In this document: positions 1 through 54,471 of the stretch, piece by piece
Position numbering within the stretch: position 1 is the first letter of the stretch
Layout of the letters: every line of letters starts with the position of its first letter
IMG/VR virus record: IMGVR_UViG_3300035688_000006
Coordinates: 1-54,471 of that record
DNA length: 54,471 nucleotides
Strand: one strand, 5' to 3'
Origin: a virus
Notes under the pieces: generated by a model
Databases searched by the model: none
Seen by the model: the letters and a program-made list of their open reading frames with translations, nothing else
What the model was told of the DNA's origin: nothing
Program-made: the position numbers and the translations under genes

Positions 1-53
1 CTTAGCAATATGAAAATGGGTGCCAAGAAGGCCGGTCAGGGGAGCAGACTGAC

Positions 54-203
54 TTAGCAAACCTTACAGATCATCTCTGGCAATATCAGTAGCCGACCTA
101 TGCACAGACGATGGCTTAAAACCCGGCCCTCCTCGATATTTTTTAGACCATCTTTGAATGTTATGCCTAGCCGGGCCGCATCCTCTCTAAACGCTTTCGT
201 CAT
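54..203 (-). CDS. Small hypothetical protein, 49 aa
   Basis: A 49-codon reading frame begins one base after the stop codon of the holin-like gene. It has an AAGGA-type ribosome site in the end of that gene. The product is basic in its first half and ends in a hydrophobic Leu/Ile/Cys-rich segment (about residues 34-49). The tight spacing suggests translational coupling and a place in the same lysis-side operon. No family is recognised. It is the last gene before the window edge, so it may also be the last gene before the circular junction. Confidence 0.45.
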   Translation of the reverse strand: MTKAFREDAARLGITFKDGLKNIEEGRVLSHRLCIGRLLILPEMICKVC

Positions 204-204
204 T

Positions 205-531
205 TTAATCCCATCCTTCATTGTCTGATTCAGCGCGCGAATGTCCTTCTTCGTCCATGTTGTTGCCAGCCAATAGATTGGGCAGAAAAGCCTTGGCCAA
301 CTTGAATCCGCCCGTGGCGCCGATTGCGACCTGAACCCAGATCATGAACAGGGCGAACGTGAACGGCGTGGACGTCTCGATGGCTTTGTAACTCACCACA
401 AAGATTGAGACCAAGACGGCCAAGATCGTCCCGGCGATGGGCGCGAGATCATGGCCCAAGAGTTTCTCGAGCCCTTTCTTAATGATCTGCGTCGCCGCCG
501 CTGTCAGTGCGATTAAAGCTATGATGTCCAT
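205..531 (-). CDS. Holin-like small membrane protein
   Basis: The 108-residue product has three hydrophobic segments (about residues 2-16, 32-50 and 58-82) and a hydrophilic, acidic C-terminal tail rich in Asp, Glu and Asn. Small size, three predicted membrane passes and a charged tail are the usual profile of class I-type phage holins, which form lesions in the inner membrane and release endolysin. The gene sits in a run of other tiny membrane-protein genes (901-1655), which fits a lysis module. However, the recognisable peptidoglycan hydrolase lies far away at 18.7 kb. The assignment rests on topology alone; another small membrane protein is possible. Confidence 0.55.
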   Translation of the reverse strand: MDIIALIALTAAATQIIKKGLEKLLGHDLAPIAGTILAVLVSIFVVSYKAIETSTPFTFALFMIWVQVAIGATGGFKLAKAFLPNLLAGNNMDEEGHSRAESDNEGWD

Positions 532-555
532 AATGTCTCTCCTTTTCTAATAAAT

Positions 556-897
556 TTAATATACTCGCAAGTGTGATGACTTACTATGCAATCGACGATG
601 GCAAAACATACAAATCCAAATCACTTTGAGAGGTTTCTTATAATCCTCATGATGGGCTTGAATATTTTCCATCTTTCCGCATTTGCAATAAATCGGCCGA
701 ATTACTTTTCCTGATTCTATAAGATGTGCGATAACGTGTTGAGCATATATTTTCTCTGGATTTTTCTGACGCCATTTTTGTACCCTAGCTAGACATTTTT
801 CTTTTGTTTTTTCATAACTTACCGCATGATATCGTCTTTGAGCACCAGGATGCAATGAATTCCATGTCCGCTTATATTCAAACTTATCAAAAGGCAT
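556..897 (-). CDS. HNH/zinc-ribbon endonuclease-like protein
   Basis: This 113-residue protein has a basic N-terminus and a C-terminal zinc-finger nuclease-like region. A CxC pair (about residues 70-72) is followed by a His-His-x-Asp-Tyr stretch and then a Cys-x2-Cys-His motif ending in RRLH. That arrangement matches small HNH-type phage proteins, often free-standing homing endonucleases, in which the HH and following His/Asn residues bind the metal. The segment is more AT-rich than neighbouring genes, as expected for a mobile insert. The ribosome site is a weak AGG in an A-rich stretch. Nuclease activity is inferred, not shown. Confidence 0.6.
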   Translation of the reverse strand: MPFDKFEYKRTWNSLHPGAQRRYHAVSYEKTKEKCLARVQKWRQKNPEKIYAQHVIAHLIESGKVIRPIYCKCGKMENIQAHHEDYKKPLKVIWICMFCHRRLHSKSSHLRVY

Positions 898-900
898 TTT

Positions 901-1011
901 TTACCTTTTTTTTGATGGGATATTTTTATAACTCAGCCGGACAATGCCTTTCCCGAGGGCGTAGCCGGCCGCTCCGAACAACAAGCAAAGCGCCCACTGC
1001 CACCACTTCAT
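901..1011 (-). CDS. Very small membrane protein, 36 aa
   Basis: A 36-codon frame overlaps the stop of the preceding gene (ATGA). The peptide starts with a Trp-rich patch (KWWQW), continues as one hydrophobic helix with a glycine/alanine core (about residues 3-22) and ends in a strongly basic tail (KNIPSKKR). This looks like a single-pass membrane peptide with a positive C-terminus. It belongs to a run of four tiny genes with membrane segments or coils (901-1655). A role in lysis, for example as a pinholin or antiholin, is possible but unproven. Confidence 0.5.
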   Translation of the reverse strand: MKWWQWALCLLFGAAGYALGKGIVRLSYKNIPSKKR

Positions 1012-1244
1012 TTCTGGCTATCCGTTCCCGGCGCGACTTCCGCGGATTCAATGACCGGCTCCTTCTTCTCTTCCAGGGGGATGGAAGGCTTGCCTCCGGT
1101 CAATTCCAACTTGGCCCTGGTGGCCTCTTCTGCGTTCAGCCATTCGAGCAATCTCCGAGTGGCCTCCTCTATCGCATCGACGGCTTCTTTGCGATACTGC
1201 GTGACCGCCACTTTTACCCTTTTGATGACCTCCGAATCTGTCAT
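1008..1244 (-). CDS. Hypothetical helical protein, 78 aa
   Basis: The N-terminal half (residues 1-50) is strongly helical and charged, with a Lys/Arg/Glu pattern typical of a coiled coil or short DNA- or protein-binding helix. The C-terminal 28 residues are proline- and glutamate-rich and probably disordered. The start codon overlaps the stop of the 47-aa gene upstream and its own stop overlaps the start of the 36-aa gene downstream, so all three are translationally coupled. No family is recognised. Confidence 0.55.
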   Translation of the reverse strand: MTDSEVIKRVKVAVTQYRKEAVDAIEEATRRLLEWLNAEEATRAKLELTGGKPSIPLEEKKEPVIESAEVAPGTDSQK

Positions 1245-1384
1245 GTTTTTGGCTCCTTTGTTGTAAGTTTTTCCTTAGGGGGAAAAACTACCTTTTCGGA
1301 TCTGTTCTTCCCCATCTCAAACCCCGCGACTAGCGCCAGAATGATATTTAAACAAACGCTGGCGAAAAGCAGGACACTAATCAT
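1241..1384 (-). CDS. Small membrane-anchored protein, 47 aa
   Basis: A good GGAGG ribosome site precedes the ATG at 1384. The 47-residue product has an N-terminal hydrophobic helix (about residues 2-21) and then a basic, proline-containing tail. It has no cysteine in a lipobox position, so it is not an obvious lipoprotein. Its start overlaps the previous gene and its stop overlaps the next, so it sits inside a coupled string of small genes. It is probably an inner-membrane peptide of the lysis or host-takeover set. Function is unknown. Confidence 0.5.
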   Translation of the reverse strand: MISVLLFASVCLNIILALVAGFEMGKNRSEKVVFPPKEKLTTKEPKT

Positions 1385-1655
1385 CGCTTCCCTCCTTTCG
1401 GTTTATCCCGAGCGCCTTGAACGCCTCTTCCCGGGCCGAGTGCCTTTCCTGCGCCCTCTCCTCAAAATCCCTTTCGATAAAATCCCTTTCGATTCTCTCT
1501 TCGGCTCTCGACGCCCAGGGCGAGAACGACGTCGCCAGTAACGCCGCCGCGAAAAATCCCAAAAAGAAAAGCGCCCCGCCGATGATCACCACGGCCCACA
1601 GCGGGAACCCGGGCGATACTCCGATCCCCAAAAACTCCACGATTGCTTTCGTCAT
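1377..1655 (-). CDS. Single-pass membrane protein with charged helical tail
   Basis: The ATG at 1655 overlaps the stop of the RuvC-like gene (ATGA); an upstream in-frame extension would run through that gene and is rejected. The 92-residue product has a short N-terminus, one strong membrane segment (about residues 18-40), then a long Arg/Glu-rich amphipathic helix. A cytoplasmic N-terminus, one membrane pass and a periplasmic coil is the usual plan of an inner-membrane spanin (Rz-like), but no partner lipoprotein is nested here. It could equally be another membrane-tethered phage protein. Confidence 0.5.
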   Translation of the reverse strand: MTKAIVEFLGIGVSPGFPLWAVVIIGGALFFLGFFAAALLATSFSPWASRAEERIERDFIERDFEERAQERHSAREEAFKALGINRKEGSDD

Positions 1656-2116
1656 TTGCCCTCCTCTCCATATTTTTCCTTGGCATAGGCCAGGATAAGC
1701 CAAGCCTCTGCCTCGTCCTCTGAATTGAAAGACCGGCCGGCCCTCCGGACCGCCGCGGCTATCATTTCCGGTTTTTTCGACTTCCCCGTCTTGGTAGCCC
1801 ATTTCTTTAGCTCCATCGAATGGACCATGCCGTACTGGATCCCCCGCGCCGCGCAATATTCCTGGACTCGAGTAGCCATCCCAACCAGGACGTCATTCGC
1901 CGCGCCTCCTCTACAATGGGGCTGTTCGTAAATAACCAAGTCCGGCTTTTCCCTGTCCAAGCAATCCCGCAGCCAGGATCCCCACCGCAGGAACCTCATG
2001 CCGCGGCTTTCTCCCCTGCTTTCCGAGACCTGGAAGAAACCTGATTCTACCGGACCGCCGCCCGGATCCATGGCAAATCCCGTTTTTAACCCAAGGTCCA
2101 ACGCTATGATTTTCAT
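1652..2116 (-). CDS. RuvC-like Holliday junction resolvase
   Basis: The 154-residue protein has the RNase H-fold pattern of RuvC. It opens with a beta strand ending in D7 (ALDLGLKTGFA), has E64 at the end of the second core strand (VIYEQPH), a Gly-rich segment, a KKWATKTGKSKK DNA-contact loop, and a C-terminal DEAEA motif supplying acidic residues D134 and E137. These match the four acidic metal ligands of RuvC resolvases, which cut four-way junctions symmetrically. In phages this activity resolves recombination or replication intermediates before packaging. It lies in the replication group with the replication organiser and PD-(D/E)XK-like genes. Confidence 0.85.
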   Translation of the reverse strand: MKIIALDLGLKTGFAMDPGGGPVESGFFQVSESRGESRGMRFLRWGSWLRDCLDREKPDLVIYEQPHCRGGAANDVLVGMATRVQEYCAARGIQYGMVHSMELKKWATKTGKSKKPEMIAAAVRRAGRSFNSEDEAEAWLILAYAKEKYGEEGK

Positions 2117-2323
2117 CTAATGCGTCCTTTTCCCCTCTTCGATTTCCTCTTCATCTCCGATTGGGATGGCCAGGAGACCCAAATCTTTTACCGGCCCCAG
2201 CTTGTCCCAGTCCCTCTTGGCCTTCCTTATCGCCTTTGCCTGGGCCTCGCCCGAGTCTGTGCTCTCGATGAATATGTCGACAAACTCTGAGAATTTGAAC
2301 ACCCGGATTTTATGGATTATCAT
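2117..2323 (-). CDS. Hypothetical protein, 68 aa
   Basis: The ATG at 2323 overlaps the stop of the replication-organiser gene. A longer in-frame version would lie inside that gene and is not used. The product starts with a beta-strand-like segment, has a Lys/Ala-rich helix in the middle and ends acidic. It was probably co-translated with the replication organiser. It resembles small phage proteins of unknown role that sit next to replication genes. No family is recognised. Confidence 0.55.
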   Translation of the reverse strand: MIIHKIRVFKFSEFVDIFIESTDSGEAQAKAIRKAKRDWDKLGPVKDLGLLAIPIGDEEEIEEGKRTH

Positions 2324-3129
2324 TTTCTTGCCTTCCCCACCATTTTCTCTTTCTTTCTTTCTATCTCGATCTTCCGGCCCATCTTGAACCAATTCCTGAA
2401 CTGCAAACAAAGATTCGACTTCTCTGTCGGTGGCTGCTTGATCCAATGAGTCAATTTTCCCTCGATCTCCTCACAGGCGTCCAAGTCCTTGAATTCCCAG
2501 GTCAGCATGACCAAATAATCGAAAAATGTTTTATCCTCTAGGAGATTTTCTCGGCCATACTTCTTGAATAACTTTGGGATTTCCTCAAGAGCTTGTTCTA
2601 CCCATTTGGGAGGCGGCACGTCTTTCTTCTCTTCGGGAGTGACTTCACCTTCCTCAGAACCAAATGGAAGCCTAAATAACTTCCCTTCTCTTAAATTCCC
2701 TTTACTTAACTTATCTTTACTTAAGCTTCCATTTGTATCCACTTGGGTTCCAACTGGTTCCATTTGGGTTCCAATCTCATGTTTTAAATATTCTTTTGGT
2801 TCTGGATATTCGGCCTTTTTGAGCCGATCCGTTTTGAACGTTTGATGCTTTTCAAAATCGACTATCTCCAAATATTTTTCATCCTTCACCACATATAATT
2901 TGATAAGTTCGATTTTCCATAATTCATCAATCCTACGGAATATTTCCGCCAATTTTATCTTCCTTAAGGTATAAACCTGCCCTTTCAATATCTCCGGTTC
3001 GGCGTGATACCGGCCATAATCATCGGCTTTAATGTTAACGCGATAGTATAAATTCTCGGCACCCTCAGAGATGGCATTAATTTTCTTGCTCAGGATAACT
3101 ACCTTGTCGATCATGCGTCCTCTGGCCAT
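2320..3129 (-). CDS. Replication organiser-like protein
   Basis: This 269-residue protein starts with a segment typical of phage replication initiators and organisers with winged-helix N-domains: a MARGRMID opening, a run ending in LYYRVNIKADDYGR, and a following helix-turn-helix-like stretch with IFRRIDELWK. The middle (about 120-185) is low-complexity and charged, a likely linker. The C-terminal 80 residues are helical and basic. In related phages such proteins bind the origin and load host helicase, which would suit a genome with no recognisable helicase or polymerase. It is placed between RuvC and the nuclease-like gene. The helicase-loading role is inferred. Confidence 0.65.
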   Translation of the reverse strand: MARGRMIDKVVILSKKINAISEGAENLYYRVNIKADDYGRYHAEPEILKGQVYTLRKIKLAEIFRRIDELWKIELIKLYVVKDEKYLEIVDFEKHQTFKTDRLKKAEYPEPKEYLKHEIGTQMEPVGTQVDTNGSLSKDKLSKGNLREGKLFRLPFGSEEGEVTPEEKKDVPPPKWVEQALEEIPKLFKKYGRENLLEDKTFFDYLVMLTWEFKDLDACEEIEGKLTHWIKQPPTEKSNLCLQFRNWFKMGRKIEIERKKEKMVGKARK

Positions 3130-3675
3130 TTAAAAATCCTTATAAGTTGTGATAAAAGCATTTTTTATTTTTTTTATAGGAAATGAATAAAAATTTGACG
3201 ATCCGTGTTTTATATTTTGTTGTAATTTCCCGAATTTTTCCAGCCCCCCCGCTTTTTCGACGATGATTTTATATTTTACGATATCGATCAACGCCCATTT
3301 AAAAAAATTCTCCTCCTTCTCATCCGCCCAACCATAAAAATAAATTTGTGCACCTAAAGAAAACCATTCTCCCGGATTCTCATATATAGTTCCGACTGCA
3401 TTAAAATATTCCTGCGTAAAATCTGCACCGAATGTCTTATAATAATAATAGGTTCTATATTTTTCCTGGATACTTATCCATTGACGACTCTTTAAATTTA
3501 TGAGACTGTCGATTCCAAACTCTTTGTCTAAGATATGGACCCTAACGCCCCGTTCTCTCAAATCTTTTAATTCGCAATCCGGGAATATCTTAGAATAAAT
3601 CTTTAAAGCAGCGGGTTTCATTTTTATCCTGAATTTTTCAGTGTCAGGTAGCCAAATTTTACGGTTATTTCCCAT
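3130..3675 (-). CDS. Putative PD-(D/E)XK-type nuclease-like protein
   Basis: The 181-residue product contains a pattern recurrent in phage proteins thought to have a restriction-endonuclease fold: an LDKEFGID stretch (about 49-56), then a strand with IQEKYR (about 69-74), giving the spaced Asp and E-x-K residues of a PD-(D/E)XK site, then a GEWF segment and an aromatic-rich W-x-D region. The gene is AT-rich relative to most of the genome, like the adjacent methyltransferase which it overlaps by 11 bp. That pairing raises the possibility of a linked nuclease-methylase unit. Activity is inferred from motif spacing only. Confidence 0.5.
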   Translation of the reverse strand: MGNNRKIWLPDTEKFRIKMKPAALKIYSKIFPDCELKDLRERGVRVHILDKEFGIDSLINLKSRQWISIQEKYRTYYYYKTFGADFTQEYFNAVGTIYENPGEWFSLGAQIYFYGWADEKEENFFKWALIDIVKYKIIVEKAGGLEKFGKLQQNIKHGSSNFYSFPIKKIKNAFITTYKDF

Positions 3676-4807
3676 AACAGGCTATTCTTTTTTGAGCTAA
3701 TTTTATATATTCAGGATCGATTTCAATTCCATGAAATCGCCTTTTTAATTGAATGACTGCGATTCCCGTAGTTCCCGATCCCATAAAAGGATCGGCAATT
3801 AATTCACCGGCTCTCGTTACTGCATTAACAAGCCACTTCATGACGGAGAGCGGCTTTTGGGTTGGATGCTGTTTTTGATCTACACCGTTAAAATTAGATT
3901 GGGGAACGGCGGCGACGTGGCAATCGAAATCATTCAATCCTTTTCCCCATTCCCCGCCTCCCAGATTAATCTCGCGATTGGAATCCATTTTCCTATAAAA
4001 AAAGATCGGTTCCCAGGTTTGTTTAAAACCGATTCTGCTTTGAGGGCTTTTATTGTTGGCGTAATGCCAAATGAGCAATTGCTGAAATTTATAGCCTTTT
4101 AAAGAATCATCGAACCAACGACGACCCTCCCAGAGATACCGTTGACTCCAGAAAATCAATATCGTCTCAGCTTTGCAAACTGACCATTCGGCCGCCCATT
4201 TTCTTGTAAAACTTTCAAGATCTTTAGGCTCCCATGATTCGTCTTTTATTCCATAGGGTGGATCGGTTATCAAACTAGCGCATTCGATGACGGATTGATT
4301 CGTAGTAATTTTATAATCTATTCCGGGACCGGCTTTAGCTAAAGCCGCTACTTCTTTCTCTTCATTTTTTAATTTCCGTATCTCTTTTAAAGCAGTTCTC
4401 AATATCGGCAAATTCTCCGTTTTTAAAGCTTCCTCTATGATCGATTTTATAATCTCCTGATATTCCGCCGCCCTCTGCGCATAGTGCGACGTTCTCTTGG
4501 ATATCCCGGGGGGGAGAATTGACGTGGTTCTATGCTGGGAACCACGTTCGGAATCAAATTTACTTTTGCTTTTATCAATCCCCCTCAGCAATTCCCCGAG
4601 CCTCACCCAAGCCCAAAGCAGACGCTCCGCCATTCGCTGCGCATCTTTTACGGCAGCGTCTCTGACGGCTCCCATTATATGAACTTTATCTATTGCCCGG
4701 AGTTGAGCTTTTTGCGCCTTTAATTTTTCGTCTCCTATTAAAATAAAATCTCTAATTTTGTCAATTGTAGCTGGCAAATCTTGCGGTCTCTTAATTATGC
4801 TTTTCAT
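3665..4807 (-). CDS. DNA N6-adenine/N4-cytosine methyltransferase with N-terminal DNA-binding region
   Basis: The C-terminal half of this 380-residue protein is an amino-methyltransferase of the beta arrangement. Catalytic motif IV TDPPYG (181-186) precedes the SAM-binding motif ADPFMGSGTTG (338-348), and a HPTQKP motif lies between. DPPY enzymes methylate exocyclic amines in DNA, usually adenine N6. The N-terminal 150 residues are helical and charged with a GISKRTSHYAQRA segment, like the DNA-binding leaders of phage methylases. It probably modifies phage DNA to evade restriction or to time expression. It overlaps the putative nuclease gene downstream. Upstream lies a promoter and a highly structured leader (4821-4964), so it appears to be separately controlled. 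Confidence 0.88.
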   Translation of the reverse strand: MKSIIKRPQDLPATIDKIRDFILIGDEKLKAQKAQLRAIDKVHIMGAVRDAAVKDAQRMAERLLWAWVRLGELLRGIDKSKSKFDSERGSQHRTTSILPPGISKRTSHYAQRAAEYQEIIKSIIEEALKTENLPILRTALKEIRKLKNEEKEVAALAKAGPGIDYKITTNQSVIECASLITDPPYGIKDESWEPKDLESFTRKWAAEWSVCKAETILIFWSQRYLWEGRRWFDDSLKGYKFQQLLIWHYANNKSPQSRIGFKQTWEPIFFYRKMDSNREINLGGGEWGKGLNDFDCHVAAVPQSNFNGVDQKQHPTQKPLSVMKWLVNAVTRAGELIADPFMGSGTTGIAVIQLKRRFHGIEIDPEYIKLAQKRIACYGK

Positions 4808-4820
4808 CTTATCCCTTTAA

Positions 4821-4930
4821 AAAAAATAAAACCCCCCGCAACCTATGAGAGAATGTGCTTCGCCTTGGATAAGGAAAGACATTCAGTCTTGGGGGGTTTA
4901 TATTCTTTCATGTACACATTCTCTCATGTC
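4821..4930 (-). ncRNA. Structured leader or small RNA with pseudoknot topology and terminator-like end
   Basis: Two perfect inverted repeats interlock. Arm B (ATGAGAGAATGTG, 4846-4858) pairs with CACATTCTCTCAT at 4916-4928. Arm A (TAAAACCCCCC, near 4828-4838) pairs with the GGGGGGTTTA stretch at 4892-4901. The order A-B-A'-B' is that of an H-type pseudoknot, or of two mutually exclusive hairpins. On the minus strand the A stem ends in a G6 run followed by a T-rich tract (4821-4830), like an intrinsic terminator. Two small hairpins (AAGAC/GTCTT and CCTT/AAGG) lie between the arms. The 5' end coincides with the start predicted by the adjacent promoter. Confidence 0.55.
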
Positions 4931-4934
4931 CCAA

Positions 4935-4964
4935 TTCTATTAAACTAAAATAGCCCTTGTCAAG
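4935..4964 (-). promoter_or_regulatory. Sigma70-type promoter for the structured leader and methyltransferase
   Basis: A perfect -35 TTGACA (4964-4959) is followed after 18 bp by TAGAAT (4940-4935). The expected start is near 4928-4930, exactly at the first arm of the structured RNA. Just downstream, ACATGAGAGAAT and ACATGAAAGAAT form an 11/12 direct repeat that could be a protein operator. Confidence 0.65.
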
Positions 4965-5063
4965 CGAAAAGATAAGGCCGGGAGGGAAGGGCGTTTTGAA
5001 AGGAAGTTGGCTAAGACCATAAAGGAGGGATCCCTTCCTCGCAGTGGACTCTCGGCCATTTAT

Positions 5064-5414
5064 TCAAGCCTTATTTTTTTCGACGTAGGCCCGGTAGGAA
5101 CTTGACAATTCTTCGGCCTCCGCTGGCGTAATAATGCCTTTCAGCATTATCTCCGTGATACCGCCGGCCTTGTCGATATCGGAAAATGTGAGGAGTCTTT
5201 CCGCAATCAACTTCGCCGCAAGTTCATCCGATATCTCGATCGCGTCCAATGGTTCCTCTGGCTTCTCCCCCGGCTGTTCGTTGAGCCCGTCCGCGATGCT
5301 CAAAACCGCGCACTGATTTAAACGCTTGTGCCAGAACCCACAATCCTCGCCAAAACATTGTCCCATCCAACCCGGGGGGATATCTGGCCTTCCAATAAAA
5401 ACTGGACATCTCAT
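5064..5414 (-). CDS. Hypothetical cysteine-containing protein, 116 aa
   Basis: A GGAGG ribosome site precedes the start. The N-terminal 36 residues hold four cysteines (C3, C20, C25, C35) and a Trp-His, suggesting a small metal-binding knuckle. The rest is acidic and helical, with a Pro/Glu-rich linker around residues 48-56 and a compact helical C-terminus. Many phage early regions carry such short zinc-knuckle proteins of unknown role. It heads the gene string read down to the methyltransferase promoter. A BamHI-like palindrome (AAGGGATCCCT) lies just after its stop. Confidence 0.55.
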   Translation of the reverse strand: MRCPVFIGRPDIPPGWMGQCFGEDCGFWHKRLNQCAVLSIADGLNEQPGEKPEEPLDAIEISDELAAKLIAERLLTFSDIDKAGGITEIMLKGIITPAEAEELSSSYRAYVEKNKA

Positions 5415-5430
5415 CTTTTACCTCCCATGT

Positions 5431-5697
5431 TCATTCCGGAAACTCTATTACCCCGGCCGTCAGGGCCAGAATATTGTACGCGCTGAACCCATATCTTGAT
5501 TGCAGTTCATTCGTTATCGGTCTGATATCGGCCTTTCCGATGGCCTCCGAGAATTTACCGCAGAGATTACGCAACGAATCAGCGCAGGCGATTCCGCGAT
5601 CTTCGGGCATGGCCGGACAGGAAGCGCAGCCCAACCCGTCGGGGACGTTTTTCTCCCGGCAATAATTATCTTGTTCGAGAAATTGAGCATGTGTCAT
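5431..5697 (-). CDS. Hypothetical cysteine-rich protein, 88 aa
   Basis: The product has cysteines at about positions 13, 24, 27, 38 and 46, including a CASC pair. This again suggests a small metal-binding module, followed by a helical C-terminal half. Its start codon overlaps the stop of the tiny membrane-protein gene upstream, with a GGAGG-like site in that gene. It resembles its downstream neighbour in size and composition. No family is recognised. Confidence 0.55.
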   Translation of the reverse strand: MTHAQFLEQDNYCREKNVPDGLGCASCPAMPEDRGIACADSLRNLCGKFSEAIGKADIRPITNELQSRYGFSAYNILALTAGVIEFPE

Positions 5698-5801
5698 CTT
5701 TCACCTCCCATATACTTTTTCATAAACCAACCGATCGAAACCATGAAAATCATGTAGAATATCCCGAGTCCGATCAGCCCCAGGACGTAGTATTCCATCA
5801 T
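5694..5801 (-). CDS. Tiny membrane protein, 35 aa
   Basis: The frame starts with two consecutive ATG codons, the first overlapping the stop of the preceding 56-aa gene, and ends overlapping the next start. The peptide is one hydrophobic helix (about residues 4-27, YYVLGLIGLGIF and onward) with a short basic tail. It is a candidate inner-membrane microprotein. Function is unknown. Confidence 0.5.
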   Translation of the reverse strand: MMEYYVLGLIGLGIFYMIFMVSIGWFMKKYMGGER

Positions 5802-5968
5802 TTTTTGAGCCAAACATCACCCTTATTATGAAAATATTTTATTGCCTCGGCGTGATTCTCTGCCGTGAGTCCTTCGGGATGAATGACTATCCATTCTGCG
5901 AGAATCAATTTCCTCCTCGCTAAAAACTCATGCAACCTTTCACGTCGTTCTTCCGATGTTAGTCTCAT
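5798..5968 (-). CDS. Hypothetical protein, 56 aa
   Basis: A strong AGGAGG site lies 6-8 bases before the ATG at 5968. The product is a charged, mostly helical 56-residue protein with a basic N-terminal half and a His/Glu-rich middle. It shares stop and start bases with the membrane microprotein downstream. No family is recognised. Confidence 0.55.
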   Translation of the reverse strand: MRLTSEERRERLHEFLARRKLILAEWIVIHPEGLTAENHAEAIKYFHNKGDVWLKK

Positions 5969-5980
5969 GCTTTTCCTCCT

Positions 5981-6172
5981 CTATTTTTTACCCCTTGGCT
6001 TATGCTCTATAATCCACTCTGGCTTAGGGCACTTACACCTTGAATAATGTTCGCCACATTTTTTGCATTTCCGATAAGCGAAAGAACCCATGCCCGCAAT
6101 GGAATTGAGCCGCTCTTTAATATCAGGGCAAACACATTCAGAAAGGTCTCGATTACATTTACAGCACCACAT
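5981..6172 (-). CDS. Small double zinc-knuckle protein, 63 aa
   Basis: The sequence contains two compact Cys clusters: CCKC followed by CVC in the first 16 residues, and CKKCG followed by CKC around residues 36-48. Each could hold one zinc ion. The remainder is basic. Such tiny double-ribbon proteins are common in phage early operons and may bind nucleic acid or host RNA polymerase, but nothing here points to one target. It follows the radical SAM gene by a single base. Confidence 0.6.
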   Translation of the reverse strand: MWCCKCNRDLSECVCPDIKERLNSIAGMGSFAYRKCKKCGEHYSRCKCPKPEWIIEHKPRGKK

Positions 6173-6173
6173 T

Positions 6174-6872
6174 TTATTTCTCCTTCATCAGCCTCTCAAG
6201 ATTCGTTTTCTTTTTTATGGGAACGCCGGCCACGGTTAGCATATAAATAAATCTCTCAACCTTTTCCCACAACGGCTCCTCTAATCCGCATCCCTTTGAA
6301 TCGGCACCTATGTTCACAAACTCTGGCTTTAGATTCATGAGCATAAGCGCCAGACCATCGGGGTCGAAATCAAGAATCGGCTCGACGGTGATAAAGATTT
6401 TAGCCGACGTTCTTTCCCTGAGTGAAAGCATGTCCAGAAAGCGCTTCATCGGCGGAGGGGCCATCGAGAGTCCGGGAACCACCCTGTTCGTCTCGATCGT
6501 CGTCCCGATCATAAAATGTGGAGGAAAAGAATCAATCAGAGACCTGGCTCTCCCTGGATTCTTTGTCTGAAAAATGTACTCATTATCCGGATACGCCTTA
6601 CAATGATTGAGTATCGAAAATATCATCCCTCCCGGCACCGCCTCCGCAAACATATCGTTCATGTGCTCGATGAAGATGATTTTCCCGGCACCGTAGTTGA
6701 CCCCGAACTCCGACTGAATCAACCGAAGGGGCCCACTATACCTAGCGCCTGGGCCGAACGCGCTCCGTTGCACGTAACAGTACTTGCACTTATGCGGGCA
6801 CTCGCCGCCCAGGTGAGAATGGGTATGCGTCACCCAGTCGTACATGTTGCCTTTGGATTTTTTCAAGCTCAC
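6174..6872 (-). CDS. Radical SAM-like protein of the phage Gp37/Gp68 (DUF5131) type
   Basis: Translation most likely starts at GTG 6872, which overlaps the stop of the upstream gene (GTGA) behind a GGAGA site; a longer frame runs through that gene. The 232-residue product has an early CPHKCKYC cluster (C25, C29, C32; a CX3CX2C radical SAM-type [4Fe-4S] site), followed by a TIM-barrel-like run with FIEHMNDMF, YIFQTKNP, IGTTIETN and TVEPILDF segments. These are hallmarks of the DUF5131 family found in many phages. The chemistry and substrate of this family are not known. It may modify DNA, RNA or a protein using S-adenosylmethionine. Confidence 0.75.
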   Translation of the reverse strand: MSLKKSKGNMYDWVTHTHSHLGGECPHKCKYCYVQRSAFGPGARYSGPLRLIQSEFGVNYGAGKIIFIEHMNDMFAEAVPGGMIFSILNHCKAYPDNEYIFQTKNPGRARSLIDSFPPHFMIGTTIETNRVVPGLSMAPPPMKRFLDMLSLRERTSAKIFITVEPILDFDPDGLALMLMNLKPEFVNIGADSKGCGLEEPLWEKVERFIYMLTVAGVPIKKKTNLERLMKEK

Positions 6873-7120
6873 GGCATCTCCTTGATTACTATTTTTTCTT
6901 CTTTTACTCTGCCTTCGATTTTTCCCTTTACGTTTTTCGCCCAAAAGTTAATCGTCACGAGCGGATAGGCGGATCCTGTCATCATTCGGCTTTCGACCCT
7001 AGCTCCGCATATTCCCTCAATCTTCTTACCGTCTATCTTCAAAAAGAACTCCGGCTCGATGCCGACCTTGGATGGGAAATTGATTTCCACCTCATGGAGT
7101 TTGTCTCCAAATGCGCTCAT
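6869..7120 (-). CDS. Hypothetical beta-rich protein, 83 aa
   Basis: The product alternates short hydrophobic strands with charged turns throughout, suggesting a small beta sandwich. Its stop overlaps the GTG start of the radical SAM gene, so the two are co-translated, which hints at a partner or substrate-presenting role. No motif is recognised. Confidence 0.55.
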   Translation of the reverse strand: MSAFGDKLHEVEINFPSKVGIEPEFFLKIDGKKIEGICGARVESRMMTGSAYPLVTINFWAKNVKGKIEGRVKEEKIVIKEMP

Positions 7121-7133
7121 TGATTTATGCTCC

Positions 7134-7433
7134 TTATTTCATCCCCAAGAGCTCTTTGATGGGCCTTTCCAATATTATCTTACCAAGCTGAGCTATATAA
7201 TTCTGATTGTGCGGCTTCGACAGGAACTCCAATAATTCTCTATCGTCCATTTTGTAGTCCGGCGCTGGCTCTTCGTCCAAACAGATTGACATCGCGAGAT
7301 AAACGACCGAGACCGGACGCAACCTTAGCCCCTCGGCGCTTGCTTCCATATCCAACATAAAAAAGCACCTGATCTTTTTCTTGAACTCCTCGTTCCCCAT
7401 GAACTCCGCAACCCTGTCATAATTTATCCTCAT
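7134..7433 (-). CDS. Hypothetical protein, 99 aa
   Basis: A helical protein with no recognisable motif. It has a hydrophobic segment around residues 41-52 (SVVYLAMSICL) that is probably buried rather than membrane-spanning, because charged residues flank it closely. The start is preceded by AGGAAGG. It sits in the run of small early genes that are likely accessory. Confidence 0.55.
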   Translation of the reverse strand: MRINYDRVAEFMGNEEFKKKIRCFFMLDMEASAEGLRLRPVSVVYLAMSICLDEEPAPDYKMDDRELLEFLSKPHNQNYIAQLGKIILERPIKELLGMK

Positions 7434-7443
7434 CCTTCCTCCT

Positions 7444-7683
7444 TTAAACCCGATACTTAAGAACGATACCGGGAAAGAAATATCTCGCCAACGCCTCGTC
7501 CAGCTTGCAGCCGTGAAGGGCTGTCCACCTCATCGCCCTCTTCCTATCGTCACAGTTGTTGCCACCGATGTAGGCAGCCCAGTCCACCTCCGGAGTTATC
7601 ACCGCGGCCACGGCCACCTCGAAACCGTTGGCGTTCCAATAAGGACCGTAAAGCAGAACGCGGCCGTCAATCAGCTCGATCAT
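7444..7683 (-). CDS. Hypothetical phage protein, 79 aa
   Basis: This short protein has a YIGG stretch and a C-terminal HGCKLDEALARYFFPG segment, a pattern I associate with small conserved phage proteins of unknown function. Its start overlaps the last base of the preceding gene's stop. The composition suggests a soluble alpha/beta domain. No enzymatic motif is seen. Confidence 0.55.
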   Translation of the reverse strand: MIELIDGRVLLYGPYWNANGFEVAVAAVITPEVDWAAYIGGNNCDDRKRAMRWTALHGCKLDEALARYFFPGIVLKYRV

Positions 7684-8180
7684 TATTTTACCTCCCTACA
7701 TTTGCAGTCGGCAACATTATTATTTTTTAATGTGCCCCATACTCTAATGCCGTGACAAAATGGACAAAATATAACAAAACACTTATTACATTTATGATTA
7801 TCCACTTCTCTGATTCTACAAATTGGACAGCTGCCTTCGCATCCACAATTACTCATCTCCCCTACCTCCATGCCGAGTTCGGCGAGCATGAGGATAAGAA
7901 TTCCACCGGTTATCACAGGGTCGTCCTTACCGACCGCAAGAATTCTGCGTGTCCATTCTGTTAATGTTTCCTTCGTCACCGTCCGCTTGGATTCGATGAG
8001 GACGTTTTTTTCTCGTTCAATAATAGATTTGATCTGGCCGAACAAATAAGCTATCTCATCCCGCGATAGAATTTTTCCATCTAATAAATATTGGAATTCC
8101 TCTTGCCACCAAAAAAATTCTACCTTTTCCTCTTTCGTCGGTTTCAGTTTGCCAAACTTGAGTTCACTTAGAAAGTTCAT
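7683..8180 (-). CDS. Hypothetical protein with C-terminal cysteine-rich zinc domain
   Basis: The first 105 residues are helical and charged. The last 55 contain at least eight cysteines in CGC, CPIC, CNKC, CPFC and CKC pairs plus histidines, consistent with two zinc ribbons. A zinc-ribbon tail on a helical body suggests a nucleic-acid-binding or protein-bridging role. The gene overlaps the start of its neighbour at each end. No named family is recognised. Confidence 0.6.
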   Translation of the reverse strand: MNFLSELKFGKLKPTKEEKVEFFWWQEEFQYLLDGKILSRDEIAYLFGQIKSIIEREKNVLIESKRTVTKETLTEWTRRILAVGKDDPVITGGILILMLAELGMEVGEMSNCGCEGSCPICRIREVDNHKCNKCFVIFCPFCHGIRVWGTLKNNNVADCKCREVK

Positions 8181-8788
8181 TCCTTCACCTCCGCACCGAT
8201 TAATTCAAGACCAAGAATCAATTCCTCAGCAACTGCCTTTGGTAAAAGTATTCCTTGCGGGCATTTAAAAAAGAACATGACTGAACCATTAAATGAAGAC
8301 CGTTCAATTTTAACACTCGGCTTCCGGGCCTTGATTATGGCGCGGATTTTGTCCGTAAGTTTCTTGGCGTTATAACATCCCCCTCTGAATCGGATCTCGC
8401 CCCTCGTCCCGATAAATGCCTCAACAATATCTGTCATTTCCTTCCTTTCCTCATCCGTCGGCTCCTTCGGCTCGTAATCAGCGCGTCCCTCTGCGTATCC
8501 GGTATCTCGGATAATCTTCGCCGCTGAAAATTCGACACCTAACTTCTCGGCTAGGCGCATTAGGCTTTCATTGCCGGTGATATTGATAAACGCTGGATTT
8601 GTTACGACAATTTTCTTCATTTGTTCAGAGGTCGCAAATTCAAAAGATATGTCCCCGTCTTTTTTCTCTTTGAGCATAAGCCGAAGTTGGGCGAGGGCGT
8701 TCCCGGCGATCGCACCAATCGGGGCGCACGTGTCGGCCAAGTGCTTCTCTAACCAATCTAACCATGCCAGCAACGCTTCATTTTTCAT
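8177..8788 (-). CDS. Hypothetical protein, 203 aa (parent of an adjacent partial copy)
   Basis: This soluble, mixed alpha/beta protein shows no catalytic motif. Its C-terminal third contains a KIRAIIKARKPSV segment that is nearly repeated in the partial copy immediately upstream (8785-8931), and both end in EVKE. That indicates a local duplication followed by decay. The gene is translationally coupled at both ends (ATGA). Its function is unknown. Confidence 0.6.
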   Translation of the reverse strand: MKNEALLAWLDWLEKHLADTCAPIGAIAGNALAQLRLMLKEKKDGDISFEFATSEQMKKIVVTNPAFINITGNESLMRLAEKLGVEFSAAKIIRDTGYAEGRADYEPKEPTDEERKEMTDIVEAFIGTRGEIRFRGGCYNAKKLTDKIRAIIKARKPSVKIERSSFNGSVMFFFKCPQGILLPKAVAEELILGLELIGAEVKE

Positions 8789-8931
8789 TCCTTCACCTCC
8801 ACGCCATGAATTTTAAGAAATTCAACGATAGAGCCACCCTCGTATGAAAAATCTCGTATTTCATCCATAGTCACGCTCACCTTCGGGGCCTTGATGGTGG
8901 CGCGGATTTTGGAGAAAAAGAAAAGGTCTCT
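8785..8931 (-). pseudogene. Decayed C-terminal copy of the neighbouring 203-aa gene
   Basis: Forty-eight codons without a stop encode a segment with KIRATIKAPKVSV, matching KIRAIIKARKPSV of the next gene at 10 of 13 positions, and ending in VEVKE like the next gene's AEVKE. The DNA also shares a run near GGCGCGGATTTTG. The stretch is in frame with the upstream gene 8932-9168 and separated from it only by that gene's TAG stop. A short product from ATG 8868 is possible, but I read this as a remnant of duplication or recombination. Confidence 0.5.
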
Positions 8932-9168
8932 CTATGCATGATACCGTGCATCCTGTGATGTGTTATTCTCAAATATGAAACGGATTGTCGGCTCCTTGCT
9001 ATCTAACCACGCCAATATTTCCTTTAGGTCTTCCTGTACCGGCCCCAGCAAAATATCATAGAGCTGGACCAGGGCCTCCCTATCTTCTTGCTTGACATCT
9101 ATGAGAGGGGACAGAAGTGTCATCCACCTGGAAATAATGCTGTACAACTTCACGTTGGAAAAATTCAT
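8932..9168 (-). CDS. Hypothetical protein, 78 aa, possibly truncated
   Basis: The product is helical in its first 60 residues with a hydrophobic N-terminal third. It ends at an amber codon that is followed in the same frame by 48 more sense codons resembling the C-terminus of the neighbouring gene. It may therefore be the front of a chimeric gene truncated by a nonsense mutation. The start overlaps the stop of the HNH gene. No family is recognised. Confidence 0.5.
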
Positions 9169-9602
9169 TTCTTCACCTCCTTCAATTTCTGGATTTCTTT
9201 TTTCAAGGCCTGGATCTCCTTACGTAAAGTTTTATTTTTAATAATAATCCTATAGATATCTTCAGAATGTTTGGTTTCTACACCTCGTGAATGAAGTGTA
9301 CGAGAAAGCAATTGAAGATTCTCGATTCTATTATCGTCTTTAATTCCATTTCGATGATGGATTATTTCTAGGCCAGGTTGTAATTTTCGTCCTAAATATT
9401 TTTCAAATATCATTCTATGTTCTTGTGTCCATTTATCGCCTGTCCAAATAAGAACATATCCTCCATTATCTGTTCTTCTTTCTCCTTTTTGAGGACCTAA
9501 TTTTGATGAACAATCTAGACAATAATATCTATAGCATCCCCGTTTTGTCTTTCTATCATGGGTCTTTCCGCAAACTACGCAGATTCCATCCTGGGTTCCC
9601 AT
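9165..9602 (-). CDS. HNH homing-type endonuclease
   Basis: The 145-residue protein has an N-terminal zinc ribbon (CVVC near 8-11 and CLDC near 28-31), then the HNH_3-type core [35 protein letters not shown], and ends in a Lys/Glu coiled coil (about 118-145). The HH...N...N residues are the expected metal and catalytic positions. It closely resembles the plus-strand HNH protein at 31639-32115 in its core. It is AT-rich and sits between ordinary small genes, fitting a free-standing homing endonuclease that cuts alleles lacking it. Confidence 0.8.
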
Positions 9603-9890
9603 TTAACCCAACCTTTCGATACGTTTTTTTAATTCACTGAGTTCTTTGAGCGCTTTTAATTTTTCGGCCTTATCGGATTTTATTAAACCCAAATATCTTC
9701 CAACGAGAATAGCATTGTAATCGGAAGGTTCCTGATTCTTTCTTTCCCAATTATATAATGTTCGATAAGATAGTCTGCAATCTTTCGCGACCCGATATCT
9801 TGTTATCTTTTTTGAGAAAAGCAAATTCTTCAAATTAGGCCCTCTAAGCTGCCCTTTCAATATTCTGAGGTCTGCGGTATCTATATTCAT
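9603..9890 (-). CDS. XRE/Cro-type DNA-binding regulator
   Basis: The 95-residue product carries a helix-turn-helix with the Cro/C1 pattern (YRVAKDCRLSYRTLYNWE, about residues 32-49), followed by a helical tail with Lys/Glu heptads that could dimerise. Directly upstream is a good promoter (9935-9963) whose start region contains a perfect 16-bp palindrome (9913-9928), the natural binding site for such a dimer. It is likely to regulate its own transcription and that of the downstream small genes. It may act as a switch between early stages, since no lysogeny genes are evident. Confidence 0.7.
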   Translation of the reverse strand: MNIDTADLRILKGQLRGPNLKNLLFSKKITRYRVAKDCRLSYRTLYNWERKNQEPSDYNAILVGRYLGLIKSDKAEKLKALKELSELKKRIERLG

Positions 9891-9912
9891 CGTTCATTGC
9901 TCCTATACCCTA

Positions 9913-9928
9913 GATTCATATATGAATC
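9913..9928. promoter_or_regulatory. Perfect 16-bp palindromic operator
   Basis: GATTCATATATGAATC is a perfect palindrome lying from about +1 of the adjacent promoter, between it and the XRE-type gene it serves. Position and symmetry fit a repressor dimer site, most simply for autoregulation by the 9603-9890 product. Confidence 0.6.
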
Positions 9929-9934
9929 ATACAT

Positions 9935-9963
9935 ATAATATACTACTGAGGTGATATTATCAA
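9935..9963 (-). promoter_or_regulatory. Promoter upstream of the 9603-9890 regulator gene
   Basis: TTGATA (9963-9958), 17 bp, TATTAT (9940-9935); each hexamer differs from consensus at one base. The -35 overlaps the last codons of gene 9960-10166. Transcription would begin near 9928, inside the palindrome. Confidence 0.65.
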
Positions 9964-10166
9964 GCCCTTTTGCTGGAAACCTCTGCGTTTCGCTCGTCTC
10001 GCCGGCGTTTCATATCCTCGGACATGCCACTGTCGGCTAGACAGTTTAAATAGAACTCGCACATGAAGCAGCGCATTTGCTCCACCGGATTGTTGAAACA
10101 GTCCGGGATGACTGCGGCCGAGACGCTTCGCTTGGGCTCTTCAAACTTTATCGGGATTTGGTCCAT
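9960..10166 (-). CDS. Hypothetical protein, 68 aa
   Basis: The product has an internal CFMCEFYLNC cluster (three cysteines, about 33-42) after a proline-rich N-terminus and ends in a basic helix rich in Arg and Glu. A single small metal site is possible. It is the last gene before the regulator promoter, and its 3' end is overlapped by that promoter's -35. No family is recognised. Confidence 0.5.
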   Translation of the reverse strand: MDQIPIKFEEPKRSVSAAVIPDCFNNPVEQMRCFMCEFYLNCLADSGMSEDMKRRRDERNAEVSSKRA

Positions 10167-10181
10167 TGATGTACTTCTCTT

Positions 10182-10415
10182 TCACTGGTCCAAGGCTTTG
10201 CGGACGGCCTCGATGCCGACGTCACGATCATTCATTAGGTCAAGAAAACACAAAACTATGTCCCTGATCTTTTCAAGCCGCTCGAGCTTCATGATGATTT
10301 CCTCAAGCGCGGCTATTTCCTCCGCCCACAAATTATCCTCCCTATACGTTAAGGACCTGGACGCATAGCCATTACAATCCTCGAGCCTTTTCTTCGCCCA
10401 ATCTATCGCCCTCAT
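10182..10415 (-). CDS. Hypothetical helical protein, 77 aa
   Basis: This is an all-helical protein with a leucine/glutamate-rich central stretch (about 30-60) that may form a coiled coil. It overlaps the stop of the gp3-like gene upstream by the ATGA arrangement, so it is likely co-translated with it. No motif is recognised. Confidence 0.55.
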   Translation of the reverse strand: MRAIDWAKKRLEDCNGYASRSLTYREDNLWAEEIAALEEIIMKLERLEKIRDIVLCFLDLMNDRDVGIEAVRKALDQ

Positions 10416-11443
10416 TTGAGCACCTTCCCCTTGAGCGCCTCATTCGCCACTATGAAATAATCTATGGCCGAGGACAATGCCATCTCCTTCATCGCGTCGA
10501 TCTGCTTTAACCGCGCTCCCATCTTGGGCCCGATTTTCCCGCCGGCCTTCTCGAACTTGGCCACGAGGTCCAGTAGGTCCAGGCGTCGCCTATCCAGACT
10601 GTCTGCCTGGGGCTTCTTCTCCTCCTCCGGCTCTTCGCCTTCGGGGACTTCGCCAGCCGGGGACTCGGCGCCCTCCTCGGCTGCTGGCTCGTCCGGGAAA
10701 AATAGCGGATCCCTGGTCTCGTCTGCTGGCGGCAACTCTGCGACCTTGTGGTCGGGAAGTCTGGCCGGGCCTCTCACGTCGTCCAGCGTCTTGTAGAACC
10801 GCGGGTCCAGGTCCAGCATCATGATAAAATGTTTGCCTTTATGCGTCTTCCCTTCGGAGATATGTTGGGTAGATTCTTCGCGGCGAGTCAGGATAAGTTT
10901 GACGGAAGAAACATCGACATTATGAACGATACAGTGCTCGAGAAGATCACGGCAGAACGAATTGATATTAACCAGCGAATTAAAACTACCGGTAGTGATC
11001 TGATAGACATTTAGGGAAGCGATCGAATTTATTCTGAATCGGAAGATCCCAATTTTTTTGCATTGGCCCGAGTCAAAATAGGCGCATGGACATTCCCGCT
11101 CTTCGAGCTTGCTCGTATCGTCATTTATGCGGACGGCGGTCTCTCCGTCGCCCTTGCAATAAAGACCGGAAGATCTATACATCTTAAGGAACTGGGGAAA
11201 AATGCGGTCAAGATAGAGATGGAAATCCTCCTTCTCGAATCGGGCGGATGGGAGGGAGATATGCAGGATATGGGTCTCCTCTCCGTAGATCTTCTTCAAC
11301 TCCGGCGCGTCACGTAGGATGAAATTATCACATTCCGAAGGATACTCCACGGCCTTTCCATTCACCATTTTTGTTTTTTTAATTCCTAAATGGATTTTTC
11401 CCGATCGAATCGGGCGATAAATTGACGTCACTCCTTTAATCAT
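10412..11443 (-). CDS. Recombination directionality factor-like protein (phiC31 gp3-type family)
   Basis: The 343-residue protein follows the pattern of the gp3-like family, often labelled hydrolase or metal-binding protein: an N-terminal RPIRSGKIHLGIK, a GLYCKGDG stretch with CPC and GQCKK cysteines (likely a zinc site), and the FNSLVNINSF and KLILTRREES segments. In phiC31 the relative controls integrase direction, yet no integrase is recognised here, so another role in replication or recombination is likely. The C-terminal 130 residues include an acidic Pro/Glu-rich linker and a helical tail. It lies directly downstream of the Cas4-like nuclease, suggesting a shared DNA-processing pathway. 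The ribosome site is GGAG. Confidence 0.65.
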   Translation of the reverse strand: MIKGVTSIYRPIRSGKIHLGIKKTKMVNGKAVEYPSECDNFILRDAPELKKIYGEETHILHISLPSARFEKEDFHLYLDRIFPQFLKMYRSSGLYCKGDGETAVRINDDTSKLEERECPCAYFDSGQCKKIGIFRFRINSIASLNVYQITTGSFNSLVNINSFCRDLLEHCIVHNVDVSSVKLILTRREESTQHISEGKTHKGKHFIMMLDLDPRFYKTLDDVRGPARLPDHKVAELPPADETRDPLFFPDEPAAEEGAESPAGEVPEGEEPEEEKKPQADSLDRRRLDLLDLVAKFEKAGGKIGPKMGARLKQIDAMKEMALSSAIDYFIVANEALKGKVLK

Positions 11444-11446
11444 GTG

Positions 11447-12619
11447 TTATTTGTCTCCTTTCTTTTTCTTGATAATCCGAAGGCCCACGCCGCTCTCGTA
11501 CCGCTTCGATAGCTCGAACGTCGTAGCGTCCAGGATCCCGGCCTTCACCGCATCCCTCATCATTGTGATCTGCGGCTTCGCGATCGACGGCCACCTGTCC
11601 GCCGACACATTCGCCAAGAGGAAGGCGATGTCGATATCCACCTTCTGTGTTGCGATGGCTTGGACGAACTCCTCGATCTTATCCTGGCCCGTGGATTTGA
11701 AATATTGAAGAAGGACGCCGGCCGCTTGCTCGAGGTCTTTTTCCGCCTGCGAAATCTGTGCCTTCAAGCTGACATACGATGCGGCTGCCGACTGCACGAT
11801 CTCGTACGCCGGCGGCTTGATCGTTTCGTCCTTCTCAATCTTGGCTTCCGGGGGAAGGGGGATATCCCGCCAGCAATGCTCCAGGAACCGGCAGTACTGA
11901 CAGTCGACGCTGTCCCGGATATAAGGACGGTCGGGCAATTCGCTGGCGGTGATCTTCGCATGGAGCGACAGAAACTCGGACTTGATCGCCTCGACCCTGT
12001 CTTTCGAATAGTCCACCTTCCAAATCAAAATCGGCGGCGTTCCGAACCCTCCCCGGTCGATGTAAATGAGGAGACCGTAGTCGTGGAGCTTTATGTTCTT
12101 GAAGTAAGGATCGTTCCGGCAATCTTCCATGTAGCTCAAAAGCTGGTCGGTCTCATAATCCGGAGGCGGCTCCTTGAACCCGAACGGATTCTTGCTCTTG
12201 ATATCGCCGATTGCGATACACGTGCCCCCGATTTGCAGCAGAACGTCCAGGCGCCCCCGCTTCATGAACCCGACCTTCGACCAAGTCCCAAACTCGATGT
12301 GTTTCGATGTCGAGAAGCCGAGCGCCCTGAACACGCGCTGCAACTCGTCGTGGAAGAGGTCCCCCATTTTGAACATCATGATTGTCGACGCGGCCATGTC
12401 CCGCTTCACCTCGGGATTTTTGAATTGGTAGAAGATGGACCTGGGACATCGGCCGACGTCGCTTACGTAAAACCATTCCCTGGGATTTTTATCGCCTGTA
12501 TGGCCCCTCTTCCATTCCTCGACGTAGAAATTCAGGACGCCCTTCGTGATCTCATTATCATCCGGAAGCAATTCGACCTTGACATCGCCTCGGTCTTTTG
12601 CTAAACTTTCATTCGACAT
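11447..12619 (-). CDS. Cas4/RecB-family exonuclease-like protein
   Basis: Start at ATG 12619, behind an AAAGGAG site (a longer frame adds ten residues without support). The 390-residue protein has the four cysteines of iron-sulfur Cas4-type nucleases: C58 in a VGRCPR segment and C240, C243, C249 in CQYCRFLEHC. Between them are the PD-(D/E)XK residues: D125 in RGRLDV and D139-x-K141 in IGDIKSK. Such enzymes degrade or trim DNA ends and support recombination. The C-terminal 140 residues form an extra helical domain absent from minimal Cas4. No CRISPR array or other cas gene is present. It is paired with the gp3-like gene. Confidence 0.75.
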   Translation of the reverse strand: MSNESLAKDRGDVKVELLPDDNEITKGVLNFYVEEWKRGHTGDKNPREWFYVSDVGRCPRSIFYQFKNPEVKRDMAASTIMMFKMGDLFHDELQRVFRALGFSTSKHIEFGTWSKVGFMKRGRLDVLLQIGGTCIAIGDIKSKNPFGFKEPPPDYETDQLLSYMEDCRNDPYFKNIKLHDYGLLIYIDRGGFGTPPILIWKVDYSKDRVEAIKSEFLSLHAKITASELPDRPYIRDSVDCQYCRFLEHCWRDIPLPPEAKIEKDETIKPPAYEIVQSAAASYVSLKAQISQAEKDLEQAAGVLLQYFKSTGQDKIEEFVQAIATQKVDIDIAFLLANVSADRWPSIAKPQITMMRDAVKAGILDATTFELSKRYESGVGLRIIKKKKGDK

Positions 12620-12679
12620 CTTCAACTCCTTTCTTGTGGGGAAGGGCAAGAGCCTTCCGGCCTTTCCCCATCTTCATTC

Positions 12680-12973
12680 TCACTGAAACCTAGAAATGTC
12701 TCCAGCCTTTTTCGCCGCATCGTAATCATCCAGGAACCGCTTAACTACGGAGATTGTGGATGGATGTGGTTTTGTCTTGCCGAGTCCCCACCGGGATATC
12801 GTCATGATGCTGATGCCGATCTTATAGGCCAGAGCCTCCTCGCTGAGCCCCAACTCCTTTTTCATGGCCTTGAATCGGGGAAGTAGCGAATCCAGCACCT
12901 CTTCCATAATGACGCTCCGGACCCCGCGCGTATACGCCGGAACCTTGATAACCCTTTTATTCTTTTTCTTCAT
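12680..12973 (-). CDS. XRE-type regulator, candidate controller of the early promoter
   Basis: This 97-residue basic protein contains a clear helix-turn-helix (LAYKIGISIMTISRWGLGKT, about residues 48-67) of the XRE/Cro type. Its own promoter (12992-13020) shares 22 of 29 positions with the strong promoter at 18482-18510, including the half-sites of a dyad. This regulator therefore probably binds both, repressing itself and the early operon. A GGAGG site precedes the start. It would be the key timing switch in a phage without a recognisable CI repressor. Binding is inferred from promoter similarity. Confidence 0.75.
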   Translation of the reverse strand: MKKKNKRVIKVPAYTRGVRSVIMEEVLDSLLPRFKAMKKELGLSEEALAYKIGISIMTISRWGLGKTKPHPSTISVVKRFLDDYDAAKKAGDISRFQ

Positions 12974-12991
12974 CTGATACCTCCATTGGGG

Positions 12992-13020
12992 ATATTACCA
13001 TAAGCCTAATCATGTGTCAA
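12992..13020 (-). promoter_or_regulatory. Promoter of the XRE regulator with early-operator-like spacer
   Basis: TTGACA (13020-13015), 17 bp, TAATAT (12997-12992), with a TGG just before the -10 (extended -10). The spacer reads CATGATTAGGCTTATGG and matches the early promoter's operator at most positions. It overlaps the end of the clamp gene. Confidence 0.65.
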
Positions 13021-13751
13021 CCGGAGTTTTCGGATTTGTCCGTCCCCTCGGACTCCTCTTCCTCGCCCAGCGGAGCGCCCTGCTCCTCAGCGGCCGCGGC
13101 CTCTTTCTCCGGCGCCGGCTTCTCCTTCTTCCGATCTTCGCCTTTGATTCCCATGAGGATAATAGTGATCGCCTGCCCTGCCTTCTTCGATTTCATCATG
13201 ATCGGCTTGTTCGCGGAGAACCACCGCAGCCAAACCTCTATTTCCCCGCCCTGGATGAGAAGGTTGCACATGTCGCGCAGGTACTTGGCGTTAAGGCCGA
13301 TGCTTGCCTTGGGCTTCCGATTGAGGCCGTACTGTTTTATGATCTTGTCCACATCGGGGAACTTCCCGTCCATGTTGCGAACCGTCGTGGCCCTTGTGCT
13401 CTCCAAGTCCGTTGTGATGAACTGCGTCTCGTCTTTGTTTGACCCGCGGCCGAGCCAGATCCAAGTCGCCGCCGGCGCTCCGCACGAAATTTTCGTCGCC
13501 GGCAGTTTTTCAATCTGCCTGGCGCTCTCCGACGAAATCATGGCGCTGAACTTCCGGCCCTTGATCGGCTTTGTCGAGGAAACAACCGGCAACTCGTCTC
13601 TCTTCGCTTCCGGGACACAGGCTACCCGGACCGCATAATGGCCGTTCGTGACCTCTGTACACTTTTCCGTGACGTGAACTCCGTAGTACGGACCCGACCC
13701 GCCTTTTGGGGCCAGCCTTGAAATAAAGAAATTGAGTTTATTGAATATCAT
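13017..13751 (-). CDS. Sliding clamp-like (DNA polymerase III beta-related) protein
   Basis: Segments align with the second and third domains of bacterial beta clamps in the right order: VTNGHYAVRVACVP (compare TDGHRLAV...P), RNMDGKFPDVDKIIKQ (compare VDGRFPDYRRVLP), SIGLNAKYLRDMCNLL (compare IGFNVSYVLDVLNAL) and a closing strand. The folded part is about 200 residues, much shorter than the 366 of a bacterial clamp, so at most two clamp domains are present and the ring would need more subunits. The last 40 residues are an acidic disordered tail. No phage polymerase is recognised, so it may recruit host polymerase or repair enzymes. Confidence 0.7.
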   Translation of the reverse strand: MIFNKLNFFISRLAPKGGSGPYYGVHVTEKCTEVTNGHYAVRVACVPEAKRDELPVVSSTKPIKGRKFSAMISSESARQIEKLPATKISCGAPAATWIWLGRGSNKDETQFITTDLESTRATTVRNMDGKFPDVDKIIKQYGLNRKPKASIGLNAKYLRDMCNLLIQGGEIEVWLRWFSANKPIMMKSKKAGQAITIILMGIKGEDRKKEKPAPEKEAAAAEEQGAPLGEEEESEGTDKSENSG

Positions 13752-13765
13752 CCTTTGTCCTCCTT

Positions 13766-14089
13766 TTACTTTTTCCTGTGAGCCTCGAAATAGACACCGG
13801 AAGCCATCACCTTCTCGCCCTTGGAGTTTGTGCCCAAAACCAAACTTGGCACGTGCCCTGCTTTAATTGTCGCCATCCATTCCTCATACGTGGCCGTTTC
13901 GGCTGCGAACGCCGACGCTTTATGCTCTACCAACCACGTAGCTAATTCCTCTGGCGTCTTGAACACCGGAGACATTGGCGTATCTCCGGTTGTCTCCCAC
14001 ATCTGCCAACCCTTGCCCTTCGGCGGGTCCATGCTCGGCTCGCCGTCCCACTCGTAATCCAACGGAACCCTATAACATGATCTTCCCAT
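13766..14089 (-). CDS. Conserved phage protein of unknown function, 107 aa
   Basis: The opening YRVPLDYEWDGEPSMDPP and the following GKGWQMWETTGDTPMSPVF, then TPEELATWL, form a pattern I recognise from many phage early regions, where it has no assigned role. Predicted alpha/beta, aromatic-rich. A GGAGG-like site precedes it. Function is unknown. Confidence 0.65.
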   Translation of the reverse strand: MGRSCYRVPLDYEWDGEPSMDPPKGKGWQMWETTGDTPMSPVFKTPEELATWLVEHKASAFAAETATYEEWMATIKAGHVPSLVLGTNSKGEKVMASGVYFEAHRKK

Positions 14090-14097
14090 TTTTCCTC

Positions 14098-14298
14098 CTA
14101 TTCCAATTCCGCGCCGCCGAAATCGCTGATCTCCGGCGCTCCATTCTCCGAAATGTTGAGCCGGAACAGGCCATCCTTATCGCCCCGAGCTCTCTTTATT
14201 TCCCTTGCCCGGTCGACGCGGTAGTCATCGTCGACGAATGGCCCCTCCACCTCCGAAGACACGTCGCCGTAAATGACGAGTAGAAAATAGAACTTCAT
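14098..14298 (-). CDS. Hypothetical protein, 66 aa
   Basis: A short acidic protein with two hydrophobic strands at the N-terminus and a charged Arg/Asp/Lys-rich centre. Its start overlaps the stop of the DUF6166-like gene. No motif is recognised. Confidence 0.5.
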   Translation of the reverse strand: MKFYFLLVIYGDVSSEVEGPFVDDDYRVDRAREIKRARGDKDGLFRLNISENGAPEISDFGGAELE

Positions 14299-14714
14299 CC
14301 TTTTTCCTCCTTTTGTTTTGCGAGTCGGTCGATAATCCGACGCAACGCCTCCAACGGCGTGTTGGGGCCTGGGCTATTTTCCGCAATCTCGCTGACCTCC
14401 TCATCCACGGGCTGCCCGATGCGCCGGCCGTAAATGACGACCTTCCAGGTCGTAAGGACCTCTGCCGTGGCTAGGAACTCCCACTTGAAAGCCTGGTGAA
14501 GGCGCCACGCCATTCCCCCCTTCTCCGGCTCGAGACAGTCCGTCAGGATTGAGAAGGCTGCGTCCGCCGGCCCACTGCCGCCGTATCCCCATTGAAAGCC
14601 GTCCGGCGAATGGTAAACAATATGCTTGAGCGGATAAGGATGGTCTTTGCCCTCCTCGTGGACAAAGATGTCGCACGGCCCAGCTTGAACATGTTTGCCT
14701 TTATAGATTTTCAT
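14295..14714 (-). CDS. DUF6166-like phage protein
   Basis: The sequence KIYKGKHV at the start, the central YHSPDGFQWGYGGSGPADAA and a later FKWEFLA segment correspond to the conserved pattern of DUF6166 proteins, which are frequent in phage and mobile-element early regions. No function is known for the family. The C-terminal 40 residues are an extended charged tail. Stop and start bases overlap with both neighbours, indicating co-translation. Confidence 0.65.
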   Translation of the reverse strand: MKIYKGKHVQAGPCDIFVHEEGKDHPYPLKHIVYHSPDGFQWGYGGSGPADAAFSILTDCLEPEKGGMAWRLHQAFKWEFLATAEVLTTWKVVIYGRRIGQPVDEEVSEIAENSPGPNTPLEALRRIIDRLAKQKEEKG

Positions 14715-14938
14715 CTTCCAACGCTCCAGCCCCAGCCCTCGCCCGTTTTGAACGGGATGATCGTATAGTCCTGGGACTTGATCTCTTTAATATCCCTCGG
14801 ATCAATTCCCTTCGATTGCAGGAACTCGAAGATCATCTCCATCCAGGACTTTTGCAGCTCCGGCACTTGCTGTCCGCTCTCATCAAAGACAGCCATGCCG
14901 CCGTTGTTGAAGATAAGAACCGTTTTGATTTTCATCAT
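14711..14938 (-). CDS. Hypothetical protein, 75 aa
   Basis: Two ATG codons in a row begin the frame at 14938, overlapping the stop of the upstream gene. The longer in-frame version inside that gene is not used. The product has an N-terminal beta hairpin, a central helix and a C-terminal Trp-containing strand (TGEGWGWSVGR). No family is recognised. Confidence 0.5.
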   Translation of the reverse strand: MMKIKTVLIFNNGGMAVFDESGQQVPELQKSWMEMIFEFLQSKGIDPRDIKEIKSQDYTIIPFKTGEGWGWSVGR

Positions 14939-15390
14939 CCCTCCTTTTCCTCGTGCATCCCCAGGCACGCCTCGTCCACGACCGCCTCAAACTGCTCCAC
15001 CATCGTCGAGCCTTTGCTGACGAACTCGACCTTGCACTCGGGCTTGTAGGCGCAGATCTTCACCCAGAGATATTTATGAAGATCTCCGGTCCCATAGTCG
15101 TAATCGACGCTTCCGTAAATCCCATAGAGCTTTTTCCCCGATGAACTTGGTATCAGGACGACCTTTTTTCCCGTAGCCTTGGAAACGAGTTTCCGGACGA
15201 GCATCATCTCTTCGATGGGGGCCGGGTTATGTTTCGTGATCTCGAGTGTGATGAAGTCGTCATACTCCGACTTCCATCCTTCCGGCAAAAGGCCGTCGAT
15301 CTTCCGGGCGATTTTCGCCGCGACCTTCGCCCTCTCGACTTTCTCGCCGTACTCCATCTCCAATCTCGAAAGCGTTTCTTTCAGATTCAT
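14935..15390 (-). CDS. Hypothetical protein, 151 aa
   Basis: The product begins with a helical, Lys/Arg/Glu-rich segment (about 1-36) and continues as an alpha/beta domain with a tyrosine-rich region (YGIYGSVDYDYGTG near 89-102). No catalytic motif is visible. It is overlapped at its end by the next gene. It belongs to the string of conserved but uncharacterised early genes. Confidence 0.55.
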   Translation of the reverse strand: MNLKETLSRLEMEYGEKVERAKVAAKIARKIDGLLPEGWKSEYDDFITLEITKHNPAPIEEMMLVRKLVSKATGKKVVLIPSSSGKKLYGIYGSVDYDYGTGDLHKYLWVKICAYKPECKVEFVSKGSTMVEQFEAVVDEACLGMHEEKEG

Positions 15391-15409
15391 GTTATTCTTT
15401 CCTCCCTTT

Positions 15410-16051
15410 CTAGATTTTGTAAAATCCCTGGTGCTCCAGGTTTGTCAGCCAGGTCAATAGGAACGACGAGAGCTTCCGGCGCAGATCGACGTTGACACCA
15501 TGGCCGGTCCCGTCGTCGGCGGTTTGATAGACGCCCAGGCCATCCTGCTGGTAGGTCATTCCAAAGGCCATCCTCGCCCCGATCTCGATCTTCACTTCCA
15601 TATCGGGATCCGCCATCACGTCGCCCTCTTGAATGTAATTATGAGCCATGGCGATCTTCGCCGGCCCGAGCCGGTCGATGCTCAAATCCATGAACCCCCC
15701 GCTCTTGAGCTTGAGATATCCCGGCTCCTCCTTCGTCAGAAAGACCTCGAGCCCTCCATGCTCGGCGAAGAGCGCCTCGAGCCGTTCATAGCATTTTTGG
15801 AAAACCTCGAAGCTCGGATAATACCCGGCCTTCCTCTGTGTGAAAACTTTAGACATTTTCGACGCCTCCTTTTTGTTCGACCTTAATCTCCACACTCTAT
15901 TCGGGCAATTCCCGGCGTCATGGCACTTGCCAACATACCTCCGGGATCCATCGCTCGACCTCTGCCAATGCTTTTCTCCATCGCAGAGGATGATGACCTT
16001 GGCCTTACGGAAAGCCCGCCCGCAATAGATTTCCCTGACTGTGTCTGTCAT
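15410..16051 (-). CDS. DUF6908-like protein with cysteine-rich N-terminal extension; possible second start
   Basis: Residues 66-213 resemble the DUF6908 pattern (MDLSIDRLG, then MAHNYIQEGDVMADPDMEV). The first 65 residues are a basic, cysteine-containing extension (C10, C23, C43, C49), perhaps a zinc module. A strong AAGGAGG site lies 8 bases before the internal ATG at 15856, so a shorter 148-residue product is probably made too, or instead. The frame is open throughout, so this is either a fusion or one gene with two starts. The function of both parts is unknown. Confidence 0.55.
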   Translation of the reverse strand: MTDTVREIYCGRAFRKAKVIILCDGEKHWQRSSDGSRRYVGKCHDAGNCPNRVWRLRSNKKEASKMSKVFTQRKAGYYPSFEVFQKCYERLEALFAEHGGLEVFLTKEEPGYLKLKSGGFMDLSIDRLGPAKIAMAHNYIQEGDVMADPDMEVKIEIGARMAFGMTYQQDGLGVYQTADDGTGHGVNVDLRRKLSSFLLTWLTNLEHQGFYKI

Positions 16052-16142
16052 GTTTGAAAGCCTCCTTTATATGGGTTAAAAATGCACCTTGGAGCGCATA
16101 GGAGCGAAGATACCTGGGGGGATAGGGGAGAAGGGTTAGCCA

Positions 16143-16313
16143 TTATCCTTCCGCCTTTTTGAGGGCCGCTTCCATGGCGTCCAGGGCCGGTTTAGCCTTG
16201 GTCCGGAAGTGATTATCCTCGGGTAGGTTGTTGTACATTCCCCAGGCCGCCAGCAGCAGATCGTCCGCCGCTTTGAGAACTTCGGCCATGATTGATGTGT
16301 TAATCTCTCTCAT
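16143..16313 (-). CDS. Small helical protein, 56 aa
   Basis: An AAAGGAG site precedes the ATG at 16313. The product is an alanine/leucine-rich amphipathic helix protein with a Trp-Gly hinge in the middle and a basic C-terminus. Two stable hairpins (16330-16374) lie immediately upstream in the message and may protect or regulate this cistron. About 90 bases after its stop appear noncoding. No family is recognised. Confidence 0.5.
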   Translation of the reverse strand: MREINTSIMAEVLKAADDLLLAAWGMYNNLPEDNHFRTKAKPALDAMEAALKKAEG

Positions 16314-16329
16314 ATCTTTAATCTCCTTT

Positions 16330-16374
16330 ATCCGGCGTTGCCACCGGATCGGCGTTTACGGCCCCGTAGGGCCG
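16330..16374 (-). promoter_or_regulatory. Tandem RNA hairpins with UACG and GCAA tetraloops
   Basis: On the minus strand CGGCCC-TACG-GGGCCG (16374-16359) is followed by ATCCGGTG-GCAA-CGCCGGAT (16349-16330). The stems are 6 and 8 bp (one G-U), capped by a UNCG-type and a GNRA-type tetraloop, two of the most stable RNA loops. No T-run follows, so they are not a simple terminator. They fill the gap between two cistrons and end just before a ribosome site. Confidence 0.55.
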
Positions 16375-16377
16375 GGC

Positions 16378-16584
16378 TTACCTATCTTGGTAATGCACGT
16401 GATTGTCTGGCGTCCTACATTTGCCACCATGTGCGCCGGGGCAATTGGCCCGCCCTACCCTCAATCTTGCATCGTAGTATGTTACCTCTCCAGATAAGAC
16501 ATATGCCTGATAACCTTCGTCCCATTTAGAGACGATCCATCCGCGTCCCTGGCGATACATTGTTGCCGGATGTTCGTTTGTCAT
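16378..16584 (-). CDS. Hypothetical protein, 68 aa
   Basis: This small protein has a Trp/Tyr-rich first half and a basic C-terminal part containing two cysteines and three histidines in NCPGAHGGKCRTPDNHVHY, a possible single metal site. The gene is followed immediately by the tandem tetraloop hairpins. No family is recognised. Confidence 0.5.
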   Translation of the reverse strand: MTNEHPATMYRQGRGWIVSKWDEGYQAYVLSGEVTYYDARLRVGRANCPGAHGGKCRTPDNHVHYQDR

Positions 16585-16599
16585 CGCTTCTTTTACCTC

Positions 16600-16818
16600 C
16601 TAAAACATAACAAGCATCCGCCGTAAATCATACCAGCGGATCGGAGCGCCGGTAAGGCGTAAATTAGTGCGAAAATCGAGCATGTTCTTGAGCTTATCTT
16701 TTACTTCTCGCAGCAATTCAGCGGAGCCTCCCCATTCAAATTGTTCTAATGCAGCGAGGAAGTCTTTCGGCTTGGCCCCTTTTCCTTCGCCCGTCCATGC
16801 CGTCCCAAGTTTATTCAT
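16600..16818 (-). CDS. Hypothetical protein, 72 aa
   Basis: A soluble, Lys/Leu-rich helical protein with an N-terminal Gly/Lys loop and a C-terminal WYDLRRMLVMF segment. The start follows a GGAGG-type site. No motif is recognised. Confidence 0.5.
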   Translation of the reverse strand: MNKLGTAWTGEGKGAKPKDFLAALEQFEWGGSAELLREVKDKLKNMLDFRTNLRLTGAPIRWYDLRRMLVMF

Positions 16819-16837
16819 GTTTCTTTTACCTCCACTT

Positions 16838-17137
16838 TCACTTTATCGGCGTGTCGGCTATGCCGTTCGCCTTGAGTTGTTTGTTCCAGGCTGCTTTATA
16901 CCAGCCGTCCAGATACCGGCCCCCAATTCTCCTCCAATAATTGCATAAGTCTTCGCCGTCAATCGGGGCGGGTTTATCCTTTGCCCATTCAGCCAAGAAA
17001 GCGTCTTCATCCTTTGCGCATTCATAGCAGAGATTAGCATTCCCTCCGCAGATGCCTAGCTCATGCCGATGTTGCTCAGGATACCAAGAGCGCTTGTCTC
17101 GGTCAATTCTTCGGTCTATCATTTGTTGCTCTGTCAT
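16838..17137 (-). CDS. Hypothetical protein, 99 aa
   Basis: The N-terminal region is Arg/Asp/His-rich and contains three cysteines around CGGNANLCYEC (about 30-40), a possible zinc knuckle. The rest is Trp-rich and helical. GGAGG precedes the start after a T-rich tract. It directly follows the RadC gene in transcription order. No family is recognised. Confidence 0.5.
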   Translation of the reverse strand: MTEQQMIDRRIDRDKRSWYPEQHRHELGICGGNANLCYECAKDEDAFLAEWAKDKPAPIDGEDLCNYWRRIGGRYLDGWYKAAWNKQLKANGIADTPIK

Positions 17138-17191
17138 GTTTTTTTTGCCTCCTATTTATATCCTATCATAAGTTTAAATGAATGTAAAACA

Positions 17192-17779
17192 TTATTTTAC
17201 CGTCAGTCCCCGACCTGCTGGCTGGGAAGGGAGAAACGCCTCCATGAGTTTGCTGCTAACTTCCTGGGAGATTTCACTCATGAGGCCGTCATCGGCTAGG
17301 CTGGAATATCGGCCATCTCCCAGGATAACGTGGTCGAGAAGTTTAACTTCGACCAGCAACAAGGCCATGGCCAACTGTTTCGTCAGCTGCCGGTCCTGCG
17401 ACGAATGCTCCGGATCCCCCGATGGATGATTGTGCACCAGCACGACGGACGAGGCGTCCACTAAAATTGCCGTTCTCGCTATCTCCCTTACGTCGACTGT
17501 CGATGACTCTATCCCCCCGACCGCGCTTATCTCCCTGAACACGAGCCGATTTCTTGTGTTCATGTACAGGACGCTAAGCACCTCCCTTCTTCGGTCAGCG
17601 AAACCAAGCTCTTTGCAGTACTCATAGACCACTCTAGCCGAATTGACGACCGACCCTTGTCGGCCGTGCGGTATCTTGTCTATGAGGATGCCCGCCGTCT
17701 TGAGACGCTCGAACGTACTGCCGTTGCCGGGCGACTTCTTCCCATTCCCGTAGGATTTGGCTTCAACTTGTTCGATCAT
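17192..17779 (-). CDS. RadC-like JAB/MPN metalloprotease-fold protein
   Basis: ATG 17779 overlaps the previous stop (ATGA). A longer frame through that gene is rejected. The 195-residue protein carries the JAMM signature H116-x-H118-x10-D129 in LVHNHPSGDPEHSSQD, with the typical RadC features VLYMNTRNRLV upstream and LLDHVILGDGRYSSLADDGL downstream. RadC-family proteins are widespread in bacteria and mobile elements. The metal site is intact, but the reaction is still uncertain. Linkage to DNA repair or anti-restriction functions is often proposed. It lacks the N-terminal helix-hairpin-helix part of chromosomal RadC, as is usual for mobile-element versions. Confidence 0.85.
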   Translation of the reverse strand: MIEQVEAKSYGNGKKSPGNGSTFERLKTAGILIDKIPHGRQGSVVNSARVVYEYCKELGFADRRREVLSVLYMNTRNRLVFREISAVGGIESSTVDVREIARTAILVDASSVVLVHNHPSGDPEHSSQDRQLTKQLAMALLLVEVKLLDHVILGDGRYSSLADDGLMSEISQEVSSKLMEAFLPSQPAGRGLTVK

Positions 17780-17967
17780 TTGCCTACCACACCTTGGATG
17801 CACTGTGCCATCTGCCGAGCTAGGTCCCGGAGGTCGACCGAACCTCTATACGCGGGACAGGTTGGATTGATGACCTCGAGAGCGTTGATAATAAGTTGAA
17901 GCTCTTCGCCATCGGCCAAGATCTGAACGACCCCCAGCCTCCCTTGAGCCTTTTTAACTATCATCAT
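17776..17967 (-). CDS. Hypothetical protein, 63 aa
   Basis: Two consecutive ATG codons start the frame behind a GGAGGTCC site that lies in the end of the upstream gene. The product is a small helical protein with two cysteines, probably soluble. It is coupled to RadC by an ATGA overlap. No family is recognised. Confidence 0.5.
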   Translation of the reverse strand: MMIVKKAQGRLGVVQILADGEELQLIINALEVINPTCPAYRGSVDLRDLARQMAQCIQGVVGK

Positions 17968-18182
17968 TTGGACCTCCTTAAATTGACGGCCGCTCTCATG
18001 AAATTCAGGCCCCGATAAGGAGAGTGCTCGTCCACTACAAGAATCTCAAAAAAGCCAATCGTCCTGCGACGCGGATCCGACCGGTATTTGTGGAGAACTC
18101 TGCACTTCCACCAAACCACCTCACCCCCCGGCGCGAATCTGGCCAGGATGATACTGCCTATCTTGACTTTGCTCATGTTCAC
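17964..18182 (-). CDS. Hypothetical beta-rich basic protein, 72 aa
   Basis: The GTG at 18182 overlaps the stop of the gene before it (GTGA); an ATG two codons later is an alternative start. The sequence alternates hydrophobic strands with basic turns, like a small SH3- or OB-type barrel (IILARFAPGGEVVWWKCRVL). A nucleic-acid-binding role is conceivable. No family is recognised. Confidence 0.5.
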   Translation of the reverse strand: MNMSKVKIGSIILARFAPGGEVVWWKCRVLHKYRSDPRRRTIGFFEILVVDEHSPYRGLNFMRAAVNLRRSK

Positions 18183-18403
18183 GCCTTCATCCTCAGCCGG
18201 TACAGCTTGCCGAACCGCCGATTCAACTCGCCCAGGATATCTTCGGCATCGGACTTGTTCGCCTTCCGAAGATCGTCATTCAGCATCTTGATCGTCGCCC
18301 GGCATTTCACGCTCCGCCGATTCCGCTTCGACTCGATCATAACGCTGGCCTCCTCGAGCTCACCCGACTCCATCTTCGAATTGAGCCCACTCAGTTTCGA
18401 CAT
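18179..18403 (-). CDS. First gene of the early operon, basic helical protein, 74 aa
   Basis: ATG 18403 is preceded by an excellent GAGGAGG site; an in-frame ATG at 18475 lacks one and lies at the predicted transcript start. The 74-residue product is strongly basic with Arg/Lys/Asn-rich helices and no catalytic motif. It is the first protein made from the strong early promoter at 18.5 kb, the position where phages often place host-takeover proteins. That role is inferred only from position. Confidence 0.55.
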   Translation of the reverse strand: MSKLSGLNSKMESGELEEASVMIESKRNRRSVKCRATIKMLNDDLRKANKSDAEDILGELNRRFGKLYRLRMKA

Positions 18404-18481
18404 CTTAGAACCTCCTCTTAAAATGGATTTTGGGGATATCTCTTTTGATCCCCCTTGAATGTTATTGATTATCATAGTTAG

Positions 18482-18510
18482 ATAATAACATATGTTTAGT
18501 CATATGTCAA
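18482..18510 (-). promoter_or_regulatory. Strong early promoter
   Basis: A consensus -35 TTGACA (18510-18505), 17-bp spacer and TATTAT (18487-18482). It points into the early gene block, with transcription expected to start near 18475. It is the best promoter in the window. Confidence 0.75.
18488..18507. promoter_or_regulatory. Dyad operator inside the early promoter
   Basis: ACATATG-N6-CATATGT fills the spacer between -35 and -10 and is a perfect 7-bp dyad. A closely related, less symmetric version is found in the promoter of the XRE gene at 12680-12973, so that protein is the likely ligand. Confidence 0.6.
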
Positions 18511-18544
18511 GTACAATTAGGCCATATTCTTCGGATAAAATCCG

Positions 18545-18562
18545 TATGTTATTGATATTAAA
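18545..18562. repeat. 18-bp direct repeat, copy 1
   Basis: TATGTTATTGATATTAAA occurs exactly here and at 18639-18656. An 11-bp partial copy (ATGTTATTGAT) lies at 18459-18469. The three copies are spaced 94 and 86 bp apart around the early promoter. They could be activator sites or origin iterons. Confidence 0.6.
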
Positions 18563-18608
18563 AGAGTAAAAATTTTAAAATATTTACGTAAGTTATGGGA
18601 TTTAATGA

Positions 18609-18627
18609 AGATAGCAGTATGCTATCT
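18609..18627. repeat. Inverted repeat in the control region
   Basis: AGATAGCA-GTA-TGCTATCT is an 8-bp perfect dyad with a 3-bp spacer. It lies between the two 18-bp direct repeats and upstream of the early promoter. It could be a regulator site or a cruciform at an origin. Confidence 0.5.
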
Positions 18628-18638
18628 CCCTCGCGCTA

Positions 18639-18656
18639 TATGTTATTGATATTAAA
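18639..18656. repeat. 18-bp direct repeat, copy 2
   Basis: Exact second copy of the repeat at 18545-18562, in the same orientation, close to the end of the structural gene block. Confidence 0.6.
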
Positions 18657-18674
18657 TGATTTAAACAGGCCTAT

Positions 18675-19115
18675 TCACCATCGGGCGCCATCGACCCAAT
18701 CATGTTCTATTCCAGGAATCGGGGGAACAAATATTTGCGCCTCGTCGACATGGATGAAGGTTTGGCCAGCCTCCCGATACTGCTTCCATCCGACCCGGAG
18801 CTCGGGATATATGGCTGTAATCCACTCGACCGTAATGTCCACCTCCCCCGCGTTTTTCAACGTGAGGTCAATAGCGCAAATGCTATGCGGCGAGAGCAAA
18901 ATGGCTGGATGATAATGATGCTCGTACTTTAGGCACCGGCAGCCGCCGCCCAAAGCTACTATAATTGGATGACCGACAAACGTCCGAATATCTTCGACCT
19001 TCCGGAAAAACCCTTCATACCTCGGATCCACCCCGAGCGCCGGCCAGATCTTCCCGCAGCAAGGGCATTGCAATTCTTCCCGATAAAAATGAGACCAGGG
19101 AAACAGGGGGATCAA
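18675..19115 (-). CDS. M15-type peptidoglycan peptidase (endolysin candidate)
   Basis: The 146-residue protein has the zinc site of D-Ala-D-Ala carboxypeptidase-like M15A enzymes: H77 and D83 in SPHSICAIDL and H122 in FIHVDE. It opens with a SHFYREELQCPCC segment typical of Peptidase_M15_3 phage enzymes. It would cleave the cross-links or stem peptide of peptidoglycan during lysis or DNA entry. There is no signal peptide, so release would need a holin. The start is TTG at 19115, inside the stop of the upstream gene (TTGA), behind AGGGG; no ATG is available. It is the last gene of the late operon. Confidence 0.8.
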   Translation of the reverse strand: MIPLFPWSHFYREELQCPCCGKIWPALGVDPRYEGFFRKVEDIRTFVGHPIIVALGGGCRCLKYEHHYHPAILLSPHSICAIDLTLKNAGEVDITVEWITAIYPELRVGWKQYREAGQTFIHVDEAQIFVPPIPGIEHDWVDGARW

Positions 19116-20491
19116 TCAATCCCCTCCCTCATGGCGACCCTCTCCTCATGGCCTCGGTCTTTTGCTGCCGCAAGGTTTGGGAAATAGCCGTCTTGAAACG
19201 CGACCGAACTCCAATACTCAAACCGCGGATACCCGAAGTCACTCATGATCTGGACAATCCGTTTCGCTTGAGCCGCAGTCGGCCGGAGGGCGACCCCAGG
19301 TTGCAGCCAATACCATCCCAGCCCTGCGGCCTTTCCTTCTCTATCCGAACCATCACAGGATGGGAAAGCACCCCAAGACATCATTCTCCTGGCCTCGCTG
19401 CCTGAATCTAAAATACATTCCGGCGACCCGATATTGTGAGCGTCGGCCAAGCCCCGGCCCATGAGATCCACTCCGTGATGGACCTCGCCCGTATCCGGAT
19501 CCATCCACGTCTCGGGTAAAAGCGTTTTGGCGCACATGGAGCTGTCGTAATACCCGATCATGATATTCTCTACCGGCATCCCGGCCTGTTTCAACAGCGT
19601 GATCAGCGCATGGTCGTATTCATAGAGGTTGTCCGGACCTGTCAACTGCGACCCTTCATTCCTGGTTTGGATGATGACCCTGGGATGATATTTTCTTGTC
19701 CTTCGGAAGAGCTCCATGGCGTACTCGTACACCTTGGTCCGCGCCGGGCCTGGAAGGAAAACATCCTGCGGCCGATCTCCGAGTAGCGGCTTGAGAGGAT
19801 TTGTCTCGAACGAACTCCCCGCATAAAACGAACAGGCATCCAGGACGGAAATGACATAGGTCCCGTCCCGAAGGCACCACTGCCCCAGGCGCCGATCGAG
19901 CTGAGCCCAATAGGCCTCGTTCCAGTTCCAATCCGGAAGCCAGGGAAGCAACCGCCTTCCGTTCGTCGGATCTCCGGGCCCCACCGTCCCCCATGCGAAA
20001 TCGCGCGTCACCGCGATACCGTCTGCGGCCATGACCGCTCGGACCTCGTCCAACTGCCGTTCGTCTATGATCTGTGGGTCATAAACCAGCCCGTCTCCGC
20101 AAAGGGGAGACCACGCCAGGAACTCCGGATTAAACTCTGGCCACGGACGCGCCACCTTTACCAGCGGAGGTTCGTCGCCCGATGGGTCGGGGATATCTGA
20201 GAGCCAATCCCAAAAATCTTTCAGTCCCCCGCCTTCGAGGGGACAGGTGACCTCAACCGTCCCGATGTGGGAGATCGAAACCGCGATTGCGCCTATCACT
20301 TTGCGCGGAGGAATTTTTTCAGGGGGAGTCGTTATCGGATAAGGAGATCGACTGCCTCTGATTACGGTCTTCAGTAGAAGACCGCCTTTCTTGACGCCCA
20401 CCTCTATTCTGACGCCCCTTCGGTCAGTTACAACGCCTACGCTGTCGAATTCATCTTCACAAAAATAGTTTTGTCCTTCTCTCCATTCCAT
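19112..20491 (-). CDS. Putative glycoside hydrolase-like tail protein
   Basis: The N-terminal ~110 residues are beta-rich. The following ~340 look like a TIM-barrel clan A glycosidase: a WNWNEAYWAQLDRRLGQW helix, a YVISVLDA strand, a YAMELFRRTRKYHP helix, then VIIQTRNEG, where N278-E279 would be the acid/base pair at the end of strand 4. The nucleophile was not securely placed. The gene lies between an adhesin-like tail gene and the endolysin, so it may degrade host capsule or exopolysaccharide at the tail tip. The family call rests on fold pattern and one motif, and a non-enzymatic fold relative is possible. Confidence 0.5.
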   Translation of the reverse strand: MEWREGQNYFCEDEFDSVGVVTDRRGVRIEVGVKKGGLLLKTVIRGSRSPYPITTPPEKIPPRKVIGAIAVSISHIGTVEVTCPLEGGGLKDFWDWLSDIPDPSGDEPPLVKVARPWPEFNPEFLAWSPLCGDGLVYDPQIIDERQLDEVRAVMAADGIAVTRDFAWGTVGPGDPTNGRRLLPWLPDWNWNEAYWAQLDRRLGQWCLRDGTYVISVLDACSFYAGSSFETNPLKPLLGDRPQDVFLPGPARTKVYEYAMELFRRTRKYHPRVIIQTRNEGSQLTGPDNLYEYDHALITLLKQAGMPVENIMIGYYDSSMCAKTLLPETWMDPDTGEVHHGVDLMGRGLADAHNIGSPECILDSGSEARRMMSWGAFPSCDGSDREGKAAGLGWYWLQPGVALRPTAAQAKRIVQIMSDFGYPRFEYWSSVAFQDGYFPNLAAAKDRGHEERVAMREGID

Positions 20492-20501
20492 TTGTCACTC
20501 C

Positions 20502-21074
20502 TTAAAAGAGATATCCGAACACGTCGATGGAGATCGTCATGGCCCCGCCCTGTTTCGTGTTCACCGCAATCTTGAACGTCCCGGCCGCTACGCCGCGTAC
20601 TGCGCCCACCTTCGCCGGAATGATCTCATAAATAGTGGATCCGGTCAACGTGACGTGGGTCGCGTTCGTTATACAATCGCTTCCGACCGCATCAAAGCCA
20701 AACGATATCGACGCCGTCGTGAGATTGCCCGAACTGTTCCTGATCACGACCTTCGTGATGATGCAGGATTTTCCAGCCGGCACCGTGTAGAGCGTCGTCA
20801 TGACGGGCGTCGCTCCGCCCGGATTCATGTTCGCGCTGGCCAGGGTCGCCAACTTTGAATCCGCATAAAGCATGCAGTCCGTCTCTTGAAGGATATGTTT
20901 CGATAGAGCGGCCTGCCGATGATACAGGGCCTCGTCGTCCGAATCCGAGAATAACATTCCCGGCTGGATGGCAGGTGGCTCCGTAGCCCCTCGGAAATGA
21001 TTCTTCATCCGGTTCATTTGTTGAAAAGGAACATTCGTTCCGTTAATCAGGTCGTCGCCATCTATAAGGGCCAT
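20502..21074 (-). CDS. Small tail-fibre/receptor-binding structural protein
   Basis: The first half holds a GTNVPFQQMNRMKNHFRGAT segment and PGMLFSDSDDEALYHRQ, a combination seen in phage tail-associated proteins of unknown detail. The second half is Thr/Ser/Val-rich with regular strands, as in a jelly-roll or beta-sandwich tip domain. It sits between the large tail-tip protein and the glycoside hydrolase-like protein, so an external tail location is likely. A receptor contact is plausible but not shown. Confidence 0.55.
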   Translation of the reverse strand: MALIDGDDLINGTNVPFQQMNRMKNHFRGATEPPAIQPGMLFSDSDDEALYHRQAALSKHILQETDCMLYADSKLATLASANMNPGGATPVMTTLYTVPAGKSCIITKVVIRNSSGNLTTASISFGFDAVGSDCITNATHVTLTGSTIYEIIPAKVGAVRGVAAGTFKIAVNTKQGGAMTISIDVFGYLF

Positions 21075-21075
21075 A

Positions 21076-23901
21076 TTATCCTCCTAAACTTTCATCGCTT
21101 ACTTTTTTACCGGGCTCGCCATCTGCAAATCTTCCGGTCGTTTCGTCACACGCATAGGCGTACATCCTGTCCTCGAGGTCCGCCGTGGCCCAGTTCGTCG
21201 CCAATGTCGCCTCATCCCCGACGACAAAATACTGGCAGAGAAGCCAACCCAAGTCCGCGGCTTCAATGTCCAGTTTATTCCCCTGATAATCGACGCCCAG
21301 GGAAGTTACGAAGCAATATCGTCCATATTCGCCCAGCCCTAGAATGTCTATCCCGAACGGATCCTGCAGTCGGAGGTCGGTCAAGAGGTCTGCTCGGTCA
21401 ATCCAGTCCAATGGAAGGGAGAAAGAGAATTTGAGATACCCATAACGATATTTTAGGAGCTCCTCGTTCGCCCGGAACGCTCCCCAAGCTGCCGAAAGCG
21501 TCCAAGGGAAACAATATGGTTCGGGCGCCTCCATCTCCTTCTCCAGATCCTCGATGCTCATCTCGTCCCCGAACTCGTCCTCTTGGGCATATATTTCGGC
21601 TGCCGGATAGTAATTCCACTGCGCCCGTATCCGGTTGACGGTATCCGCATAATTGAACTTTCTGACGGGATGGCTGAGGGTGTCAATCTGGGCGAATATC
21701 GTCTCCGCTGTCGGGATGTTGCTAATATCCTTTCTGACAATTTTGAACCGGCCTATCCGGTCAAACGCGCTGTAAGCGCCGAGCGTCATGAGGAGCTCGC
21801 CCAGGATAATCTCCATGTCCTGCTCGTTTTGGATGATAAGATATCCGTTCTGCTGTTCGCCCAGTGCAATGAATATGTCGGCCAGGGTTTCAATCGAGCT
21901 GATATCAAGGAAATTTGCCGGAAGGCCGGCCAGGAATTGAAGGAAATAACCGATCACATACGCTGGATTTTGAATGTAACCGTTGGCTGGGTCGTTCCAG
22001 GGGTCATACACATACCCCTTGCAGTTAAACGTGATTTTCTTGTCTCCCTGGTCGGACGTGAACGTGATATAGGTCCTGCCCCCGTCTGCGTAGCTGACCG
22101 CGTAGGTCGCCGGATCCGCGAGAACACCGTCACCATAGACTTCCGTGATCGCCTTTAAACTCCCGTGCGCTCCGAGATATTGGAAAAGAACCGTGTCGAT
22201 ATACCGAGCCTCTACGGCGCCGCAGTTATCAGCCCCAGTATATGACGCCGTTCCAAGAACCTCGGGCATGGCCAGGCCCTTGGCATTATCATGGATATTC
22301 GGATACTCTTCTTTCGTGCATCGGTAAAGGGGAATTTTCCGCTGAAAATATTTTTTCGTTAGGTCGCCAAGACTTACGTGGAAGGCTGGTCCTGCGAGCT
22401 CGAAATCATTGACCACGAAAACCGCAGCCGATTCCTTCATGGCTTCGGGATAATTCCGCCAGGCCGTATAGACTTCGACGATTTGGTTTTTTAATAACCT
22501 GTACGACCCAAGTAATTTCGAGAATTCCTTGTCTGGATTGGCCAGCGTGACACTCATATCCGCACCGACATAGAGGCCCGTCCGCTCGGCGACTGACCGC
22601 GTGAACCCGCTCATGTCTTGGATCCGGCCATCGTAAAATATTTTAGGGCTGATGATATCACCGGGGGAATAATATCGGTCTATCACGTCGCCCAAGAAAT
22701 TTTTGAAGTGCCATTTGTGGAGCGAAATAACCGCGCCTTTTTTCCCGCCGTCTCCATCTGCGCCTCCTCCGCCTCCTCCGTCCCCTCCAACAGGAAGGAC
22801 ATAAAAAGAGAGCCGTGATCCTCTATAAAGACGCCCATCTGCCTCGCAATTCCAGTCTCCGGCGTATCCCCCGGCCGGGAATACTCCGAAGATGGTAAAA
22901 ATCTGAGCATGGCGCTTATCAAGAAAAATCTCATAACTCCCTTCAAGCATTGCCGGCATGGCCGCGATCGTAATCTGCGTATTATCGTTGACCACAAAAT
23001 CCGGAGCCGGGTGGACATAGATGCTGTGAAGGACATAATCGCCCTGGCCCTGGAGGCCGTGGAATGTGATATGAGTTACGGCGTCCTGCCATCCGCCAAC
23101 CGGCATATCATTGTTGCTATTTTGGGCGACATTCCTTATTTCCGTGTCGTCATTGTCGAATCCGAGGCCATTAAAGACGACCGATATTCCCCCTGCCGTC
23201 GTCATCGGCCCCGATTGCAATTTTTCATTGACGATCGGATTTAAAAATTTCGCCCTGACTCTCAGTACTTGGAAATCGAGAAACATGCCTTGACCTACTC
23301 CAGGGTTCCCCCCGGTCCCCGGATTCAATGCCGCCAAGAGGAGACCGTTCCTATAAAAATGCTGACGCTCGTTCCAACACTCTGGACCCGCGAGCGTTGC
23401 ATCGTACGTCGCTCCCGCGCAGAGCTTGAAAGGAACGGGATAGGCGAACATGTCAAATTGCGGCTGATTACAATACATCGTCCCATTTACCAAGGGCGTC
23501 GCCCCCGGACTCCACATGGTCACGCCGTCATAATACCGCCCGTTCGCAAGCCTCGAATCCCAAAAAAGAGGCGGAGCCGGATTCTTCTGGAAAAACGCGC
23601 CGACGTGACAATGAGTTTGAACCCAGGTATTAAGACTCGTAACGGCATTGATATCTACAACGACTTCATAGAGACAGTTTAAGCTATCGATATCTTCAAC
23701 CTGGGAAAATTCGCTCCAGGGTTTTGGTCGCGCCAGGCATCGAAAATTATAGTAATCGCCGCCTACCGATTTGCTCCACCCCGATCTCAGATACTCGAGA
23801 CGCGCCGCGACCCAGTGCTCGTTCTCGATCGTGTTGTCGGCAGACACAGCCCACCCGGTGAACACGTCGAAAATATTCCAGTCGCGGTACGGGATGGCCA
23901 T
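21076..23901 (-). CDS. Large tail tip/hub protein
   Basis: The 941-residue protein lies downstream of the tape measure and distal-tail genes, where tail-tip proteins sit. Its N-terminal ~370 residues are aromatic, beta-rich and lectin-like, with an IPT-like stretch near 238-300. A glycine/aspartate linker follows (about 378-392). Residues ~395-900 resemble tail hub proteins, with repeated YADxVNRIRAQW-type and strand-rich segments. The C-terminus is exposed and acidic. It probably closes the tail tube and carries receptor-binding parts. No catalytic motif was seen. Confidence 0.6.
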   Translation of the reverse strand: MAIPYRDWNIFDVFTGWAVSADNTIENEHWVAARLEYLRSGWSKSVGGDYYNFRCLARPKPWSEFSQVEDIDSLNCLYEVVVDINAVTSLNTWVQTHCHVGAFFQKNPAPPLFWDSRLANGRYYDGVTMWSPGATPLVNGTMYCNQPQFDMFAYPVPFKLCAGATYDATLAGPECWNERQHFYRNGLLLAALNPGTGGNPGVGQGMFLDFQVLRVRAKFLNPIVNEKLQSGPMTTAGGISVVFNGLGFDNDDTEIRNVAQNSNNDMPVGGWQDAVTHITFHGLQGQGDYVLHSIYVHPAPDFVVNDNTQITIAAMPAMLEGSYEIFLDKRHAQIFTIFGVFPAGGYAGDWNCEADGRLYRGSRLSFYVLPVGGDGGGGGGADGDGGKKGAVISLHKWHFKNFLGDVIDRYYSPGDIISPKIFYDGRIQDMSGFTRSVAERTGLYVGADMSVTLANPDKEFSKLLGSYRLLKNQIVEVYTAWRNYPEAMKESAAVFVVNDFELAGPAFHVSLGDLTKKYFQRKIPLYRCTKEEYPNIHDNAKGLAMPEVLGTASYTGADNCGAVEARYIDTVLFQYLGAHGSLKAITEVYGDGVLADPATYAVSYADGGRTYITFTSDQGDKKITFNCKGYVYDPWNDPANGYIQNPAYVIGYFLQFLAGLPANFLDISSIETLADIFIALGEQQNGYLIIQNEQDMEIILGELLMTLGAYSAFDRIGRFKIVRKDISNIPTAETIFAQIDTLSHPVRKFNYADTVNRIRAQWNYYPAAEIYAQEDEFGDEMSIEDLEKEMEAPEPYCFPWTLSAAWGAFRANEELLKYRYGYLKFSFSLPLDWIDRADLLTDLRLQDPFGIDILGLGEYGRYCFVTSLGVDYQGNKLDIEAADLGWLLCQYFVVGDEATLATNWATADLEDRMYAYACDETTGRFADGEPGKKVSDESLGG

Positions 23902-23910
23902 GGGATCGTT

Positions 23911-24387
23911 TTAATTCTCGATTTTCTTGGCTTTCTCCGGGGCGGGATCGGGTTCGGGGTCGGGATCGAGAAGGTCGCAGGCCAGGGCCGGGATGCGATT
24001 CCCGATATAGATTTTTCCGATCCTCTCTTTGAGCGTCGTGATGTCTTCGGCCTTCATGTCGATCGGCTCCAAAGCGCCCCAAATCCGATCGGCCATCTTG
24101 TTCAATTTTTGCTTTTCTTTATAACCTAATGACTCACCCTGGATTCCTGAATCAAGGGCTAAACAGCAGACATCACGGAGCGTCATCGGCTCGCCCTGCA
24201 CCCTCATGACCTCGGAGAATGTCGTCTTCTCCCGGTCGAGAATTGGGACGGTGTCGAAGATCGAATTGATCTGCTCCTCCGGCTTTTTCAGCCTCATGGC
24301 GATAGTCGTCATCGCCCCTTCGATGTTCAAGTCTCTGATAGGCTCTCCCTTTCTGGTTTTCAAAACTTGCGAAAAGTTAATCTTCAT
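23911..24387 (-). CDS. Conserved phage tail-region protein, 158 aa
   Basis: GGAGG precedes the start. The pattern LKTRKGEPIRD, MTLRDVCCLALDSG, then YKEKQKLNKMADRIW and a closing acidic Pro/Asp/Glu tail recalls a family of small phage proteins with LGEVCxxAL and GEEKLKRYxLAxKI segments. Those are usually coded near tail or fibre genes and have no assigned role. It is all-helical and soluble. It may be an assembly chaperone for the neighbouring adhesins. Confidence 0.5.
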   Translation of the reverse strand: MKINFSQVLKTRKGEPIRDLNIEGAMTTIAMRLKKPEEQINSIFDTVPILDREKTTFSEVMRVQGEPMTLRDVCCLALDSGIQGESLGYKEKQKLNKMADRIWGALEPIDMKAEDITTLKERIGKIYIGNRIPALACDLLDPDPEPDPAPEKAKKIEN

Positions 24388-24447
24388 AAATCCTCCTTTA
24401 ATGACTCATTTCCAATTTCTCGACTCTCGAAATCAAATCTTTCATAT

Positions 24448-25611
24448 TTAAAGAATTCTTAAATTTACAGATCGGAATATCTTTCCATTAGGGTATGTTC
24501 CCGCCAGCGCAATTCCGTTGCCCAAATAGGCAATAGAAAAGATATGGGTTTCCGCCGCCTGTTGTCCAAGGTCTGTCCAAGTAGCCCCATAATCCGTAGA
24601 GCGGAATATCTTTCCATGCAGGGCCGTTCCCGCCAGCGCAATTCCGTTGCCCAAATAGGCAAGAGAAAGGATATAGGTTTCCGCCGCCTGTTGTCCAAGA
24701 TTCGTCCAAGTAGCCCCATAATCCGTAGATCGGAATATCTTTCCATTAGGGTATGTTCCCGCCAGCGCAATTCCGTTGCCCAAATAGGCAAGAGAATAGA
24801 TATGGGTTTCCGCCGCCTGTTGTCCAAGGTCTGTCCAAGTAGCCCCATAATCCGTAGATCGGAATATCTTTCCATGCCCGCCTGTTCCCGCCAGCGCAAT
24901 TCCGTTGCCCAAATAGGCAAGAGAAAGGATATAGGTTTCCGCCGCCTGTTGTCCAAGATCCGTCCAAGGATAACGCCCAAGATCTTCGGTCAATCCCATC
25001 AATGCACCAAAAACACCTGGATAATAATTTTCGGCCATAGCCGAAATATTAATTCCCTTGGATTCGATAATTTTGGTGATATGTAAGTGATCAAATATTG
25101 GCCCATCCGTATCTTTTAAGTTATTTATGTTGGCTTTTTGTGCCGCATGAATATGATCTCTTCTTGAGGCATATAAGGAGATTCCATCTGCGGCCGTACC
25201 TATTTCAACCGGATCGCCCTCCGCGTCATTGAATGAATATACGGAACTTTTTAGATTTCCAAGTTGATCGAATACTCCATCAAGAGTCCATGTATCTCCA
25301 ACCGCAAGAGTCCCTTTCCAGATTTGTCTTGTCCCTCCCGACGAAACATATCTAATCGTAACGACTACGGCCGCCGTGTCCCTATTCTGTATTGTTATCG
25401 CTTTAATAATCCTTTGAGTGCTCGCCCCAGGGGAGGCAACCAAAGTAACTGGCGTAGTCCCGTTCAAAACCCCATCATTCGAGCCCTCAAGAAAAGAAGA
25501 AGTTGTAGCATCGGCATAATGAGCCGTAAAATCAGGATTTGTGGTAGCAGCCGCACCCGCCATGATGGCCGTTATGCTTTTAGTCGTTGCGTCAAGAATT
25601 AATATTTTCAT
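24448..25611 (-). CDS. Adhesin-like tail protein with four near-identical BNR-type repeats
   Basis: ATG 25611 overlaps the previous stop and follows a GGAG site. The first ~230 residues form a beta-rich base with a RRDHIHAAQK segment like that of fibre trimer bases. Then come four 43-residue repeats (GKIFRSTDYGATWTDLGQQ type) of the BNR/photosystem-assembly beta-propeller family. Repeats alternate in type: YILSL with GGHG or ALHG, and HIYSL/HIFSI with YPNG. Four blades are too few for a closed propeller, so the array may be a truncated or oligomeric adhesin. Near identity at DNA level shows recent expansion. A role in surface binding is inferred. Confidence 0.6.
   Translation of the reverse strand: MKILILDATTKSITAIMAGAAATTNPDFTAHYADATTSSFLEGSNDGVLNGTTPVTLVASPGASTQRIIKAITIQNRDTAAVVVTIRYVSSGGTRQIWKGTLAVGDTWTLDGVFDQLGNLKSSVYSFNDAEGDPVEIGTAADGISLYASRRDHIHAAQKANINNLKDTDGPIFDHLHITKIIESKGINISAMAENYYPGVFGALMGLTEDLGRYPWTDLGQQAAETYILSLAYLGNGIALAGTGGHGKIFRSTDYGATWTDLGQQAAETHIYSLAYLGNGIALAGTYPNGKIFRSTDYGATWTNLGQQAAETYILSLAYLGNGIALAGTALHGKIFRSTDYGATWTDLGQQAAETHIFSIAYLGNGIALAGTYPNGKIFRSVNLRIL
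24471..24986. repeat. Four tandem 129-bp repeats
   Basis: Units begin at about 24471, 24600, 24729 and 24858, exactly 129 bp apart, and are nearly identical. The last diverges after about 115 bp. They encode the four propeller-type repeats. Substitutions cluster at the same few codons in each unit. Confidence 0.85.
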
Positions 25612-26561
25612 AATAGCCAACTCCTTTGTTTAGACTCAATTATTGATGCGGTCAATCCGGCAATGGCGGCCTGATTCAACGTCGCCCAGGCCGGTATAGC
25701 GCCCGTAACTCCGGCCAGATATTCTCCCGTTGCCCCTACCGCCGCGAGTTCGCCGATAGTATTCGCCGCCATAGCCACCGGCAACCGGAAGGCCGTCGCC
25801 GAGTTAGGCAGAATCAGCGTTGACCAAAGGGGAGCCGCGCCGACCCCGCCGCTCCGGAGATAGGAACCTACGGCAACGTCGGCGAGGGCCGCTAGGTTAG
25901 TCGTGGCCGAAGCATAGAGAATATCTCCTATGGCCAGGGCAGCTATATGAACTCCATCCACTAGATCAACGTTGAGATTCGTGCATTTAGTTGTGGACGT
26001 GACATTGAGAGGCATCGTCCCTATCGCTAAAGATGAGACGATCTGGCCTATGACCGTGATCACCCCGGCGGTAGAGATTTGAAGAATAGCTGCCGACCAG
26101 GATGCTCCATCGTGATGATGGATTTTTAGAGCATAAGTCTCAGCCAAATCCCTAATTGACAGACACCAGGTTTTATCGCCGCCTTCGTTTCGTAAATAAA
26201 AACAGGCATATCCACCCGTAGAATTCGTGCCTACCAAAGCTAGTGCTGCATTCGTAGCATTTGCGATTGTAAATTGCGCTGCTACCGGATCGGTCATCGG
26301 CGACGTGCCGCCGAGAACTATGGCCGTCGCACTTGCCCGATATAGAGGACTGTCTGCCACGGCACCTGCGGCAGTAGCGTAAGGCATATAACCCGCCGCA
26401 AGCGCAACATTCGAGGCGAGTTGGCCCGCCGCGTTCGTGACAACGAGCCTCGAGGCCGTCAGAGCTACGCCACCGCTGACAACTGCCCGGACATCGTTCA
26501 ATCGTAGTTTTAGCTCAGCAATCTGGCCCCGAATTTTGCTGAGATCGTCTTGAACACTCAT
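25608..26561 (-). CDS. Tail fibre-like protein, 317 aa
   Basis: After a short coiled-coil start (about 1-28), the protein is low in charge and rich in Ala, Thr, Val, Ser and Gly, with repeated short strands and a GGDKTWCLSIRD segment. This is a composition typical of trimeric phage fibres and their carbohydrate-binding parts. It is co-translated with the BNR-repeat adhesin and the distal tail protein. It likely forms an extended fibre shaft. Exact homology is not recognised. Confidence 0.6.
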   Translation of the reverse strand: MSVQDDLSKIRGQIAELKLRLNDVRAVVSGGVALTASRLVVTNAAGQLASNVALAAGYMPYATAAGAVADSPLYRASATAIVLGGTSPMTDPVAAQFTIANATNAALALVGTNSTGGYACFYLRNEGGDKTWCLSIRDLAETYALKIHHHDGASWSAAILQISTAGVITVIGQIVSSLAIGTMPLNVTSTTKCTNLNVDLVDGVHIAALAIGDILYASATTNLAALADVAVGSYLRSGGVGAAPLWSTLILPNSATAFRLPVAMAANTIGELAAVGATGEYLAGVTGAIPAWATLNQAAIAGLTASIIESKQRSWLL

Positions 26562-27364
26562 AGCAGAGTGATTCCCCTGGTCAAGACCTTGAAGTCAATC
26601 GTCCACTCCCTCAGCTCTTTCGCGTCTGGATTATAGATAATCCTTCGAGCTGACGGCGACCCCATCACCTTGACCATGTAGACATGCGGCAGATGATGAT
26701 CTGGAATGAGGACAAACCGTCCGGCCGGTCCTCCGATCGCCGTCAGGAAAGTCTCGAAGGCGTCCAGGACGGCCGGGTCGTTGAGATTCGAGAATTTAAT
26801 TTTGAGAATTTTCGACTCCGAGTAATAGGCATCCCAATCCTGGCCGTACTGCGTCACCTGCTCCGAGGCGTAAAACTGGGATCCATCATCCCGGCCCGGC
26901 TGGATATGGGCGGTCGGGAAGTTGCCGAGCGCACCCAGCCAAAGCTCTCCGATCCTGGGAAAGACCGTGTTTGCCCCATCCTCCACGTTGAGATGCCACC
27001 AGCGGTGCGTGTGGTCAAACCGGCCGTAAAGGTCATAAAGACGGTATGTGAGGGGGATGCTGTGCAGCCAGGGACCCGTCAAATTATTCACAGGATGAGC
27101 GTCAGGGTCCGGCACGTGGAGAATAAGCGAGAGACCGGCCGAAACAACGGGGTCTTTGAAATTATGATTGAATATCCCGCAGAACTGCACCTGCGCCGGA
27201 CCACCCAGGTCGACGGTAATCCACTGACTCGTCTTGGCTGTAAAATAGAACGGCTTCGAAGGCCGCCCGTCATACAGATTTTCCATAACGTACAGGGTGT
27301 TCTCGCTTGATACGTCGTGAAGGGTCACGGCATTTATCAGATTCGTCGTCGAATAGTATAGCAT
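26558..27364 (-). CDS. Distal tail/minor tail protein with discoidin-like N-domain
   Basis: The 268-residue product comes right after the tape measure gene, where distal tail proteins are coded. Its first ~150 residues (TLHDVSSENTLYVMENLYDG, then WITVDLGGPAQVQFCGIFNHN) match the pattern of F5/8-type C (discoidin-like) carbohydrate-binding domains. The C-terminal half is strand-rich, ending in REWTIDFKVLTRG. It probably forms a ring at the tail tip that links tube and hub. Confidence 0.6.
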   Translation of the reverse strand: MLYYSTTNLINAVTLHDVSSENTLYVMENLYDGRPSKPFYFTAKTSQWITVDLGGPAQVQFCGIFNHNFKDPVVSAGLSLILHVPDPDAHPVNNLTGPWLHSIPLTYRLYDLYGRFDHTHRWWHLNVEDGANTVFPRIGELWLGALGNFPTAHIQPGRDDGSQFYASEQVTQYGQDWDAYYSESKILKIKFSNLNDPAVLDAFETFLTAIGGPAGRFVLIPDHHLPHVYMVKVMGSPSARRIIYNPDAKELREWTIDFKVLTRGITLL

Positions 27365-27365
27365 C

Positions 27366-30300
27366 TTAAACTCCGAACGCTTCCATCATTTGACGTTTAT
27401 TAATATTCGCCTTCAACATGGCGATAAGCTCCGGACCGATCTTTTCCCGGACGATTTTTCTCACGGAATTTCCATCTATGGCGTCGATATAAAAGGACGG
27501 ATTGAAGTTCAGCGTAACGCTCTTCCCGCCTTCACTCCTGACGGCGTTTATAATATTCGCAGCCGGCGCCGTGATCTCCGGCTCGCTCGGCGTTCCGTGG
27601 GTCATGATCAACTCGGTTTGCGTGGAAACATGGCCGGCCTGGGCTCCGCCGATTCCTTCAATGGCCGTAATAATACCTGATACCCCATCATTTATTTGAC
27701 TCAATTTCTCCCATATAGTCGTATTCAAAATGTTTGCAAGATTGTCTATCTTGACGCAGACGTCGGTCATGATCCCGCCTAGTTGCGACTGGATCCCCCA
27801 GATAATATCGTTCATCTGGTTATCTCTAATGTCGATCTGCAGAACATTCAAAAGCCCCTCGGTTGATATCTGGATTTTTTTGATATTAGCTTCCGCGGAA
27901 CTGGCCATCCCGCCGCCTCCGAAGAGGGCCTTAACGGCCGAGAACCCCGCAAATATGGCTATCGCTATAGCCCCGACAATTATAAGAGCCGGAGCAGCCG
28001 CAGCGAGAGTGGTGGCCGCAGTAGCGATCGCCGTGGCCAGAACGGTGATGGCCGAGGCGATCCCGGTCGCGATGGCGGTTATTCCCGTCCCAACGGCTGT
28101 CGCAATCGCCGTGATAGCTGTCCCAATTCCCGTCCCTATATTCGCGATTAGACCGCCGATCCCACTCAAAGAGGTACTTACTCCCCCCAAAGCGGTTTCC
28201 GATGTCTTGCCAGCGTCTATAATATTCTTCCCCATGTCGGTTGCACTTTTCCCGACGTCCGAAAAGAGATCCGTGAGAAGTTTCTTGAACTCTTTCACAA
28301 GGGCTGAGCCGATCATCTGGCTTATAACTTGGAAAAAAGTCTCCCTCGCAGTTTTCCATGCCCTGTTCCAAAGCGTTACGATCGACATCGGCTTGCCTTC
28401 TACTATGCTGTCTACAAACTGTCCCATCAGGTCTCCCCATTTCGAGCCGACCTGATTGAAAAAACCGTCCCACTCCGTGCTCATCGTCTCAGTCGCAGTG
28501 GTCGTTTCGGTTGTCACCCCTCTAATATCCCCCTGAACTTTCTGCATCCCCTTTGCGTAGTCTTGGGCACTAATATCGCCCTTGTCAAAAGCTGTTTTCA
28601 GGTCTGCCTGTTCTCGTATGAGCTCCCTAGTCCTATCTATCGTTTGGCGAATTGTAAGGATGCCTAATTTCTCTAAAGTCTGCTGATATTTATAGGCAAA
28701 CGTATTAACATCGGCAAAAGCTGGGGCGGCCAATTTTATAACGCCGTTCAGATCCCGGGCCGGAGGAAGGAGTCCGGTTACCTGTTGCTTTGTCCCCTTG
28801 AGATCCTCATTGACCTGTCGGACGCCGATGTCATACTCCTTCTGCGTGATCTTGTGGTCTCTCAAGAGATCGTCCAGTCTCTTGAGATGGCCCTTTGCCT
28901 CGGACCAAGCCTTGGCCTGATTGTCTATCGTCACAATTCCTGTCGATGCAATCCAAGTCGCCCAATCCTCCTCCGCCTTGGCCGCGGCCTCGGTCTCTGC
29001 CTCCATCTCCCCCATCGTTTTTTTGTGGACTTCACCGACTGTTTTTACTGCGGTGAGATTCTTATCCCATCCCACGACCATAGCGTCCAACGTCGCGGAT
29101 CCAGTCGTGCCGTGTTCTTTATACTGAGCGATGAGAATGGCCTGGGCGTCGCTGATGTTCGTGATGCTTTTTCCCACCAAGTCGGAGGCTACGGCAAGGG
29201 CCTCAGCTCTGACCTTTGCAGCCTCGAAATGTCCCGGCAGCAATTCGATGGGACTGCCTTCGCCTCTTTTCTTATAGAGTTTGTCGAAGAGCCTGCCGAT
29301 CGCCTCGTCCACACCGGGGATTTCCCGAAGAAGTGTACCTATGCCCCAACCAATAAAAGCAGCCACACCAACAGCTGGGATCTTCTTGAGAATACCAGAG
29401 ATGCCCGCCTCGCCCAGGCTTGCGCCTAGTCCCGTGAATTGGCTGATGAGTTTTGAGCCGATATCTAGGCCCTTCATCGCTTGAAAACCGGCCACAATCT
29501 TCGGCAGTATCAAAAGCATCGGCCCCATGACCGACATGATAACTCCGAGGGCGCCTGCCGTCTTAACGATGGCATCTGTCAATCCCGGATGCGCCGCCAT
29601 CCATGCTGTTATTTTTCCGACCACGGCAGTAATTTTGTCAACCATGGATGTAAGAGCTGGCATCATCGACCCAACGAGATGTTCAGTCGACGCCTTGAGG
29701 GCTAACTTAAGCGTCGTGACCCTGTCTCCGAAATTATCCGCGCCCTCGGCCGCCTCTTTGGTCATGACAAGCCCGAGTTTTTTCGCCTCCTCCATCTGCT
29801 CCCGGATTGCCTTAGAGCCTGTATTTAACATCGGGATTAAATCCAGACCTGATTTTCCAAATATTTTCATAGCCATCTCAGACTTTTCGGCGCCATCAGG
29901 CATTTCCTTAAATCTATCTGCCACATCCAGCATGACGTCGTTCATGTCTCGCAGAACGCCATGCGAATCTCTCGTCTCAATCCCCAAATATTTGAACATT
30001 TGGGCCGCTTTGCTTCCCTTGTCATCGGCCTCCATCATGTTCATAGAGAGGCGCTTCATGCCCGTAGCAATACCTTCAAGCGATGTTTCGTTTGTCTCTG
30101 CAGCCAGGCGAAGCGCCGAAAGGGTCTCTACAGACACACCTGTTTGCTTTGAGAGTTTTGACAGAGATTCGCCGGTATCTACGACCTTGAATATCATCGC
30201 CCCCAACGAGGCGACGACGGCCCCGCCCACAGCCGTCATCGCCGTACCGATGCCCTTTATGGTAGCGCTGTGTTTTTGGATGGCGCCGGCCAGGCCCGCC

Positions 30301-30401
30301 GCTTCACCCTGTGCTTCCTTGGCCGAGGCAGAGAACCCCGACTTGTCCAGCATGAGTTTGCTGACAATAGCACCGGCCAGAAAACCGCCGCCAGTACCCA
30401 T
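27366..30401 (-). CDS. Tail tape measure protein
   Basis: The longest gene in the window (1011 aa) lies immediately downstream of the G/GT chaperone genes, its start overlapping the T-frame stop. It has an N-terminal helical region with LSKLSKQTGVSVETLSALR (TP901-type tape measure pattern), Gly/Ala-rich hydrophobic membrane-like segments (about 255-300 and 735-840), and long alpha-helical stretches. Tape measures set tail length and pass into the cell envelope during DNA entry. From the usual length relation, about 1000 residues would suggest a tail of the order of 150 nm. No lytic enzyme motif is seen inside it. Confidence 0.9.
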   Translation of the reverse strand: MGTGGGFLAGAIVSKLMLDKSGFSASAKEAQGEAAGLAGAIQKHSATIKGIGTAMTAVGGAVVASLGAMIFKVVDTGESLSKLSKQTGVSVETLSALRLAAETNETSLEGIATGMKRLSMNMMEADDKGSKAAQMFKYLGIETRDSHGVLRDMNDVMLDVADRFKEMPDGAEKSEMAMKIFGKSGLDLIPMLNTGSKAIREQMEEAKKLGLVMTKEAAEGADNFGDRVTTLKLALKASTEHLVGSMMPALTSMVDKITAVVGKITAWMAAHPGLTDAIVKTAGALGVIMSVMGPMLLILPKIVAGFQAMKGLDIGSKLISQFTGLGASLGEAGISGILKKIPAVGVAAFIGWGIGTLLREIPGVDEAIGRLFDKLYKKRGEGSPIELLPGHFEAAKVRAEALAVASDLVGKSITNISDAQAILIAQYKEHGTTGSATLDAMVVGWDKNLTAVKTVGEVHKKTMGEMEAETEAAAKAEEDWATWIASTGIVTIDNQAKAWSEAKGHLKRLDDLLRDHKITQKEYDIGVRQVNEDLKGTKQQVTGLLPPARDLNGVIKLAAPAFADVNTFAYKYQQTLEKLGILTIRQTIDRTRELIREQADLKTAFDKGDISAQDYAKGMQKVQGDIRGVTTETTTATETMSTEWDGFFNQVGSKWGDLMGQFVDSIVEGKPMSIVTLWNRAWKTARETFFQVISQMIGSALVKEFKKLLTDLFSDVGKSATDMGKNIIDAGKTSETALGGVSTSLSGIGGLIANIGTGIGTAITAIATAVGTGITAIATGIASAITVLATAIATAATTLAAAAPALIIVGAIAIAIFAGFSAVKALFGGGGMASSAEANIKKIQISTEGLLNVLQIDIRDNQMNDIIWGIQSQLGGIMTDVCVKIDNLANILNTTIWEKLSQINDGVSGIITAIEGIGGAQAGHVSTQTELIMTHGTPSEPEITAPAANIINAVRSEGGKSVTLNFNPSFYIDAIDGNSVRKIVREKIGPELIAMLKANINKRQMMEAFGV

Positions 30402-30957
30402 TACGCTTCCTCCTCCTCAATCGTCCTTATCTGCCACTTGATCGAATCGAAGAGGTCCGAGACGTCATCCGCCGAGCCATTCACGGCAATCCGCACGTTT
30501 CCAACAAAGTCCCGCTGTTCTGCAAGCAATTTCACTCTGGCCTTCTTTAGCCAAAAGTAGAAATCCCGGATGTCGAGCGCGAGCAGCCTGTCGAATGAAA
30601 AGAGACCAGGGAACGCCTCCGCTATTAAAGCGCAGGAGTTTCCCCAGTCTCTGATCTGTTTTTTGCCGCTTCCGGTTCACCCTTCCCGCGGATCCGGTCG
30701 CTTATATGTTCAACCAGATCTCTAAGGTCCATGATGTCCATGGCGTCGACGAGTTCCTTTGGGACGTTCGTCATCATCACAACTTGGTCATACAGTGCCC
30801 CAAAGTTTCCGGCCCTGATTTCGGCCTCGAGACCTTGCGCCGATTCCCACGTGGCCCTGTTCAGGCGGACGACGCTGTATGTCTCGCCGTCGACTTTGAA
30901 GGTGATGGGCCGTTGAAGCGTACCCTTCGTCGCGATATCCATTATCTTCCCGCTCAA
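30401..30957 (-). CDS. Tail assembly chaperone GT fusion made by -1 frameshift
   Basis: Read 0-frame from 30957 to the slippery site at 30664-30658, then in the -1 frame to a TAA ending at 30401. The fusion has 100 residues from G plus 85 new ones (QIRDWGNSCA to EEEEA). The T part is an open frame that has no start of its own, contains RDFYFWLKKARVKLL, and ends overlapping the tape measure ATG (TAATG). Gene order, overlap and heptamer are those of the conserved lambda-like G/GT system, in which both products chaperone the tape measure. Confidence 0.8.
30625..30957 (-). CDS. Tail assembly chaperone G
   Basis: The 110-residue zero-frame product lies between the tail tube and tape measure genes, the classical place for the G chaperone. 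It is a mixed alpha/beta protein (ITFKVDGETYSVVRLN near the start, then helices) and ends in a polar tail past the frameshift site. It would be made in excess of the GT fusion and bind the tape measure before tube polymerisation. Its ATG overlaps the tail tube stop. Confidence 0.75.
   Translation of the reverse strand: MSGKIMDIATKGTLQRPITFKVDGETYSVVRLNRATWESAQGLEAEIRAGNFGALYDQVVMMTNVPKELVDAMDIMDLRDLVEHISDRIRGKGEPEAAKNRSETGETPAL
30658..30664 (-). other. Programmed -1 ribosomal frameshift site (A AAA AAC)
   Basis: The minus-strand heptamer A-AAA-AAC sits exactly in the phase required (zero-frame codons GCA AAA AAC, codons 98-100) to move the ribosome into the T frame. A hairpin with CCT-CGCT pairing to AGCG-AGG, with one mismatch, lies about 20-40 bases downstream and may stimulate slipping. 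Confidence 0.85.
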
Positions 30958-31475
30958 GGATTGACCCCGATCGTCCCGAACTCACCCTCGTTCCCGCTGT
31001 CAAGGCTGGGGAATACCAGGAACTTGACGCCGAACGTCCTCTGGCCGCTCCGGTCGTAGCCGATCGCGAACTCCCTGTACGGATGGGCGTGGTAGATGTG
31101 GAGCCACTCGGACTTCACGGTACTCACCTTCCCGTCCTTGAACAGTTTGATGACGATGGCCTTCGCGTTGACGTACATGTCCGTCCCGCACTTGTTTTTC
31201 AGCAGCAAGGCGGATCCGCTCAGGCTCGACCCGGGCATCACCGTTTCGAGCTGGTTAAGCGTGCTACGTGTCATCGGAACGACGAGCTCCATGACCGACC
31301 CGGAGAAAACCGCGTCGACGTACGCATCCCCGTAGGCCTCTTCGTAGACCTTCGAGATCGAGTCCTTCATCGAAAGCTCGACCTTCCCCAGGAAGGGGGC
31401 TAGATTGACTTCCGTCCCTCCGTAGTCCCATGTAACTTGGCAAGGACCAATGTCCCCTATCGGGAGCTTTGGCAT
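30954..31475 (-). CDS. Major tail tube protein
   Basis: The 173-residue protein is placed just before the G/GT chaperones, as major tail proteins always are. It is strand-rich with DIGPCQVTWD at the start and SEWLHIYHAHPYREFAIGY and FGVKFLVFPSL near the end, compatible with a tube beta-barrel plus alpha helix. A second, diverged copy sharing these landmarks is at 53923-54327. It should polymerise as hexameric rings around the tape measure. Confidence 0.75.
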   Translation of the reverse strand: MPKLPIGDIGPCQVTWDYGGTEVNLAPFLGKVELSMKDSISKVYEEAYGDAYVDAVFSGSVMELVVPMTRSTLNQLETVMPGSSLSGSALLLKNKCGTDMYVNAKAIVIKLFKDGKVSTVKSEWLHIYHAHPYREFAIGYDRSGQRTFGVKFLVFPSLDSGNEGEFGTIGVNP

Positions 31476-31527
31476 TTTATGCCTCCTATTAAAATAAATT
31501 AAGGAATGGCTATGCCACTCCTGTCCA

Positions 31528-31557
31528 TTGACATTTGAAGGTTAGGTAATGTAAAAT
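31528..31557 (+). promoter_or_regulatory. Plus-strand promoter for the HNH gene
   Basis: TTGACA (31528-31533), 18 bp, TAAAAT (31552-31557). The start would fall near 31564, the position of the first ATG of the longer HNH frame, so the message may be almost leaderless. It is opposed to the surrounding late transcription. Confidence 0.6.
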
Positions 31558-31638
31558 AAATTCATGAGAAAAACTTATAAAAGGACAAAAGCAATAAAGG
31601 AAAAATTGCGTTAGGCCGCCCTCCGTGCCTATGAGAAA

Positions 31639-32115
31639 ATGAGGATCGAGGGTCGCCCATACCCTATGACAGGAAGACATCATTCCCGGGCAGCAAGAAA
31701 GAAAATGTCTGAGGCGATACAGCATTATTTGGCTGCTCGTCGCAAAGCGGGACTTCCCCATTTTCTGGCCGGGAGAAAACGGCCTGAAGATCAAATCGAG
31801 AAACAACGCCAGACGATGAAAGGCCGTTATAAAGGCTCCGCAAACCCGGCCTGGAAAGGCGGACGGAAAATCAATCTCGGCTATTTTTATGTTCTTTGTC
31901 CTGGTCATCCAGAGGCTAATTCCCTCGGCTACGTCCGAGAGCACCGCCTTGTGATGGAGAAGAAACTTGGGCGTCTTCTCCGGCCCGGAGAAATTGTCCA
32001 CCATATCAACGGGATTAAGACGGACAACCGGCCCGAAAATCTCAGCCTTTTTCCGAGTAATAAGGCGCACAGCGATTTTCACCAGATTTGTCCCCATTGC
32101 GGTAAGCGCCTTTAG
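31639..32115 (+). CDS. HNH homing endonuclease with NUMOD3-like motifs, opposite strand
   Basis: The 158-residue protein carries two NUMOD3-like DNA-binding motifs (GRHHSRAARKKMSEA and a second near 47-70) followed by an HNH core EHRLVMEKKLGRLL, EIVHHINGIKTDNRPENLSLF and a terminal CPHCGK ribbon. It is inserted between the tail tube and tail terminator genes on the opposite strand and ends 9 bp from the terminator stop. In the same frame upstream, 16 codons from ATG 31564 end at an amber (31612-31614), then continue to ATG 31639. The real start may therefore be lost or moved; no ribosome site is visible before 31639. Confidence 0.75.
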   Translation: MRIEGRPYPMTGRHHSRAARKKMSEAIQHYLAARRKAGLPHFLAGRKRPEDQIEKQRQTMKGRYKGSANPAWKGGRKINLGYFYVLCPGHPEANSLGYVREHRLVMEKKLGRLLRPGEIVHHINGIKTDNRPENLSLFPSNKAHSDFHQICPHCGKRL

Positions 32116-32123
32116 CTCGCTTT

Positions 32124-32543
32124 TCATAGCCTTGTTATCCTGAAAATAAAATTCATGCTGAATGAAAATACGCCTTTCTCCTCCGGATTCTCCAAGGGAT
32201 AGGGAGGGCTGACGCCATCAATCGTGTTCGCCAGATATTCCTCTCCCGACATGAGGACCGGCAATCGCCAGCCAGCTTGGCCATGCAGAAAATTGAATAT
32301 CTCATACGCCATGGCCCGGGCCGTGAAGTAGCTCTCAGCCTTGACGAGGACTTGGATCTCCTTCTGCTGGTAGTCCGGCCAGTCCCCATCCGTAGCACTC
32401 GGCGTTCTCTCGAGTACCACCGCCAACCGGATCGGCGGCTCCGTCCCGCTGGGCCGCCTGGTAGGCAGATGGCCACTGAATAGATTGACACCCAGCACGA
32501 AAGATGTATGGTCCTCGATGAACTGCGTGATCTCCTCGAGCAT
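32124..32543 (-). CDS. Tail terminator-like protein
   Basis: The 139-residue alpha/beta protein has a MLEEITQFIEDH opening, an IRLAVVLERTPSATDGDWPDYQQKEIQVLVKA core and FSFSMNFIFRITRL end. This is the profile of minor capsid/tail terminator proteins of siphoviruses that cap the tube and join it to the neck. It lies just upstream of the tail tube in the operon, separated from it only by the inserted HNH gene. Function is assigned by position and pattern. Confidence 0.65.
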   Translation of the reverse strand: MLEEITQFIEDHTSFVLGVNLFSGHLPTRRPSGTEPPIRLAVVLERTPSATDGDWPDYQQKEIQVLVKAESYFTARAMAYEIFNFLHGQAGWRLPVLMSGEEYLANTIDGVSPPYPLENPEEKGVFSFSMNFIFRITRL

Positions 32544-32956
32544 CAGGATCCTCCCGCCGCCTTCGCTATCTCGTCCGCGACGTATTTCATGTACTTCTCC
32601 TTATTCCTGGCCAGCTTCGTGCTTAGGAACTTTGGTCCCGACCCTGCTAATGTCCAATTCACTTGTTTTTCGCCGTATTGTTCGCTGGGTACCCACTCAT
32701 GAACTCGGGCAGCATAATCGGCATTGAATCCGGCCTCGACGCTTATATCGTCCGACGTGATATCAGGCGTTTCGATATGCTGAGTGCGTCTGAGATTTCC
32801 GGTTTTTTTCGGGACCGTAGGTTCTTCGCGCAGCGCATCCCTTATCACGAGCGCCCCCGCCCTGAAAAGAGCGTCGGCCGCGACCCTGGGAATGGTATTC
32901 TTCACGATCTCTGCGAACTTCATATCGAAATCCTTTGTATCTACCTCGAAACTCAT
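32543..32956 (-). CDS. HK97 gp10-like neck protein
   Basis: The 137-residue product matches the HK97 gp10 pattern: an N-terminal amphipathic helix, a basic RAGALVIRDALREEP segment, TGNLRRTQHI, then YAARVHEWVPSEQ and a C-terminal helical tail. These proteins sit in the neck or assist head-tail joining. It overlaps both neighbours by a few bases, as usual in this module. Confidence 0.75.
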   Translation of the reverse strand: MSFEVDTKDFDMKFAEIVKNTIPRVAADALFRAGALVIRDALREEPTVPKKTGNLRRTQHIETPDITSDDISVEAGFNADYAARVHEWVPSEQYGEKQVNWTLAGSGPKFLSTKLARNKEKYMKYVADEIAKAAGGS

Positions 32957-33258
32957 CTGACCAGCGCCTCCTTGTGATGGATATGAATCTGATTCTGCGG
33001 AGTGCTCAACTCCGCAATGGGATGGTCTTTGCCGTCGAACCGGAGGTAACTCTGATTCGTAGCCACTGAATTAGCTTTCAAAAAGACCTTTGCATAGCAA
33101 AGGATTTCCTGACCGCCCGTCGTCCGCACGAGCCTGTTCATGTACTCGATCCGGCACTTCTCCGGCGTGAGGACAATCACTCCCGTAGGTTCGCCCCATT
33201 TATCGTACTCCGCATCCACAACAACGCAATGATTTATGAGGAGGGAATTATAGCTCAT
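32953..33258 (-). CDS. Head-tail connector (stopper-like) protein
   Basis: The 101-residue beta-rich protein opens with a strand pair, has a GVIVLTPEKCRIEY stretch and a basic C-terminus, the build of SPP1 gp16-like stopper proteins. Position between the head-completion and gp10-like genes in siphovirus order supports this. In this genome it is separated from the head-completion gene by the 5-kb glycosyltransferase cassette. Confidence 0.6.
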   Translation of the reverse strand: MSYNSLLINHCVVVDAEYDKWGEPTGVIVLTPEKCRIEYMNRLVRTTGGQEILCYAKVFLKANSVATNQSYLRFDGKDHPIAELSTPQNQIHIHHKEALVR

Positions 33259-33790
33259 GCGTCACCACGATATAGAAGAACGGATTCTCCCGGATAATCT
33301 CATGCTTCCAGGCCTTGAATAATTTCTCCAGGCCCGCCGCATCATAGACTCGCAGGTGCCCGGGATCCGACACCTTTATCGTAGGGGTCGTGAACACGGC
33401 CTTCATCCTGGCCATCTCCACTACCGCCTTCGCAAACTCGGCGTCTGATTCGACGTGTTCCAGGACTTCGGAGCAAACGACCGAATCGAACCGCCCGGCG
33501 AGATTTGGCAACTCTTTGACTGTGTTAAGATAAATCCATCTCATGGACGGAAAAAGCCCCGCGGCCTTTACGATCGCCGGCTTTGAGAATTCCAAGCCCG
33601 ACCAATCTCCTCCTCGGAAGCCGGCCATGATTTGTGTGGAATGACCGAAGGCACACCCTACATCGCAGAACGACAGGCCGGCGACCAATTCCGCGCACCT
33701 CTTGAGCCTCGCCTGATGCTTGGGCCATTTTAAGTGAGTCCACACTTCTCTAGGCGCCCAATGCTTTTCCAGGTAATCGGTCGCGTTCAT
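33248..33790 (-). CDS. Class I SAM-dependent methyltransferase
   Basis: The 180-residue protein shows methyltransferase motif I as LSFCDVGCAFGHS (about 39-51), motif II/III with WSGLEFSKPAIV, and a motif IV region FDSVVCSEVLEHVE typical of Methyltransf_11 enzymes acting on small molecules, sugars or lipids. It overlaps both the connector gene and the second methyltransferase, so it is expressed with virion genes. Within the cassette it may methylate a sugar placed by the neighbouring glycosyltransferases. The substrate is unknown. Confidence 0.8.
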   Translation of the reverse strand: MNATDYLEKHWAPREVWTHLKWPKHQARLKRCAELVAGLSFCDVGCAFGHSTQIMAGFRGGDWSGLEFSKPAIVKAAGLFPSMRWIYLNTVKELPNLAGRFDSVVCSEVLEHVESDAEFAKAVVEMARMKAVFTTPTIKVSDPGHLRVYDAAGLEKLFKAWKHEIIRENPFFYIVVTHEL

Positions 33791-34701
33791 CTTACCCTCT
33801 CGCTTATCCAGAGCTGACGTATTTCCCCGACTACCGGGAAATTCTTCGTCACCTTGAAGCTCTTCTTCGCCAAGGCCTCGGTGAGCCAGCCGTGAGTAGG
33901 CAGAGTTTGCGTTCCCGCCCTTGTCAGCCTTGCGCCTGGCCCAGGATCCAGCCTCAACTCGAGAATCAATAGCCGGCGCGCGACCGTTGCCATCGAATTA
34001 AGCGCCACCTCAAAATGATTCGCCGGAAAATAATGGGGAAGCCCAAGACAATGAACGATGTCAAAACTCTCCATGAACAGCGGCCCGGCAGCCAGCCAAT
34101 CGGCCTGCCGAAATGAAACCCTATTCTCGAGCTTGAGCTGAGCCGCAGCCTTCTTCGCCAAGGCCGCCATGTCTGATCTCAGCTCGATTCCGAGCGCGTT
34201 TTTCGCCCCGGCCAGCACGGATCCCAAGCAGACGAACCCACAATGGCTTCCGATGTCCAGTACGCTTGCCCCGCAATAATCGACCGCCTCTTCGAGGTGA
34301 CGCCACTTTTTATCCCTGCAGGCCGTGAGCCAGGCCAGGTCCTTTTTATCGCCTTTGACGTTGGCCTTGACCAGCGTCTCGAGTACCGTAAATAGGCTGG
34401 GATTGAAATGATGGCACCGAGCGTGGGCCTCGACCTGGACCGTACTCATGCCCCTTATCTTCGCAATATGCAGACGATGGGTCCCGTCCTCGAGCCTCCG
34501 GTGGACGCAACAATAATAAAGCGGCTTGAACTTCCCGCCATCAAAACCCTTGATGAGCTCTGCGATTCGGGCCTTCCAGGATGGCTTGTCCTTTCTCTGA
34601 TTGATATAGCTCCACAGGAACGCCAAGGCCGGGCTATCTACCTCGACCTCGATGATCTGCCCTGGATTGAGGAAGGCTATATCTTTATTTTCAATGCTCA
34701 T
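33787..34701 (-). CDS. Methyltransferase with ParB-like N-terminal domain
   Basis: Start at ATG 34701 (ATGA overlap). Residues 1-100 resemble a ParB/sulfiredoxin-type fold: an LNPGQIIEVEV strand and a DGTHRLHIAKIRGMSTVQVEA helix-turn segment. The C-terminal part is a class I methyltransferase with SVLDIGSHCGFVCLGSVLAG (motif I) and FDIVHCLGLPHYF (motif IV). ParB-like folds are often fused to DNA- or nucleotide-modifying enzymes in phages, but this one sits in a glycosyltransferase cassette, so sugar modification is also possible. It is co-translated with the second methyltransferase. Confidence 0.7.
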   Translation of the reverse strand: MSIENKDIAFLNPGQIIEVEVDSPALAFLWSYINQRKDKPSWKARIAELIKGFDGGKFKPLYYCCVHRRLEDGTHRLHIAKIRGMSTVQVEAHARCHHFNPSLFTVLETLVKANVKGDKKDLAWLTACRDKKWRHLEEAVDYCGASVLDIGSHCGFVCLGSVLAGAKNALGIELRSDMAALAKKAAAQLKLENRVSFRQADWLAAGPLFMESFDIVHCLGLPHYFPANHFEVALNSMATVARRLLILELRLDPGPGARLTRAGTQTLPTHGWLTEALAKKSFKVTKNFPVVGEIRQLWISERVR

Positions 34702-35357
34702 TGTCCCACTCTCGCCGCCCGACTTTGTTTCCAGACCTTCGCATAGAACGCCTCTCTCTCGTCCCGGGCACCTGGATTGTAATAGAGGCACCCAGGGCCG
34801 CTTGCGTCGGCCAAACTCACATAGTTTTTAGTCGGTACTATAATCTTTTTAACTTCCGGCCAAATACCGCATTGACAGAACAGGTCCTCGATGGCCGTAC
34901 CGCACCCCTTCAAGTCGTACGCCAACAAGCTCCTGTCGCACATCGTACAAACGCCGACGAAGTCTACCTGAACCGGCCTGTCAATTTGCCTTGCCGAATA
35001 GCACACGGTGTTTTTATAATATGCCGCTCCGTTGAACGTCCTGCCGTGGACTCCATAAAATGCCGTTCCGTATATTTTCCACGTTGCCAGGAAATCATCG
35101 ACCAGCCCGGCCTTCGGCATCACGTCGTCATCGGCCTTGAACACGAGCTCTCCGTTCGTCATCAGAGCCATAGCGTGACGTGCCTTGCTTCCGGGATCCG
35201 GGGAGAACCGGACATGCCTGACCCCATCCGGTGCCTTGAACGACGTTCCAGAACAATCGGCCAGCCACACTTCGTTTGCCTGGGCCAGCCAGCTCTTGAG
35301 GATCGGCCCGAGTGTCTCAAGCCTCCGGTAGCTCACTACAACCACACTAACGTCCAT
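34698..35357 (-). CDS. Family 2-type glycosyltransferase
   Basis: The 219-residue protein begins DVSVVVVSYRRLETLGPIL and has a central VFKADDDVMPK, the GT-A fold nucleotide-sugar site with the DXD metal motif. Later it has a Cys-containing acceptor region (GVCTMCDRS, GCGTAIEDLFCQCG). It likely transfers a sugar from an NDP donor. Acceptor and donor cannot be told. It overlaps the genes on both sides. Confidence 0.8.
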   Translation of the reverse strand: MDVSVVVVSYRRLETLGPILKSWLAQANEVWLADCSGTSFKAPDGVRHVRFSPDPGSKARHAMALMTNGELVFKADDDVMPKAGLVDDFLATWKIYGTAFYGVHGRTFNGAAYYKNTVCYSARQIDRPVQVDFVGVCTMCDRSLLAYDLKGCGTAIEDLFCQCGIWPEVKKIIVPTKNYVSLADASGPGCLYYNPGARDEREAFYAKVWKQSRAARVGQ

Positions 35358-35937
35358 CCGCTGCTCCCTGGATTAGATGATTTTCAGGACGTCCCCTACC
35401 TGCGACTGACTGCATCTTTGCCACCACGAGATCCAGCCACATGTGGTCTTTCGTCTTGCTATAACAACGGGCGATGAAACTGAAATCGCCTCCGAATCTC
35501 TGCCGCCCAAATTCGTGGATATATTTCCTCCAGATGTCCGTCCTGATAGCAAAGCAAAACGAAGCTATTTCCGTATAGAGAGGAGTCCTGCCCCAGCGTT
35601 CCGGACGCGGCAACGTCCCGAACCCAGCCGTTATTCCCTTAAAAAAGACGATCTCCGGAGTCCGACCCTCTATCTTCTTTTTGAATATCTCCACAAACCG
35701 CGGCTCGATTAGCTGGTCGTCGTCGTCCAGGACCATGACGTACTGCGCGTCGATGGATTTGATTTTCATAAAAGACTGATTCGCCAATAGCCCTCCATAT
35801 CCCGTCGGCGTCTTGTCGTCCCTGTGAATGATGTGGATGTAGTCCTCGTCCGTCTGGCTCTTGACCGACTCGATGCAGACCGCCAGCATCTTCGGCCGCT
35901 GCGGATGAACGCGGGTCACGAAGGCAATCGTTTTCAT
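35347..35937 (-). CDS. Family 2-type glycosyltransferase
   Basis: ATG 35937 lies in the stop of the upstream gene (ATGA); a longer frame through that gene is rejected. The 196-residue product starts KTIAFVTRVHPQRP and has QYVMVLDDDDQLIEPRF, the GT-A DXD site, and a GDFSFIARC segment. It is similar in build to the next gene but not identical, suggesting a sequential sugar chain assembled by distinct enzymes. Confidence 0.8.
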   Translation of the reverse strand: MKTIAFVTRVHPQRPKMLAVCIESVKSQTDEDYIHIIHRDDKTPTGYGGLLANQSFMKIKSIDAQYVMVLDDDDQLIEPRFVEIFKKKIEGRTPEIVFFKGITAGFGTLPRPERWGRTPLYTEIASFCFAIRTDIWRKYIHEFGRQRFGGDFSFIARCYSKTKDHMWLDLVVAKMQSVAGRGRPENHLIQGAADGR

Positions 35938-37445
35938 CGGTACTCCCACTGCTGTTCGATTTCCGGAAGGCCGCGCGCCGTCCGTATCGACCGCGTTCCT
36001 CGGGGAATGTGATGGATGTATTCTCTCAGCTCTCCCTTCCACGTGAACCCCTGGCCTGCCGAATGACCGAGGCCCACGAACTCTTTTAAAACCTTATTGG
36101 ACAGCCCCTTCTTGTAGATATCGAGCATCGTCAGAAAACACGGGGCCCCATGATGCACGTAGCGGTGATACTTTTTATAATTGCCGATGTCTATCAGTTG
36201 GAAATAAGGATGAAGATAAGGCATCCAGCCTTCGCTAACATGATGGGAGTGAGCTCCATAATTGTAGCCATCGAACCCTGTCTTTTCGATATACCCGACG
36301 CCGAACGTGTCCGGCTCCATCATGGCCAGCATGGCCTCCACCGGGGATTTCAGCATTTCGATATCCGAATCGAATACCAAGGCGTACCTCGTCCTGACTT
36401 TATCAAGCCCCATGCACAAGCCCCGGCCGTGCCCTATGTTATATCCCAGCGAAATGACGGTCGTCTTGTAAGAGGCGAGGCTCTTTACATAGGCGGCGCA
36501 TGGGTCGCCAGCGTCCGACCCGTCGATGATGATGATCGGCATGTCCGGATGGAACTTGCGAATCGAGTTATAGGCCCTCTCGATCAGCGCTTGCGAATTC
36601 CAGCACACTGAAACCCCTGTTATGGGAAGGACGTTGGGAAAATAGGATTTATAATTGTCCTCCGTCAGCTTCCCGTTCAGTATGTCCATGTAGACCCGGA
36701 AGTCTTTAGGCACCCACCGCTTGAGGATAGCCCTGTCTGAGCTGTCCACGGTTTTATAAAGCGTAGTCTTGTGACCCGCTCCGATCCCCGCGCGTCCGGG
36801 CAGCCCCTTCATCCCTAGATACAATGGCTTCTCCGTGTCGACGAAGAGATATCCAAGGCTCCCGGCTTTTTGCCATAACCGGGTGTCCAGGAATGGATTG
36901 CTACTCGCCTCGAGCAGCTCTTTAACTGTCGGGATGAACGAACTCTTGAACCCCGTTTCCGCAAGCGAAGCATGGGCCGTGTTCCCGATCTGCATGTAGC
37001 CGCCGGATACGATGTGATAATACTTGGCCCTCATGATTCCGACGACCCTATGCGCCTCCAACTGCCGGGACATTTCTTTGATGTAATCCGGGGCGTAATA
37101 CTCATCGTCCTCGATGATCACAACATTATCGCCCTGGATTAAGGGGAGCACAGCCCTCAGATTCAGGGCGAGCGTATGCTTCGGATCCTCCGGCTGCGGT
37201 TCTCTCCGTACATATTGCATGCCCCATGAAGGGATCATCGGCACCTTCCCGTCGTCCACTACGAGCCATTGGTCGGGAGGCCTTGTTTGGTTTCTCATCC
37301 ACTGCTGACAGAGAGCAAAGGCTAACGGCCTGTCCCCGGTCGGCGTGATAGCCGTGACCTTGGACCTGACCTTGGGCTTGGGCTTTTGGGGAGGCTTGGA
37401 TAAACCGTACTTTTTTACATTGTCCCGAAACCGACTGAGGGCCAT
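35934..37445 (-). CDS. Tandem two-domain glycosyltransferase
   Basis: This 503-residue protein carries two GT-A type domains. The N-terminal one (about 28-260) has VTAITPTGDRPLAF and VVIIEDDEYYAPDY; the C-terminal one (about 272-500) has PITGVSVCWNS, IIIIDGSDAG and YALVFDSDIEML. Both keep acidic DXD-like motifs, so both may be active. Two-domain enzymes often build a disaccharide repeat or act on protein. The C-terminal end has an extended basic tail. Confidence 0.8.
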   Translation of the reverse strand: MALSRFRDNVKKYGLSKPPQKPKPKVRSKVTAITPTGDRPLAFALCQQWMRNQTRPPDQWLVVDDGKVPMIPSWGMQYVRREPQPEDPKHTLALNLRAVLPLIQGDNVVIIEDDEYYAPDYIKEMSRQLEAHRVVGIMRAKYYHIVSGGYMQIGNTAHASLAETGFKSSFIPTVKELLEASSNPFLDTRLWQKAGSLGYLFVDTEKPLYLGMKGLPGRAGIGAGHKTTLYKTVDSSDRAILKRWVPKDFRVYMDILNGKLTEDNYKSYFPNVLPITGVSVCWNSQALIERAYNSIRKFHPDMPIIIIDGSDAGDPCAAYVKSLASYKTTVISLGYNIGHGRGLCMGLDKVRTRYALVFDSDIEMLKSPVEAMLAMMEPDTFGVGYIEKTGFDGYNYGAHSHHVSEGWMPYLHPYFQLIDIGNYKKYHRYVHHGAPCFLTMLDIYKKGLSNKVLKEFVGLGHSAGQGFTWKGELREYIHHIPRGTRSIRTARGLPEIEQQWEYR

Positions 37446-38209
37446 TAAACAACTCCTCCACCCAGGACCTCGTCTACGGTCTGAAATTCAAAACAGCGTA
37501 GTCCCGATCCTGGATTGAGATTGACGACTCTTGTCCCGGCCGCCTTGATCTTCGGCGCCCATTTCTCGAACGGACCCTTGTATTTGTCGAGCGTCTCCTG
37601 AGCCAGAGGCCTCGTATGCCCCTCGTGCCAGTGCGTCCCCGCGGGGCCGATCGTCATGTCGTAGCCGAGCAGGTAAATGGGATTTGCCCCTAACAGGAAC
37701 GCCAGATTCAACGCTCCAAAGCCGCTGTTGTCGCCGTGCCCGCAGCCCTCTTCCATTTTGAACGAAAAATTCTTCATCCCGAAGTCGTGATTCTTGAGCA
37801 CCCTGATTACAAAAATATCCTCCGGCAATTTGGCCGAATAGGTGAGGAGCCAGCACTTATACGCCGGCGTCTTTTCAAACTTCTCCTTTAACCCTGGGTA
37901 TATCTCGTCGTACCTTCCGTTCAATATCCAATGCAAAAACCGGGTGTCCATCGCGAACGCTACCGTCGGGTCGAAATAGTAAAACGCGAGATTGATACCG
38001 ATCGTTCGAAGCCCATCGAGCCTCTTCCAATCGAAGCCCTTCAAGCTCGGGCCTCCACCGACGATGAACGCCGGTCCGTCCGACCAGCATCCCGCCGGCA
38101 ACACTTCGGAGATTTGACGGTTTGAGATCGTCGGCGATTTGAATAGAATGGGAGCCCGGCCCAGAACCCAGGGGATCTGTTCTTTCATTTCCGCCAAGCT
38201 CTCCATCAT
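37445..38209 (-). CDS. DUF115/MAF-like (MptE-related Rossmann) protein
   Basis: The 254-residue protein has a glycine-rich GPAFIVGGGPSLKG loop (about 45-58), a following TIGINLAFYYFDPTVAFAMDT segment, GCGHGDNSGFGALNLAFLLGANPIYLLGYDM, and a His/Glu-rich stretch. This is the signature of DUF115-type proteins, related to nucleotide-sugar handling and to motility accessory factors that glycosylate flagellin. The gene opens the cassette, immediately after the head-completion gene. A role in sugar-nucleotide chemistry or transfer is likely. Confidence 0.7.
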   Translation of the reverse strand: MMESLAEMKEQIPWVLGRAPILFKSPTISNRQISEVLPAGCWSDGPAFIVGGGPSLKGFDWKRLDGLRTIGINLAFYYFDPTVAFAMDTRFLHWILNGRYDEIYPGLKEKFEKTPAYKCWLLTYSAKLPEDIFVIRVLKNHDFGMKNFSFKMEEGCGHGDNSGFGALNLAFLLGANPIYLLGYDMTIGPAGTHWHEGHTRPLAQETLDKYKGPFEKWAPKIKAAGTRVVNLNPGSGLRCFEFQTVDEVLGGGVV

Positions 38210-38862
38210 GGCGCCATAATGACGATCTTCTTCCGTCTGAACAGGGCGATGATATCATCCGCCTCTTTGATCCCCGTCTTGTATTTCGGCTGCCCGGGCA
38301 CGGACCCGAGCGAATAGGAATAACTGCCGATACTCTCCGAGGCGAACGCATAGGATGTGTAGAGGGTAGGGTCGATCGACGCTTCTGCCAGGATCTTCGC
38401 GACCTTCTTAATCCAGGCCGGCACCGCCGCGGGACCGCACTTCCCTACGACCCTGATATTGTTATAGCCCCTGGGGAAAATCCCCGTCGCTGAAACCGTG
38501 CTAAGCAGGTAATCCAGCTCGGGATTTCCGACTCCGGCGCCGCTTGCCGAGAGGTCTATGAAAACGCTGTTCTCATCCCACGTCCACCAGGTCGCGTCCA
38601 TCTCGATACCGCCCACGTACACGTGCGATACCTCTCTGATGTTCGACGTTAAGGGGAGGAACAGCCGATTTTTTCCGTTGCCGTTCAGCTTGATGTCGAA
38701 AGCCTTGTCGTAATAATGGACGCCCAGTGCCCTTTCCAGGATGGCCTCGGCCGTTTCGATGACCGCCTGCTTCTCCGCGTCCGATGTCCCCGTCTGCCAA
38801 TTCGATATATCGGCCGAATTTACATAATGGCCTTGGTAGTTAGGCAATTCTTCCCTCCACAT
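38206..38862 (-). CDS. Head completion/adaptor protein
   Basis: The 218-residue product follows the capsid region and has a helical N-terminal segment (DAEKQAVIETAEAILERALG), an FLPLTSNIREVSHVYVGG strand run, and later helical parts, the pattern of gp15-like head completion proteins that bind the portal ring. The gene overlaps the Vsr-like endonuclease gene by 23 bp at its start, a sign that the endonuclease was inserted next to it. Confidence 0.6.
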   Translation of the reverse strand: MWREELPNYQGHYVNSADISNWQTGTSDAEKQAVIETAEAILERALGVHYYDKAFDIKLNGNGKNRLFLPLTSNIREVSHVYVGGIEMDATWWTWDENSVFIDLSASGAGVGNPELDYLLSTVSATGIFPRGYNNIRVVGKCGPAAVPAWIKKVAKILAEASIDPTLYTSYAFASESIGSYSYSLGSVPGQPKYKTGIKEADDIIALFRRKKIVIMAP

Positions 38863-39388
38863 GGAAACGCTTGAGTTTTTCTATGAGGACGGCGAGATCC
38901 CTTAATTCAAGATTCCAAACAATCAATGTTTCATAACCCTGCAACTTGAAAAATTCTGTTCTCTTCTCCGCTTCTTCCTCATCATGATATCTGTCCCCGA
39001 ATAACTCTATTATTTTCTTCGAGCCCTCAGTGCTGACGAAATCTGGATTTTTCCCATCGACCATAAAGGAGAAGTCTCCGGTGAACAGATACTTTCCTGG
39101 GAAAAGAATTTGCAATAGAGCATTGAGACCATTCTCTGATTTGTTCGGCCCTTTTTTTCTGCCCAAATGTTGTTTGGCCGCGTATTCGGCCGTTTTCCAT
39201 AGAGCCTTTATCCGGTCACTATGGTCTGGGTTTTTCTTGCCGAACCGGGCTTTACTCATCGCATCGCATTGTGCCGGAGTTCTTTTAATCCCTTTGTGAG
39301 TAAGGTTCTGATGACCCAGCTTGAACTCTGTTCTAGGGCTTGTATGCCGCCCCTTTAGTGACTTACTTCGCGTTTCACTATACGGCAT
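38840..39388 (-). CDS. Vsr/EDxHD-like homing endonuclease
   Basis: The N-terminal 60 residues contain NUMOD3-like DNA-binding repeats (KGIKRTPAQCDAMSKARFGK). The C-terminal half has the Vsr/DUF559-type nuclease pattern NPDFV, KKIIELFGDRYHDEEEAEKR and LIVWNLELRD, matching homing enzymes such as the I-Bth0305I type (Asp, His, Asp/Glu metal site). The gene is inserted between the decoration-like and head-completion genes, and a hairpin (39413-39451) marks its upstream flank. Confidence 0.75.
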   Translation of the reverse strand: MPYSETRSKSLKGRHTSPRTEFKLGHQNLTHKGIKRTPAQCDAMSKARFGKKNPDHSDRIKALWKTAEYAAKQHLGRKKGPNKSENGLNALLQILFPGKYLFTGDFSFMVDGKNPDFVSTEGSKKIIELFGDRYHDEEEAEKRTEFFKLQGYETLIVWNLELRDLAVLIEKLKRFHVEGRIA

Positions 39389-39412
39389 TTCTTAGGCCTC
39401 CGTTTATAAGAA

Positions 39413-39451
39413 GACGGCGAGAACCGCAGCTCAGCTTTAGTCCTCGCCGCC
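39413..39451 (-). repeat. Hairpin upstream of the Vsr-like gene
   Basis: GACGGCGAG and CTCGCCGCC (one G-U) form a 9-bp stem around a 21-base loop, between the decoration-like gene and the endonuclease gene. No T-run follows. It could be an insertion scar or weak terminator. Confidence 0.4.
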
Positions 39452-39510
39452 TCAATTCCACAAAATCGGGCCTCTAAGACCCGGGTCCCGACTTACTTAG
39501 CCGGTCCGCC

Positions 39511-40266
39511 TTACTCGACGTAGCGTTCAGCAACGCACTTGAAATAGTCGACGTAAAGGAATTTGCTGTCGGCCTCTCCGTTCCGGACACCGAAACAAAT
39601 CCGGAGTTCCTCGTCCTGGGGGAACCCCGTCGTGACGACGCCCGTCGCAAGGCAAACCCGGTAATCGTCGAATACGAACCAGCGCAGGTTGCCGGCTCCG
39701 TCCCAGTGGAAGCCGATCCTGTACCAGGTAAAGGCCTCCAAGTTGACATCCGTGTCCGTGTCCGTAACCACCGCGTTGTCCTCGCAGGCGAAGATGAGGG
39801 AAGCGTTTCCGTCGTCCTTCCTAAAATAGACGCCATGATTTCCGCCCGCGGCATAGTAGCCAAGCGCATCGAGCAGCCCGGCGTAGAACTCGGACTCGTC
39901 CGTGTCGCTCAGCAGGAACCGCATCTCGAAATACATGGGGAAGGCGTCGTACAGGCGCCAGGTTTCATGATTCTGATACCTTTCGGCATAGGCGTCATCG
40001 GTCTGCGCTTGCGGTGAAAACAGCATAACCCCGTTCACCATGTCCGTCACTTCGACCGACCCGCCGGCTGCGGTATTCGTCCAGTCGTCGACTTCCTCAT
40101 TATAGAAGTCGTCCTGGAGCCTGACGCAGCTCGAGATGTCGATGTAGCTTTTGAGCCAGTGCCACTTCTGGAAATTGATGTCGATGTTCAGCGGGAACAC
40201 GTCCATCAAATAGTTCTCGCACACGTCTCCGCCCAAATCACTGTGTGGGAAATGTTCATTGTCCAT
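39511..40266 (-). CDS. Lectin-fold capsid decoration-like protein
   Basis: The 251-residue protein is strand-rich with aromatic repeats: FYNEEVDDW, MYFEMRFLLSDTDESEFYAG, NHGVYFRKDDGNASLIFAC and WYRIGFHWDGAGNLRWFVFDDYRV. This is the concanavalin-type jelly-roll pattern of many phage structural and carbohydrate-binding proteins. It follows the capsid gene and a small SAP-like protein, so a capsid surface or decoration role is likely. Carbohydrate binding is inferred from fold pattern only. Confidence 0.6.
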   Translation of the reverse strand: MDNEHFPHSDLGGDVCENYLMDVFPLNIDINFQKWHWLKSYIDISSCVRLQDDFYNEEVDDWTNTAAGGSVEVTDMVNGVMLFSPQAQTDDAYAERYQNHETWRLYDAFPMYFEMRFLLSDTDESEFYAGLLDALGYYAAGGNHGVYFRKDDGNASLIFACEDNAVVTDTDTDVNLEAFTWYRIGFHWDGAGNLRWFVFDDYRVCLATGVVTTGFPQDEELRICFGVRNGEADSKFLYVDYFKCVAERYVE

Positions 40267-40564
40267 AATGTTTCTCCTCTAGGGCCTTGATTAGATCCGC
40301 CCTCCTCATCCTCGAGAAGCCGCGAATCTTATATCTTACCGCGATACTTTTGAGTTGGGTGATTTTGAACGAGGACCAGTCGACTCCCGGCTTCGGTACT
40401 TTGGATGGTCCTTTGCAGACGACCTTCAACATGGGAAAAGCCTTGAGTTCCTCGATCGCCTTCTCGTTCTCTATCTCCCTCGTCTCCGTCGCGCCGATAT
40501 AGACGTTGCCGATGCACGTCGGGAACGACCTCGTTTGACCGAAATTCGTAACCAACGCTATCAT
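40256..40564 (-). CDS. Small head protein with C-terminal Rho-N/SAP-like motif
   Basis: The N-terminal half is beta-rich. The C-terminal 40 residues (QLKSIAVRYKIRGFSRMRRA then DLIKALEE) match the Rho N-terminal/HeH-type helix-extension-helix, a small nucleic-acid-binding unit seen in phage head-associated proteins. It lies between the capsid and decoration-like genes and overlaps the latter's start. It may help hold DNA or join decoration proteins. Confidence 0.55.
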   Translation of the reverse strand: MIALVTNFGQTRSFPTCIGNVYIGATETREIENEKAIEELKAFPMLKVVCKGPSKVPKPGVDWSSFKITQLKSIAVRYKIRGFSRMRRADLIKALEEKHYGQ

Positions 40565-40586
40565 CGGCCCGTCTCCAAGCCCGTCT

Positions 40587-41705
40587 TTAGCACTCGTGCT
40601 CCAAGCACCGGATCAGAACAACCGCGTCCACGTTCTCCAGGGCGAAGTCGATCTTGAGCGAATAAAAGACGTACGTGCACTGGTCGGCCGGCTCACGCTT
40701 GGACTCGATCTTGATGTCCCGCTGGATGGCGATGATCAGATTGTTCTTCGGCGTGAACAGGCAATCCGTGTAGACGCCCGCTCCGATGACCCCGTCCTGC
40801 CCCGCACCCGGATCTCCCAGGTTTGTCGGCATGAGAGGAACGTCGATGATCCCCACCCGGCCGTACTGCGGCTGCATCGTCCCCTGCAGGACTGCGTCTC
40901 CGATGATCGTGCTTCTCTGGCTCAACGCGGCCAGGTAGTCCTGCGTCACAAGGTCCGAGTTTAGGAACGACATGTTGGCCAGCCCGCCGTTAGCCTTGTA
41001 CTTGGACGGCATCGCTTTGATCGCTTTGTGGTATTTGAACTCCCAGCCATAAGGAGGGGCGGGATTTTGTTCGGCGATCAGTCCTGGGTATTTGAACTCG
41101 TTGCCCGTTTCTCCGCCCTCGCAGGCGTCCAGGAGATGCGCGGATCCCGAGACCTTGTTGAAATACTGCTGGCCCGCAGCGCTGTGGCTGATGATGTAGC
41201 GCCATCCGTCCCAAAGGCTTCTGATGTCGTCGGCGGCAAAGCCGTTAAGGCCGTGCCTGTCGCTCATGTACCCAGCCTCTTCGATCTCGATGGCGATCTT
41301 CTTCGTGATGATCCCCATGAGCTGGTTCTGGTACTGGTCAGGCGTGATTGCGGGCGGCAGATCCTCGAGGTCGTTGTCGAAGATGGCGACGCAGCCGCGC
41401 GCCTCTTTCGTCGAGAGTTGAATCTTGTTGTCGATCCACTGTTTTTTGTACTTGCTCTCGTCGAACTGCCCGGCCGGGTACAGGAACTTCCCGGACCCGA
41501 ACCCGATAGCCCTCAGATTCTTCTGCGGCACGTTCATCCGCTCGATCCGGGCGTAGCCCTTCATGGCCGATTCGTCGACCATGTAGTCAATGAATCGGTC
41601 GGCCTCTTCCTCGGTCAGGGTGATCTGCGGAAGGGAGATGAGATTGTAACCCTTCTCAATCCTGTCCATCCGCAGCTTTTGCAAAAGTGATTTTGTCGTG
41701 TTCAC
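40587..41705 (-). CDS. Major capsid protein (HK97-like fold)
   Basis: The best start is GTG 41705, behind a GGAGG at the end of the scaffold gene; an upstream TTG in frame is rejected. The 372-residue product follows the scaffold-like gene and has an N-terminal helical arm, ARGCVAIFDNDLEDLPPAITPDQYQNQL, an E-loop-like region and strands ending in LIRCLEHE, as in large HK97-fold capsid proteins of siphoviruses. It should form the T-number shell and be processed after scaffold-guided assembly. Confidence 0.75.
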   Translation of the reverse strand: MNTTKSLLQKLRMDRIEKGYNLISLPQITLTEEEADRFIDYMVDESAMKGYARIERMNVPQKNLRAIGFGSGKFLYPAGQFDESKYKKQWIDNKIQLSTKEARGCVAIFDNDLEDLPPAITPDQYQNQLMGIITKKIAIEIEEAGYMSDRHGLNGFAADDIRSLWDGWRYIISHSAAGQQYFNKVSGSAHLLDACEGGETGNEFKYPGLIAEQNPAPPYGWEFKYHKAIKAMPSKYKANGGLANMSFLNSDLVTQDYLAALSQRSTIIGDAVLQGTMQPQYGRVGIIDVPLMPTNLGDPGAGQDGVIGAGVYTDCLFTPKNNLIIAIQRDIKIESKREPADQCTYVFYSLKIDFALENVDAVVLIRCLEHEC

Positions 41706-41706
41706 G

Positions 41707-42516
41707 TTAGTCCTCCTTAACAACCTTCCCGACTATGCTCGGCCACAGGAGACGGCCGCCGGCCTTTTTGACTTCCTTCTCGTACTTGGGATCGGCGAAC
41801 TTCGCGATCGGTTCGTCTCCCTCATCCCCTTCATCTCCCTCATCGGCATCGAGGCTCTTCTTGACCGCCTTCTTCGCCGGTACGGCCTTCGCGATCGCGG
41901 CCTTGATAAGCTCCTCAACGTCGGACTTTTTGAGGGCGGGTTCCTTCGCCTTCGCTTCGAGTTCCTCGAGCCGTTTCATCTTCTGGATGAAGACTTCGGC
42001 CGTAAGGCCCTCGGCGTACTTCTTGACTTCGTCTGCGGCCGCTGGGTCTTTCAGCAGCTCGTCCAGGATTGCCGTGGCTTTCTTTAGAGCCCCGGCCTCA
42101 GTGATGAGCTTTGCGACGATGTCTCGCAATCCCGTCAACTGCTCCTTCGTGAGTTTGCTGAGCCTGGCACCGGTCTTCTCGAGATTCATCTCTCCCTCGT
42201 CATCCGACTCGACGAGCGGATAATCGGTGGTGGAGAATTTGACCAGAGCCTTGACCGCGTCCTCGAACTCATCCGGCCAGGCGTCCCTGTTGCGCTTCAA
42301 AACCTCGAGCGCGCTGACGATTTCGACAGCCGTGTCTTCCGGCAGCTCGCCTACCTTTTTGATTTGCTCTTTGGACAGGTCGCCTCCCAGGAACTTCTTT
42401 ATGGTGTCCAAGAATTTCATGCTTGTTCTCCTTTTTTTGAGGTAAAACCTCTTTTTATTTGCGGCAGCATCGACCAAGCTCACCTCGAGCACTTCCAAAT
42501 CTTTTAATCGCGGCAT
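41707..42516 (-). CDS. Scaffold-like protein carrying the C-terminal motif of an XkdF-type protease
   Basis: ATG 42516 follows a strong GGAGG site. The 269-residue product starts with LKDLEVLEVSLVDAAANKKRF, the motif that normally ends XkdF-type prohead proteases, and continues as a helical, charged scaffold with coiled-coil segments and an acidic DEGDEGDEGDE region. The protease domain itself ends at 43913, so the two halves of a usual single gene are separated here by about 1.4 kb. It probably acts as internal scaffold and may be cut by the protease during maturation. Confidence 0.65.
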   Translation of the reverse strand: MPRLKDLEVLEVSLVDAAANKKRFYLKKRRTSMKFLDTIKKFLGGDLSKEQIKKVGELPEDTAVEIVSALEVLKRNRDAWPDEFEDAVKALVKFSTTDYPLVESDDEGEMNLEKTGARLSKLTKEQLTGLRDIVAKLITEAGALKKATAILDELLKDPAAADEVKKYAEGLTAEVFIQKMKRLEELEAKAKEPALKKSDVEELIKAAIAKAVPAKKAVKKSLDADEGDEGDEGDEPIAKFADPKYEKEVKKAGGRLLWPSIVGKVVKED

Positions 42517-42598
42517 ACCACAAACCTCCACGAAAAAATTGACCTTTGGATTGGCCCCCTTGCGCGATTGCCGCTCGGCAGGTTCTCTTGGCACCTAG

Positions 42599-42652
42599 TG
42601 GAGCATGGAACCTATGGCGCCGAATCCGCTGACTGGATCGGCCCTGGCTCCA
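42599..42652 (-). promoter_or_regulatory. Structured leader element of the scaffold-capsid operon
   Basis: A closing stem TGGAGC/GCTCCA (42647-42652 with 42599-42604) encloses a second hairpin GCCGATCC-AGTCAGC-GGATTCGGC with one bulged base. It lies 80-130 bases upstream of the scaffold start, just after the local promoter, and may control translation or stability. It is too short and irregular for a tRNA. Confidence 0.4.
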
Positions 42653-42684
42653 TCTTACATCAGTCCAGGTACTATTCTCTTAAT

Positions 42685-42713
42685 CCTATACGCCACTTTT
42701 TTTTGCTTGTCAA
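42685..42713 (-). promoter_or_regulatory. Promoter for the scaffold and capsid genes
   Basis: TTGACA (42713-42708), 17-bp spacer with an A8 run, TATAGG (42690-42685). The 315 bp between the HNH gene and the scaffold start contain this promoter, the structured leader and no credible gene; start expected near 42678. It would give capsid genes a supply independent of the upstream late transcript. Confidence 0.6.
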
Positions 42714-42831
42714 GTCCCAATGCCTAAAATTTTCGCTTGATATGCATTTGAGGCCACTTTTAAAAGGAAGATGATGAATATTGAGCGGCCAGATATATGC
42801 CCCTATTTAGGCCTAAGATCAACGCTGGCGT

Positions 42832-43455
42832 TTAGATCGAATTGCCGTGTATCTTGGCTATCTTCTTACAATAGATTATAAATTCTTGATCTGTCCTGGA
42901 TCCCTTCGTCCAATTGCATGAATGGCAGATAATCCTAATGTTTTCAATATCGATTGTTTTCCCGTTATGAATACGGTCAAGTGATGGAGTATTGTTATAT
43001 GTTCCCTTCCCTTTATACTCCCAATGCAGACCGTCTCCGCAATAGAAACAATGATCGGTTTTCCCTGCAAGTTCTATTAATTGGGCAGTCGTTAAGGTTC
43101 CTTTAATTCCCCGATATTTATGATGATAAAGAGTATCTCTAGCCCACATTTTTATATTAAACTTTATATCTTGTTTTCTTTCTTCAGTGATTTTTTTGCA
43201 ACGTTCTCTCCCATATTCGGGATGTAATCGTCGCCATTCTTTGTTAAGGTATTTAATCTTTTCTTTATTTTCTAGACAATATTTTTTCCTATATTCCTTC
43301 ATTTCTTCGGAATGTGCACGATGCCATGCATTTGCACGATCCGGATGAGCCTTATTAAAAGCGGATTGTCTTGCTAATATACGTTCTTTGTTTTTTAAAT
43401 AATATTTATGTTGATAGGCTTTCCCATCCATAGAAATATTATATAGCAAATCCAT
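42832..43455 (-). CDS. HNH endonuclease with lysine-rich repeats
   Basis: The 207-residue protein has Lys/Tyr/Glu-rich repeats (AYQHKYYLKNKERI, RKKYCLENKEKI) in its first half and a zinc HNH core in the second: CFYCGD near 138-143, LDRIHNGKTIDIENIRIICHSCNWTKG near 158-184. Start could be either ATG 43455 or 43431; neither has a clear ribosome site. It is AT-rich and lies within the segment that separates the protease from its usual C-terminal motif, consistent with a mobile insert. Confidence 0.75.
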   Translation of the reverse strand: MDLLYNISMDGKAYQHKYYLKNKERILARQSAFNKAHPDRANAWHRAHSEEMKEYRKKYCLENKEKIKYLNKEWRRLHPEYGRERCKKITEERKQDIKFNIKMWARDTLYHHKYRGIKGTLTTAQLIELAGKTDHCFYCGDGLHWEYKGKGTYNNTPSLDRIHNGKTIDIENIRIICHSCNWTKGSRTDQEFIIYCKKIAKIHGNSI

Positions 43456-43496
43456 GGAACATAAAAGCGTTTTGCCGGGATAGATTTAGGAGGAGA

Positions 43497-43877
43497 TTAG
43501 CCTTGATTATTCTTGGAACTGATTATGGGTCTTTCGGTATTTTCAATCTCCGTCCACTCGATTTCACCGCCCTTACAATGAAGGCCCTCTGCAACAGCAT
43601 GATAGAGATGACCATCGCCGACAAGTGCCTCGCCTGCCTCTTGGAGTTGTTCGACATATTCTTCCACAATGACTAAAAATTGTTTATCCGTCACCTGGCC
43701 ATGTGCCCATTCCGCGAATTTCTGTTCGAACCAAATGAGCCCACCTGGGATTGCCGGTTGACCAAGTACCTTCCTAATAAGGACATTTTCGATCTGCCGT
43801 AGAGCATTCCGCAACCACCACGGTATTCGGTATCTCCGGATCCCTTTCTTCTTTGCTAGTTGTTCATTCGTCTTCAT
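43497..43877 (-). CDS. Hypothetical protein between protease and HNH gene, 126 aa
   Basis: ATG 43877 follows GGAG; a longer frame adds four residues. The N-terminal half is basic with an RRYRIPWWLRNALRQIE helix, the rest is acidic and helical (QEAGEALVGDGHLYHAVAE). It could be cargo of the same insertion as the HNH gene or an ordinary late gene. No family is recognised. Confidence 0.5.
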   Translation of the reverse strand: MKTNEQLAKKKGIRRYRIPWWLRNALRQIENVLIRKVLGQPAIPGGLIWFEQKFAEWAHGQVTDKQFLVIVEEYVEQLQEAGEALVGDGHLYHAVAEGLHCKGGEIEWTEIENTERPIISSKNNQG

Positions 43878-43912
43878 ATTTATCTCCAAACAAAATAAAA
43901 AAAGTATCTTTG

Positions 43913-45106
43913 TTATGCTCTCCTAGCGAAGCCTCCCATACTCAGTCCGGTAATCGCGCCAGCTTCAATTTCCGCCCAAACTCCCGCGTCCGTGATCTTT
44001 ATCATCATCCACCAAGCGCCGGCTTTGATCATACCGTCGCCCTTCTTTGTGTCATGCTCCGGCTGGAAACATTCGAGGATGGGAAACATATGGGCCGTGC
44101 CCTTGTGCATGATCTTGATACGGCTCGGCTGTTCGGCATACTTCATCATGAACCCGTACATCGTCTTCTGGATCTCGGCCGCGTCCGTCCAATCACCCTG
44201 GGTATCGACTGCGTTCGGCTCATAGACGATCCCGCCCACGATCTGCTGCGCTGCGTCCTTCTTCAGGATCTTGAAGATAGCCTCAGACTCGCCATCATCG
44301 ATCGCCTTCTTTTCTTCCTTGGCTGGCTCGAATGATATAAATTTGATTTTATTGTCCTTCAGCCATTTTCTCGCCTCGGCCTCGGTCCAGTCCTTGATAG
44401 GAAAGCGCAGCGCCTGCGGGATGGCAGCCTTCGGCGGGCCGTTTTTCGGATGACCCCAGATGATATCAATAGAGGCGGGAACGACAATCGCCCCTCCATA
44501 TATTTTTCCGCCCTTGGTTCTGCCGAACCTGTCGAATTTTCCGGGGTCGCTCAATCTCGCCGCGTGCTCGTTGGGATAGGGCTTTTCTATAACTTCCAAA
44601 TCGGCCTTGTCCAGGGCAAGCCCCCAGGTCCCGGCGTCGTATCTTGCCGGGGACTTTTTCCAGCCCTTGCAGATTCCGCCCACCGGCTCATCGTTGCCGC
44701 ACTTTAGGCACCGCGGGCTTCCCCAAGAAGTTGTCCACTTCGCCGGCTGGAATTTGTGTGACTTTTGCGCGTCGGCCTTCATGGAATTTTCAAATATTAG
44801 AGCCGTTTCATCGTCGTATGATTTTTGGTCCTCGGGACTGAGGCTTGTTTTGAAACCCGGCATTGGACCCGCCTTGTTGATGAACCTTTCGATACTGGAT
44901 TCAACACCGATAGGCATGAACCTCTTTTCCATCTCGGTCCGGAGCATCATGTATTTGGCCATAAACTCCGGCCACTCCGCAATTTCCGAGAACTTTTTGT
45001 TGCCGTGATATTGATTGAATAGTTGGATGAACTTGAACCGACACTCTTTCAATTCTTCTGGAGTCGCCTTCGTCAAAAGCTCTTCATTAATTTTTTCGAT
45101 TCTCAT
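43913..45106 (-). CDS. XkdF-type prohead protease-like protein with N-terminal extension
   Basis: This 397-residue protein has three parts. Residues ~1-125 are helical, with a CLKCGN/C metal-like site just after. About 170-265 contain YPNEHAARLSDP and RFPIKDWTEAEARKWL, a pattern common before such proteases. About 285-397 form the protease-like part with QQIVGGIVYEPNAVDTQGDW, MHKGTAHMFPILECFQPE and GAITGLSMGGFARR. XkdF-like serine proteases (S78-related) process scaffold and capsid proteins. It ends exactly where related proteins continue into the LxDLExxEVSLVD motif, now in 41707-42516. Confidence 0.7.
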   Translation of the reverse strand: MRIEKINEELLTKATPEELKECRFKFIQLFNQYHGNKKFSEIAEWPEFMAKYMMLRTEMEKRFMPIGVESSIERFINKAGPMPGFKTSLSPEDQKSYDDETALIFENSMKADAQKSHKFQPAKWTTSWGSPRCLKCGNDEPVGGICKGWKKSPARYDAGTWGLALDKADLEVIEKPYPNEHAARLSDPGKFDRFGRTKGGKIYGGAIVVPASIDIIWGHPKNGPPKAAIPQALRFPIKDWTEAEARKWLKDNKIKFISFEPAKEEKKAIDDGESEAIFKILKKDAAQQIVGGIVYEPNAVDTQGDWTDAAEIQKTMYGFMMKYAEQPSRIKIMHKGTAHMFPILECFQPEHDTKKGDGMIKAGAWWMMIKITDAGVWAEIEAGAITGLSMGGFARRA

Positions 45107-45444
45107 GTGACCCTCCCATTCCTGGCCTCGATGGCCTCGTATATCCGATTATGATCCTCTCTGTTTTCTTTTCTCAATCCGGCGATTTCTTCGGCGGCGT
45201 GCTCTACCTCAGCCTCGACCCTTGCTATCTTCTCGCCATGAATTACCACCTTGTCCGACAGGACATTCACCCGATCGGTTTGTATCCCGATCTCCTCCGT
45301 GTGTTTATCCACCCTCTCCTTCGTCCCGTTGTCGCTGGAGTTTCCCCCCTTGTTTTTTCTCATGTAATAAAGGACCGTCAATAAGGCCCCTATGTTTCCC
45401 AGCCCGACGAAGATGTTCCCCATCGTCATTAGTTCAGTTGCCAT
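45103..45444 (-). CDS. Membrane-anchored coiled-coil protein
   Basis: The 113-residue product has an N-terminal hydrophobic segment (about 9-27), a short Gly/Asn linker, then a long coiled coil (about 42-108). The design resembles XhlA-type and tail-associated membrane proteins. It overlaps the protease start. Its place in the head module is unusual for a lysis protein, so a membrane-linked assembly role is also possible. Confidence 0.5.
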   Translation of the reverse strand: MATELMTMGNIFVGLGNIGALLTVLYYMRKNKGGNSSDNGTKERVDKHTEEIGIQTDRVNVLSDKVVIHGEKIARVEAEVEHAAEEIAGLRKENREDHNRIYEAIEARNGRVT

Positions 45445-45446
45445 GG

Positions 45447-45761
45447 TTATCCCCCTTCAAATGAAAATCCGCACCCTTGGAAAATGACTTCTTCGGGTGT
45501 AGTCGGATAGATTTTGCAAATCTTTTCCTTTTTATCATGAATGAGGCAGACCGCCTTTTTTGTTTCGATGTCGTAAACCAGCGCCTCGCACGGAAAACCG
45601 TCGCCCTTCTCTTCGGGTATGACGCGGACCTTTTCGAGTTTCAAGGTCGTCCAATCATACTCGTCCGGGAGTAGTTTCTTAGCGCTATAGCAAAAACGCC
45701 AGGCCTCTAGGCAGCATTGACCACAGCGCTTACAATGGCCGATCCTCTTTGGGGTGCTCAT
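45447..45761 (-). CDS. YkgJ-type cysteine cluster protein
   Basis: ATG 45761 overlaps the preceding stop (ATGA); a TTG-initiated longer form is less likely. The 104-residue product has the YkgJ-like Fe/Zn-cluster pattern: CKRCGQCC (10-17), then C24, then CEALVYD, CLIHDKK, CKIYP and a last C. The family binds metal, possibly an iron-sulfur cluster, in an unknown reaction. It is an odd but recurrent guest in phage genomes. Confidence 0.7.
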   Translation of the reverse strand: MSTPKRIGHCKRCGQCCLEAWRFCYSAKKLLPDEYDWTTLKLEKVRVIPEEKGDGFPCEALVYDIETKKAVCLIHDKKEKICKIYPTTPEEVIFQGCGFSFEGG

Positions 45762-45985
45762 TCCGTCTTCGTCCCATACGCCCACCGGATAATAGGAAAT
45801 CTTAACCAAATTTCCTTATAAATATGAGGCCATCTCATCCAAATCAATAAGCAGAAATATCGTTCTTCCTCGTCTTCCATTTGCATCCAGAAGATGTTGA
45901 AGATAAATTGCCACAAAAGGACAATCCCAAAAATGTCTCCCGTTCGCGTTCTGCTTATTCCTATTACTTTCGGTTTTGTTATCAT
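45758..45985 (-). CDS. Hypothetical protein, 75 aa
   Basis: The product is Trp/Ile/Phe-rich, with FGIVLLWQFIFNIFW near the start and a WPHIYKEIWLRFPIIRWAYG end. It overlaps both neighbours by ATGA contacts, which supports it as real. The hydrophobic part may be buried or membrane-associated. It resembles small phage proteins with the DEEERYF element. Confidence 0.5.
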   Translation of the reverse strand: MITKPKVIGISRTRTGDIFGIVLLWQFIFNIFWMQMEDEEERYFCLLIWMRWPHIYKEIWLRFPIIRWAYGTKTE

Positions 45986-46152
45986 CTTCCCGGCCTCCTC
46001 GTATGGCCTTCCCTATAATGACACACCTTGTCCGGACACTTCCAGATCGTCAGCCATCCGTTCTTCTTCCAGGAACAACAGGCCCAGGTTACTTTCATCA
46101 TCTTCCCGCACCTCGGACACGACTTCGGCTTATTGTCCGTGATCTCATTCAC
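45982..46152 (-). CDS. Small zinc-ribbon protein, 56 aa
   Basis: GTG 46152 lies inside the end of the minor head gene (8-bp overlap). The product has CPRCG (about 12-16), CC (25-26), C39 and CH (44-45), a compact zinc ribbon, with a Trp-rich middle and basic tail. It is one of several tiny metal-binding proteins in this genome. Confidence 0.5.
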   Translation of the reverse strand: MNEITDNKPKSCPRCGKMMKVTWACCSWKKNGWLTIWKCPDKVCHYREGHTRRPGR

Positions 46153-47050
46153 TTGACTCCTCGCCTATCGCCATCGCCCAGCAACATTCGCACCGGGGAT
46201 GCGCCGGAATCTCCCCCTCTGCCTCATCCACGTCGTAGACCCTCCCATCATTCGGAAGGCAGATCTCCTCGCAGGCCGTAGGATCCGCGACCCATTCAAG
46301 TTTCTCGATGCCGTGCTCCTTGTACGACAACCTCGTTCCTTCACTCAATGCCTCGGCCGTCTCAGTCCGGGCGATCGTCATGGCCCGGTCGGTCTGCATA
46401 TGCTGGGCGAGCCGCTCGACCTTGCTCATGATCTCGCCCTCGTCCATCCCGCTTTCCAAAAGGTCGCTGTAATATTTGCCGAGGCTCTCGCCCTGTTTTC
46501 CGCTAACCCCGACGATCGTCCTTAGTTCCCTACCCAGCGTCCCAAGATCCCGCCCTGATACAATGCCCGAGGAGATGTATCCCCTGATTCCGTACCTCGT
46601 CTCCTCGGTGATCCCCTTCACGAGTTCCCCCGCGTGCTTTCCTGCCCACTTAGCCGAGCGCTCGGTCATTTCCCCTATGCTTCCTCCGCCAGCCTTGAAG
46701 CGTACGCTCTTGTACCCAAGACTGTGGGCTTCCATGAGTGCAGGGAAGAAAATATCCTCACCCATCTTCTCCAAGGCCTTCCAATCGGCCAGCTTGTCCG
46801 CTATCTCTGCCGGACTGCCCTTCGGGAGTCCCCTGGCCAGCCTCGCCAGGACGGCCTTCCTGACCTTGTCCTTCCATAAGACTGCTGCCCTGGCCATGTT
46901 CTTTTGAGCCTTGACCCTCAAGACTTTGTAGGCCCGGGGGATCCCCGCCCTTCTCGCCTTGTGAATCTGGGCGAGCTCCCGCCTCACCGCAGCCAACTCG
47001 TGAATATGCCGCGGCTCGAAGGATATGGAAAGGGACAGTTCTTCGCTCAA
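46145..47050 (-). CDS. Mu gpF/SPP1 gp7-like minor head protein
   Basis: The 301-residue protein has a helical Lys/Arg-rich N-terminal part and the characteristic C-terminal pattern TIARTETAEALSEGTRLSYK, EWVADPTACEEICLPNDGRVYD and IPAHPRCECCWAM of phage Mu gpF-like minor head proteins. These sit inside or beneath the portal and may eject with DNA. It follows the portal, as expected. Confidence 0.85.
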   Translation of the reverse strand: MSEELSLSISFEPRHIHELAAVRRELAQIHKARRAGIPRAYKVLRVKAQKNMARAAVLWKDKVRKAVLARLARGLPKGSPAEIADKLADWKALEKMGEDIFFPALMEAHSLGYKSVRFKAGGGSIGEMTERSAKWAGKHAGELVKGITEETRYGIRGYISSGIVSGRDLGTLGRELRTIVGVSGKQGESLGKYYSDLLESGMDEGEIMSKVERLAQHMQTDRAMTIARTETAEALSEGTRLSYKEHGIEKLEWVADPTACEEICLPNDGRVYDVDEAEGEIPAHPRCECCWAMAIGEESSE

Positions 47051-47349
47051 TTATGACGGCCTCCGCCTGGGATCCTCGTTACCGGCTGAATCATCCGGCG
47101 CCCTTGAGCATCCCTGGGATCCTCTCTCTGTTTCTTGATCTCGGCCATGGATGCCTCGAGTTCCTCGGTCGTTATCTCTTTGATGAAAACGACGTTGTCT
47201 GCCCGGACCATCTTCTTGCCTCCGCTGGCTGAGATGATTTCAACGATCCTGCTCGGCTTGCCGAACTTCTTCTTGAGTTCCTCCGCGTCGTATTCGTCCC
47301 TCGTCAGGATCGTCATCGCCGGCACTCCCAAATAAATAATCAGTGGCAT
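47047..47349 (-). CDS. Hypothetical protein, 100 aa
   Basis: The product has an N-terminal strand pair, then helical charged segments (RDEYDAEELKKKFGKP, EEMEAS-like later) and a basic tail. It lies between portal and minor head protein genes and overlaps the latter's start. It could be a portal-associated helper. No family is recognised. Confidence 0.5.
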   Translation of the reverse strand: MPLIIYLGVPAMTILTRDEYDAEELKKKFGKPSRIVEIISASGGKKMVRADNVVFIKEITTEELEASMAEIKKQREDPRDAQGRRMIQPVTRIPGGGRHN

Positions 47350-47352
47350 AGG

Positions 47353-48981
47353 TCACTCTCCTTCTTCGATTTTATCTCTTGCCTCGGCCGCGGCCATCCG
47401 CGCTGCCTCCGCACTTGCTCGTCCCTTCTTCGCCTCGTCCAGAATCTTGTCTACCCTGGCTGCCAGTTCCTCGACCTGGGCGTCCCGGCCCTGGGTCATC
47501 CCTCCCACGCCGGCGTCGGACAAAGGCACATAGGCCGTGGAGATGTAGTACCTTTCCGCGTCTTCATCTTCGGGCGCCTCGACGTCCACCTCGTCCGCAA
47601 TCTGCTTCCTGTTCATGACTCCGACTCCGAAGAGTTGAACGCACCTGTTCGCGATTGCGTTGATATCCCGCAGGTCGACGTCGCCCCACCAAAATTCGAA
47701 CTTATCATTTTCGAGTCCCTTCTCGATAACCAAGGACGTGATGATCCTGGCCGTCACGAGCTTGAGCGGATTGACGCTGCTTTCGATGTAGACCCTCGTC
47801 GCTTCGGACGCTATATTCCCGCCCAGGCTGCCTTGCCTTGCAATGCCGATCCGATAGGGAGGCATCTTGAACGGGACCAGGACCTCGTCGATCAGCGATG
47901 CGTGATAGAGTTTGAAGTGGCCCTCTTTGATCTCGGTAACCAGGGGCTCCCACGTCACCTTGCCGCCTTCGGGAGGATTGACGACGATCGTCTTGTGGGC
48001 GTTCGCGCTGCCCTTGATATCGACGTCGATGAAGTCCGAAATGAGTTTGACGTTCTCCTCGTACCAGTCTCCCTCGACGATGACCATGGCCGCCGGCACC
48101 CCGTAGTTCTCGAAGAAGGCGAGGTTGTAATCCCTCGCCCCGATCATGGCCCTGACGCTTCCGACCGCCGGCAGGATGGGCGGCTGGCCATAGAACGAAC
48201 TCTGGGGATAATAGTTGACGAAGAAGATCAACTCGTTCGCTCTCTTATCTTCGGGCACGTTCTTCTCATCGCCCGTGTCCTGGTGGACGTCACCCTCGTA
48301 TCCGAACTTCTTGAACCACTTCTTGTCTATGCCCCGAATCTGGCAATATTTGTTGCGGTCTTTATGCACTCGTATCATGTGGGCGTGAACGTGGAATAGA
48401 GCGTCGATCTTGCCGTCCTGCCCGCGGGATACCTCGATGCCCATTTGGCCAACGGACTCGAAGTCTATGATCGCCCTCTTCCAGATCTCTTCGAACGTTT
48501 CGACGTCGTCATTCGGATTCCTGAAAAAATGAGACAGCCGCTTGAGCTCTGCGTCGTTTGGCCCAGGTGCTTTCGATGCCGCGGGAGCAGCCTCTACTTC
48601 GCCCTCCCCTGGAGTTGCCTCTGCTTCCTCCTCGGGCGCCGCTTCTACGTCCTCCTCCTCTTTCTCGGTGATGTCGTACCCCTGCCCCGTGACGTCCGTC
48701 GCGATCTGGCGGACACAAGCGTCGAAGTAGGAGCAGTTGTCCATGAGGAGCAGAATCGAAAGCATGTCGAACGGCGGGGGAGCCAGGTTGTTTTCGGTAA
48801 GATATAACTGCTCGATCGCGAGCTGCTTGCTCTTCTTGTTCGCGGCCTTCGTCTCTTTCTTGATCTCCGCCTTTCTTAACTGCTCCCAGGGGAATAGACC
48901 CCGGCTTGTGTAGACGTACCGGAATACTTTGCCCTTCCGCTTAACGGGAGGAGATGAAGACTCTTTGTTTTCGCTGCCCAT
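47353..48981 (-). CDS. Portal protein (PBSX type)
   Basis: ATG 48981 follows GGAGG. The 542-residue product has the DNCSYFDACVRQIATDVTGQGY motif region (read in two parts, about 79-100), a long acidic Pro/Glu-rich insert (near 108-140), then FHVHAHMIRVHKDRNKYCQ, NYYPQSSFYGQPPI and SLGGNIASEATRVY, the features of PBSX-family portals. The dodecameric portal is the vertex for packaging and neck assembly. It overlaps the terminase gene by 41 bp. Confidence 0.9.
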   Translation of the reverse strand: MGSENKESSSPPVKRKGKVFRYVYTSRGLFPWEQLRKAEIKKETKAANKKSKQLAIEQLYLTENNLAPPPFDMLSILLLMDNCSYFDACVRQIATDVTGQGYDITEKEEEDVEAAPEEEAEATPGEGEVEAAPAASKAPGPNDAELKRLSHFFRNPNDDVETFEEIWKRAIIDFESVGQMGIEVSRGQDGKIDALFHVHAHMIRVHKDRNKYCQIRGIDKKWFKKFGYEGDVHQDTGDEKNVPEDKRANELIFFVNYYPQSSFYGQPPILPAVGSVRAMIGARDYNLAFFENYGVPAAMVIVEGDWYEENVKLISDFIDVDIKGSANAHKTIVVNPPEGGKVTWEPLVTEIKEGHFKLYHASLIDEVLVPFKMPPYRIGIARQGSLGGNIASEATRVYIESSVNPLKLVTARIITSLVIEKGLENDKFEFWWGDVDLRDINAIANRCVQLFGVGVMNRKQIADEVDVEAPEDEDAERYYISTAYVPLSDAGVGGMTQGRDAQVEELAARVDKILDEAKKGRASAEAARMAAAEARDKIEEGE

Positions 48982-50464
48982 GATTCCCTCCAGCCTTAAC
49001 TTCGGACTCATTCACTACTGACCCTTCCGCCGGCCTTGGTTGGTCCGCCGGCACTTCTTTCTCCGGAACCTTCATGCCGCCGTGGATAACTTTTCCTCCG
49101 CGTCTCACCGGACCGAGTTTCCACATTACCCAGTAACGAGTTTCATCGAGGCTATGGTCTTTTTCCTTGACCGGCTTCCCTTTCCGCTCGAGATAATTAT
49201 TCACTTCCATGAGCCAATATTGACAACGTCGATTAACCCGGAATTTGGGCGGCCCCAGGACTGGGCGGAGGGCATTGCGGACGGCCCCGATGCCGATCTC
49301 AATATCATTATTCGCAGCATATAATTTTATTCCGGCCGCCGCCCATTCCTTTATCAGATCTGGACGGCTTGGATCGGCTACCCCCTCAGAAACATTCGGC
49401 CACCATGGCCGACTCCGGGCCTCCTCGATCAATCTTGTGTTCGTTGTGTTCGCGATATATATCTCATCGACCCTGATCCATCCGAGCGGCGTGAATTTCT
49501 GCCAGACGCCAAGCGAGAAAGGATTCGTCCCGCCCCAGTCGATCGAGATCACGGCCGGTAGATCGGGGCTGAAATCAGGCAGATCGAGCGGCGAATGGAT
49601 GGCTTCATCGAACTGTTCGCCATAAACGAGATCGGATCGCCCTACTTTATTGCAAAACCAATCGGTCTGAAGACTCATGAGCGACAGGTCCCTGAGTTTG
49701 CTTACGAAGTCGTGGATGGCATAATGGCCCTCGGCATTCTTCATCTGCAGGCCCGGACAGAAAGGTGTCAATTTGCATGTAGAACATGAGTAGTCCCGGC
49801 AACTTTCCGATGTCTCGAAAATACACCAATGATATATGGGGATCCCATGCTCCTTCGCGTTGGCCAGGGCCAAGTCCATCGCCCCGCCCACGCGGTGATT
49901 CGTGGATAGCCTTCCCAGGGAGCTTATGTGGCCATGTTTGCTCTGAGGCTGGGAAAGCGCCGCTATATAAACATCCTCCGGCATTTCGTCAACCTCATCC
50001 ATGATCAACTGGACCGGATGAGGACCGCGGGCCGAGCGAGTCGAGGCGGTGAGGACCGACACGCGGCTCTTATTTTTCCATTCCGTCAGCCTCCGCATGG
50101 GCTCGCCTGTGAGCCAGTCGTCCCGGAGCCCCGTCGAATCCCAGAAATCGCCCATTGCCTTATAGACCTTTTCGCTCTGCTCGAACGAACCGCCGAGGAT
50201 CGTCGTGTCATAGTCCGGGAGGAATCCACTTTTCACCCAGGTCACGAGCGCCGCTAGATAGCTCTTCCCGCCGGACCGGTTGGCCCAGACCACATAATCA
50301 TGGACCCGGCCGAGAAGGATATCCGTCACGAAATCCAGCGGGGCGCGGTGGTTGGGATTGCCGCAGTTAACGCGGCTGCTGATGCGCGGGCCGCGCAGCC
50401 ATTCTATAAGCGCCAAGACATCCGCCGCGGATTTTAGGCCATTACGCCTCAGGCCCTCGATCAT
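48941..50464 (-). CDS. Terminase large subunit
   Basis: The ATPase part has a Walker A-like WANRSGGKSYLAA (about 60-72 in the form starting at 50464) and Walker B VQLIMDEVDEMP. The C-terminal part begins with AVISIDWGGTNPFSLG, the nuclease domain with its metal-binding Asp, and DSDIE-like partners are expected later. It packages DNA through the portal and cuts concatemers. ATG 50464 minimises overlap with the small subunit; ATG 50578 is a longer option. A Cys-rich insert (CRDYSCSTCKLTPFC) lies between the two catalytic parts. Confidence 0.9.
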   Translation of the reverse strand: MIEGLRRNGLKSAADVLALIEWLRGPRISSRVNCGNPNHRAPLDFVTDILLGRVHDYVVWANRSGGKSYLAALVTWVKSGFLPDYDTTILGGSFEQSEKVYKAMGDFWDSTGLRDDWLTGEPMRRLTEWKNKSRVSVLTASTRSARGPHPVQLIMDEVDEMPEDVYIAALSQPQSKHGHISSLGRLSTNHRVGGAMDLALANAKEHGIPIYHWCIFETSESCRDYSCSTCKLTPFCPGLQMKNAEGHYAIHDFVSKLRDLSLMSLQTDWFCNKVGRSDLVYGEQFDEAIHSPLDLPDFSPDLPAVISIDWGGTNPFSLGVWQKFTPLGWIRVDEIYIANTTNTRLIEEARSRPWWPNVSEGVADPSRPDLIKEWAAAGIKLYAANNDIEIGIGAVRNALRPVLGPPKFRVNRRCQYWLMEVNNYLERKGKPVKEKDHSLDETRYWVMWKLGPVRRGGKVIHGGMKVPEKEVPADQPRPAEGSVVNESEVKAGGNHGQRKQRVFISSR

Positions 50465-50933
50465 CACCTTCTGAATCTTCCGGCTGTATGGGAAGCTCCA
50501 GAAGGCGTCGATGTCCGTCCCCGTTTCCATTGCGGAGGATGGCGACGAATTCCTTGACGCCTGTGATTCCATATTCATCCAAGAACTCCTTCAATTCCTG
50601 CATCGGGCCGATCTCCTCGATTATCGGTTGGCTGATTTTTCCCTCCGTCCTTTCGGCTATAAAGTTGACGGCCCAGGCCTCCCCGGCGATTGCGGCCCGC
50701 CATACGGATTTGATCAGCCACAACACCCTTTTCAGGTGCAGTGTCTTCTCCCCTATTTTGCCGGTTTCCATCTCCTCGCCTTCGGTAATCAGAAGGTCGC
50801 GGAGCGTCCTATTAAAAGTGAGAACTTTGTGACTGATCTGTCCGTTACGATTGATGCGAGGATCGCCCTTTTTGAAAGAGCCTGCTGTCGGAGGACGTTG
50901 AGCTGTATTACTGTCTATTTTCTCATTCATCAC
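50442..50933 (-). CDS. Terminase small subunit-like protein
   Basis: This 163-residue protein precedes the large subunit, as small subunits do, and has an N-terminal SFKKGDPRINRNGQ segment of the DUF5681-like type, a helical middle (KRVLWLIKSVWRAAIAGEAW), and an acidic C-terminus. It should recognise the packaging site and recruit the large subunit. The call depends on position and partial pattern. Confidence 0.6.
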   Translation of the reverse strand: MMNEKIDSNTAQRPPTAGSFKKGDPRINRNGQISHKVLTFNRTLRDLLITEGEEMETGKIGEKTLHLKRVLWLIKSVWRAAIAGEAWAVNFIAERTEGKISQPIIEEIGPMQELKEFLDEYGITGVKEFVAILRNGNGDGHRRLLELPIQPEDSEGDDRGPEA

Positions 50934-51014
50934 ATTTCTTTATCATTTTGGGGACTTCATTTTTATCGACATAATCCACGTATCGCTTTATTGGATTTCA
51001 TTTTATATGTTCAC

Positions 51015-51043
51015 TTGACAGGAAATTCGCGGCGATTTATATT
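51015..51043 (+). promoter_or_regulatory. Plus-strand promoter of the DUF523/TudS-like gene
   Basis: TTGACA (51015-51020), 17 bp, TATATT (51038-51043) on the plus strand, with an AAAGGAG ribosome site and ATG at 51072 downstream. It faces the packaging genes on the other strand. The 50934-51071 gap otherwise shows nothing. Confidence 0.7.
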
Positions 51044-51071
51044 TTAAGTGCAAATAAAGAAAGGAGTTAAG

Positions 51072-51533
51072 ATGATTATCTATTGCAGTTCGTGTCTTCT
51101 CGGGAAGCAATGCCTCTGGCATGGTAATATTCTTAAATTCTCGGCAGGGGGAATCGCGATGATTGCTGCGGCTGGCCATATCTTCATCGATTCCTGCCCC
51201 GAGATACTTGGCGGTTTGTCTTGTCCTCGCCCCCCTTCTTATCGCAGGCCTAATCGCCCGGGCCTGCTCATCGCGGCCGGCAAGGACGTCACGCCGGCGT
51301 TCGAACTCGGGGCAAGGCGGGCGCTGGCATTTCTGCGCGAAGCGCGGCCGCGTCCAGAGCTCGCCCTCCTGTTGGCCAAAAGTCCCTCCTGCGATCCCGG
51401 CTTCGGGATATTTGGCCGCGAAGCGGCAAAATTTATCCACGCGATCGCCTGCAATCGCAAGGATGGCCTCTGGCTCGAGCAGGCCTTGAAATTCTTGCAT
51501 ATCCTTCCACCTCAACGATATTTATTCCAATAG
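51072..51533 (+). CDS. DUF523/TudS-like [Fe-S] thiouracil desulfidase-like protein
   Basis: Start ATG 51072 after AAGGAG. The 153-residue protein shows the DUF523 signature: CLLGKQC near the start (C8, C14), SCPEILGGLSCPRPPS (about 41-56), KDVTPAFELGARRAL (about 71-85) and SPSC (104-107). Characterised relatives (TudS) use a [4Fe-4S] cluster to remove sulfur from 2-thiouracil. It is one of only two convincing plus-strand genes, has its own promoter and converges with the ParB-PP-loop gene (22-bp overlap), as for a moron gene. Substrate in the phage is unknown; thio-modified RNA or DNA is a hypothesis. Confidence 0.75.
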   Translation: MIIYCSSCLLGKQCLWHGNILKFSAGGIAMIAAAGHIFIDSCPEILGGLSCPRPPSYRRPNRPGLLIAAGKDVTPAFELGARRALAFLREARPRPELALLLAKSPSCDPGFGIFGREAAKFIHAIACNRKDGLWLEQALKFLHILPPQRYLFQ

Positions 51534-52708
51534 TTATAAAAATAATCAATATTATTATCACCTGAATGGCGAGGAAATTTCAAGGTCATTGCCAAGATGC
51601 GCATTTCTTCCCAAAGCATTGGATAACATGTTTGGAGCGCTTCCCACTGAGGACTGGATTTACTTTTTCCTTGAAATGGACACATCCAACAAGCTGTTCT
51701 CTTAAATCCCCGAACATAACCAGGCCAAAGCAATCCCTCTGCTTTTTTTAATAATTCCTCATACTCATCCTTTGATGTTTTGAAATAGGGGGAATAACTT
51801 AATCCCTTCGAGGATAAATGTACCGATGATCTTCGGGTACGACTTATAATTTGATCGGGTCGCCCTCCCCTTATTTTCAAAACCTTGACCGGGTCCGTAT
51901 TATCTATCGTCTTCTCTATAACATCGTTTATGAACATATGTTGGCAATCTCGATATATGGGGTCTGGCCATTTCCCTTTCTGAATATAATGCGCTATGAT
52001 ATTTTCTGTCGCATGTAGTATACGGAGATTGAATCCTTGTGCCTTCGCCAGACGCAAAATATACGCTATTAAATCTGGAAATTCGGCCCCCGTTTCAACA
52101 AATAAAGCCTCAAATGATTTCCCAATAATTTCACAAGCTTTTTTAGTCCAATATAAGGCGAGAAGAGAATCTTTGCCGCCACTGAATTCAACAAAAATAT
52201 ATTCAAAATTCGCCAACCAGATAAGCTTATCTTCGGGTATTTGCGGAAGATCCGGAAGTTTAATTAAATTATCCAATTGATTTCCACCTGGTCCATATTG
52301 TTCAATTATATTTTTTAAATTTACCGCCTTTCCTAGATCGATCTTATAATCCTCAAGATTAATTTCTTCAAAATGCGGATATACCAGTTCGGCCAATTTA
52401 TCCTCGAGATATTCCCCCGCCCGATCATTGTCCGAGAGCGCGTATTTTATCTTTTCCGCTTTCGTCTCAGCCCTGACGACTGATATTTCAACATCTTTAT
52501 GGCCAAGTTCCAGAAGTGCCCTTATCCTCATATTCCCGCCGAGCGTTATGAATCCGCCGTTCTCCTCAACGCAGATGAGCGGCTTATAAATTCCGAGGTC
52601 CTGGATCTGCCGCTTCAGACGCCCAAAGTCGGCGGTCTTGATATTTCTGGGATTTTCCGCCCATGGCTTGACGAACTCAATTGAGACTTTCCGGATGTCC
52701 ATTCCCAT
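51512..52708 (-). CDS. ParB-like domain fused to DndC/PAPS reductase-like PP-loop protein
   Basis: Residues 1-130 form a ParB-like domain (NPRNIKTADFGRLKRQI, ITLGGNMRIRALLELGH). From about 165 on there is a PP-loop ATPase: FVEFSGGKDSLLALYW (SGGKDS 176-181), LFVETGAEFPDL, then FKRTACWMCPF with C340 and C343. Cysteines C255 and C361 could complete a Fe-S site, as in DndC and IbrA. DndC inserts sulfur into DNA backbones with partners that are absent here; IbrB/IbrA join ParB- and PAPS-reductase-like proteins as separate chains. The reaction here is unknown; nucleic-acid or cofactor thiolation is the natural hypothesis. Confidence 0.75.
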   Translation of the reverse strand: MGMDIRKVSIEFVKPWAENPRNIKTADFGRLKRQIQDLGIYKPLICVEENGGFITLGGNMRIRALLELGHKDVEISVVRAETKAEKIKYALSDNDRAGEYLEDKLAELVYPHFEEINLEDYKIDLGKAVNLKNIIEQYGPGGNQLDNLIKLPDLPQIPEDKLIWLANFEYIFVEFSGGKDSLLALYWTKKACEIIGKSFEALFVETGAEFPDLIAYILRLAKAQGFNLRILHATENIIAHYIQKGKWPDPIYRDCQHMFINDVIEKTIDNTDPVKVLKIRGGRPDQIISRTRRSSVHLSSKGLSYSPYFKTSKDEYEELLKKAEGLLWPGYVRGFKRTACWMCPFQGKSKSSPQWEALQTCYPMLWEEMRILAMTLKFPRHSGDNNIDYFYNYWNKYR

Positions 52709-52730
52709 CTTGGGCCTCTTCCCGGCTTCA

Positions 52731-52760
52731 ATAATGGGACAGAATGAGGATGGCTGTCAA
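52731..52760 (-). promoter_or_regulatory. Promoter of the ParB-PP-loop gene and late block
   Basis: TTGACA (52760-52755), 18 bp, CATTAT (52736-52731), start near 52724, 16 bases before the ATG. The 131-bp gap around it shows no other gene. Confidence 0.55.
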
Positions 52761-52839
52761 GAAAAAAGTTATTTTATTGAATCAGATTATATTTATTGGC
52801 CACCAATTTTGGCCTAGCCCATTAGCATTGAAACCGCCG

Positions 52840-53034
52840 CTATTCCTCGCTCATCCTCTTCTCATAGCAGTCCGGCCCGCAGAATATTCTGTGATTCGGA
52901 TGGATGTATCTGATACCTGGATGGATAATCCCGCAAATCGGGCACTGCACGGCTATCCCCGATTCCAACGCCTCTCTGACGGACATTCTGTTGATTTTTT
53001 TCATTAAATCGTTATACCGTTTGTCATGTGTCAT
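52840..53034 (-). CDS. Small zinc-finger protein, 64 aa
   Basis: ATG 53034 follows AAGGAAA and avoids overlapping the upstream gene. The product has a helical basic N-terminus and a CPICG...CGPDC zinc site (about 31-53) with several histidines. It probably binds nucleic acid or another protein. No named family. Confidence 0.55.
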   Translation of the reverse strand: MTHDKRYNDLMKKINRMSVREALESGIAVQCPICGIIHPGIRYIHPNHRIFCGPDCYEKRMSEE

Positions 53035-53050
53035 TTTCCTTGAATTTTCG

Positions 53051-53248
53051 CTAGCTTTTATTCGCACATCCGGGGCATAGATGCGACCAATCTCCGACAT
53101 CATCCTTGGATATCTTCCAGCCGATCATTTTTGCGTCGGCTATAAAATCCTTGAAATAAGTTCGGTCAAAAAATTCGGATATTCCGCAGTCGTCACATTC
53201 CATATCAAAGCCGGAAATTCCGCCTTCCCTGGCCCAATCAGTTATCAT
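53051..53248 (-). CDS. Small zinc-ribbon protein, 65 aa
   Basis: Contains CDDCG (about 18-22) and HLCPGC (56-61), a two-pair zinc ribbon around a helical GWKISKDDVGDWSH segment that is common in small phage proteins. Paired with the zinc-finger gene downstream. Function unknown. Confidence 0.55.
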   Translation of the reverse strand: MITDWAREGGISGFDMECDDCGISEFFDRTYFKDFIADAKMIGWKISKDDVGDWSHLCPGCANKS

Positions 53249-53307
53249 TTTCCTCTATGGTCTAAGCTTATGCATGTGTTCATGCTCCGTAGCTATCGGT
53301 TCGCTAT

Positions 53308-53610
53308 TTATTTCTCGGGTATCTTCCTGTACTTTTTGAGCTCGAGTTCCAACTCGGCGACTTTGCTCCACGCCCAAATCGCCTTGAGGATGAAAGCCTT
53401 GGTCACAATCGTATACTCGCCGGCCGGATCCGCGTCGGCAGCCCAGGCCAGGACGCCCGCTGTGATCGACCCTATGACCTTCTCCTCCCCGACCGGCACG
53501 TAAATATTGGGGGGAGGGATCTTACCGCAAGCCGTGAAGTAGCTTAGCGATAATACGATTGAGAGCGTCAAAATCATTGCTCTCCATGGCTTTGAGCGCA
53601 TCTTGTTCAT
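53308..53610 (-). CDS. Putative lipoprotein, outer spanin candidate
   Basis: ATG 53610 follows AAAGGAAC and lies inside the 70-aa gene upstream in another frame. The product has a basic start, a hydrophobic stretch (ILTLSIVLSLSYF) and a lipobox-like FTAC (Cys29, with an unusual Phe at -3), then proline-rich PPPNIYVPV. A short lipoprotein with Pro-rich tail, nested in the previous gene, is the plan of Rz1-type outer spanins. Length (100 aa) is longer than many Rz1. A periplasmic or tail role is possible. Confidence 0.5.
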   Translation of the reverse strand: MNKMRSKPWRAMILTLSIVLSLSYFTACGKIPPPNIYVPVGEEKVIGSITAGVLAWAADADPAGEYTIVTKAFILKAIWAWSKVAELELELKKYRKIPEK

Positions 53611-53734
53611 CTTTGTTCCTTTCCTTTTGAATTTCGTCGATTTTCTCATTGATCTTCTCCAACTCTGTCTTTAACAGATGAGGCAATAATTGGAGAACCA
53701 GCTCTAGAATTCCTCCGATCACTTCTCCCGGCAT
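53522..53734 (-). CDS. Small coiled-coil protein, 70 aa
   Basis: The first 20 residues are hydrophobic but contain glutamate (GGILELVLQLLPHLL), followed by Lys/Glu coiled-coil heptads (about 22-50). It overlaps the lipoprotein gene in another frame. If this is a spanin pair it would be the inner member, but the hydrophobic part is weak as a membrane anchor. Confidence 0.5.
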   Translation of the reverse strand: MPGEVIGGILELVLQLLPHLLKTELEKINEKIDEIQKERNKDEQDALKAMESNDFDALNRIIAKLLHGLR

Positions 53735-53735
53735 G

Positions 53736-53912
53736 TTAGTCCTTGAATAATCCGGATTTCTCCGCTTCTGTCAAAACCGATAAGACGTGTTCGTATACGC
53801 GATTATAAGCGGCAGTCTCCAACTTCGGAAGTTCCGGCGGTCTAATGCTCGACCAAAAAATAAGCATGATTTTTTCGGTCAACATACCCGCTTTTGTTTT
53901 TGGTGTTTCCAT
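53736..53912 (-). CDS. Hypothetical protein, 58 aa
   Basis: ATG 53912 follows an AGGAGG site; the longer frame is not needed. The product is helical with an IMLIFWSSIRPP segment and a C-terminal amphipathic helix (YEHVLSVLTEAEKSG). It lies between the tail-tube paralogue and the coiled-coil gene. No family is recognised. Confidence 0.5.
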   Translation of the reverse strand: METPKTKAGMLTEKIMLIFWSSIRPPELPKLETAAYNRVYEHVLSVLTEAEKSGLFKD

Positions 53913-53922
53913 GTTATTCCTC

Positions 53923-54327
53923 CTAAAATCTAAATTTAACAAAATCTCCGCGCCTCCTCGGGGAATCGTCGGGAAAACTGATGAAGGTGAGTTTGTAGAG
54001 ACCGTTCTCTGATTCTAATCCGACCGGGTACGCTCGGTAAACTGTTAGCCACGTTTTTTTTGCCGATACAATTCCTCCGGCCGCCCGTTTCAAAATGAGT
54101 TTCTTGGATTCGGCATACACCGATGCCGGCTTCATCCTGGCCTTTATGAGCTTACGGAGCACGACTCTCAAGCCCGAGTTGCCCTCAAAAGTGCATTGGA
54201 ATTTGAGAACCGATGTGTAAAGCCCCGCGTTCTTTTGAACTGCCATACAGTCTTTTGCCAAGCCGAGCTCCTTCTTGTCCCACACTACCTTGCATGGACC
54301 CAGGTCTGATACGTAATTCGGGCTCAC
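53923..54327 (-). CDS. Diverged tail-tube paralogue
   Basis: GTG 54327 overlaps the stop of the 30-aa gene (GTGA). The 134-residue protein keeps landmarks of the major tail protein at 30954-31475: DLGPCKVVWD near the start (compare DIGPCQVTWD), WLTVYRAYP (compare WLHIYHAHP) and KLTFISFPDD (compare VKFLVFPSLD). It lacks about 40 residues. It is coded 22 kb away, near the packaging end. It may be a minor tube or tip-ring subunit, or a host-directed relative. Confidence 0.6.
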   Translation of the reverse strand: MSPNYVSDLGPCKVVWDKKELGLAKDCMAVQKNAGLYTSVLKFQCTFEGNSGLRVVLRKLIKARMKPASVYAESKKLILKRAAGGIVSAKKTWLTVYRAYPVGLESENGLYKLTFISFPDDSPRRRGDFVKFRF

Positions 54328-54416
54328 CTCACCGCCCCTTCATCCCCGCTCCCCGGTTTCCCGATGGCCACGTCCATGACCCATTCTTGCACCTTTGCTG
54401 CAAGTTTGTGTGACAT
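54324..54416 (-). CDS. Tiny hypothetical protein, 30 aa
   Basis: A 30-codon frame behind an AGGAA-type site, overlapping the GTG start of the tail-tube paralogue. The peptide has one amphipathic helix and a Gly/Asp-rich end. It may serve mainly to couple translation of the next gene. The next 55 bases to the window end carry no confident gene. Confidence 0.35.
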   Translation of the reverse strand: MSHKLAAKVQEWVMDVAIGKPGSGDEGAVR

Positions 54417-54471
54417 GATGAATTCCTAGTTTTTATTTAATAAAACCCGCCTTACAAATTCTGCCATGACG

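Follow-up and report, generated by a model that had tools for sequence, protein, structure and literature searches.

In classical transcription attenuators, the antiterminator is built from bases of the terminator stem. In phage P4, a leader RNA, the CI RNA, and premature termination control the replication operon, with separate complementary sites and a processed antisense RNA. The put RNA of phage HK022, according to an excerpt of PMC9378689, consists of two stem-loops within about 70 nt and binds the β′ zinc-binding domain of RNA polymerase. At the Gifsy-1 IsrK locus, as outlined in an excerpt of PMC4825925, a phage promoter gives rise to a short terminated RNA, which acts in trans, and to a read-through mRNA. 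The leader analysed here lies in a 54,471-base stretch of DNA (the window) that carries genes for phage portal, terminase, capsid and tape-measure proteins, and its two long stems interlock. A literature search, which cannot by itself show absence, found no description of this arrangement.

Promoter, terminator, Shine–Dalgarno sequence and ATG are all packed into 160 bases on the minus strand of the window. The initial annotation had proposed a TTGACA-18-TAGAAT promoter feeding directly into an RNA, and this promoter is present at 4963-4934 on the minus strand, with the −35 hexamer TTGACA at 4958-4963 and, after a spacer of 18 nt, the −10 hexamer TAGAAT at 4934-4939. It agrees with the consensus at 11 of 12 positions and is joint best among 37 promoter-like sites in window positions 1-20000; its spacing to the −10 predicts a transcription start at around 4927. 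Here, as for all other leaders below, the promoter and the transcription start are predictions from a match to the sigma-70 consensus. Another 11/12 promoter, TTGACA-17-TATTAT with a TG, lies at 18510-18482 on the minus strand, with no T run over the following 160 bases.

The 5′ arm of the first stem, B, opens the predicted RNA (ATGAGAGAATGTG, 4915-4927) and is complementary to its 3′ arm (CACATTCTCTCAT, 4845-4857) at 13 of 13 nucleotides (4927-4915 against 4857-4845). Because 100 dinucleotide shuffles give 0.15 exact 13-mer complements at most 160 nt apart per window, B by itself is just moderately surprising. The loop of B contains the 5′ arm of the second stem, A (AAACCCCCC, 4891-4899, with C6 at 4896-4891), located by folding and complementarity. 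The 3′ arm of A (GGGGGGTTT, 4829-4837, with G6 at 4837-4832), located by folding and a scan for T runs, forms the 3′ half of a predicted intrinsic terminator, whose U tract (TTTTATTTTTTTT, 4819-4831) overlaps the A-U end of the stem. This G+C-rich stem followed by a U tract has the make-up of an intrinsic terminator (−30.3 kcal/mol) and ranks strongest in the window in the scan for T runs after stems, consistent with the earlier suggestion that A, ending in G6 before a U tract, is a terminator. A simple terminator scan missed it because that scan has a loop limit of 8 nt, against the 53-nt loop of A. The A score of the window leader was reached by 14 of 300 shuffles. The Shine–Dalgarno-like AAAGGG (4813-4818, minus strand), read from the sequence, adjoins the U tract. 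We also observed that CUUAUCC in the leader loop (4873-4867) is complementary to GGAUAAG (4814-4808), which overlaps the Shine–Dalgarno sequence of the methyltransferase gene downstream; this pairing could be a translational link or else chance.

In the RNA the four arms run in the order B5′-A5′-B3′-A3′, with the A 5′ arm inside the loop of B and the A 3′ arm beyond B, so that the interlocking of a 13-bp B with a crossing C6/G6 stem A, as initially described, is confirmed by complementarity. The B arms have no base in common with the A arms (4899-4891/4837-4829), and the segment shared by the alternative stems of a classical attenuator is lacking here. The minus-strand leader RNA folds better than its shuffles (z −2.9), an advantage that is smaller for the plus strand (z −2.2). 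When successive prefixes were folded, B was the minimum-energy fold at 84-96 nt, with −25.3 kcal/mol at 88-96 nt; once G6 had emerged, A won, reaching −37.4 kcal/mol for the complete RNA, in which the B 3′ arm is re-paired to GAAUGU (GAATGT, 4879-4884, minus strand). In a crude energy sum that adds one fixed penalty, the pseudoknot of B plus A comes to about −36.8 kcal/mol against −34.3 kcal/mol for A alone in the window, and equals or betters A alone in eight of the nine leaders described below, the exception being that of a related phage, G005 (−34.4 against −40.8). Because the pseudoknot estimate lies so close to that of A alone, B and A could in principle coexist, and B may therefore leave termination unaffected. 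A role for B as an antiterminator is no more than possible.

The leader precedes a minus-strand operon encoding a DNA methyltransferase (PF01555; 3665-4807, ATG at 4807), a 181-residue protein with no match in the family scan (3130-3675) and a replication initiation protein (phrog_1408; 2320-3129). Used as a search anchor, the methyltransferase yielded one weak relative in viral contigs and two in genomes, none of them useful. The better of the two genomic relatives, in a Schlesneria MAG (50%), was rejected as a leader carrier: its reading frame begins directly at the end of the upstream gene, leaving no space for a leader. For the neighbouring genes at 2320-3129 and 3130-3675 no relatives were found. 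A nucleotide search of 50,697 phage records returned no match for the window leader or for two of the leaders described below (L076 and L088), and two weak 24-nt matches only for the G005 leader. A search with the major capsid protein gave 15 loci; one of them, L003 (record G001), comes from what is essentially the window virus itself and spans only the right part of the window. The same 236-base stretch of G001 matches window positions 24475-24839 twice, offset by 129 bases, which suggests a direct repeat inside the open reading frame at 24448-25620. At 51512-52708 of the window, a single open reading frame comprises a ParB-like N-terminal part and a PAPS-reductase-like part.

A homologous leader was picked from the promoter and T-run listing of longer records in G005, and was also put forward by a structure scan whose other rows were weaker matches. 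G005 is alone in this among the long capsid relatives; G007 and G014 have no such leader. Its promoter (TTGACA-17-GATGAT) is followed by stem B (TGTGAGAGAACGC/GCGTTCTCTCACA) and stem A (AATTCCCGG/CCGGGAATT; score reached by 23 of 300 shuffles), then by a T run, a Shine–Dalgarno sequence and the start codon (ATG) of a replisome organizer gene. Between the window and G005, three B pairs change from A-U, U-A and U-A to G-C, C-G and C-G, while the core is unchanged. The compensatory changes that the initial annotation had looked to in homologues are therefore found: the changed pairs of G005 keep both stems, and two paralogous leaders in record G016 have B arms that differ in sequence yet remain complementary. 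Near the module, the window and G005 both have homologues of RuvC and DUF5131, but G005 lacks the methyltransferase. G005 also carries a match to the type II hammerhead ribozyme (L067:11627-11691, plus strand; 46.6 bits against a gathering threshold of 37).

We scanned viral contigs with a pattern combining TTGACA with GAGAGAA/TTCTCTC, which returned 58 loci. Seven of these, corresponding to six distinct leaders, have the promoter, B and an interlocked A: G005, G016-1 (L037), G017 (L045/L077), G019 (L076), G020-1 (L088) and G021-1 (L061). The arm pattern matches at one place per record in the window and in each of these records. A scan for structure alone, covering 189 loci (1.59 Mb), recovered the pattern leaders and added the second G016 leader (G016-2), with a different B sequence, and a scan of full records added a second G021 leader (G021-2). 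Patterns and structure-only scan together give nine leaders in seven phages, plus a weaker tenth on the plus strand, G020-2 (L199 +4976), whose B is bulged and lies farther from the start.

At stringent settings, the structure-only scan gave six matches in ten virus records, whereas 1.278 Mb of shuffled sequence gave none. The full architecture occurs at 9 of 176 promoters (at least 10/12) in ten virus records, compared with 96 of 78,000 random positions in the same records, a control that takes in positions near real leaders; five of the ten records, besides the window, owed their selection to the pattern scan. Once the window and the five pattern-only leaders are set aside, three remain (G005, G016-2 and G021-2) against about 0.2 expected from the random rate by our own arithmetic. 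This recurrence at promoters is the strongest argument against chance. Pairing counts are partly circular because five of the nine leaders came through the B pattern and the stems through complementarity, so the percentage of paired positions carries no weight alone. The A scores of G017, G019, G020-1 and G021-1 were reached by none of 300 shuffles, that of G016-1 by 41 of 300.

With loose settings, 45 matches in 1.82 Mb of real sequence compare with 25 in 1.63 Mb of shuffled sequence, and only promoters of at least 10/12 separate the two (12 real, one shuffled). Two of these 12, L114 and L199 −14633, were judged chance-like, and a third, L053, belongs to another leader type. The 29 cases of a promoter (at least 9/12), a long-loop terminator and a gene across all loci are mostly without a convincing B; three cultured-phage regions (L204-L206) contained no convincing leader, and a second pattern scan (96 stretches) gave no further member among the 80 loci listed. 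In a relaxed −35 search, the members found all have the full TTGACA. A large group from the second pattern scan (L126, L120, L094, L051, L086, L105, L108, L113 and L165) was rejected as a coding gene with TTCTCTCA in its codons. L050 (4024-4200, plus strand) has a promoter, a 12-bp stem and a GCCCCC/GGGGGC terminator, with an Erf-like annealing protein about 450 bases past the promoter; it was excluded, as the 5′ arm of its B overlaps the −10. The other leader type, set aside as having no evident terminator, occurs at L053 (minus 3730), L038 (minus 7261, the same as L079), L056 (minus 2220), L070, L072 and L087, where a closing stem GAGAGAA/TTCTCTC, an inner AAGTTCC and then a small hairpin directly follow strong promoters. 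GAGAGAA as a conserved recognition element is unproven: five of its seven carriers came from a search with this very motif, and G016-2 and G021-2, identified without it, do not have it.

The nine leaders share a geometry rather than a sequence. B starts 4-15 nt past the −10, the RNA, up to and including the T run, is about 100-132 nt long (about 107 nt in the window), and a start codon follows A after 6-27 nt in all nine, opening frames of 62-758 residues; with the tenth included, the distance stays within 30 nt throughout. The U tract is good in most of the other leaders and poor in G020-1. Crossing complementarity is present in nine of nine and, judged by rough energies, might allow an H-type pseudoknot, with linkers that vary (L1 14-36, L2 8-32 and L3 2-23 nt), and neither loop sequences nor loop lengths are conserved between members. 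Rfam gave no match to the leaders at gathering thresholds, weak ones falling far below.

The genes that follow are varied. The window leader precedes the methyltransferase, with the initiator two genes on; G005, the replisome organizer; the two G016 leaders, two proteins that are HNH-like by eye, the first without a family match; and G017, a primase. In G019 a 62-residue protein is followed by an SNF2-type helicase, and downstream of G020-1 a 409-residue protein by an AAA/Sak4-like protein. G020-2 heads a methyltransferase and then a DnaD-like helicase loader (E 3.1e-60), a layout close to that of the window, while G021-1 precedes an HNH endonuclease and G021-2 a DnaD-like helicase loader. A replication initiator, helicase loader or primase is thus among the first three operon genes at five of ten leaders, the remaining five preceding other DNA-metabolism genes or unknowns; a methyltransferase comes first in two of ten. 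Because the downstream genes differ, the leader does not look methylation-specific, and because there is no conserved loop and no Rfam match, no riboswitch is recognisable. The earlier proposal of leader control accordingly survives as an attenuator or small RNA but loses its riboswitch-like control of DNA modification, with differing genes, no aptamer core and no Rfam match. Judged from these sequences, the element looks like a general on/off gate, not a methylation riboswitch.

We assign a probability of roughly 50% to the leader being a cis-acting transcription attenuator heading a phage replication operon, in which B competes topologically with terminator A. The near-consensus sigma-70 promoter would produce an RNA of about 107 nt, whose first 13 nt would pair with a later segment, forming B, once that segment exits the polymerase. 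B would form first, because both of its arms are made before the second arm of A. The 5′ half of A would then be caught in the loop of B, and A could form only if B were undone or by pseudoknot threading, within a time set by the short stay of polymerase near the U tract. If A formed in time, transcription would stop some 12 bases short of the start codon, releasing a small structured RNA; if B held back the 5′ half of A, polymerase would read into the replication genes. B would in this way compete with A without sharing bases. We infer termination at A, its reduction by B and an input that shifts the balance; that input might be polymerase speed (the simplest candidate), a binding protein, or else a ribosome translating short leader open reading frames.

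The main product could instead be a free, stable, trans-acting small RNA, pseudoknotted with its 5′ end in B and its 3′ end in A, the genes living on read-through. We regard this as unlikely, even though B begins about at the RNA start (4-9 nt past the −10) in seven of nine leaders, the pseudoknot estimate is no worse than that of A alone in eight of nine, and prophage IsrK, as far as the excerpted account goes (PMC4825925), offers a precedent: loops are unconserved, unlike those of a trans-acting RNA with a common target, and a gene start 6-27 nt past A at every one of the nine leaders fits control in cis. A free small RNA, a possible product, is compatible with attenuation. Control by a ribosome translating a short leader frame is improbable. 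A frame starting in the B 5′ arm (ATG AGA GAA to TAA in the window), or a second ATG just after, could supply it, NTG-AGA-GAA starts occur in the B 5′ arm of six leaders, and an in-frame stop abuts the A 5′ arm in the window, G005 and G016-1; against this, the frames run from 7 to 38 codons with no common peptide, G021-1, G016-2 and G021-2 have none, a leaderless start would be required and GAGAGAA was itself part of the search pattern.

Placed directly after a strong promoter and before a terminator, as HK022 putL is in the excerpted source (PMC9378689), B might alternatively be a put-like RNA that binds elongating polymerase and carries it through A and later terminators. This is quite improbable, as put is described there as two stem-loops in about 70 nt where B is one long stem, interlocking with A would serve no need, and no conserved polymerase-binding surface is evident because the B sequence differs in the two leaders found without the pattern. 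Still less credible is that the B arms are DNA operators for a repressor, inverted sites about 57 bp apart, with the RNA fold incidental. One arm does overlap the predicted start site and the core GAGAGAA is common to seven leaders, but G-U pairs within the arms (L061, L037 and the end pair of the window) preserve RNA pairing and not DNA symmetry, and for this reason operators are disfavoured; moreover, both arms change together, and further copies of the arms in the window, at 20 matches (up to three mismatches) against 16.4 expected, show no excess over chance. Small pseudoknot riboswitches have a crossing topology resembling that of the leader. A metabolite riboswitch, sensing for example S-adenosylmethionine and governing the methyltransferase, would suit a leader that precedes an S-adenosylmethionine-using enzyme; the varied downstream genes, unconserved loops and lack of an Rfam match make it barely conceivable.

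More tentatively, the leader may represent a recurring class of 'knotted terminator' leaders that gate DNA-replication operons in tailed phages, with a hairpin at the 5′ terminus trapping the first half of the terminator in its loop and with control through topology and folding speed, not through competing pairs, although we hold this generalization to be doubtful. Were such a class real, its sequence would be free to drift, which would account for the lack of a catalogued family. It would constitute a structurally defined class of regulatory RNA, missed by sequence-profile searches since nothing but topology, spacing and position is conserved, and would give a testable handle on the timing of replication genes in uncultured phages. 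The leader also offers a clean experimental system in which to ask if a terminator still functions when a pseudoknot is the only form open to its hairpin.

Among described systems, IsrK resembles the leader in its promoter–terminator–gene layout, the only feature compared, and differs, in the excerpted account, by its action in trans. HK022 putRNA likewise is a cis-acting RNA near the 5′ end of a phage early-promoter leader; here, however, a single B stem without conserved sequence crosses A in place of the two stem-loops of the excerpted description. In P4, a phage replication operon is similarly under the control of a leader RNA and premature termination, but the separate complementary sites and the processed antisense RNA are particular to P4. 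Like intrinsic-terminator attenuators, the leader places a Rho-independent terminator immediately ahead of the first gene, preceded by a hairpin that may be its competitor; it differs from the classical ones in that B and A share no bases and would exclude each other, if at all, by topology.

Follow-up and report, generated by a model that had tools for sequence, protein, structure and literature searches.

Why should six genes for sugar- and methyl-transferring enzymes lie within the head-to-tail operon of a virus, and what would their products modify? The window analysed here is a viral stretch of 54,471 nucleotides, in which the six genes occupy 38209–33248 on the minus strand (Table 1). 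A sequence-only reading had described a consecutive run that overlaps itself and the flanking virion genes without a gap, and the order, the coordinates and the overlaps (1–11 nt, flanking connector genes included) are all borne out. Both flanks belong to PHROG connector families, and the first methyltransferase (MT1) starts at the ATG at 34701 rather than at the GTG at 34791. Tight overlap by itself is ordinary, because gp10 and the tail terminator in the same operon overlap too; across the cassette loci, 272 of 309 junctions have an overlap or a gap of no more than 10 nt, which is a maximum estimate, as the in-frame start nearest the preceding stop was taken. What goes beyond chance is the recurrence of the same arrangement in all testable relatives. 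The late operon also holds a conserved neighbour whose AF2 model is most similar to GH16 glucanases and L-type lectins (Z 17–19). A nucleotide search of the cassette region against phage records gives no match, and literature searches found no published account of this neck-operon slot.

Table 1. The cassette and its neighbours in the window (feature, coordinates, strand, basis and junctions).
Concanavalin-A-fold protein, late operon, conserved neighbour	39511..40266	-	PF22237 7.5e-5; AF2 model
Head-tail adaptor (Ad1-like), upstream border of slot	38206..38862	-	phrog_442 head-tail adaptor E 1.1e-17; 4 nt overlap with DUF115
DUF115 / GT42-Maf-like glycosyltransferase (predicted), cassette gene 1 (constant)	37445..38209	-	phrog_4603 1.8e-27; PF01973 in 44/45 relatives; 1 nt overlap with double GT
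Double GT-A glycosyltransferase	35934..37445	-	PF00535 (GT2) 1.5e-17, 64.5 bits, two stretches; TIGR04440 1.2e-6 on first half; 4 nt overlap with next GT
Glycosyltransferase, GT2-like, sub-threshold	35347..35937	-	PF00535 3.4e-4, 21.0 bits; DDDD motif; 11 nt overlap with next GT
Glycosyltransferase, GT2-like, sub-threshold	34698..35357	-	PF00535 0.0031, 17.9 bits; DDD motif; 4 nt overlap with MT1
Methyltransferase 1 (MT1)	33787..34701	-	PF13649 2.6e-9; 4 nt overlap with MT2
Methyltransferase 2 (MT2)	33248..33790	-	PF08241 4.5e-8; 11 nt overlap with head-closure-like gene
Head-closure-like connector, downstream border of slot	32953..33258	-	phrog_793 0.0034, weak; position before gp10 conserved; 4 nt overlap with HK97-gp10
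HK97 gp10-like neck/tail protein	32543..32956	-	PF04883; phrog_5 3.5e-11

The constancy of the slot emerges from locus sets chosen without DUF115 as bait, which overlap one another and include near-duplicates. With the major capsid protein as bait, the DUF115 gene is present in 43/43 loci that retain at least 2,389 b downstream; the other 19 of the 62 loci are too short, and one of these still shows it. With the adaptor as bait, it occurs in 40 of the 41 loci that have any DNA past the adaptor (three of 44 end at the adaptor itself); the exception, L117, matches weakly (E 4e-6) and has 513 b remaining. With the tail tube as bait, it is found in 25 of 26 loci with at least 8.5 kb upstream, and the one exception, L197, is the contig of L007, where DUF115 sits 14.3 kb away. 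These counts show that the DUF115 gene is a fixture of the late head-to-tail operon across this phage group, which has no member known from culture. In a second lineage, the genes upstream of DUF115 match PHROGs of unknown function only, except in L123 (connector, 5.5e-4), so that the position of the slot, with the adaptor on one side and head closure on the other, is shown only for lineage 1. The gene that directly precedes Hc1 in lineage 2 is a minor head protein and not part of the cassette, so gene counts and spans for lineage-2 cassettes are too high by one or two.

By profile, the 254-aa product of the constant gene falls in the PF01973/DUF115 family (MptE-like, MAF_flag10): PF01973 matches 44 of 45 members at E ≤ 0.01 (best 8.5e-12), the window's own member being sub-threshold in Pfam (20.6 bits against a cut-off of 34.6). 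The top fold match of its model is the flagellin glycosyltransferase Maf (5mu5; Z 14.7 over 202 residues), a match that stems from VIA re-alignment, since Foldseek alone is uninformative, with short-chain dehydrogenases on top at E 0.0067 and no match below that value. Residues 22–251 align to chain residues 253–512 of the 632-residue Maf chain, and the protein lacks the domains that flank this region in Maf at the N and C termini, which sets it apart from a Maf flagellin glycosyltransferase proper. In sequence profile it lies nearer to CstII (E 1.5e-5; CstI, 4.9e-4) than to Maf (0.19), and the model matches CstII and CstI with Z of about 10. Specifically, CstII residues N31, S132, G152 and D154, which we take to function in CMP binding, align with window residues N73, S162, G182 and D184, as counted on alignments. 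Together, modelled fold and pocket positions place DUF115 in the GT42/Maf fold class, a class that O-glycosylates flagellin, and suggest a transferase using a CMP-activated sugar. A pterin function (MptE/HPPK) was rejected because glycan genes surround DUF115, despite a CstII-like fold score for HPPK (10.6).

The conserved pocket also bears on whether DUF115 might instead be a structural or sugar-binding virion protein that has no transferase activity and no connection with the other genes. Its relative in PAJU2 is labelled 'structural protein' by the depositors, and the Eowyn record carries the same label. Such a role appears improbable, however, given the pocket, the company of glycosyltransferase and methyltransferase genes throughout the relatives, and fusions to glycosyltransferases, as in L016, where DUF115, a double glycosyltransferase and a further glycosyltransferase share one 956-aa ORF; in L054, two DUF115 copies lie within a 1093-aa ORF. 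Moreover, a term search of the accessible text of the P1 virion proteome paper returns no mention of PmgO, the P1 relative (PMC9024508).

The gene types first assigned to the downstream enzymes largely stand: the double glycosyltransferase and both methyltransferase domains are recognised by Pfam, and the single glycosyltransferases fall under the PF00535 cut-off (23.3 bits) but carry D-rich, DxD-like motifs. The 'ParB-like' label of MT1 is not confirmed: searches of Pfam, NCBIfam, PHROGs and PDB sequences, and a comparison with the ParB protein encoded in the window, leave its N-terminal ~110 residues without a match. Downstream content is exchanged between relatives. The nearest structural relative of the window (tube 73%, capsid 69% identical) has 0/5 of the downstream cassette genes in common with it, whereas a distant relative (tube 26%) has the double glycosyltransferase in common at 65%, showing that the glycosyltransferases, methyltransferases and other sugar-modifying enzymes behind DUF115 form an exchangeable set. 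Cassette content was scanned with 77 of 95 cluster representatives, the others being eight of under 100 aa, seven L127 proteins, two minor-head/unknown clusters and a single cluster of 576 aa. The HMM named GTGT is contaminated by DUF115 fusions, which also affects some 'GTGT' labels, and its count (135 ORFs, 119 loci) and its columns in one locus table are for that reason left unused. The cassette is under purifying selection, like virion genes, with dN/dS of 0.04–0.14 and 0.28 for one ORF (L008 vs L009/L011).

Glycosyltransferases and methyltransferases within one phage operon could also hypermodify DNA bases. Their location among virion genes, the absence of a hydroxymethylating enzyme among the six, and the sulfotransferase, LicD and deacetylase genes of relatives, which suit glycans, make this very improbable. 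The second half of the double glycosyltransferase resembles a GtrB-like family (phrog_841, E 4.9e-4), which would accord with lysogenic conversion of the GtrABC serotype-converting kind, or with other moron genes brought into the late operon by chance. Neither a flippase nor a membrane glycosyltransferase, as in GtrABC, is found among the six, none of whose proteins has a hydrophobic segment at KD19 ≥ 1.6 (highest 1.48) and hence a membrane segment; across loci, only 9 of 279 cassette proteins reach KD19 ≥ 1.9. The tightly overlapped late-operon position would moreover allow little expression in a lysogen, and the gene is present in every testable capsid-bait locus, so that this origin seems quite improbable.

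The most probable reading (roughly 0.55) is that the cassette is a module that builds a glycan for a virion protein in the cytoplasm. While the late genes are expressed, DUF115 would transfer a host sugar, activated as CMP-Kdo or a CMP-nonulosonate, to Ser/Thr of a freshly synthesised virion protein before it leaves the cytoplasm; the glycosyltransferases behind it would lengthen this sugar, and the methyltransferases would cap it. The operon position would hold expression in step with the structural proteins, and swapping of the downstream genes would alter the glycan type of the virion. Speaking for this module are the constancy obtained without a DUF115 bait, the fold, the fusions, the scarcity of membrane proteins, the purifying selection and the PAJU2 label. 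Against it stand the nearer profile match to CstII, a lipo-oligosaccharide enzyme, than to Maf, the missing outer domains of Maf, and the search for an acceptor, as none of 26 window proteins has a Ser/Thr-rich stretch (S+T 7.5–16.8%; best 11 of 30 residues). Such a stretch is not strictly defining, because Maf has no defined sequon either (PMC11339370). The virion-protein target that the sequence-only reading drew from translational coupling is thereby partly supported: the glycan-type enzymes, the virion-operon link across relatives, the lack of membrane segments and the GT42/Maf type agree with it, whereas no acceptor was found and coupling as such is weak evidence.

Some further points against the module come from cultured phages. 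DUF115 relatives occur in D3 (orf7), PAJU2 (gp10), Eowyn, P1 (pmgO) and P7 (hdmB), and most adjoin more sugar or methyl genes. In P1 (pmgO-pmgP-ppp-pmgQ), DUF115 stands alongside a second DUF115 and a glycosyltransferase, and these four genes are non-essential in the laboratory (PMC10695390). PmgO goes unmentioned in the virion paper, as noted, and phages with PAJU2's tube type carry no insert of any kind. In PAJU2, D3 and Eowyn, DUF115 is accompanied by a GT9-like gene and a methyltransferase, as in 10 loci here (several from the same phage). Also weighing against the module, a CMP-sugar synthetase (CTP_transf_3) is found in 0/33 phage records, many of them fragments, so the donor sugar would have to come from the host; it is present at E ≤ 0.001 in 6/8 genomes with DUF115 relatives.

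The main rival, doubtful but of real weight, is that the cassette acts, on the cytoplasmic side and at a late stage of infection, on host lipopolysaccharide or on some other precursor of surface glycans, possibly stopping progeny from re-adsorbing to debris or excluding competitors, with the virion operon supplying late timing only. Both GT42 and GT9 contain cytoplasmic enzymes of lipopolysaccharide-core synthesis, which need no flippase, and the GT9-like companions above fit this pattern. In addition, among the matches listed (60 of 70 phage matches), every named host is Gram-negative, save for an alga recorded in three records and some hosts left blank, and LpxC is present in 6/8 genomes with relatives. 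An accessory exclusion trait would not, however, be expected to sit constantly among the connector genes of every testable relative; the window's six proteins lack a membrane anchor, and one DUF115 (PAJU2) is recorded as a virion protein.

Within the virion-glycan reading, an unlikely but specific version is that virions bear an LPS-core-like glycan built from host precursors. DUF115 would put Kdo from CMP-Kdo on a virion protein, GT9-like or GT2 enzymes would add further sugars, heptose for example, and the cap would consist of methyl, sulfo or LicD groups; the slot would act as a phage serotype locus, swapped while the virion backbone stays, and P1 and D3 would carry a minimal, unnoticed version. 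To our knowledge, E. coli K-12 has no CMP-sugar other than CMP-Kdo, and we know of few cases of phage virion glycosylation. An always-occupied slot with one anchoring enzyme and variable genes behind it has the look of a serotype locus. If the virion-glycan reading holds, particle glycosylation would be a lasting feature of an entire group of uncultured phages, and the relatives in D3, PAJU2 and P1 open the idea to testing in laboratory phages.

Among known systems, Maf shares the catalytic-domain fold (the PF01973 central domain) and can use CMP-Kdo and CMP-Neu5Ac (PMC11339370); the parallel proposed is with its O-glycosylation of a structural protein that self-assembles. The window protein differs from it in its short length, its profile and its phage-borne place among neck genes with exchangeable glycosyltransferase and methyltransferase genes. 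The GT42 sialyltransferases CstI and CstII are alike in profile and fold, but they act on lipo-oligosaccharide, whereas the window's family matches PF01973. Mycobacteriophages (Che8 and relatives) likewise encode glycosyltransferases, and glycan bound covalently to major capsid proteins is reported for Che8 and Rita (PMC11256854). The parallel drawn to them earlier misfits in position, since in Maravista the glycosyltransferase genes are located towards the genome's 3' end, and the passages of that paper on the subject tell of neither a DUF115 anchor nor a fixed neck-gene slot. P1/P7, D3, PAJU2 and Eowyn carry DUF115 relatives, with the sugar or methyl companions described above for P1, D3, PAJU2 and Eowyn; in P1, D3, PAJU2 and Eowyn these sets comprise two to four genes against six in the window, and they occupy different places, between capsid and Ad1 in D3, between Hc1 and gp10 in PAJU2, and in the pmg region in P1.

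The cassette comprises six minus-strand genes of the 54,471-base IMG/VR virus record, encoding in order a DUF115 protein (phrog_4603), a double glycosyltransferase (GT), two weaker GT2-like proteins and two methyltransferases. The sequence-only reading had this row running without a gap into the flanking virion genes, and the arrangement is confirmed: neighbours overlap by 1–11 nt, the flanking genes overlap too, and base composition is unchanged across the cassette. Its assignment of a ParB-like domain to the first methyltransferase found no match in Pfam, NCBIfam, PHROGs, PDB sequences or the window's own ParB protein, and stays unconfirmed.

Features of the window outside the cassette
Positions	Strand	Feature	Evidence
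39511-40266	-	Concanavalin-A-fold protein, nearest conserved neighbour	Z 17-19 to GH16 glucanases and lectins
38840-39388	-	Endonuclease-like gene within virion operon, adjoining adaptor	phrog_314 homing endonuclease, weak (E 0.022); similar ORFs in 11 loci
31639-32115	+	HNH-like gene between tail terminator and tube, opposite orientation	Named from sequence reading; similar ORFs in 7 loci
51512-52708	-	ParB-like domain, then phosphoadenosine-phosphosulfate-reductase-like domain	phrog_620 (1.9e-15), phrog_424 (7.7e-20)
24448-25620	-	Tail-region protein containing about four nearly identical repeat units (GKIFRSTDYGATWTDLGQQ...)	Read from translation
53923-54327	-	134-aa protein near contig end, past terminase gene; second, shorter tail-tube-like gene, distant from tail operon	Tail-tube profile, E 3.2e-13

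DUF115 is the constant element of this slot, in bait sets that share loci and contain near-identical phages, so that their counts are not independent: the adaptor protein retrieved 14 loci, one being the window's own phage (100% identity), and the adaptor alignment 44, of which 41 extend beyond the adaptor, 40 of these having DUF115 behind it; the major capsid protein, chosen so that neither cassette nor neighbour served as bait, retrieved 62, with DUF115 at 1.3–4.4 kb in 43/43 having at least 2,389 b downstream (L012, with 2,149 b, ends within the adaptor); and the tail tube retrieved 41, with DUF115 in 25 of 26 having at least 8.5 kb upstream. In seven adaptor loci the matched segment stops 0.87–1.1 kb short of DUF115; there, the adaptor gene is longer or an additional small ORF lies in between. 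The sole tail-tube miss is a contig known to carry DUF115 14.3 kb away; L007/L197 (IMGVR_UViG_3300031355_000070) has an unusually long cassette, with this distance between DUF115 and tube. A second lineage combines different head genes with the same head-closure-like, gp10, tail terminator and tube genes and the same cassette start. DUF115 itself retrieved 268 relatives in IMG/VR, of which 80 were retained, plus 11 on genome contigs of bacteria and archaea, Candidatus Aminicenantes included.

The genes behind DUF115 are variable, the 279 proteins of 41 distinct cassettes falling into 95 clusters. Among 77 scanned representatives, methyltransferases predominate (PF13489, 12 members), followed by GT2 (6), GT9, GT1-like and sulfotransferase (3 each), FkbM and LicD (2 each), and single epimerase, GDP-mannose dehydratase, deacetylase and radical-SAM matches; cupins recur among cassette proteins. 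In a comparison with 34 other cassettes having a tube gene, none of the window's five genes behind DUF115 recurs in L005, its closest relative by structural proteins (tube 73%, capsid 69%, DUF115 57%), but L092 has the double GT at 65% with a tube identity of 26%; the best gene in common with L073, L080 and L084 reaches 61%, 59% and 57%, respectively. Over 595 non-independent pairs, the rank correlation with tube identity is 0.48 for DUF115 identity and 0.17 for the share of common cassette genes, indicating that DUF115 keeps company with the virion genes more closely than the genes behind it. Within one close group (L008 versus L009 and L011), cassette genes are under purifying selection resembling that on virion genes (dN/dS 0.04–0.14 and 0.025–0.14), except for one ORF of differing length (0.28).

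Structurally, the AlphaFold2 model of DUF115 (pLDDT 76, pTM 0.80) finds its closest structural match in the flagellin glycosyltransferase Maf (catalytic domain, Z 14.7), followed by HPPK (10.6) and the sialyltransferases CstII/CstI (about 10); Foldseek gave no convincing match. A 45-sequence profile instead ranks CstII (1.5e-5) and CstI (4.9e-4) ahead of Maf (0.19) and HPPK (0.3), and conserved positions include those aligning with CstII N31, S132, G152 and D154. Fusions tie DUF115 to sugar transfer, as a DUF115+GT+GT+GT protein (L016) and as two DUF115 domains within a single 1093-aa ORF (L054/L114).

No CMP-sugar synthetase matched in 33 phage records. Eight genomes with DUF115 relatives, in which phage contigs may be misbinned, contain NeuB (3), CTP_transf_3 (6, five above cut-off) and LpxC (6), making a host CMP-sugar plausible, and a lipopolysaccharide target plausible as well. 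Late modification of lipopolysaccharide is the main rival, at about half the weight of our preferred reading, a glycan module for the virion (probability roughly 0.55); the proposed virion or host-glycan target is partly supported. A search of 26 window proteins for the suggested Ser/Thr-rich acceptor regions revealed none that stands out. The concanavalin-A-fold protein, kept ahead of the adaptor in lineage 1 (window-type head genes) and modelled with low confidence over its first 45 residues, may serve as the glycan acceptor or as a lectin-like decoration of the head.

Cultured phages carry related genes. Searching with PAJU2 gp10 (tblastn) matched 70 records, the best 60 of which include PAJU2, D3 orf7, PMG1, P1 pmgO, P7 hdmB, SJ46, Eowyn and Caulobacter phages, among others. 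PAJU2-type tails without any insert occur in Vibrio P2, Stenotrophomonas SOVA965 and Klebsiella KPP5665-2; the window's HMMs matched no neck protein of these three phages or of PAJU2, so the three belong with PAJU2 rather than with the window. P1 has the row pmgO (DUF115), pmgP, ppp and pmgQ (GT), which are non-essential according to PMC10695390; its record annotates pmgO and pmgP with 'putative morphogenetic function', and a term search of the available text of the P1 virion paper (PMC9024508) found no mention of PmgO. pmgP (L224 6501-7127), beside pmgO, is a second DUF115-like protein (E 1.4e-11). In PAJU2 and Eowyn, DUF115 is followed by a GT9-like protein and a methyltransferase; in D3 the latter two occupy the position they have in PAJU2, whereas DUF115 lies ahead of the adaptor. 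The GT9-like gene owes its name to Pfam matches of its L042 homologue, a 902-aa GT9–methyltransferase fusion behind DUF115; PAJU2 gp11 matches nothing in Pfam. The gene is present in 16 loci of this set, 10 of them, several being the same phage, with the methyltransferase as well. The depositors of PAJU2 labelled four ORFs within ORF002–ORF040 'structural protein', the DUF115 gene ORF010 among them.

Follow-up and report, generated by a model that had tools for sequence, protein, structure and literature searches.

A ParB-PP-loop fusion and a TudS-like desulfidase form a conserved viral gene pair with a possible role in DNA sulfur chemistry

What do two genes with features of sulfur chemistry do beside the packaging genes of a virus? 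The question is raised by the window analyzed here, a stretch of 54,471 nucleotides that is one whole IMG/VR virus record (IMGVR_UViG_3300035688_000006). The initial annotation reported a ParB-PP-loop fusion gene and a TudS-like (DUF523) gene meeting tail to tail next to the terminase, and proposed a compact phage module. Both genes are indeed present at the positions it gave, with overlapping 3' ends, and the large terminase subunit adjoins them (Table 1).

The virus is tailed, with recognized genes for terminase, portal, Mu-F, tape measure, head protease and a recombination directionality factor. The last of these is Gp3-like (10412-11443, minus strand; E 3.1e-23), which suggests a temperate virus. 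Also encoded is at least one further DNA-modifying enzyme, an N6/N4 DNA methyltransferase (3665-4807, minus strand; E 2.5e-31) with a non-ParB N-terminal half. A 503-aa protein encoded among the tail genes (35934-37445, minus strand) shows a weak GtrB-like O-antigen conversion match, and a family-2 glycosyltransferase is also present among the window ORFs.

Table 1. Window coordinates of the two genes, their motifs and signals, and the adjoining terminase genes.
Feature	Position	Strand	Basis or remark
Terminase large subunit (context)	48941-50578	-	PHROG terminase match; adjoins module
Small protein at small-terminase position (context)	50442-50933	-	Terminase block spans 48941..50933
Sigma-70-like promoter of TudS gene, TTGACA-17-TATATT	51015..51043	+	11/12 consensus
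Shine-Dalgarno AAAGGAG, 5 nt before ATG 51072	51060..51066	+	Sequence read
TudS/DUF523-like desulfidase gene, 153 aa, ATG start	51072..51533	+	Pfam, structure match, fold
Cys8 (TudS Cys10), cluster ligand by equivalence	51093..51095	+	Invariant among 29 viral TudS
Cys42-Pro-Glu44 (TudS Cys43/Glu45)	51195..51203	+	Cys42 and Glu44 29/29; roles from PMC10611767
Ser104-Pro-Ser-Cys107 (TudS Ser101/Ser103/Cys104)	51381..51392	+	Ser104 29/29, Cys107 28/29, Ser106 S/A/M
Tail-to-tail overlap of the convergent genes at their 3' ends, 22 bp	51512..51533		ORF coordinates
ParB/Srx-PP-loop fusion gene, 398 aa	51512..52708	-	Pfam ParB_N and PAPS_reduct; predicted structure; relatives
Cys340-x-x-Cys343 (ACWMCP), presumed second and third [4Fe-4S] ligands	51680..51691	-	Invariant 28/28
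Cys255, presumed first [4Fe-4S] ligand	51944..51946	-	Invariant 28/28; place of RWC of SspD/DndC
PP-loop SGGKDS, residues 176-181, ATP pyrophosphatase motif	52166..52183	-	S, G, G, D, S invariant in 28/28 relatives
ParB/Srx-like N-terminal domain, residues 3-125, GGNMRIRA nucleotide motif	52334..52702	-	Profile and fold
Promoter-like site before fusion gene, TTGACA-18-CATTAT	52731..52760	-	10/12; consensus match only

The fusion protein has Pfam matches to ParB_N (residues 4-93; E 2.6e-4, below the Pfam cut-off for the single sequence) and to PAPS_reduct (residues 170-343; E 1.4e-10). Phage ParB families are matched by all 16 fusion relatives scanned, and a 16-member profile matches ParB structures (E 2.6e-9). 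Full-length relatives are 31-57% identical. The AlphaFold model (pLDDT 87) has a disordered linker at residues 129-147, and its fold matches include CysH/APR sulfonucleotide reductases, the tRNA thiolases TtuA and NcsA, and ParB-nucleotide structures. The PP-loop fold, on which the initial annotation had staked its proposal beforehand, is present in this predicted structure. The ParB part matches ParB-CDP/CTP structures and sulfiredoxin, and Arg61 of the nucleotide motif occurs in 24 of 26 relatives. In one locus (L007, 8001-9134), a stop codon interrupts the gene between its ParB and PP-loop parts, leaving two in-frame ORFs, and the TudS gene is intact; this is either a split gene or a sequencing error. 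Close to the module, some viruses have an additional short gene for a ParB domain alone (L012, 5563-6162; L228, 1767-2438).

The same ParB domain was found on ParB-DPPY DNA methyltransferases (profile E down to 1e-40). In the Akkermansia phylum (289 genomes), the complete fusion occurs solely in an Akkermansia MAG, and elsewhere the domain is mostly on DPPY-type methyltransferases. Methyltransferases of this type also adjoin the module in three loci. The viral protein thus resembles the ParB-N6/N4 DNA methyltransferase fusions of phages in its N-terminal domain, but has a PP-loop where they have a methyltransferase. Judged by domain make-up, the PP-loop seems to occupy the position that a DNA methyltransferase has in those ParB proteins, and it is chiefly for this reason that we favor DNA as the substrate.

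The PP-loop site had been described as DndC-like. The cysteine pattern agrees: the fusion has a lone cysteine followed by a CxxC pair (within ACWMCPF, residues 339-345), and the same arrangement is found in both DndC (RWC ... GCWVC) and SspD (RWC ... GCTFC). The scores, however, lie nearer SspD: a profile of the PP-loop half gives 62 bits for SspD, 50 for DndC and 14-27 for sulfonucleotide-reductase matches. PADLOC matches the fusion to SspD (E 1.9e-10) and BrxP (E 2.9e-4), and the DndC models of TIGR03183 and PADLOC gave no match at E<=1. The three cysteines, whose Fe-S-type geometry had also been predicted, are invariant and presumably bind a [4Fe-4S] cluster.

SspD and BrxP, DNA-acting proteins of the Ssp and type-4 BREX phosphorothioation systems, are the best-scoring named PP-loop relatives tested. 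Unlike them, the protein described here is fused to ParB and borne by a virus, and its partner is TudS instead of SspA. SspB/DUF4007, SspC/BrxC and PglZ are not among the Pfam families of the window. DndC shares the PP-loop and an association with DNA sulfur chemistry, and Dnd loci often include DndB of the ParB superfamily, but here the ParB part is fused and of the methyltransferase-associated type. DndA, DndD and DndE had not been recognized in the initial annotation, and the Pfam results bear this out. DndD and DndE are missing from the 25 families matched in 71 window ORFs (E<=1e-5), with distant forms of the two still possible; for the Dnd and Ssp partners alike, absence is by Pfam. The [4Fe-4S] tRNA thiolases TtuA, NcsA and TtcA have a PP-loop and a three-cysteine cluster with an open iron, as presumed for the fusion, but the fusion has a different cysteine order and no tRNA-binding parts. 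The analogy to IbrA/IbrB adds little, since no IbrA-type family (DUF3440) is matched in Pfam and the locus encodes one fused chain with no separate IbrB.

The second gene carries the TudS signature noted at the outset. The protein matches the 2-thiouracil desulfurase family (Pfam E 3.6e-15; 56.7 bits, cut-off 34.7) and, by sequence, the TudS crystal structure 6z92 (E 2.7e-10). Its model (pLDDT 92) aligns to 6z96 with a TM of 0.72, and no relative of the model was found in a viral structure library. The ATG at 51072 is probably the real start, since the GTG at 51048 precedes the Shine-Dalgarno sequence. The gene also has the plus-strand promoter of its own that had been proposed; 0.2 sites of this quality (11/12) are expected by chance in the window.

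In TudS, the Cys/Glu/Ser set removes sulfur hydrolytically and leaves it bound to the open iron, as [4Fe-5S] (PMC10611767). The viral protein resembles this 4-thio-UMP desulfidase in fold, in the three cluster cysteines and in the equivalents of Glu45 and Ser101. It differs at the nucleotide-contact positions Arg17/Tyr18, which are Leu/Trp in the window protein (Arg and Tyr/Trp in most viral relatives), and in its link to a PP-loop gene. Viral TudS form one side of a fully supported branch (100/99) that separates them from 31 cellular DUF523 sequences, mainly from Planctomycetota. Most have the signature CR[YW]HG, whereas cellular DUF523 have [VC]R[YF]DG. RudS_vir of phage 1H12 is likewise a phage-carried TudS domain, but RudS includes DUF1722 and targets tRNA s4U. 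The window protein lacks DUF1722. RudS_vir lies near a holin, and no PP-loop gene is annotated nearby.

Single-sequence searches for further loci were too narrow, returning a near-identical contig or nothing. A first viral scan, seeded with the fusion and its distant counterpart from Methanoculleus virus Blf4, recovered full-length fusions in diverse contigs, with a TudS-like ORF directly beside nearly all of them, Blf4 included. The reverse scan from TudS gave 46 loci, most with an adjoining fusion; several of the exceptions are contig ends. A later scan of the whole viral collection with a fusion-only query (a 28-member alignment) gave 42 loci, 41 of them true fusions, and TudS is in the flank of 37 of the 41. 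A 38th fusion contig has TudS close to its opposite end; on a circular genome, the two genes would be about 5 kb apart. By our own count from the table of loci, about 28 of 31 distinct viruses have both genes; the true exceptions, with a fusion and no TudS, are L019, L022 (61.8 kb) and L252. Bacterial and archaeal MAG contigs with the fusion (Planctomycetota, Akkermansia, Methanosarcinales) have TudS in five of five cases. Recurrence in the MAG contigs and in the fusion-only scan rejects a local accident as the reason for the pairing. Co-occurrence, a check attached to the initial proposal, thus extends to nearly all related viruses. The compact phage module stands as an association of genes, and its sulfur role is what we infer, with DNA favored over tRNA and the nucleotide pool, the other targets named in the initial annotation.

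Among 50,697 phage records, Blf4 (one virus, two accessions) is the sole fusion-type carrier found, and it has both genes. It is a cultured, lytic carrier with a complete genome. Its fusion protein QXM18622 (L004, 1242-2486) is annotated as 'DNA modification methylase', and the adjoining QXM18623, annotated as 'hypothetical', is TudS. We considered QXM18623 as a small terminase and rejected this on the same identification. TudS is missing from the six phage records in which a PP-loop gene stands alone.

The orientation of TudS relative to the fusion varies. Over 32 loci, it is convergent in 22, co-directional in nine and divergent in one, and it changed at least eight times on the TudS tree with the genes still adjacent. 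Distances between PP-loop domains correlate with those between TudS proteins (Mantel r 0.39, p 1e-4, 24 pairs), a value close to that for the ParB and PP-loop parts of the fusion (r 0.37). Because the genes were not separated by the many flips and their distances are correlated, the comparative data indicate that the linkage is selected and not merely old synteny. Terminase and portal genes usually come after the module, and belong to several unrelated families. Such tight linkage across viruses of archaea and bacteria points to a selected function in nucleic-acid sulfur chemistry.

Identified carriers are anaerobes or were sampled at probably anoxic sites. They include methanogens, Akkermansia and a Planctomycetota MAG from what we take to be a deep mine. 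Anaerobic carriers would suit oxygen-sensitive clusters.

Two contigs (L113 and L114, 7953-8408) encode a viral-type TudS without the fusion, in which the third cluster cysteine is lost (SPSNV), which resembles degeneration once the partner gene had gone. One Acinetobacter 'phage' record (L144) has a DUF523 match among catabolic genes, and looks like a bacterial sequence mislabeled as phage. DUF523 matches in phage records look, at least in part, like bacterial contamination; there is one annotated case and the others are unannotated. The fusion is absent from all three phage-labeled DUF523 records searched.

How could the two proteins work together? Sulfur for the known phosphorothioation systems comes from DndA/SspA or from housekeeping desulfurases (PMC12839542). 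A cysteine desulfurase (PF00266) is absent from the window and from 10 other module viruses, including the complete Blf4 genome; the control search was positive in 14 of 14 genomes. A sulfur-stripping, sulfur-handing TudS would fill this gap. In NcsA, an open-iron three-cysteine cluster delivers sulfide (PMC10067955). For L019 and L022, which have the fusion without TudS, host IscS or free sulfide may suffice.

The explanation that we prefer, with confidence a little short of even, is a conserved two-protein viral sulfur-transfer module, most likely modifying DNA. The ParB domain would bind nucleotide and/or DNA and, like that of the ParB-methyltransferases, recruit the enzyme to viral DNA. 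The PP-loop would spend ATP to activate a DNA oxygen, either a base carbonyl or the backbone phosphate. Sulfide on the open iron of the three-cysteine [4Fe-4S] cluster of the fusion would then replace the activated oxygen, as in TtuA/NcsA. TudS would strip sulfur from thio-pyrimidines, hold it as [4Fe-5S] and supply it in place of the cysteine desulfurase of Dnd/Ssp; alternatively, it may clear sulfur from products that are free or incorrect. The outcome would be viral DNA that carries sulfur marks, probably introduced at about the time of packaging, and is thereby hidden from host nucleases. Equivalents of DndD/DndE or SspB/SspC were not recognized, so strand access or nicking would be unexplained unless the ParB domain provides it. 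Also counting against this explanation are L019 and L022, with their fusions lacking a TudS partner, and the Leu/Trp pair at the nucleotide-contact positions of the window TudS.

The proposal in its full form is that viruses infecting anaerobic bacteria and archaea place sulfur in the DNA of their own genomes by way of the ParB-PP-loop/TudS pair, with the Fe-S desulfidase, rather than a cysteine desulfurase, providing or editing the sulfur. We advance it tentatively. If true, it would pair a sulfur-adding with a sulfur-removing enzyme, both with an open-iron [4Fe-4S] cluster. It could then also represent a previously undescribed kind of viral DNA hypermodification, a suggestion that we hold equally tentatively.

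In the literature searched, which did not extend to subscription papers and preprints, no described system combines a ParB/PP-loop enzyme with a viral desulfidase beside packaging genes. Neither ParB-PP-loop fusions nor a link of DUF523 to phage PP-loop genes came up there. Virus-encoded DNA sulfuration was also not found there; DNA phosphorothioation is described as a host trait. The main text of a 2025 survey of ParB-fold fusions includes no PP-loop fusion (PMC12704722), and a reappraisal of phosphorothioation does not mention TudS or DUF523 (PMC10853773). Phage TudS-DUF1722 proteins are covered in the RudS paper (PMC11417400), and no discussion of the fusion/TudS pair was found in the searched passages of the Blf4 paper (PMC8540584).

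The strongest competing explanation assigns opposite roles to the two proteins. The fusion would sulfurate DNA, and a separately timed TudS would take sulfur off thio-nucleotides or off DNA marked in error, for instance ahead of replication or during lysogeny, preventing sulfur misincorporation. Overall, we consider this account unlikely but in need of serious attention. The desulfidase catalytic residues are all kept, and the orphan TudS proteins lost a cluster cysteine as if useless without the fusion. Transcription of TudS from a separate promoter, in most loci opposite to that of the fusion, is more easily reconciled with an independently timed partner than with an operon-bound sulfur donor, which supports an eraser. 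To our knowledge, moreover, TudS acts only as a hydrolytic desulfidase of 4-thio-UMP, and this counts against a donor role. However, TudS lies in line behind the fusion in nine loci, and an eraser would leave the fusion without a virus-encoded sulfur source. TudS as sulfur donor is therefore slightly favored, and TudS as eraser or sanitizer is nearly as likely.

The pair might instead act on host tRNA, with the PP-loop protein thiolating, or TudS de-thiolating, positions such as s4U8 or U34 and so altering translation or near-UV sensing. RudS, a TudS-DUF1722 protein, de-thiolates tRNA s4U and has a version in phage 1H12 (PMC11417400), and the PP-loop fold matches the tRNA thiolases TtuA/NcsA. 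We regard this as improbable, because no RNA-binding domain was recognized (no THUMP, no DUF1722), the cysteine layout is that of SspD/DndC rather than CxxC-first as in NcsA, and the same ParB domain otherwise occurs on DNA methyltransferases. Also, no tRNA genes were found in the window.

Anti-defense genes are often located beside structural genes, which would fit a nucleotide-switched regulator or counter-defense system of the IbrA/IbrB or DndB kind. Here, the NTP-binding fusion would regulate or block host phosphorothioation or defenses, and TudS would remove host sulfur marks. DndB is ParB-like and regulates dnd (PMC12704722). This explanation is distinctly improbable: the catalytic PP-loop and cysteines are invariant, unlike in a pure regulator, TudS chemistry is on the C=S of thio-pyrimidines and not on P-S, and IbrA-type families are unmatched.

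Auxiliary sulfur metabolism, with the fusion as a CysH-type sulfonucleotide reductase and TudS salvaging sulfide from thiouracil, has in its favor the Pfam/PHROG name (PAPS reductase) and the top single fold match (CysH 6vpu), but is very improbable, and auxiliary cysH is ruled out as the identity of the fusion by its missing catalytic residues: the cysteine of ECGLH is absent from 28 of 28 relatives, the CC pair is reduced to a single cysteine, the profile is nearer SspD/DndC than CysH, and a ParB fusion beside the terminase would make no sense for such a role. Solo phage PP-loop genes annotated as 'PAPS reductase' were also identified at or adjoining DNA methyltransferase genes (L138, 1236-3870; L139, 1736-3792), which suggests that they too function in DNA modification rather than in sulfur metabolism.
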